Of a stretch of 20,867 bases of DNA, positions 1-20,867 are shown one piece after another. The position numbers and the translations under genes were made by a program. Position 1 is the first letter of the stretch. Each line of letters starts with the position of its first letter. The DNA comes from a virus, in IMG/VR virus record IMGVR_UViG_3300030380_001093, positions 1 through 20,867 of that record, one strand, 5' to 3'. A model generated the notes under the pieces. That model made no database searches, had not been told where the DNA came from, and was given only the letters and a program-made list of their open reading frames with translations.

Positions 1-145
1 CTGTTATAGAAGAAACATTTAAACTGTTTCTTATAGAGCTGGCTCCACTCCATTGACACCAAGACTTTGCAGACCCATTGGTAACAAACGTAGTCGCTAC
101 AGTTGTTGTGCCATCGTTGAGATTGGATACTTCTAGTGTACTCAT
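1..145 (-). CDS. Tandem fibre-locus paralogue 3, cut by window edge
   Basis: The open frame from ATG 145 to the window end encodes 48 residues: MSTLEVSNLNDGTTTVATTF, then VTNGSAKSWCQWSGASSIRN and SLNVSSIT. It aligns with paralogue 2 (AAAWVNFNGTGTIATRDSNN and VSSLTDS) and shares the same start context. The ATG overlaps the previous TGA as ATGA, with GGAG seven bases upstream inside the previous gene's final codons. The 3' part lies outside the window. Confidence 0.8.
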   Translation of the reverse strand, partial: MSTLEVSNLNDGTTTVATTFVTNGSAKSWCQWSGASSIRNSLNVSSIT

Positions 146-159
146 GCTAAGTCTCCGTG
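138..159 (-). repeat. Junction repeat with embedded ribosome-binding site (copy B)
   Basis: The second copy (CACGGAGACTTAGCATG core), differing from copy A only by a silent C/T change in the Leu codon. It joins paralogue 2 to paralogue 3. Confidence 0.85.
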
Positions 160-531
160 GGTTGTTACGCTTACAAGGATGGCATCCGAGTTTGCGCCAT
201 TACCTGATGTATCAGAAGCGTAAAGTGTTTGAGCCTGAACTTTGCTGGTAGTTGCGTTTGCAACGTCATTTACCCAAAAATTTCTTAAAAATGGACTAGA
301 TGTATTAGCACATGTAACATTGTAGGCGTAGTTAGCATTACCAGCGTTATTGGAAAAGTTGATGTCATACTTGCCCGTCCCACTATCTGTTAAGCTTGAA
401 ACATTGTTACTATCTCTAGTCGCAATAGTCCCAGTCCCATTAAAATTAACCCAAGCCGCCGCAACCCCTGACACTGCACGACTAGCTGTTTCACCTGTGG
501 CTTTGATGTTTGTGACCGTTATCGTACTCAT
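142..531 (-). CDS. Tandem fibre-locus paralogue 2
   Basis: A 129-residue protein (MSTITVTNIKATGETASRAV) with a central AAAWVNFNGTGTIATRDSNN and VSSLTDSGTGKYDINFSN, a module I recall as widespread in marine phage fibre genes. It ends TTHGDLA. It begins as an ATGA overlap with paralogue 1 and ends as an ATGA overlap with paralogue 3. The shared layout with both neighbours (W-x-F/W block, N-V/M-S-S, T-G-K/S-Y) points to local gene duplication followed by strong divergence. The role is probably as an exposed tail-tip or fibre component. Confidence 0.85.
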   Translation of the reverse strand: MSTITVTNIKATGETASRAVSGVAAAWVNFNGTGTIATRDSNNVSSLTDSGTGKYDINFSNNAGNANYAYNVTCANTSSPFLRNFWVNDVANATTSKVQAQTLYASDTSGNGANSDAILVSVTTHGDLA

Positions 532-545
532 GCTAGGTCTCCGTG
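524..545 (-). repeat. Junction repeat with embedded ribosome-binding site (copy A)
   Basis: The coding-strand core CACGGAGACCTAGCATG plus the next five bases match 138-159 in 21 of 22 positions. It encodes the HGDLA tail of one gene, the GGAG ribosome-binding site, the ATGA stop/start overlap and the first codons of the next gene. Confidence 0.85.
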
Positions 546-884
546 TGTTGTAGCTAAAATGTTGCTATCTTCCAATGCATTAGCAGAAATATCCCTAGAA
601 TAAGCGGTAAATTGACTTGCAGAGTTTATAATAACAGAAACATTCCTATCATCTGATGTTCGGGCTATTGGCATTGAAATGTGACCATCTGTTGAAATTA
701 TTGCAGAGGTTAAATTGTAACTGGAGTTTCCTGTAGAATTATCAACATATGAAGACATGTTAAAACTCTCAATTAAGCCTCCGCTTGACTGAAAAAGCCA
801 ACCCTTTGCAGCGTGTTGCTTCGTCAGCGTAACAGGGCCAGTGCCAGCCGTATCACTTATCGTTGTAACTCGTATCTCAGACAA
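528..884 (-). CDS. Tandem fibre-locus paralogue 1
   Basis: A 118-residue protein starting at TTG 884 (MSEIRVTTISDTAGTGPVTL). The frame is open back to 923, but the TTG start gives an N-terminus that matches its two neighbours (MSTITVTNI and MSTLEVSNL), overlaps the previous stop by only eight bases, and follows a GGAGGG. It has an aromatic block (KGWLFQSSGG), then FNMSSYVDNSTGNSSYNL, and ends TTHGDLA exactly like paralogue 2. These are beta-rich modules, likely part of a receptor-contacting tail or fibre tip. The last codons contain GGAG, the RBS of paralogue 2. Confidence 0.78.
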   Translation of the reverse strand: MSEIRVTTISDTAGTGPVTLTKQHAAKGWLFQSSGGLIESFNMSSYVDNSTGNSSYNLTSAIISTDGHISMPIARTSDDRNVSVIINSASQFTAYSRDISANALEDSNILATTHGDLA

Positions 885-1341
885 TGGACAAGTTCCCTCC
901 TGTTGTGACAGTGAGAGTAACACCTGTTGCTACTGCTACTGGGCCAGATGCTAGTGCGTTCTCTGTTGCGTCAATGGTTACGTTTGTATTCAGCGTTTGC
1001 TCATGCACCCTAAAGATGTCACCAGCAGCAGCCGCTGGGCCGTTAGTGCCACGCTCACCCTTGTATCTACCGCCACCTACAGCAGTGCTTAAATCAACAG
1101 CAGTGAAAATAGTAACTTCTAAAATGTCATTGAGTGCAGCTCCAGTTGTAAGAACCACATCACTGCCATTTGTCGCGTTATAATCTACGCCGTCTAAAAT
1201 TTTTACTCCATTGAGATAGCAATCTATAAACCCAGCAGTATATCCAATCGTGGGAAACGAGGTTTGACTAGCTGTAGCTGTAAAGGTTTGTCTTGTTTGG
1301 GTAGCCTGTGGAACAGGTATGTCACCGATATATCCAGCCAT
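877..1341 (-). CDS. Small MAGYIG fibre-associated protein
   Basis: A 154-residue protein in two parts. Residues 1-85 form a beta-rich domain (TRQTFTATASQTSFPTIGYT and FIDCYLNGVKILDGVDYNAT), which I recognise as a frequent module in marine phage fibre proteins. Residues about 88-154 (GRYKGERGTNGPAAAAGDIF, three collagen-like triplets, then TENALASGPVAVATGVTLTV) form a second beta module. It shares its first six residues and 16 bases of start-junction DNA with the preceding S74 gene. It starts in TAATG coupling with GGAGG seven bases upstream, and its end overlaps the TTG start of the next gene by eight bases. It is probably a tail-tip or short-fibre component. Confidence 0.87.
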   Translation of the reverse strand: MAGYIGDIPVPQATQTRQTFTATASQTSFPTIGYTAGFIDCYLNGVKILDGVDYNATNGSDVVLTTGAALNDILEVTIFTAVDLSTAVGGGRYKGERGTNGPAAAAGDIFRVHEQTLNTNVTIDATENALASGPVAVATGVTLTVTTGGNLSIV

Positions 1342-1343
1342 TA
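1328..1343 (-). repeat. Start-junction repeat shared with 2677-2692
   Basis: The 16 bases TAATGGCTGGATATAT are identical at the starts of the 154-residue gene here and the S74 fibre gene at 2677-2692. They cover the overlapping stop of the gene before and the MAGYI codons of the gene after, including identical wobble bases. Confidence 0.85.
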
Positions 1344-2690
1344 TTCTGCCTCCAGTGCCGTTAGTCTAGCCTCAATGCTAGTCAATCTTTGTTCTGTTGC
1401 TGCACCAATAAACGCTAGTAACTCTGGGTATCTTACACCTAGTCTTGTACGTTCTGTTGCACCTTCTGGTGCTGCGTCTTTAGTGCTGTAAGTATCAGTG
1501 CGTGTGTATGCGTCAGCGGCTTCTCTACCCTCTTCTTCATTTGCTTCAACAGCAGCAACCTCAACATCTTTTTCCCACCAAGTATCAGAACACCAGAAAG
1601 CATACTTGCTTGCGTCTAATCCTGCGTCTGCCATTGCAGTTTGTACTTGCTGTGCAACCACACCAGTATGTGTTCTAGCAGAGTCACCTTTATCTGCTAC
1701 CTTGTCTTTCCATTTGTATGTCTTGAATAGTTTGCTGATAGCTGTAGCCGCAGTAATCTCTGCGCTAGTTAATGATGCAATGTCTTGTTTATCATTTTCG
1801 TCAGATGTTTGAATAGTGCCATTGGTTGCTCTAACATCGTCAAAGCGCGTAGTTGCAGATCCTAAGTCTGTAGAATTATCTTGATCTACTCCTTGATTGC
1901 TTGTTGGTGTGATTGCTTTAAATTCAAAAGCCAGACCTTTGTAGTTTGTAGCTGTTGAGAACATACGAAGAGCAGCACCAGAGGTTCCAATAGCACCTAT
2001 CTCACCTGTGTCATGTATGAAGTTCATATGAGCGCTCTCTGTTCCATTTCTTCGGACTGTAAAAACAGTGGCGTTATCTCTAGTAAAAGATACATAACCT
2101 GTGGACCTTAACTCTGCCCCTGCATCAGAACCAAGAGCAGTCTTAGCCACAATCAAGTTACCGCTGCTATCGATACGCATACGTTCTGAAGCATTAGTAT
2201 GAAATGCCATATGATTACTGGAATTATCATAATTTATTTTACCAGCATCATCGTCAGAACTGTCACCAAATCTTACTTGTGCATTGTCACTAGTTCCTGC
2301 TGTAATTGCTAAAGTAGACCCACTAGAAGAAGATAGATGAAGACTATGGCTAGGCGAACTCGTTCCAATTCCTACTTTTTGATCAGAAGCTATCCTCATA
2401 GCCTCCGTTGGGCTAGCACCGTCAGAACCGTCATTAGTTCTAAAGATAAGTTGGCCTTTCTCATCGTCCGCGCTTCCGTGATGATTTGCCTCTATTTCAG
2501 CTAATGTGCTTTCTTCACCGCCAGACTGTTGACCTTTAAAAATAACTTTTCCCTCACGACCAGAGTCACTGTCCTCATGCGTGTTATTTATTATGGTTAC
2601 TTCTGGTGTGGTGTCAGTAGCCGTAACGTCTTGAGCATTAGCTACAGTCGTGCTGAGAGTTACCGAGCGTTGCCCTATATATCCAGCCAT
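1341..2690 (-). CDS. Tail fibre/spike with C-terminal S74 self-cleaving chaperone
   Basis: A 449-residue fibre. It starts MAGYIG; residues about 30-290 hold beta-rich shaft motifs of the GIGTSSPSHSLHL and SERMRIDSSGNLIV type typical of S74 fibres, closing with STDLGSATTRFDDVRATNGT. The chaperone domain starts at TSDENDKQDI. Ser296 and Lys301 have the Ser-Lys spacing of the catalytic dyad in the endosialidase chaperone, which cuts itself off at the serine after trimer folding. After cleavage the mature fibre would be about 295 residues and the released domain about 154. The C-terminus is a coiled coil (RLTSIEARLTALEAE). The last codons carry the GGAGG that serves as RBS for the next gene. Confidence 0.93.
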   Translation of the reverse strand: MAGYIGQRSVTLSTTVANAQDVTATDTTPEVTIINNTHEDSDSGREGKVIFKGQQSGGEESTLAEIEANHHGSADDEKGQLIFRTNDGSDGASPTEAMRIASDQKVGIGTSSPSHSLHLSSSSGSTLAITAGTSDNAQVRFGDSSDDDAGKINYDNSSNHMAFHTNASERMRIDSSGNLIVAKTALGSDAGAELRSTGYVSFTRDNATVFTVRRNGTESAHMNFIHDTGEIGAIGTSGAALRMFSTATNYKGLAFEFKAITPTSNQGVDQDNSTDLGSATTRFDDVRATNGTIQTSDENDKQDIASLTSAEITAATAISKLFKTYKWKDKVADKGDSARTHTGVVAQQVQTAMADAGLDASKYAFWCSDTWWEKDVEVAAVEANEEEGREAADAYTRTDTYSTKDAAPEGATERTRLGVRYPELLAFIGAATEQRLTSIEARLTALEAE

Positions 2691-2692
2691 TA
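2677..2692 (-). repeat. Start-junction repeat shared with 1328-1343
   Basis: The partner copy of the 16-base junction, at the start of the S74 fibre gene. Both junctions are TAATG stop/start overlaps with a purine-rich RBS encoded in the preceding gene. Confidence 0.85.
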
Positions 2693-2998
2693 GGTTTGCT
2701 CCAATACACTTAGAATTGCATCTGCACTTGCCGCAGTGTCTGATGTTACAGTTATCGAATCAGAAGCTTCTAGGATAATCTTACCATCCAATACTGACAA
2801 AGCAGAAGATGCTGGTATAGGAGCGTCCTTTATTACATGAACACCAGCAGCCTTAACCGTAACCTTAATTTGACTAGCACTTGTATTAGCTATCGATAAA
2901 CCAATAGTCACCGTAGTCGTTGCAAGTGGGGTAATGTAGGTAGTTGTTTCATTAGTACCCACCGAACTGCTTGTAAAGTTTTTGAATGTATTAGCCAT
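2690..2998 (-). CDS. Small beta-rich virion protein, fibre locus
   Basis: A 102-residue protein starting MANTFKNFTSSSVGT, with the pattern TTTVTIGLSIANTS, DAPIPASSALSVLDGKIILEASDSITV and DAILSVLEQT. Short proteins of this layout (a strand-rich domain with a PIP..S.L..L.G turn and a 'LEA.D.I.V.S' strand) are, as I recall, common among tail and fibre genes of marine phages, and their role is probably structural. The RBS AGAGG is nine bases before the ATG. The end of the gene, LEQT then TAA, contains a GGAG that is the RBS for the next gene, whose ATG overlaps as TAATG. Confidence 0.82.
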   Translation of the reverse strand: MANTFKNFTSSSVGTNETTTYITPLATTTVTIGLSIANTSASQIKVTVKAAGVHVIKDAPIPASSALSVLDGKIILEASDSITVTSDTAASADAILSVLEQT

Positions 2999-3010
2999 TT
3001 TGAGTTACCT

Positions 3011-3460
3011 CTATGCTACGTCATCAAGTAATGCAGCCACTATGCAAGTAACTGTGCTTGCGCTAGATATTGCGTGTACTTCAGCTACTGTTGTGTTTGG
3101 AATTTGAATAGATAAAGCTTGTCCAGCACCTACATAAAGTGCATCACCAGCAGAAGATGAAGCTGTTCCACCATCTATTACAATATAAACAGCATTAGAT
3201 GAGTCAGTATTCTTGACATATAAGAACTTAACTTTATCTGCTGTGTTTATTGCAACTGGTGAAGTATCATCATCTACCGCTGTATAATCTATAAAATTAC
3301 CAGCCATTAAATCTGTGCTTGCGTTAGATACGCTAGTTAGTTTGTAGTACCATTTATCATTTGCGTCTGCTGGGCTAATAGTGGTTGTAGTAGAAATAGT
3401 TTGCGCTATCTCATCTGGTAACACTGTAACCTGTGAAACGACTGTTGCGTCATCTGCCAT
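3011..3460 (-). CDS. Small beta-rich virion protein, fibre locus
   Basis: A 149-residue acidic protein rich in Thr, Ser, Val and Ala with alternating beta-strand patterns (KVKFLYVKNTDSSNAVYIVI and QALSIQIPNTTVAEVHAISS). I cannot name the family. The composition and place between the fibre adapter and the S74 fibre suggest a minor tail or fibre component. The RBS AGGAG is six bases before the ATG, and a nine-base gap separates it from the adapter gene. Its stop codon region, TAGAGGT, also contributes the RBS of the next gene. Confidence 0.8.
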   Translation of the reverse strand: MADDATVVSQVTVLPDEIAQTISTTTTISPADANDKWYYKLTSVSNASTDLMAGNFIDYTAVDDDTSPVAINTADKVKFLYVKNTDSSNAVYIVIDGGTASSSAGDALYVGAGQALSIQIPNTTVAEVHAISSASTVTCIVAALLDDVA

Positions 3461-3469
3461 TTTTATCTC

Positions 3470-4375
3470 CTATCCTAAAGCAATGGCTAAAGCTAATGCG
3501 TTATCTGCAACCACAGATACATCACTAGCAACTCCAGCAACTGTAGTAACATTTGCTGAAATTCCAGCTACCGTATTTACATTTGCTATATTCGAACCTA
3601 CTAAATTTATATTTGTTTCATTAGTTGCTGCTGCTGTAACACTACTAGCAATTCCAGCAACGGTTGTTACATTTGAAGCTACTCCAGCTACAGTTGTAAC
3701 ATTAGAACTTATTCCAGCTACTGTTGTAATATTTGTTGCTATGCCAGCTGCTGTAACAACATTTGCCTTAACAGCATTTAATCCTGATATGGCATCAGTA
3801 GATACTGTGCCATCCTCGATGTCAGCTAATGCTGTAATATCAGCTGTAATTGCAGCAAGAGTACCAACATCAGCAATCTGTGGCCCAGCTTCTGGAACAC
3901 CAGTGCTAGCATTAAAACCAAGCACTGTACCTTTACGAGATGCAAGTAATGGCAACTGGGTATCAACTGCACTATCAAAATCAATTAGCTTTAAAGATCT
4001 ATTAACATCATCTTGAAGGTCAGCTGTAATAGCAACAAGCCTGTCAAGCTCTGTATTTAAAGAAGCAATATTAAATGGGCCTGATGACGGAAAGTCTGTT
4101 GTTCTATCTAAGTCAATAGATCTTGTAATAACAACTGTAGAGCCACCTGATATACCTGTTACACTATTGCCAGTAGTAGTTGTAATAGTGCCAGTAGATC
4201 CATCACCACCAGATACAGTGTAGTGTGTTGTTAAAGTTTTTAATGTGCCATCAACAAAAAAGTTTAAATCATCGTTATCAAAAAACTCAAAAGGCACAGC
4301 AAAAGATGTTTGAGTTGCACCTTGAGCGACAGTATAAGACACCCTTGGATTGTTATCTGATAAATTAATCGTCAT
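3470..4375 (-). CDS. Tail fibre adapter with T7 gp17-like N-terminus
   Basis: A 301-residue protein. Residues about 1-150 match the T7 gp17 N-terminal domain that docks fibres on the tail: NPRVSYTVAQGATQTSFAVP, then FFDNDDLNFFVDG, ITRSIDLDRTTDF and LNTELDRLVAITADLQDDVNRSLK. Residues 201-290 are nine 10-residue repeats of the type GVASNVTTVA. The protein then stops, well short of T7 gp17 (553), with no receptor-binding tip. The distal parts are presumably supplied by the separate small genes that follow. An RBS GAGG lies before the ATG, and a candidate promoter is 44 bases upstream. Confidence 0.92.
   Translation of the reverse strand: MTINLSDNNPRVSYTVAQGATQTSFAVPFEFFDNDDLNFFVDGTLKTLTTHYTVSGGDGSTGTITTTTGNSVTGISGGSTVVITRSIDLDRTTDFPSSGPFNIASLNTELDRLVAITADLQDDVNRSLKLIDFDSAVDTQLPLLASRKGTVLGFNASTGVPEAGPQIADVGTLAAITADITALADIEDGTVSTDAISGLNAVKANVVTAAGIATNITTVAGISSNVTTVAGVASNVTTVAGIASSVTAAATNETNINLVGSNIANVNTVAGISANVTTVAGVASDVSVVADNALALAIALG
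3506..3775 (-). repeat. Nine 30-base (10-residue) repeats in the fibre adapter
   Basis: In-frame units of exactly ten codons encode variants of G-(I/V)-(A/S)-x-N-(I/V)-T-T-V-A. The best units are GIATNITTVA, GISSNVTTVA, GVASNVTTVA and GISANVTTVA. The first unit (AVKANVVTAA) and the sixth (TNETNINLVG) are degenerate. The regular period suggests a repeating trimeric shaft. Copy number is likely to vary between relatives. Confidence 0.85.
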
Positions 4376-4419
4376 GATTTACCTCTTTTTTATGGAAATA
4401 GCAGTGAAGATTAAAAGTC

Positions 4420-4430
4420 GCAACGCACAA
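4420..4430 (-). promoter_or_regulatory. Candidate phage late promoter motif, copy 3
   Basis: The third exact copy of TTGTGCGTTGC on the coding strand, four bases after the stop of the gp16-like gene and 44 bases before the fibre adapter gene. It shares with copy 2 a GATAT six bases upstream of the TTTGTGCGTTGC core. T7 has its phi17 promoter in the same place, ahead of the tail fibre gene. Confidence 0.5.
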
Positions 4431-4434
4431 AAAG

Positions 4435-7400
4435 TTAATATCTGCCGTATCCAGATATTGTATCTTTGCTTTCATAATCAAAAGCACCTTGAAATGAGTT
4501 AATTATATATCTCATAAACCAAAGCCTCATGCCTGGAATCATTTTAGCTGTTTGTTCAACAGCACCTTTTTCACCATTTATTAAACCATTGAAAGCATTG
4601 TAATAATCTTGAGATACTGATGGACCAGCACCAGCAAATTGATTTACAGAATTAAAAAATCCCTGTTCTTCTGGAAATTTTGGTTTAACATATCCATCAA
4701 GATAATTTTCACCATTCATTGCCATTGATGAAGATATACTTGTGTAAAACATATCACTGTACAAAGCAGCCAAACCAGATTGATCAAAAGATCTAATTAG
4801 TTTGTCAGTAAATGACATGTTATCCCATGCTCTTTTAGATCCACTTGTTAAATTAGATTTAATCTCAAGCACTCCATATCCTAGTCCCATCATCCAAATT
4901 GCACCAAACAATGGAGATCTCATTTGTCCAGTAGTATATGCGGCTGTTGTTTTGTTTACGGCTGCTAGTGCAAATCCGTAAAACTGAAACGGCAAAGAAA
5001 GCAATCCAGTTTCCATCCTTGCATAACCTCGATACTTAGGGTCTTGCTTCATCCCAAATCTTTTAGCTACACGCATTGGAATTAATACAACACCATCCAT
5101 TATTCTTGGTCGGTCAGCTGGTGTCGCATTCATAATAGTATTTAATATCCCAGTAGACATAGCCCTCTGAAACTTTTCTTTAAGAACCTCATCTGTCCAG
5201 TTGTCTGTGTTTGCATAGATTAAACCAGCATCAGATTCTTCCCATGCTGTTCCTTTATTAGCTGCTAACTTTTTAGCATCAGCTTTAGATATATTATATC
5301 GCCTTAAATACTGAGACATCCAATCATCAGCATCACCAGCAGCTTCTTTAATAGCAAACTGAATTAATTGATCTTGCCTCATGATTGCGTCAAGGTGTTT
5401 TAGAAATCTAGTAACTGGTGTTAAACCATTAAGAATATAAAAAGCTTCTTTACCTTGCTCCCAAAGACCATGCATTTGTGGATTGGTAAGCATTTCATCA
5501 CTATACCTAATACCAGCACTGTGCATAGCACCTTCAATACCTTCACTTGCTTTTGGACCTTCAGCAGCAGCCAACCTAACTTTATCATCTGTGTACTTAG
5601 CAATCATAGTACGCATAACTCTATTAACGCCATGCTCTGCCATTAAGCGACCAAACTCAGTGAGTGTAGTAAAGCCAACAGCACCCATAAAATTAAATGT
5701 TGCTAAGTCTTTTAAGCGTCTAGTTACTTTTGCATCCCATCGAGCAGGGTTTCTTAATGGTGCATTCATAACTCTGTCATAGTCAGTTCTAAAATCAGCA
5801 AGCACAGCATTTATTCTATCCATATCCATGCCAGAATCAAAAAGCTGATCAGTTTTTTCCTCTAACAATTCATCAATATTTCTGCCGCCAAACTTTTTAG
5901 CAAATGAATAGCGTGGTGCTACTCTCTGATTGTAAGCCATAAATGCAGTGAAAGGATTCATTTCAATAAAATCAGTAATTAAATGATTAGGTATATCTAA
6001 TCGTCTGTGCATAAAATGTTTTGAAGCACCGTAACCAAAAAAAGCTTTTTCGAAATCATTATCTGCACCTTCAGATATAATCTTATCTACAGTTCGCTTA
6101 ACTCTTTCTGCTACCTTTGCTGGATCAGTGCTTAACTTTTGGACAGATAAAGGATTTCTAGGATCGAATACTTTTATGCTTGGGTTTTCTGTAAACCACT
6201 TCATTAGTATTTCTTCAAATTCTTTTCTTCTTTTTTTAATAACATCAACAAGAAAAAATCTAGGATGAAACACAGTTTCTTTAGCTGGTAAAACATCCAT
6301 ATCTTTTAAATCTTCTAATACATCTTGAGCTTGTTGACGTTCATCTTTGTATTTTGCTACACGAGCCATAACAGTTTCATAGTATGGATGATCACTTCTC
6401 ATACCATTACTTTTCAATGTTGCTATCTTTGCTTCATTATCTTCTATTCTTTTTGTAAAGAACTTCATTTGATTTCTATAAAATCTAGCACTACCAATAA
6501 GATCTGTTTCTGTTAGCCTTGCTCTCCAAGTTTCAGCAAACTCATCTATAAGGTTCATTACCTCTTCTTGCGCTTGTGTCTGAGGTTTACGACCACTTAA
6601 CCTTAATTTGCTTACCTCTCTTATAAATGTATTAAAATCTCTTTGCCTTCCAACAGCATAATCAAGAGCAACAACGACTGGTTTTTTACTTTCTTTTATA
6701 AAAGATTTTTGTAAATTTTTATAAAACTTATACATCTCAGCTTGATACTTAGCCTGATCCATATGAACGCTAATACCTAGCGTGTGACCATTAACATGAC
6801 CAACAGATAGTTGTCCTTGATCTCCAACTAAATCATAATAAAATCTTTTAAAATCTGTAGGTACATCTTTTGCACCCATTATTCTTTTGTATCCAGATGT
6901 AGCTGCCTTAAAAATAAAACTATTTGTAAAAACATTTTTAACTAAACTTGGGTCGCCTTGTGGCTCTACTGCTGGTGCAGTAGCAACTTCTCCATAGTTT
7001 GATATTGGTTGTGTTTTATCAAATGACTCATCAACAATAACAGGTACAGCATCTTCATCTACTATCTTTGGAGGAATAAGCGCATTCTCAGCTTCTTCAG
7101 TTTGATCAGCAATAGACTTTATTATTCTTCCAGAGTTGGGTGTAGTAGCAAAGCCAACAATACTTCCTATTGTATATCCAGCCAAACCAGACACACCAAT
7201 ATTAATTGCTGATTTTTTAAGATCTCTTTGAACAGGATCAACAGCTGATAAGACAGCTTCTTCAGCAGCAGTAAGCATCATAGTTGCTTTACCTACCTGA
7301 TAACCAGCGCGAACAGCACCAACACCGATACCGACTGGCAAAGCAACAAGATTAATAGGATCAAATAAAGAAACAAAAGCAAGCTGACCAATGCTTGCCC

Positions 7401-7734
7401 TAGATAATATTTCCTGATCTTTTTTAGATCTATCAATTTTTTCTATTAAAAAATCTAAATGTTTTTTATTTTGTGCATAAATTAAATTCATACTGTATTC
7501 ATGGTAAGATGGATCTAAATCAAATATTGATTGAGCCACATCAAAATCAGGATCGTAGTCATAAAGATCGCTAGCGTAATTACTAAAAGGACTGCTAAGA
7601 TCAAAAAGATTTCTAAACTTACCTAGTGATGCTCCCATAGCTTCATCAAGAGATGGCCTATTATCATATATGTCAGGTAAATCTCTGCCACCCATTATGT
7701 TTGGGTAGACGTTTGAAACGTCAATCATAGCCAT
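4435..7734 (-). CDS. Large internal virion protein (T7 gp16-like), no transglycosylase domain seen
   Basis: A 1099-residue protein in the gp16 position. T7 gp16 (1318 residues) begins with a lytic transglycosylase domain; here the first 110 residues are acidic and Asp/Tyr-rich and show no such motif. Hydrophobic, membrane-compatible segments lie at about residues 113-143 and 176-197, and another near 915-955 (FYGFALAAV and FGAIWMMGLGYG). The middle is helical and charged. This fits a channel-forming ejection protein that spans the inner membrane. Cell-wall cleavage would have to come from another virion protein. The start is coupled to the gp15-like stop. Candidate promoter copy 3 lies four bases after the stop codon. 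Confidence 0.85.
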   Translation of the reverse strand: MAMIDVSNVYPNIMGGRDLPDIYDNRPSLDEAMGASLGKFRNLFDLSSPFSNYASDLYDYDPDFDVAQSIFDLDPSYHEYSMNLIYAQNKKHLDFLIEKIDRSKKDQEILSRASIGQLAFVSLFDPINLVALPVGIGVGAVRAGYQVGKATMMLTAAEEAVLSAVDPVQRDLKKSAINIGVSGLAGYTIGSIVGFATTPNSGRIIKSIADQTEEAENALIPPKIVDEDAVPVIVDESFDKTQPISNYGEVATAPAVEPQGDPSLVKNVFTNSFIFKAATSGYKRIMGAKDVPTDFKRFYYDLVGDQGQLSVGHVNGHTLGISVHMDQAKYQAEMYKFYKNLQKSFIKESKKPVVVALDYAVGRQRDFNTFIREVSKLRLSGRKPQTQAQEEVMNLIDEFAETWRARLTETDLIGSARFYRNQMKFFTKRIEDNEAKIATLKSNGMRSDHPYYETVMARVAKYKDERQQAQDVLEDLKDMDVLPAKETVFHPRFFLVDVIKKRRKEFEEILMKWFTENPSIKVFDPRNPLSVQKLSTDPAKVAERVKRTVDKIISEGADNDFEKAFFGYGASKHFMHRRLDIPNHLITDFIEMNPFTAFMAYNQRVAPRYSFAKKFGGRNIDELLEEKTDQLFDSGMDMDRINAVLADFRTDYDRVMNAPLRNPARWDAKVTRRLKDLATFNFMGAVGFTTLTEFGRLMAEHGVNRVMRTMIAKYTDDKVRLAAAEGPKASEGIEGAMHSAGIRYSDEMLTNPQMHGLWEQGKEAFYILNGLTPVTRFLKHLDAIMRQDQLIQFAIKEAAGDADDWMSQYLRRYNISKADAKKLAANKGTAWEESDAGLIYANTDNWTDEVLKEKFQRAMSTGILNTIMNATPADRPRIMDGVVLIPMRVAKRFGMKQDPKYRGYARMETGLLSLPFQFYGFALAAVNKTTAAYTTGQMRSPLFGAIWMMGLGYGVLEIKSNLTSGSKRAWDNMSFTDKLIRSFDQSGLAALYSDMFYTSISSSMAMNGENYLDGYVKPKFPEEQGFFNSVNQFAGAGPSVSQDYYNAFNGLINGEKGAVEQTAKMIPGMRLWFMRYIINSFQGAFDYESKDTISGYGRY

Positions 7735-10700
7735 TAGAAAAACTTTCCTTCTTTTAATCCTGTCATAGCCTCATTAATTATTTCAAAGTTTTTTCTTTGC
7801 TCTCTTAGCTCTTCTATACTTTTTGCATTAATTTTTTGATTGGTAAGATCAGGATCTACATAGTCTTTAGCTTCATCAGATATTTTAAAACCCATTGGTC
7901 TTCCATCTATTATAAGTGGAGTGAGTTCGCTCAAACCATTTCTATCCTGAATAATTTCCATAACCTGAAAAACTTGATCCGCTGGTCTTGCAATGTTTGG
8001 AAACATAGGAACAAGAACAGCTGCTTTTAAATTTTGACCTTGGGTTCGTTTTCCTCTGGTAAATTTAATACCTTGTTCTTGATCAGAGGTTTGTTCTACC
8101 CCTCCTAAATATATAGCAGCATAATTATCAGTCATAGCAAGATCGTTTAAATCACCAATAATATTATCTTCTTGCCAGTTATCATCATGCACATTTGTAA
8201 GGGTATAGCCAACTTCAACTAGCTGATTATTAATTTGATCTGTTACATATTCTGTTAAATTAGGATCACCAAATATAACACCTAATGAGTGTCTTGATAA
8301 TCCTTTTTGACCAATAGGTCTTGCTGGATCAATAATATACTTTGCTTCTTTATATCTGTCTTCAAATCCTTTCTCAACCATTTGAATAATTGTATCTTGC
8401 TCAAACATTTTAGATGCCAGTTGATTTGCTAATATACCAAGTTCAGAATTAGAAACAATATCACCTTTACCCTCTAAAATTATATCAACAAATTCAGCTG
8501 GAGTAACAGACTGACCATCTGAATTTCTAAACAAAGCATCTCTATGTCTTGTGACTTCAGCTTCTGTTGCATTAGTGCCGCTTAAATTTAAGGTAGCGAT
8601 TGCATCATCAAAACTTTTATACAAACCTAAAGTATTGCCAAGCAGTGCAGCATCTATTGTCATTTGAGTAATGTCTTTAACCTGACCCTTTAATAAATTT
8701 CTTTTAACAACTTCTTTTGTTGTTTGATTTGTTTGTTTAAACCCTCTTAATCTACTATAAAGTTTCATAAGCTGATCTAAGTTTTGAACAGTTCCACCCC
8801 TAGCTATATTGTCATATTGATTTGCAAGAGTTGAGCCTATTGAGTTTTTCATTATAAAAAATGCTTGGTTTGTCCAAGTGCTTTCATCTTGAATGTTAAA
8901 ACCTATACCAGACAACTGTTGATCAGCAATATCCATAGCTGTTTTGCTGCTATTATCTAACTGACCTCTATTAAAAGCTTGATGCTTATAAGCATTTTCA
9001 TATGCTTTTCTTTGTCGTTCTTCTTGTCCAGCTCTTACACTAGCAATTTGTTGAATCTCTGAAGCAACAGCATTTCTTTCTGCATCACTAAATCCTTGGA
9101 CTGCAAAGTCAGCAAACTCTTTTTCATCATCAGTTAATCCTGTTAAGACAGACTCAGAAAGATCAACTCTATTTCCTACATATTGAGAGAGTAACTGTAA
9201 TCTTTCAGAGTTTAATGATTGAGAAAAAATTTGCAGTCTATTTTTTGCTCTTGATAAATCAAGGTTTCTTTTAAACTGTAGCTTTTGATCATTACTTAGA
9301 TCACTTGCATCTATTTCTTTTTTAACTGCATCGATATCCTTATCAAGAACATCATCGCCATTTAATATACTACCATTAAGTTTAAAGTATTTATCTGTTA
9401 TTTCTGCTCGAGCAAGATTATTCTCCATTCTTGTTTTAGTTTCAGATTCACCAGCACTGAAAAAAGCAGATAAAGTAGCTAAATCGGCAGTTTGAAATAA
9501 GCCATGTTTATGTGCAGCCTTTACTACTTTTCTTTGGTTTGTTGAAAGCTGATCATCTATTCTGTTATTTAACATAGCTGATTTAAAGTTATCGCTTTTG
9601 CCATCATATGATGCAAGTCCAATAAAAGGCTCTAATAGACTTGTTCTATGTGCTATGAGTGCGGCATTATACTCAGGATTGCTCATAAAATTTTCGTCAT
9701 CTTTCCTCTTACGATCTAACTCTTGTTTGTATTGCCTATGTATTTCACCTAAAGATTGTATTGCTCCAGCAATATCTCCACCTTCTAAGAATGCTTCTGT
9801 AGCTTTTTGTGCTGCTTTATTTGCATTTCGTAACGCTGCTGTATTTAAATCTCTTTTATCTATTCTTAGATTTCTTAAATCTTCTTTTTCTTGATTAGCT
9901 TCAGCAACAGCTTTATTAGCTCTCCTGATTGCATCAACACCATCCATGTCAGCAATCACAGAAGTAACAGCAGCACTTACAGATTTCTTATTATCAACAG
10001 TAATTAATTGTGCCAAAGATGTTGTGACTACTTTTCCATCTGGCATTGTGTATACTATTTTTTTATTAAATAATTGTTTGATGTCTTCATCAGCATCTTC
10101 ATACTTGCCGCTAGTGCTTATCATTGTAGCTATTTGCTGTCTTTCATCCTCATCAAAAGTACCTTTTGATATAATTCCTATTAAAGATGCAGCTGCAATA
10201 TCACCTGTTGTACCTGAGTAATAAGAATCACCAGCACCAGTTGTAAGCAACTGAGCTTCCTCTCCATCAACATTTACTTGCTTCCTATCTTCTGCAGCAC
10301 TTAAAGCTTTGCCAAGATTTCCATTTAAAGCTAATTCATATATATGAGCAGCAACTTCAACATTGCCAGCAATAATACCATCAGCTTGATTTGCTCTTGC
10401 TCTTTCTCTCTGTTTCTCAAGCAAGTCATAGTAATGACCCTCTTGTATAGCAGTTCCAACATTAGTTATTAGTTCTTGAAATCGACCATCAGCATTAGTA
10501 CCAAGGGCTTTAAGGTAACTATCCATAGCATTTTTAAAAGCTATTGGATTTCTGCTATGCTGAACTCTATACTTTTGAGCTTCTAACCTAATGTCCTGAT
10601 CTATTGTATCTGCAAATCTTTTTTCAGCTACTCTTCGAAAAGCTTCTCTAGCAATACTGCCATAGCCCTCTGGTGGCTTCATTGCGACTGGCATTCCATC

Positions 10701-10916
10701 TTCGCCAAACTTCATAAACTCTGATGAATCAATAGCCATAACAGCTTCTTCAGCTGTTACTTCAGCTTTCTTTGTATCTACTTCAAAAGCTTTTCTTCTA
10801 AGAGTTTCACCAGCATCAGCTAAAGCAAGGCCTACTCGATCAGCCTCAACATCAAAGTTATTAACACCAATACGTTTGTTTGTTTCAGTTACTGTTCTTC
10901 GGATTACTTTTGCCAT
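7734..10916 (-). CDS. Large internal virion protein (T7 gp15-like)
   Basis: A 1060-residue, mostly helical, charged protein with no membrane segments that I can see. The first 50 residues (FDVEADRVGLALADAGETLR, then coiled-coil-like helix) resemble starts of gp15-type ejection proteins. T7 gp15 is 747 residues, so this version is much longer. By analogy it sits in the core stack above the portal and is ejected with the DNA to help form the trans-envelope tube. An AGGA six bases before the ATG serves as RBS. Its TAA overlaps the following ATG (TAATG). I searched by eye for transglycosylase or peptidase motifs and found none. Confidence 0.85.
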   Translation of the reverse strand: MAKVIRRTVTETNKRIGVNNFDVEADRVGLALADAGETLRRKAFEVDTKKAEVTAEEAVMAIDSSEFMKFGEDGMPVAMKPPEGYGSIAREAFRRVAEKRFADTIDQDIRLEAQKYRVQHSRNPIAFKNAMDSYLKALGTNADGRFQELITNVGTAIQEGHYYDLLEKQRERARANQADGIIAGNVEVAAHIYELALNGNLGKALSAAEDRKQVNVDGEEAQLLTTGAGDSYYSGTTGDIAAASLIGIISKGTFDEDERQQIATMISTSGKYEDADEDIKQLFNKKIVYTMPDGKVVTTSLAQLITVDNKKSVSAAVTSVIADMDGVDAIRRANKAVAEANQEKEDLRNLRIDKRDLNTAALRNANKAAQKATEAFLEGGDIAGAIQSLGEIHRQYKQELDRKRKDDENFMSNPEYNAALIAHRTSLLEPFIGLASYDGKSDNFKSAMLNNRIDDQLSTNQRKVVKAAHKHGLFQTADLATLSAFFSAGESETKTRMENNLARAEITDKYFKLNGSILNGDDVLDKDIDAVKKEIDASDLSNDQKLQFKRNLDLSRAKNRLQIFSQSLNSERLQLLSQYVGNRVDLSESVLTGLTDDEKEFADFAVQGFSDAERNAVASEIQQIASVRAGQEERQRKAYENAYKHQAFNRGQLDNSSKTAMDIADQQLSGIGFNIQDESTWTNQAFFIMKNSIGSTLANQYDNIARGGTVQNLDQLMKLYSRLRGFKQTNQTTKEVVKRNLLKGQVKDITQMTIDAALLGNTLGLYKSFDDAIATLNLSGTNATEAEVTRHRDALFRNSDGQSVTPAEFVDIILEGKGDIVSNSELGILANQLASKMFEQDTIIQMVEKGFEDRYKEAKYIIDPARPIGQKGLSRHSLGVIFGDPNLTEYVTDQINNQLVEVGYTLTNVHDDNWQEDNIIGDLNDLAMTDNYAAIYLGGVEQTSDQEQGIKFTRGKRTQGQNLKAAVLVPMFPNIARPADQVFQVMEIIQDRNGLSELTPLIIDGRPMGFKISDEAKDYVDPDLTNQKINAKSIEELREQRKNFEIINEAMTGLKEGKFF

Positions 10917-10924
10917 ATTTTATC

Positions 10925-11359
10925 CTAAGTAAAAGTTGTACTTAAATCATGTAGACCAGAAGCAAAACTTGATAGTGTATTTATTCTAGTAGCAGATGCT
11001 CTGTTCTTACCGCGTTCTATTTCAAGCAATGATGCCACTGTTTGTTTTCTACTTTCCATATCTGCTTGCCTTGCCATTACAGTCAGGTCATCAAATGCCA
11101 CTTCTTCTTGATTGTCCATAAATGCCTTAACACTTTGATCAAAGTCTCTGTTCTTTAATAAAGCACCTTCATTATATGCAAGATCATCAAAGTATTGCTG
11201 ATATCGCATAACTTGTTGCTGTGCTGCTTGTGCCTCACCAACAATCCGATCTGTTACCATTGCTTCAGCATTATCTTTTGATGCTTGCTCTTGCGCTCTG
11301 GCAGCTTGCATACCGCCCATGAATTTTAAACCTAAACCTATAACTTGAAAAACAGACAT
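10925..11359 (-). CDS. Internal virion protein (T7 gp14-like)
   Basis: A 144-residue Ala/Gln-rich protein. A short hydrophobic/glycine N-terminus (VIGLGLKFMGGM) leads into a long helix with many Gln, Ala and Glu. T7 gp14 (196 residues) has similar helical, Ala/Gln-rich composition and is the first ejection protein placed in the outer membrane. Identification rests on position after gp12 and before two giant ejection proteins, on size and on composition; there is no catalytic motif. The start is coupled to the gp12 stop by TAATG. Confidence 0.8.
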   Translation of the reverse strand: MSVFQVIGLGLKFMGGMQAARAQEQASKDNAEAMVTDRIVGEAQAAQQQVMRYQQYFDDLAYNEGALLKNRDFDQSVKAFMDNQEEVAFDDLTVMARQADMESRKQTVASLLEIERGKNRASATRINTLSSFASGLHDLSTTFT

Positions 11360-13602
11360 TAGAATATTAACTCCGCTACCAAACCATTGATCTGTAAATC
11401 TAATGGTGCATTTTGTGTTATTGTTATTTGAGGATCTGCATTATAACCAAGTAATCTAAACTCTTTTTTGCCAGTAAAAGGAGCTAGTTGTTGTGACAAA
11501 TCATCTGTAACATTTCTTATTATCATTGCTGTTTCATTTACCTTTACAGCTAATGTGTTATTCAAGTCTAGATATACTGTGCCAAGCCCTCTTGGAATAC
11601 CAGTTATTGGTCCATTGTTTACCTGTGCATCTATTGGATTTGTTGTTAACTCAACATCAAAGTTAAATCCTATTTCAGCTGATGATAGTGAAGCATCAAC
11701 AGAAGATACGTTTATATTGCCACCACTAACAGTAAACTCTCCAATATAATTGTTACCATTAACAACTCTTAACACAGCACCATTATTAAAATCTGCTGAC
11801 ACATTAAATACACCACTAGATCCGCTATATGTTTTTGCCATATCTAAATTAAATGTAGAGTCAAATTCACAAAGAACTATTTTTTTTGTGCCATCACCAA
11901 GATCATATTCTACATTTACAAAGACACGATCATCTATTGTAACTGTAGAATGAAACTTACCATTTGTTACAAACTCTACCCAACCAGCACGTTGCTCTGC
12001 TCTATTAGAATTAAATACAGACATTGTTCCATCATTATTTACAATGAAGACATAGCTTTCTGATCTAGATAAAGCACCATAAAGAGTATTCATTTCTATT
12101 GGTGATTTAATAAGATGCGAAGAAATAGTAGAAATTGGATTAGCTACATATGCAGCTTCACTATCGCTAAACAAATATTCTCGAACAATTTGCCCACCCT
12201 TCTGAACAAAAAGAGTTGCACCATCTAAAATTTGAGGTCGTGTAAATCCAGAACCAAAAGGAGTTTGTCTTCTTACCTGTGCATTGGTTGGAGTAATAGG
12301 TTGATTCTGAAACGCTGGCACAAACATTTCAGCAGAAGCTGCAAAGATCTGCAGATCCCTGTTTGAAACAATATGTCGTATCTGTTGTATTTCACCAATA
12401 GCAGCAGTTAGTTGTATCGACTCATTGTCTTTAGCTTCACCAACATCAAAGTTATAATATGATGCTATCTTACTAAACCAAATACTATCTGGTTGCCCAA
12501 GAGTTCCAGCAAACACTAATCTGTTTTCATGAAATGTAACAGCAGCTGGAAACCCTCGAAGAGCAGAATATGACTGTTCTTCCCAGCTAGTTGTTGGTGC
12601 GTGAGTAGTTACACTTGGAGTACCACCACCCAAAGCAGAATCATTAGATGAACCACCAGCAGTAAAAGTAAATACATCATCACTAATAATACCAGCAACA
12701 GTTCTTGAGCCATTTAAATTGCTAATACTTATACCACCAACAGTATCACAATTTGAAAAGGTTATTGAGTTGCCCACAGACATACCGTGATTTACTAAAG
12801 TAACTTCTACTATATTTGATCCATTATTTGTTCTTAAAGAATCTGGACTTAGTTTTACTTTAAGAGAATCAAGTATGTCACCTGTTGCAACAGTTGAGCT
12901 TGTGACACCAGTAATCTCTATCTCTTGACCATTGTATCTAACAGTTGTGCCAATATGCTTAGAAGGAGATGTTGTATCCCAATAAGCTGCACTTGTTGTT
13001 AAAGTAACACCAGATCCACTTGATGCTGATGGATCTAAAGTTACTCCAGCACCTTGAAAAGAAAAGTATGGTTGATAAACTTGTTTGTTGTCAGACTTCT
13101 GATCGAACTGAAATCCTTCTATTTGAAAAGTAGTAAGACTTGTTCTTACAATTTGTTGAGGAGCAAATGTTTGATGTGCAATAAACATAACATCGCCAGC
13201 TTGTGCATATGTATATTCATGCAGAAACTCATCATCAAATTTTAATGCGGCACTATTAATATCTGATGTTATTGTTTGTATTAGAGATACAGCACCACTT
13301 ACTGGATTTATTTGAAAAACTCTTACTTTAGCTTCTTCTAAAGAAATAATGTATCTTTCATCATCAGAAAATATAAAAGGTAACAATCTGCATTGTTGTA
13401 CTTTTGTTTCATCTATAGTTGTGTCAAATTGATATATTTTTTGAAGACCAGATCTTTTAACAACTCCACCTTCAGATCTTATAAAAAAGTTTTTAACTCT
13501 TTGTGCAGATTGATTATAAACAGGAGAATCTGTTCTTGAATATAAAGAAGGACTTACTTCACCAAATGCAAAGTTTGTTAGTGGTACTCGTACTTTCTGC
13601 AT
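11359..13602 (-). CDS. Tail tube protein B (T7 gp12-like nozzle)
   Basis: A 747-residue protein, close to T7 gp12 (794), which forms the hexameric nozzle below gp11 and carries the fibres. The N-terminus has the family pattern: NFAFGEVSPSLYSRTDSPVY, then RVKNFFIRSEGGVVKRSG. The region ALRGFPAAVTFHENRLVFAGT, about residues 348-368, is also typical and is followed by DSIWFSKIASYYNF. It is beta-rich throughout, as a beta-propeller nozzle should be. Its TAA overlaps the gp14-like ATG (TAATG). Confidence 0.93.
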   Translation of the reverse strand: MQKVRVPLTNFAFGEVSPSLYSRTDSPVYNQSAQRVKNFFIRSEGGVVKRSGLQKIYQFDTTIDETKVQQCRLLPFIFSDDERYIISLEEAKVRVFQINPVSGAVSLIQTITSDINSAALKFDDEFLHEYTYAQAGDVMFIAHQTFAPQQIVRTSLTTFQIEGFQFDQKSDNKQVYQPYFSFQGAGVTLDPSASSGSGVTLTTSAAYWDTTSPSKHIGTTVRYNGQEIEITGVTSSTVATGDILDSLKVKLSPDSLRTNNGSNIVEVTLVNHGMSVGNSITFSNCDTVGGISISNLNGSRTVAGIISDDVFTFTAGGSSNDSALGGGTPSVTTHAPTTSWEEQSYSALRGFPAAVTFHENRLVFAGTLGQPDSIWFSKIASYYNFDVGEAKDNESIQLTAAIGEIQQIRHIVSNRDLQIFAASAEMFVPAFQNQPITPTNAQVRRQTPFGSGFTRPQILDGATLFVQKGGQIVREYLFSDSEAAYVANPISTISSHLIKSPIEMNTLYGALSRSESYVFIVNNDGTMSVFNSNRAEQRAGWVEFVTNGKFHSTVTIDDRVFVNVEYDLGDGTKKIVLCEFDSTFNLDMAKTYSGSSGVFNVSADFNNGAVLRVVNGNNYIGEFTVSGGNINVSSVDASLSSAEIGFNFDVELTTNPIDAQVNNGPITGIPRGLGTVYLDLNNTLAVKVNETAMIIRNVTDDLSQQLAPFTGKKEFRLLGYNADPQITITQNAPLDLQINGLVAELIF

Positions 13603-14195
13603 TACGTTCGCCTATTTGTAATAAACCGACTTGTTGAAAGTTTCCTTGTTGTTTGTTGTTGAGCATCTAAGTTTCTTGCTCTCATCATCGATGTTGCTGC
13701 TTGTTGAGACATAAGCTGTGCAAGGTTCTGATCTCTTGCTAAACTAACTGCAAATACAGATGCTAACTCATACTCAACAGCAATAGTAAAATATGAAGGC
13801 CATCCCTGTTCATTTGCTCTAAATGTAAAGTCTAATACTAACTCTGAACTAGCTGTCTCATTACAAAATAATTTATCACCATAAGTTTGATATTCTATAG
13901 GTGTGTCATTAACAGTTACAACATGTGTCATTAACCAATCACTTGGAAGCTGATAAGCAGCATCAAATCTACCAGTTGGAGCATCTGTTAATCTATTTAA
14001 TATTGATTGATTGGTTGCAAATCTCCATCGAGTATTTAGCAAAGATGATCGAGCAACATCTTCATACATGTTCGAAGCAATCAAAGCTTCATTATTACCA
14101 TCATCAAATGATGTAATAGGTTCAGCACCCACAAGAATTAGAGCGCGACTACATACAGCTACTGGAGATTGTGCTGGTATACTTGAAACTGCCAT
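13602..14195 (-). CDS. Tail tube protein A (T7 gp11-like)
   Basis: A 197-residue protein matching T7 gp11 (196 residues), the adapter ring that joins portal to nozzle. It shows the family's opening (AVCSRALILVGAEPITSFDD), followed by EALIASNMYEDVARSSLLNTRW, AYQLPSDWL, and a C-terminal helical region (FAVSLARDQNLAQLM) with a basic tail. The RBS GAGG is seven bases before the ATG and follows the terminator hairpin. The TAA overlaps the next gene's ATG as TAATG. Confidence 0.92.
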   Translation of the reverse strand: MAVSSIPAQSPVAVCSRALILVGAEPITSFDDGNNEALIASNMYEDVARSSLLNTRWRFATNQSILNRLTDAPTGRFDAAYQLPSDWLMTHVVTVNDTPIEYQTYGDKLFCNETASSELVLDFTFRANEQGWPSYFTIAVEYELASVFAVSLARDQNLAQLMSQQAATSMMRARNLDAQQQTTRKLSTSRFITNRRT

Positions 14196-14211
14196 ACTAA
14201 ATCCTCAAAGA

Positions 14212-14235
14212 AGGGTGGGGCCGAAGCCCCAACCT
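14212..14235 (-). terminator. GC-rich hairpin, likely terminator after capsid genes
   Basis: Coding-strand arms GGTTGGGGC and GCCCCACCC enclose a TTCG tetraloop. Five G-C pairs sit next to the loop, then T-A, one T-C mismatch, two G-C pairs and one A-T. It is followed by TTCTTTGA, a short imperfect U tract. It lies directly after the stop of the capsid companion gene and before tail tube A. T7 has its T-phi terminator in the matching place, between gene 10 and gene 11, where partial termination keeps capsid mRNA in excess. Confidence 0.75.
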
Positions 14236-14236
14236 A

Positions 14237-14500
14237 TTAGTCGCCATCGGTTTCAGCTACTGCCGTACCATCAGATACGTCAACAACAGTACCAGTATTT
14301 GAAAGAACAGTACAAAAACTTGTTGTTGGAACATTAGTATCGCGAACGATAATTAAGTCACGAACATCAAGCATGTTTGCTGCATCATTAAAATATCCAG
14401 CACTATTTACAGCGGCGATAGCATCAGCAGATGTATACATCCACAAGCTACCATTTGAATCACCACCGACACGAGTTAGTCCACTTGAAGCAAAAGCCAT
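14237..14500 (-). CDS. Small protein following the capsid gene (possible head decoration)
   Basis: An 87-residue acidic, beta-rich protein starting MAFASSGLTRVGGDSNGSLW and containing YTSADAIAAVNSAGYFNDAA and LDVRDLIIV. Similar small proteins are, from memory, often found directly after capsid genes in podophages and prophages, which makes a head-surface or capsid-companion role plausible. It has a strong RBS (GGAGG eight bases before ATG) formed just after the capsid stop, implying high expression together with capsid. It is in the same frame as the capsid gene, but two TAG stops separate them. A GC-rich hairpin begins just after its stop. Confidence 0.78.
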   Translation of the reverse strand: MAFASSGLTRVGGDSNGSLWMYTSADAIAAVNSAGYFNDAANMLDVRDLIIVRDTNVPTTSFCTVLSNTGTVVDVSDGTAVAETDGD

Positions 14501-14512
14501 TTTCTAACCCTC

Positions 14513-15322
14513 CTAGTTATTATCTAGCAGTTCGTACATACCATTGTCATCAATGACAACAGAACCCATTGACATCATTGATGTCGCTAGGTGCGATACT
14601 TTTTCTGCTACATAGTTTACTTCGGTCTGAACATCAGAGTTCACACCAATACCAACTGCTCTCATGTGATAAGCAAAGTTTTTACCACCAGCTACAGCTG
14701 AAGTTGAAAAGATCTTGAAGCCCAAGAACTCTTTCATTGTCATACCGCCAGCAAACGGTAAGTTTTGTGGTCCAACAAAATCACTTGAAGCAAACTCATT
14801 AATATTAAAGAGGTCTGCAAAACCAGCTGGAGACATAGCAATATAGCGTTGTCCATCTTCTGGAATGCTTGCTGTACCAAATGTTTCAAAGGTTGACAAA
14901 AGATCTGCTTTTTCAACAGCAGAAGATGTGTCGTGAAGCTGAGTTGAATTAGCACCAGCATCCATAGCTGTTGTAATGATCTCATCAGTTTTACGACCCA
15001 ACGCAGCAGCAGCACTTTCAGCAATAGCTTGACGCTCGTTGATATTAGTTTTCAACTCATCAAGTTTATCAATGTACTCAGCTGCATAGAAGTCAGCCAT
15101 TGTTACTTCCACATTAGTGTGTGCAAGTTCCATTGGTGTAACATTACCGTTACGCGATTTTGTTGAAGCTGATCCAGTTCCTATTTTCTGGAATCGAGCC
15201 ACATTGCCTGACACATTCGTAGAACGAATGGTATTACGCAGTTTTGAACCCATGCGCTGGTATGCAAGATGCACATCGGTTTCGAACTGCTTAATAAAGG
15301 CTTGGTCTATTGTATTAGCCAA
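14513..15322 (-). CDS. Major capsid protein
   Basis: A 269-residue shell protein identified by position after scaffold and by sequence. It has an N-terminal helix ending in LRNTIRS, the FQKIGTGSASTKSRNG loop (an E-loop candidate), a long central helix NERQAIAESAAAALGRKTDEII, and a C-terminal stretch ending VVIDDNGMYELLDNN. It is shorter than T7 gp10A (345) but within range for HK97-fold capsids of marine podophages. The start is TTG, not ATG, seven bases after a good AGGAG; the first residues MANTIDQAFI suit a capsid N-terminus. A 78-base untranslated stretch precedes it. I see no slippery site for a T7-type 10A/10B frameshift. Confidence 0.92.
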   Translation of the reverse strand: MANTIDQAFIKQFETDVHLAYQRMGSKLRNTIRSTNVSGNVARFQKIGTGSASTKSRNGNVTPMELAHTNVEVTMADFYAAEYIDKLDELKTNINERQAIAESAAAALGRKTDEIITTAMDAGANSTQLHDTSSAVEKADLLSTFETFGTASIPEDGQRYIAMSPAGFADLFNINEFASSDFVGPQNLPFAGGMTMKEFLGFKIFSTSAVAGGKNFAYHMRAVGIGVNSDVQTEVNYVAEKVSHLATSMMSMGSVVIDDNGMYELLDNN

Positions 15323-15400
15323 TTTCTTTCTCCTAAATTAAGTTACGGGCATCTTGGGTATCTGCTTTACATCCTCAATGAAGGTATCCAAATGGGCTTC

Positions 15401-15940
15401 TCAGTGTATCACAGGCCTTGATATTTTATGTGAAACACAATTTTGTGACGGATTGCAACGCACAAAATCAACATATCGCACATTTTTCCAATCGCTAAAC
15501 CCAACAGGATGAAAGCCTAACCATACTGCCCAGTTCAACATTGACTCATATTCTTCTGCTATTTGCATAGATAAATCTTCATATGACTGATCTAAGAATG
15601 ATATTAATAACTTAGATCCTCGTGCCAATCCTTTGAAGTTTTTTGTTACATGTTTTGTAAACAATGCAAAGAGTTGTGGTGGATCTTCAGAGAAGAACAC
15701 ACCACTTGCCATCATAATATTCCAGTCTTTATCTCTTACAATATAGACTTCAGAATCTTTTTGCAGATCTTGCAAAGCTTCAAGAGAGTTAGAATAACCA
15801 AGATTAGAAAGCTCTCTTTCTGTTTCTGGATGCAGTATAGAATATATTTCTCTTATGTGATGTTCATAAAAGGGGGTCATATAATACGACCCACTTTGTA
15901 ATATCTTTACTTCATCCATAAAGTTTTTTGAAACCTTCAT
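15401..15940 (-). CDS. T7 Gp13-like / GNAT-fold-like protein
   Basis: Up to 179 residues. The order of elements (YIVRDKDWNIMMASGVFF, then FKGLARGSKLLISFLDQ, then MLNWAVWLGFHPVG and YVDFVRC) resembles the acetyltransferase-like fold of the T7 Gp13 family, including the helix leading into a WLGF strand. T7 gp13 (138 residues) is needed to load internal virion proteins, but its gene lies after the tail-tube genes; here it sits between scaffold and capsid. I see no clear acetyl-CoA loop, so activity is doubtful. Two starts are possible: ATG at 15940 or ATG at 15919. The latter overlaps the scaffold stop by eight bases, and neither has a strong RBS. The last 20 or so codons contain candidate promoter copy 2. 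Confidence 0.7.
   Translation of the reverse strand: MKVSKNFMDEVKILQSGSYYMTPFYEHHIREIYSILHPETERELSNLGYSNSLEALQDLQKDSEVYIVRDKDWNIMMASGVFFSEDPPQLFALFTKHVTKNFKGLARGSKLLISFLDQSYEDLSMQIAEEYESMLNWAVWLGFHPVGFSDWKNVRYVDFVRCNPSQNCVSHKISRPVIH
15455..15465 (-). promoter_or_regulatory. Candidate phage late promoter motif, copy 2
   Basis: An exact copy of TTGTGCGTTGC on the coding strand, inside the end of the Gp13-like gene and 132 bases before the capsid start. Six bases upstream of the shared TTTGTGCGTTGC core it has GATAT, as copy 3 does. Downstream, CAAAATTGTGTTTC nearly matches the sequence after copy 1. The placement corresponds to the strong phi10 promoter of T7 ahead of the capsid gene. Confidence 0.5.
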
Positions 15941-16640
15941 CTACTTGCTTTACAAAGTTCATATCACGTTTTGCTGGTGACCAATAACGCTCATCTCTCA
16001 TCATTTCAGTTAACTCTACCTCATTAAAGTTTGATGATATGTTAGTTTGCTCTGTTACGCTTGGGTCTTTTATTGCTTCCATAATTGCTTCAAGAGCAAC
16101 AATACCATCTGCACTTTCGCACATACGTTCTATTGCTGGCAAAGCTTCTTCTGGAAAAAATTTATTAGCAAAGAGGGATGCAGCTTCTATTCTAGCATCA
16201 GAGTTATCACCCAATCGTGCAGCTTCAGCTTCTATATCATTATCATCACCCATTCCATTCATATACATTTCAATACCTTTTTGAAATTCTTCATGGGTAT
16301 ATCCATTAGAATGACAGTGATCTGCCCAGTCTTTTAGCATATCACTTTCTAAAGCTTCTTCTTCATCAATAAAATCAGGGAGTTCATACTCACCAGCAGA
16401 TGCTGGTACACCTTCAGATGCCTGTTCATTTAGTTCATCCATAAGTCTAGATCGAACATCATCTTCTTTTTCACCAAGCTTTGATTCTAAAGCTTTGTAT
16501 GCTTTACCTAAATCAGCTGGATCATTAAACTTTTCTGGCAACCATTCTGGTCTTTCAGATGTTTCAGAAGTTACACTATCAACAGTTTTTACTTCTTCAG
16601 TTGTTTCTTCTGTAGTTTCAGTTACTTGATTTTCTTCCAT
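15912..16640 (-). CDS. Capsid assembly scaffolding protein
   Basis: A 242-residue highly acidic, helical protein in the T7 gp9 position between portal and capsid. The N-terminus is Glu/Thr-rich and disordered, followed by RPEWLPEKFNDPADLGKAYK and KLGEKEDD, a signature seen in many T7-like scaffolds. The C-terminal 30 residues are basic and helical (VKQVDEGFKKLYG), as expected for the capsid-binding end. It would direct prohead assembly and leave before packaging. The RBS is AAGGTG before the ATG. The gene overlaps both neighbours. Confidence 0.9.
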   Translation of the reverse strand: MEENQVTETTEETTEEVKTVDSVTSETSERPEWLPEKFNDPADLGKAYKALESKLGEKEDDVRSRLMDELNEQASEGVPASAGEYELPDFIDEEEALESDMLKDWADHCHSNGYTHEEFQKGIEMYMNGMGDDNDIEAEAARLGDNSDARIEAASLFANKFFPEEALPAIERMCESADGIVALEAIMEAIKDPSVTEQTNISSNFNEVELTEMMRDERYWSPAKRDMNFVKQVDEGFKKLYG

Positions 16641-16896
16641 TGTTTTTCACCTTATGTGCATGTGTCATACGAGCTTCGATCAAACCAACTAAATATCGTT
16701 GACCTTCTATATGACGCAGTTCCTCCGTAGTTACATTTGGGCCATTTACCATTTCAATAGTAATTGATCTTAGATACTGCAAGACTGCTTGTCCTGTCGC
16801 AGAGCCAAACAATGAGGCTATATTCTCGCTAATCTGTTGATCTTTTTCTTGTGGACGCTGTATCCCATCAACACCCACATTGATTTTTTTAGTCAA
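16618..16896 (-). CDS. Bbp19-like small phage protein
   Basis: A 92-residue protein. The middle (residues about 28-78) carries LFGSATGQAVLQYLRS, then LRHIEGQRYLVGLIEARM. This is the pattern I associate with the Bbp19-like family of small proteins found near portal and scaffold genes in podophages; their function is unknown. The start is TTG at 16896, six bases after a GGAG formed by the end of the portal gene. An ATG four bases earlier reads into a stop within four codons, which supports the TTG. The 3' end overlaps the scaffold gene by 23 bases. The C-terminus is basic. Confidence 0.75.
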   Translation of the reverse strand: MTKKINVGVDGIQRPQEKDQQISENIASLFGSATGQAVLQYLRSITIEMVNGPNVTTEELRHIEGQRYLVGLIEARMTHAHKVKNNGRKSSN

Positions 16897-16899
16897 GCA

Positions 16900-18435
16900 T
16901 TACTCCATAGGTTGTGGTGCTTGCGCCTGACCTTGCTGCATTTGTTGCATTAATGCAAGAATTTGTTCTCTTTCTTGCTCATCTCTTACTAAATTATCTG
17001 GTATTCCAAACTTCTTAGCTAGATATGCAGCTGTTTCTTCCGTATTAATTAATACATTAATAGCATCTGCACCAAATGCTCCATTAGCCAACTCAAGAAA
17101 ACGTGACACTGAAGTAATATCCTGATTGGCTTGCGCTTGCGCTAACGGTGACACAGATCTTATTTTTACTTCTCTGCCATTAATTGTGGGGACTTCTAGT
17201 CTGCCTTGCTTCTTTAGAATATGAACAACACGTTGTAATACTGGCTGAACTAATTCTACTTGCAATCTACCAAAAGCAGATCCAATACGTCTTGATAGAT
17301 CTGCCATACGTTCTGCAATCTCTGTTGCTGATGCTGGTGTTCGATTAGGATCTCCAAGCATATCATTGTATAAAGCACGTTTGATATTGTTACGCATATC
17401 ACCAAGAACAAGTTGTGCTACATCAAAGCTACCAGCAGCTTGTATTGGTTGTAATCCAGCTGATCCCATAGCCTTTGGAATTATTGTTCCAGGGACTAGG
17501 TTAATTGTGTCAGGGTTTATTACCCCATCATCTTCCATTTGATAAATGCCAGAGATAGCCATCTGTGCATTCTCAAGTATCATCTCAACTGTAAGGTTAG
17601 TAGTTTTAATTGCACTCAATGCGTTGAATAATGGACCTCGCCCATAAACCTCACCAGCGCATTTAGACCAACGAAAACAAATAAAAGGATTTGAGCCAAC
17701 TCCAGACATCTGCCTTTGCATCATAAGAGATTTTGTTGTTAAACATATTGCGTAGTATAGATATGCTTCTTCATTCTTTTTAGAATAATCTTTACATACT
17801 ATTTCTAAGACTGTTGTTGTTTGATCAGAGTTATCTATTAAGTTTTGTAGTTCTGAATTAAATGTTCCATTTGGATAGAGCATTGGTAACTGATCATATC
17901 TTATAAATTTTCTTTCTCTAAAAACATGATCAATGCGATCATCAGGCCCAGTGTCTAGTATGACATGAGGTAATGGTATTGCGGAAAAACGTATAGGATT
18001 GATAGCATCGCCTTCTTCGCATACTAAGACACCAGTACCAACTGCTAAGTCCATAAAAGATTCATGAACTTCTTGTGCAAAGTTTGAGTTCTGAAGTATT
18101 TCAAAAACATATTCAGTAACTTCTTCAAGCTCATTATTAACAGCTTCTCTTTGTTCTTTTGGTGTTTCAGACCCAGCAGTTAAATCTGCCCATCGAGCAA
18201 AGTTTGGAACAAGTCCAGACTGTAATCTTGAAGCAAACTCTTGAACTCCTACAACAGCAGTCTCATCAAAGATTTTATCATCTCTTCTTTGACCAGAAAC
18301 TTCATAGTAAAATGATTCGCGTTGCGGCAGCGCAAACTCATAACACTCTTCAAAAACATCAACAAAGTTTGTACGCTTTGCTTTTGCTCTCTCATATCTT
18401 TTGAGAAACTCTTTTGCTATAGGATCTGTTATCAT
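16900..18435 (-). CDS. Portal (head-to-tail connector) protein
   Basis: A 511-residue protein matching the T7 gp8 connector family in length (T7 gp8 is 536) and in its opening: an N-terminal helix with ERAKAKRTNF, then FEECYEFALPQ and the FASRLQSGL region typical of these portals. It would form the dodecameric ring through which DNA enters and leaves and on which the head assembles. The C-terminus is Gln-rich (LALMQQMQQGQAQAPQ), a normal portal feature. It lies between terminase and scaffold, as in T7. Its last codons supply the GGAG ribosome-binding site for the TTG start of the next gene. Confidence 0.93.
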   Translation of the reverse strand: MITDPIAKEFLKRYERAKAKRTNFVDVFEECYEFALPQRESFYYEVSGQRRDDKIFDETAVVGVQEFASRLQSGLVPNFARWADLTAGSETPKEQREAVNNELEEVTEYVFEILQNSNFAQEVHESFMDLAVGTGVLVCEEGDAINPIRFSAIPLPHVILDTGPDDRIDHVFRERKFIRYDQLPMLYPNGTFNSELQNLIDNSDQTTTVLEIVCKDYSKKNEEAYLYYAICLTTKSLMMQRQMSGVGSNPFICFRWSKCAGEVYGRGPLFNALSAIKTTNLTVEMILENAQMAISGIYQMEDDGVINPDTINLVPGTIIPKAMGSAGLQPIQAAGSFDVAQLVLGDMRNNIKRALYNDMLGDPNRTPASATEIAERMADLSRRIGSAFGRLQVELVQPVLQRVVHILKKQGRLEVPTINGREVKIRSVSPLAQAQANQDITSVSRFLELANGAFGADAINVLINTEETAAYLAKKFGIPDNLVRDEQEREQILALMQQMQQGQAQAPQPME

Positions 18436-18821
18436 TATAGAAACCTACTAAAATAACCTACGCCACCACCTGATGATGTAAGCAAACTACGTCTTCCTCT
18501 TCTTCCAGACCTTGCTGATCTACTTCTTCTTCTTGCTGCTTTACTAGCAAACAAACCACTAGTTCTTCCTGTTTGTTTAGAGGTTCCAGTATTGTTTAAC
18601 TCTCCAGCTTGCATATTAAGTTCTGCTTGTCTTGTTTCTTTTGCAGCATTAGCTTCTGCAGTTGCAGCAGCACTAGCAGCTGCTTCTCTTTCAGCTTCTA
18701 ATTGTTTTTGACGTTGAGCTTCTTGTTTTGCTAAAGCTTGTTCTTTTGCAGCCTCTGCTGTTTCTCTTGCTTTTTTCTGTTCCTCATCTATTCGAGGATC
18801 TCTTTTCTTTCTACCGCACAT
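18435..18821 (-). CDS. Arg/Ser-rich small protein between terminase and portal
   Basis: A 128-residue protein of unknown function. It opens with MCGRKKR. Residues about 15-75 are Ala/Glu/Gln/Lys-rich and predicted to form one long helix or coiled coil. Residues about 92-113 are protamine-like, dense in Arg and Ser, and the end is Gly/Ser-rich, closing with GYFSRFL. Small MC-starting proteins with similar endings are, from memory, common near portal genes in marine podophages. The RBS is GGAG, seven bases before the ATG. Its TAA overlaps the portal ATG as TAATG, so it is translationally coupled to portal. A minor head or DNA-contacting virion protein is possible but unproven. Confidence 0.75.
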   Translation of the reverse strand: MCGRKKRDPRIDEEQKKARETAEAAKEQALAKQEAQRQKQLEAEREAAASAAATAEANAAKETRQAELNMQAGELNNTGTSKQTGRTSGLFASKAARRRSRSARSGRRGRRSLLTSSGGGVGYFSRFL

Positions 18822-18868
18822 AGTAAATCTCCTTTATATTTCCCTCAAAGCAGAGAAAAACAATTTTG

Positions 18869-18879
18869 GCAACGCACAA
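18869..18879 (-). promoter_or_regulatory. Candidate phage late promoter motif, copy 1
   Basis: The coding-strand 11-mer TTGTGCGTTGC abuts the terminase stop and lies 47 bases before the start of the 128-residue gene that heads the portal block. Two exact copies occur at 15455-15465 and 4420-4430, also just before gene blocks. It is followed here by CAAAATTGTTTTTC, which nearly recurs downstream of copy 2. Promoter function is inferred from position and repetition; the motif does not match T7, SP6 or host sigma70 consensus sequences. Confidence 0.5.
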
Positions 18880-20403
18880 TTACATTCTTGCCCAAAGACC
18901 CTGTCTTTTTTGTTTAACAGGTTTTTTATTAAATACATCAAAGTTTCTACTTGCTATCACAGGTCTAGCTGGTTTTTGACTATTAAGTAAAGCTCTACCT
19001 TCACCAGCACCCAGCATCATGTATTGTAAGGCATCATGAATATGAGAGTACATATTCTTATCAGGTTTATCAGCATACCTTTCACCAGATACTTCCATAC
19101 GTTTATATTGATATCCACCTTCAAATCCTTTGATCAACTGCTGACACCTTCTATCAATAATAAATGCTGGTTTGCCCTCAACCATCTTAGTTAGCTGGGA
19201 AGAGACAGCTTCCAACCGAAGGTCTACAGAGTTCGAAGGGGCTGGGAATGCCCTCAAACCAGCACCGCGCAAGATGTGGAAAGGGGTACTTTCATCTGTC
19301 TGCGCTCTAAAATCCCCAGCGGGATCGCCGTATATATACACCTCAGATGCTTGAGAAAATCGGGAGGAAATTTCTTCACGCAATACTTCAGCAAACCTAA
19401 CAATCCCCATATCAAAGGCCACTATCTCCGACTGGACGAGCCAGCGACCCCTGATCTTTTGTCCAAGAGTTGCAGCTGGAGTCAACCCAAAGTCCAAGCC
19501 AACATATAGCGGTGCGCCAGCAGCTACCGCTATTTCTTCTTTGGCTATGTGTACTTCTGCAGCGAACATTGGGTATATCGGCTTTCCGTCTTGGATAGTG
19601 CCAAGCCTATTCATAACATAGACATCAATCCAGCTTTTTGTTTTACCTCTTATTAAATTGTCATAATAGTTAGCAAGCATATGTTTTTTGTTTTCAGCAG
19701 TATTGTTCGGCTTATAATCTACCACTTCACCATCTTCATCACGCTCTTCAAGCATTGCAGAAGGCTGTGTAAAGAACTGCCAGTTATCAGGTTTTACTAA
19801 CATCTTAGCTTGTTCTCTTGGGATATGATCAGGGATTGGAACTTCGCCAGACATAATAGGCCACCAGTGATCTTCTTCTGGCGCATTTGTATCTGCTATT
19901 ACACCTGTCCAGTTTGGACCACCATCACGCATAGAAGGGTAACGACCAACACGCATAGTGCAAGCATCAATAATAGACTTAGGAATTTCCCTTGCTTCAT
20001 TTATCCATATACCTGTTAATTCTAATGATAAAAGTTTTTTAACATCCTCTGGTCTATCTAATGCTAAGAAAAGAACCTCAAGTTCTACTTCACCCTTTTT
20101 AATGTTGTGGGTGTAGGGGACTGACCAAGTAAACTTTCCCCATTCATTTTCTGGGAACCAATCAAGCCATGTTTTAATAGTTGTAGTTCGTAGCTGTGGG
20201 TTTGTGTTTCGTATAATAGCCCATCTTGATTTTCGCTTTCCATCTGGGGCTTTCTTTTGTTCCAAAGCTCTACGAAATACTTCAACGCAACACCCTACCG
20301 ATTTGCCAGATCCTACTGGTCCTCGAATGCCACGAAAGAAAGTATTATCCTTCATAAAGCTTTTAAGGATCTCTCCGTCTGGCTTGTATTTAAAATTGAC
20401 CAC
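18880..20403 (-). CDS. terL: Terminase large subunit (DNA packaging ATPase/nuclease)
   Basis: A 507-residue motor that pumps DNA into the prohead and cuts the concatemer. The ATPase half has Walker A GPVGSGKS at residues 28-35 and a Walker B-like GIWINEARE at 131-139. The usual acidic pair there is Asn135-Glu136 rather than Asp-Glu. The RNase H-like nuclease half shows the three expected metal-binding acids: Asp304 in VGLDFG, Asp360 in YGDPAG, and Asp457 in SHIHDALQY. Length is normal for T7-like terminases (about 500-590). The start is GTG, overlapping the previous TAG, with an AGGGG eight bases upstream. The DNA for residues about 268-404 is clearly richer in G+C than the rest of the gene, suggesting mosaic ancestry. 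A candidate promoter motif begins just after the stop codon. Confidence 0.96.
   Translation of the reverse strand: MVNFKYKPDGEILKSFMKDNTFFRGIRGPVGSGKSVGCCVEVFRRALEQKKAPDGKRKSRWAIIRNTNPQLRTTTIKTWLDWFPENEWGKFTWSVPYTHNIKKGEVELEVLFLALDRPEDVKKLLSLELTGIWINEAREIPKSIIDACTMRVGRYPSMRDGGPNWTGVIADTNAPEEDHWWPIMSGEVPIPDHIPREQAKMLVKPDNWQFFTQPSAMLEERDEDGEVVDYKPNNTAENKKHMLANYYDNLIRGKTKSWIDVYVMNRLGTIQDGKPIYPMFAAEVHIAKEEIAVAAGAPLYVGLDFGLTPAATLGQKIRGRWLVQSEIVAFDMGIVRFAEVLREEISSRFSQASEVYIYGDPAGDFRAQTDESTPFHILRGAGLRAFPAPSNSVDLRLEAVSSQLTKMVEGKPAFIIDRRCQQLIKGFEGGYQYKRMEVSGERYADKPDKNMYSHIHDALQYMMLGAGEGRALLNSQKPARPVIASRNFDVFNKKPVKQKRQGLWARM
19190..19600. other. High-GC island inside the terminase gene
   Basis: Hand counting gives 182 G+C in the 360 bases 19201-19560 (about 51%). 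Lines either side range from 27% to 43% (18901-18960 27%, 19021-19080 33%, 19621-19680 30%, 19681-19740 35%). The island covers the first part of the nuclease domain, including Asp304 and Asp360. The reading frame is intact across both edges. It looks like a recombined segment from a higher-GC relative, though conserved-residue codon constraint could contribute. Confidence 0.6.
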
Positions 20404-20603
20404 TAGCGCAGCCCCTTGTCAACTCCAGACTTAATCATTTTCTCAACGACCTCTGGACCAATGTTTTCTATAACATTGTCTATCATCTTGTTAGTAACAA
20501 AAGATTTACCATGTTTACGATCAAAATGTTGAAAGTGTACCTTCTTAACAATTCTTCGAAGCATAGTAAGTTCTTCTGTCTTCAAAGTATTTACAAAGCT
20601 CAC
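20403..20603 (-). CDS. Small hypothetical protein, possible small-terminase analogue
   Basis: A 66-residue, charged, mostly helical protein without a domain I can name. It starts with GTG. A GAGG lies ten bases upstream and the start overlaps the previous stop (GTGA). An internal ATG at residue 14 has only a weak upstream purine run, so I keep the GTG. Its stop overlaps the terminase start as TAGTG. T7-like phages need a small DNA-recognition partner for the large terminase (T7 gp18, about 89 residues), and this is the only helical gene in the window placed to be one. That assignment rests on position alone and is weak. Confidence 0.65.
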   Translation of the reverse strand: MSFVNTLKTEELTMLRRIVKKVHFQHFDRKHGKSFVTNKMIDNVIENIGPEVVEKMIKSGVDKGLR

Positions 20604-20833
20604 TGTTCGTAAGCCTCGTTAACATCTGGTGTAGAAGGATCGTCTGCTTTTAATCTACCCTTGTCATCTCTAGCACGTTTCTTCTTTGGTGCTGCTTTAG
20701 ATTTAACTGTAAGTTCTACCCACTCGAGTCTTCTTGAATCAAGAGTTCTTGTCTTACCTGTGTATGTAGTACCAGCAAGTTCATGTGTTTCTCCATCATA
20801 AACCTCACCAGTGTTTGCTATTATCCAGCCCAT
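20600..20833 (-). CDS. Small hypothetical protein upstream of terminase
   Basis: A 77-residue protein I do not recognise. The N-terminal half looks like a small beta-rich fold (starts MGWIIANTGEVYDGETHEL). The C-terminal third is very basic and then acidic (KSKAAPKKKRARDDKGR), probably disordered. The ATG is preceded by AGGAG with six bases of spacing, a good ribosome-binding site. The stop overlaps the GTG start of the next gene as GTGA, so the two are probably co-translated. By position it belongs to the packaging or late block, but no function can be assigned. Confidence 0.7.
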   Translation of the reverse strand: MGWIIANTGEVYDGETHELAGTTYTGKTRTLDSRRLEWVELTVKSKAAPKKKRARDDKGRLKADDPSTPDVNEAYEQ

Positions 20834-20867
20834 AATTAACTCCTATATTGTTTTACTTTCCTAGCAA

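Follow-up and report, generated by a model that had tools for sequence, protein, structure and literature searches.

Identical motifs ahead of three late gene blocks

What is the function of a motif that recurs, letter for letter, ahead of separate late gene blocks of a podophage, and which factor reads it? The window analyzed here, a stretch of 20,867 bases from a virus record of 24,022 bases, carries on its minus strand the late genes of such a phage, comprising terL, the portal, a probable scaffold, the capsid, tail tubes A and B, internal virion proteins and a fibre. The original prediction took the motif for a late promoter, perhaps recognized by a diverged single-subunit RNA polymerase. 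We found that TTGTGCGTTGC indeed occurs exactly three times, always on the coding (minus) strand (18869-18879, 15455-15465 and 4420-4430), and that, as claimed, there is no other exact copy, neither in the window nor in the whole 24,022-base record. Matches with two or three mismatches are at chance level in the window (43 against 51 expected).

Copy 1 (site P, 18869-18879) lies immediately 3′ of the stop codon of terL, the terminase large subunit gene (18880-20403, minus strand; PHROG 2, 2.5e-21), and contains a -35-like TTG at 18872-18870. The first gene after it encodes a 128-aa protein that matches no family (18435-18821, minus strand), and the portal, or head-tail connector, belongs to the same block (16900-18435, minus strand; PHROG 332, 1e-93). 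The probable scaffold (15912-16640, minus strand) was placed by gene order and matches a PHROG of unknown function. Copy 2 (site C, 15455-15465) is located within the 3′ end of a 179-aa ORF with a weak internal virion protein match (15401-15940, minus strand; PHROG 308, 4e-4), where it is read in the frame TT GTG CGT TGC within the last 22 codons, 133 bases ahead of the start of the major capsid gene (14513-15322, minus strand; PHROG 3437, 3e-53). Copy 3 (site F, 4420-4430) falls between an internal virion protein gene of 1099 aa, 4 bases past its stop, and a fibre-like gene (3470-4375, minus strand; PHROG 21412, 7e-8), 45 bases ahead of its start. The predicted placement before the portal block, the capsid and the fibre is thus correct, while the statement that the copies lie in or beside non-coding gaps fails for copy 2, which is inside an ORF. 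Two accessory likenesses noted at the same time fared less well: GATAT is present upstream of copies 2 and 3, but at an offset of 7 bases rather than six, and it is not kept in relatives; CAAAATTGTnTTTC is common to copies 1 and 2, but at differing offsets (1 vs 9 bases), and it is likewise unconserved.

The motif recurs at syntenic sites and in one orientation

Relatives were recruited from IMG/VR by their portal protein, with the motif unused, and the best 80 loci were taken, as in all collection scans (best 80 loci each). Within these 80 portal loci, 63 of 65 have the 10-mer TTGTGCGTTG with at most one mismatch at site P, 3′ of terL (54 exact), and 57 of 58 have it, with the same tolerance, at site C, ahead of the capsid gene (54 exact), while its reverse complement at the same positions gives 0/65 and 0/58. 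This syntenic recurrence rejects a chance repeat and confirms that the three copies are beyond chance. Syntenic copies are also present at site F in 12 relatives read through that region, and a relative of 51% GC retains both the P and the C site. Across 21 long relatives, each record carries its exact sites on a single strand; moreover, the best 80 contigs bearing the HTH protein described below (762 kb) have 34 exact sites on the strand of the late genes and 0 on the opposite one. The search of the full record and of relatives that had been suggested along with the prediction therefore places the copies on one strand and at syntenic sites. That they would stand only ahead of genes is mostly borne out, the exceptions being intragenic: copy 2, and two exact TTGTGCGTTG copies within a tail-side gene in the relatives G009 and G006.

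The sites fall into five recurring syntenic classes: T, in the gap separating the early and late operons; G, at the small genes ahead of terL; P (copy 1); C (copy 2); and F (copy 3). At some G and P sites, TTGTGCATTG or TTGTGCGTTT is found as a variant reading, and in the record of the window the G site appears degenerate (TTGTGTGTTT) and an exact T copy is absent. Relatives share W-TTGTGCGTTG as the conserved core and vary at the 11th base (C, A or T). In a pooled table, 74 of 75 sites have an A or T immediately ahead of the motif. The conservation of the 10-mer itself is inflated in this table because the sites were picked by the 10-mer; the portal-synteny counts above and the codon test below are free of that bias.

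Codons are frozen at site C

Site C offers the cleanest test of selection, because the gene that contains it was chosen by protein similarity. We compared 38 such genes, less than 90% identical to one another; their protein identity to the gene of the window falls as low as about 24%. The stretch F159-N163 (FVRCN) has frozen codons, with TTT in 38/38, GTG in 35/38, CGT in 38/38, TGC in 35/38 and AAT in 36/38, and GTT169, which forms part of a downstream TGTTT box, is the same codon in 36/38 genes. Over the whole gene, a shared residue is encoded by the same codon in only 54% of cases (synonymous identity 0.54). Set against this baseline, the codon freeze indicates a signal in DNA or RNA, and not only in protein; coding constraint alone is ruled out at site C, since the synonymous positions are frozen as well.

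A second box at a fixed distance points to a sigma-type promoter

Each copy in the window is followed on the minus strand by an extended -10-like box: TGCTTT (18847-18852), 17 bases past the 10-mer of copy 1; TGTTTC (15432-15437), 18 bases past that of copy 2 and inside the same ORF; and TGCTAT (4398-4403), 17 bases past that of copy 3. The same arrangement is found in relatives. Of 39 deduplicated P sites, 28 have TGnT at exactly N17 after the 10-mer (shuffle mean 1.7); of 23 C sites, 20 have it at N18 (shuffle mean 0.6), and of 13 F sites, 6 have it at N17 (shuffle mean 0.5). These three classes were selected without TGnT; class G, selected partly by its downstream sequence, was excluded from the test, and TGnT fits site G poorly, which weighs against an activator-dependent promoter.

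The second TTG of the motif, as TTG(C/A), stands at a fixed distance from TGn and has the position of a -35 element (TTGnnn 16-18 bp from the -10), the spacer to the base past TGn being 17 (P and F) or 18 (C). Two features weigh against such a promoter: the -10 is not close to TATAAT, usually with 3 mismatches, and the form of the box depends on the site, P and C having TGnTTA and F having TGnTA. A sigma70 promoter search on the early strand returned weak matches only. Judged from the sequence, the spacing is that of a bacterial sigma-type promoter and not of a T7-type one, and the bipartite -35/TGn layout is that used by a multisubunit RNA polymerase. The late promoter of the original prediction is thus well supported by the shared strand, the syntenic sites, the DNA-level constraint and the second box at fixed spacing, and the element itself is very probably promoter-like. 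From this we infer promoter activity and a temporal class, as well as, in the model below, dependence on an activator and the identity of that activator.

Which factor reads the element

The proposal of a diverged single-subunit RNA polymerase found no support. None of the 15 long relatives scanned contains a match to PF00940, the family of such polymerases, whereas T7, the positive control, scores 1e-109; the 15 include G009, which is probably complete given a terminal overlap of 127 bases (terminally redundant), and no single-subunit RNA polymerase gene was present among the early proteins scanned in G009. HTVC010P-type isolates, which share this body plan and are distantly related, reportedly depend on the host RNA polymerase (PMC10504331). 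Polarivirus skadi is described as having no RNA polymerase and relying on that of its host, with two predicted transcriptional regulators, like HTVC010P-type phages, and generic sigma70 promoters only (PMC10504331). The general position of the sites does recall T7 phi10 and phi17, and the core is long and invariant, both of which favour a phage polymerase of this kind; however, T7-type promoters are contiguous and have no variable spacer, whereas here two boxes are separated by 17 or 18 bases according to site class, and together with the empty searches this makes a promoter for a phage-encoded single-subunit enzyme highly improbable. Sigma region 4 was likewise found in none of 14 relatives, with positive controls in 14/14 genomes, and Pfam and PHROG scans of the early proteins of G009 named no homologue of MotA or AsiA.

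The sigma-like spacing and the empty searches for a phage sigma factor or RNA polymerase would also suit a promoter read by host factors alone, be it sigma70, an alternative sigma factor, for example RpoH, or an activator of the host, and CTTAT at the P site resembles the alphaproteobacterial RpoH -10, CYTAT. Yet the 10-mer is intact across relatives of 34 to 51% GC, which probably infect several hosts, it is missing from the related Hodr clade, and the conservation of the heptamer upstream of the -35 exceeds what a host -35 would need; we thus regard host factors alone as a rather unlikely explanation. An element acting in leader or intergenic RNA, through processing, antitermination or translation control, would account for sites between gene blocks and tens of bases ahead of start codons, but it appears improbable given zero Rfam matches at gathering thresholds, a conserved fold that is absent at P and F and weak at C, and a distance to the next start that varies from about 45 to 133 bases. 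Even less probable is a DNA signal for packaging, replication or anti-restriction: the motif is non-palindromic, strictly oriented and present in few copies, as such a signal could be, but its position always ahead of gene blocks and the phased TGnT box would be unexpected for a packaging or methylation signal.

A small HTH protein is a candidate activator

All 14 motif genomes in which the early region is covered encode in their early operon a Cro/C1-type HTH protein of 59-86 aa. A second set, which shares some members with the first and was assembled largely by means of the HTH protein itself, has it in each of its 16 long motif records (E 2e-39 or better). The recognition segment is almost invariant (SL-HKWE--KR-PSGF). 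The protein matches Pfam HTH_3 (PF01381) over the cut-off, at 2.5e-8, and PHROG 4836 (CII-like regulator) at 1e-7, while its match to the lambda CII family (PF05269) stays under the cut-off (E 0.03). Its predicted structure is a clean, confident model (mean pLDDT 85) whose fold neighbours are HipB and C proteins, a generic match (E ~0.005); by HTH_3 domain and fold, it belongs to the XRE/Cro-C1 HTH family. Directly after the HTH gene lies a gene for a Cys4 protein, which is conserved in the motif clade and was not found in Hodr.

Hodr is the closest known cultured relative among the matches listed (portal identity 61%). In its clade the HTH protein is longer and divergent, with a changed helix, and TTGTGCGTTG occurs zero times in 795 kb. 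When a counterpart motif was sought de novo in this clade, no clear winner emerged, the k-mer test pooling each repeat with its reverse complement, such that only the same-orientation ranking is informative. MEP301 and HTVC010P are both without such an HTH protein and contain 0 and 1 exact motifs, respectively.

We consider the chances about even that this HTH protein is the reader of the element. The co-occurrence of the HTH and Cys4 proteins with the motif is a suggestive lead confounded by phylogeny, and not proof, since these links follow one clade; that of the HTH protein and the motif may reflect shared descent. In addition, the phage in the window is without an exact T site, and its early region, and hence its HTH gene, lies outside the record, both of which weigh against the activator-dependent promoter, and the 10-mer is non-palindromic, which weighs against an XRE-type reader, as XRE proteins usually bind as dimers.

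A model for late transcription and its relation to known systems

Based on these results, we propose that the motif is probably the main box of a late promoter used by the host multisubunit RNA polymerase together with a phage activator. The promoter would consist of W-TTGTGCG-TTG(m), followed by 17 or 18 bases and then by TGnT(T/A)(A/T), such that the second TTG would act as the -35 element and the upstream TTGTGCG, at about -42 to -36, as an activator site touching it; with TGn and a poor -10, it would be weak alone. The early genes, in an operon on the opposite strand, would be transcribed first by the host RNA polymerase. An early phage protein, for which the 59-86 aa Cro/C1-type HTH protein, perhaps with the Cys4 protein, is the best candidate, would then bind the box and recruit the host RNA polymerase, so that as many as five sites (T, G, P, C and F) would activate the terminase, portal, capsid and fibre blocks. 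More tentatively, a tiny early protein of the XRE type, perhaps acting with a Cys4 protein, could redirect the host RNA polymerase to distinct late promoters (TTGTGCGTTG-N17/18-TGnTTA), which would represent a new form of -35 takeover in a large uncultured marine clade.

Redirection of the host RNA polymerase by a phage activator is in itself a known type of system. T4 middle promoters are transcribed by the host RNA polymerase, with a MotA box in the -35 role, TGn in about half of them and a small early activator (PMC2988021). As in this sigma appropriation by MotA/AsiA, a phage-specific box is proposed here to replace the -35 function; however, the MotA box is AT-rich, centred at -30 and 12 bp from a good TATAAT, whereas the present box spans about -42 to -33, overlaps the TTG of the -35 and is combined with a poor -10. 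The CII-dependent promoters of lambda (pRE, pI and paQ) rely on a small HTH activator, with TTG-type repeats around the -35 and a poor -10, all of which have counterparts in our candidate and its sites, but CII reads TTGC-N6-TTGC, while the two TTGs here start 7 bases apart, and it serves lysogeny, while the element is found at late virion genes. C proteins (C.AhdI, C.BclI) and lambda CI at PRM are XRE-fold activators positioned beside the -35, as our candidate would be, yet they bind as dimers to palindromic operators, unlike the non-palindromic box described here. Class III late promoters of T7 and SP6 are similarly placed before capsid and fibre blocks, but they are contiguous promoters of 17-23 bp read by a phage single-subunit RNA polymerase, which was not found here. 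Box, geometry and candidate reader thus differ in defining features from the T4 MotA, lambda CII and C-protein systems, and we found no description of the motif in the literature covered, the matches listed for the 10-mer being unrelated.

Podophages of this body plan without an RNA polymerase of their own are abundant in the sea, and we know of no account of how they time their genes. The motif coordinates, the co-occurring regulator of about 80 aa and the predicted RNA starts make an early-late switch testable both in the laboratory and in metatranscriptomes, and the motif provides a sequence marker for late operons in contigs of this widespread group of uncultured marine phages.

Variant and additional copies of the motif

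A degenerate copy of the motif, TTGTGTGTTT, lies ahead of a small gene flanked by the genes for the small and large terminase subunits (at about 7200 on the minus strand in the retrieved locus L004 and at about 22,200 in G000). Given that relatives carry TTGTGC[GA]TT[GT] at the equivalent position, followed by a T-rich run and TGTAAG or TGTAGG, this syntenic class, named site G, may be a variant promoter. Two related genomes (L090, position 16712, and L093, position 9407) also carry the exact core TTGTGCGTTG on the late strand within a tail-side gene, where it possibly represents either a sixth site or simply coding sequence.

A conserved neighbor of the HTH gene

Throughout the motif clade, the next gene after that of the small HTH protein, our candidate activator, encodes a CxxC...CxxC protein of ~104–118 aa, lying directly 3′ on the minus strand in the relatives L091 (2180–2509) and, as one example among its homologues, L026 (1772–2086). 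None was found in Hodr, the closest known cultured relative, and comparison with Pfam and PHROG returned nothing significant. This protein is a possible partner of the HTH protein. The Hodr record itself (OQ414635.1, Pelagibacter phage EXVC031P Hodr) has EXVC032PBaldr locus tags, which conflict with its name.

Relatives in bacterial MAGs

A relative at 52% portal identity (GC 58–62%) was retrieved from a Novosphingobium MAG (contigs L274 and L277–L279); it encodes an HTH protein of the same family (95–158 aa), and a scan covering 21 kb of its late contigs found no TTGTGCGTTG. Two further phage contigs (L272 and L276, 48–51% GC), one bearing the motif and the other the HTH, sit in the bacterial bin of a GenBank MAG labelled Opitutae, a binning that hints at, without proving, a different host.
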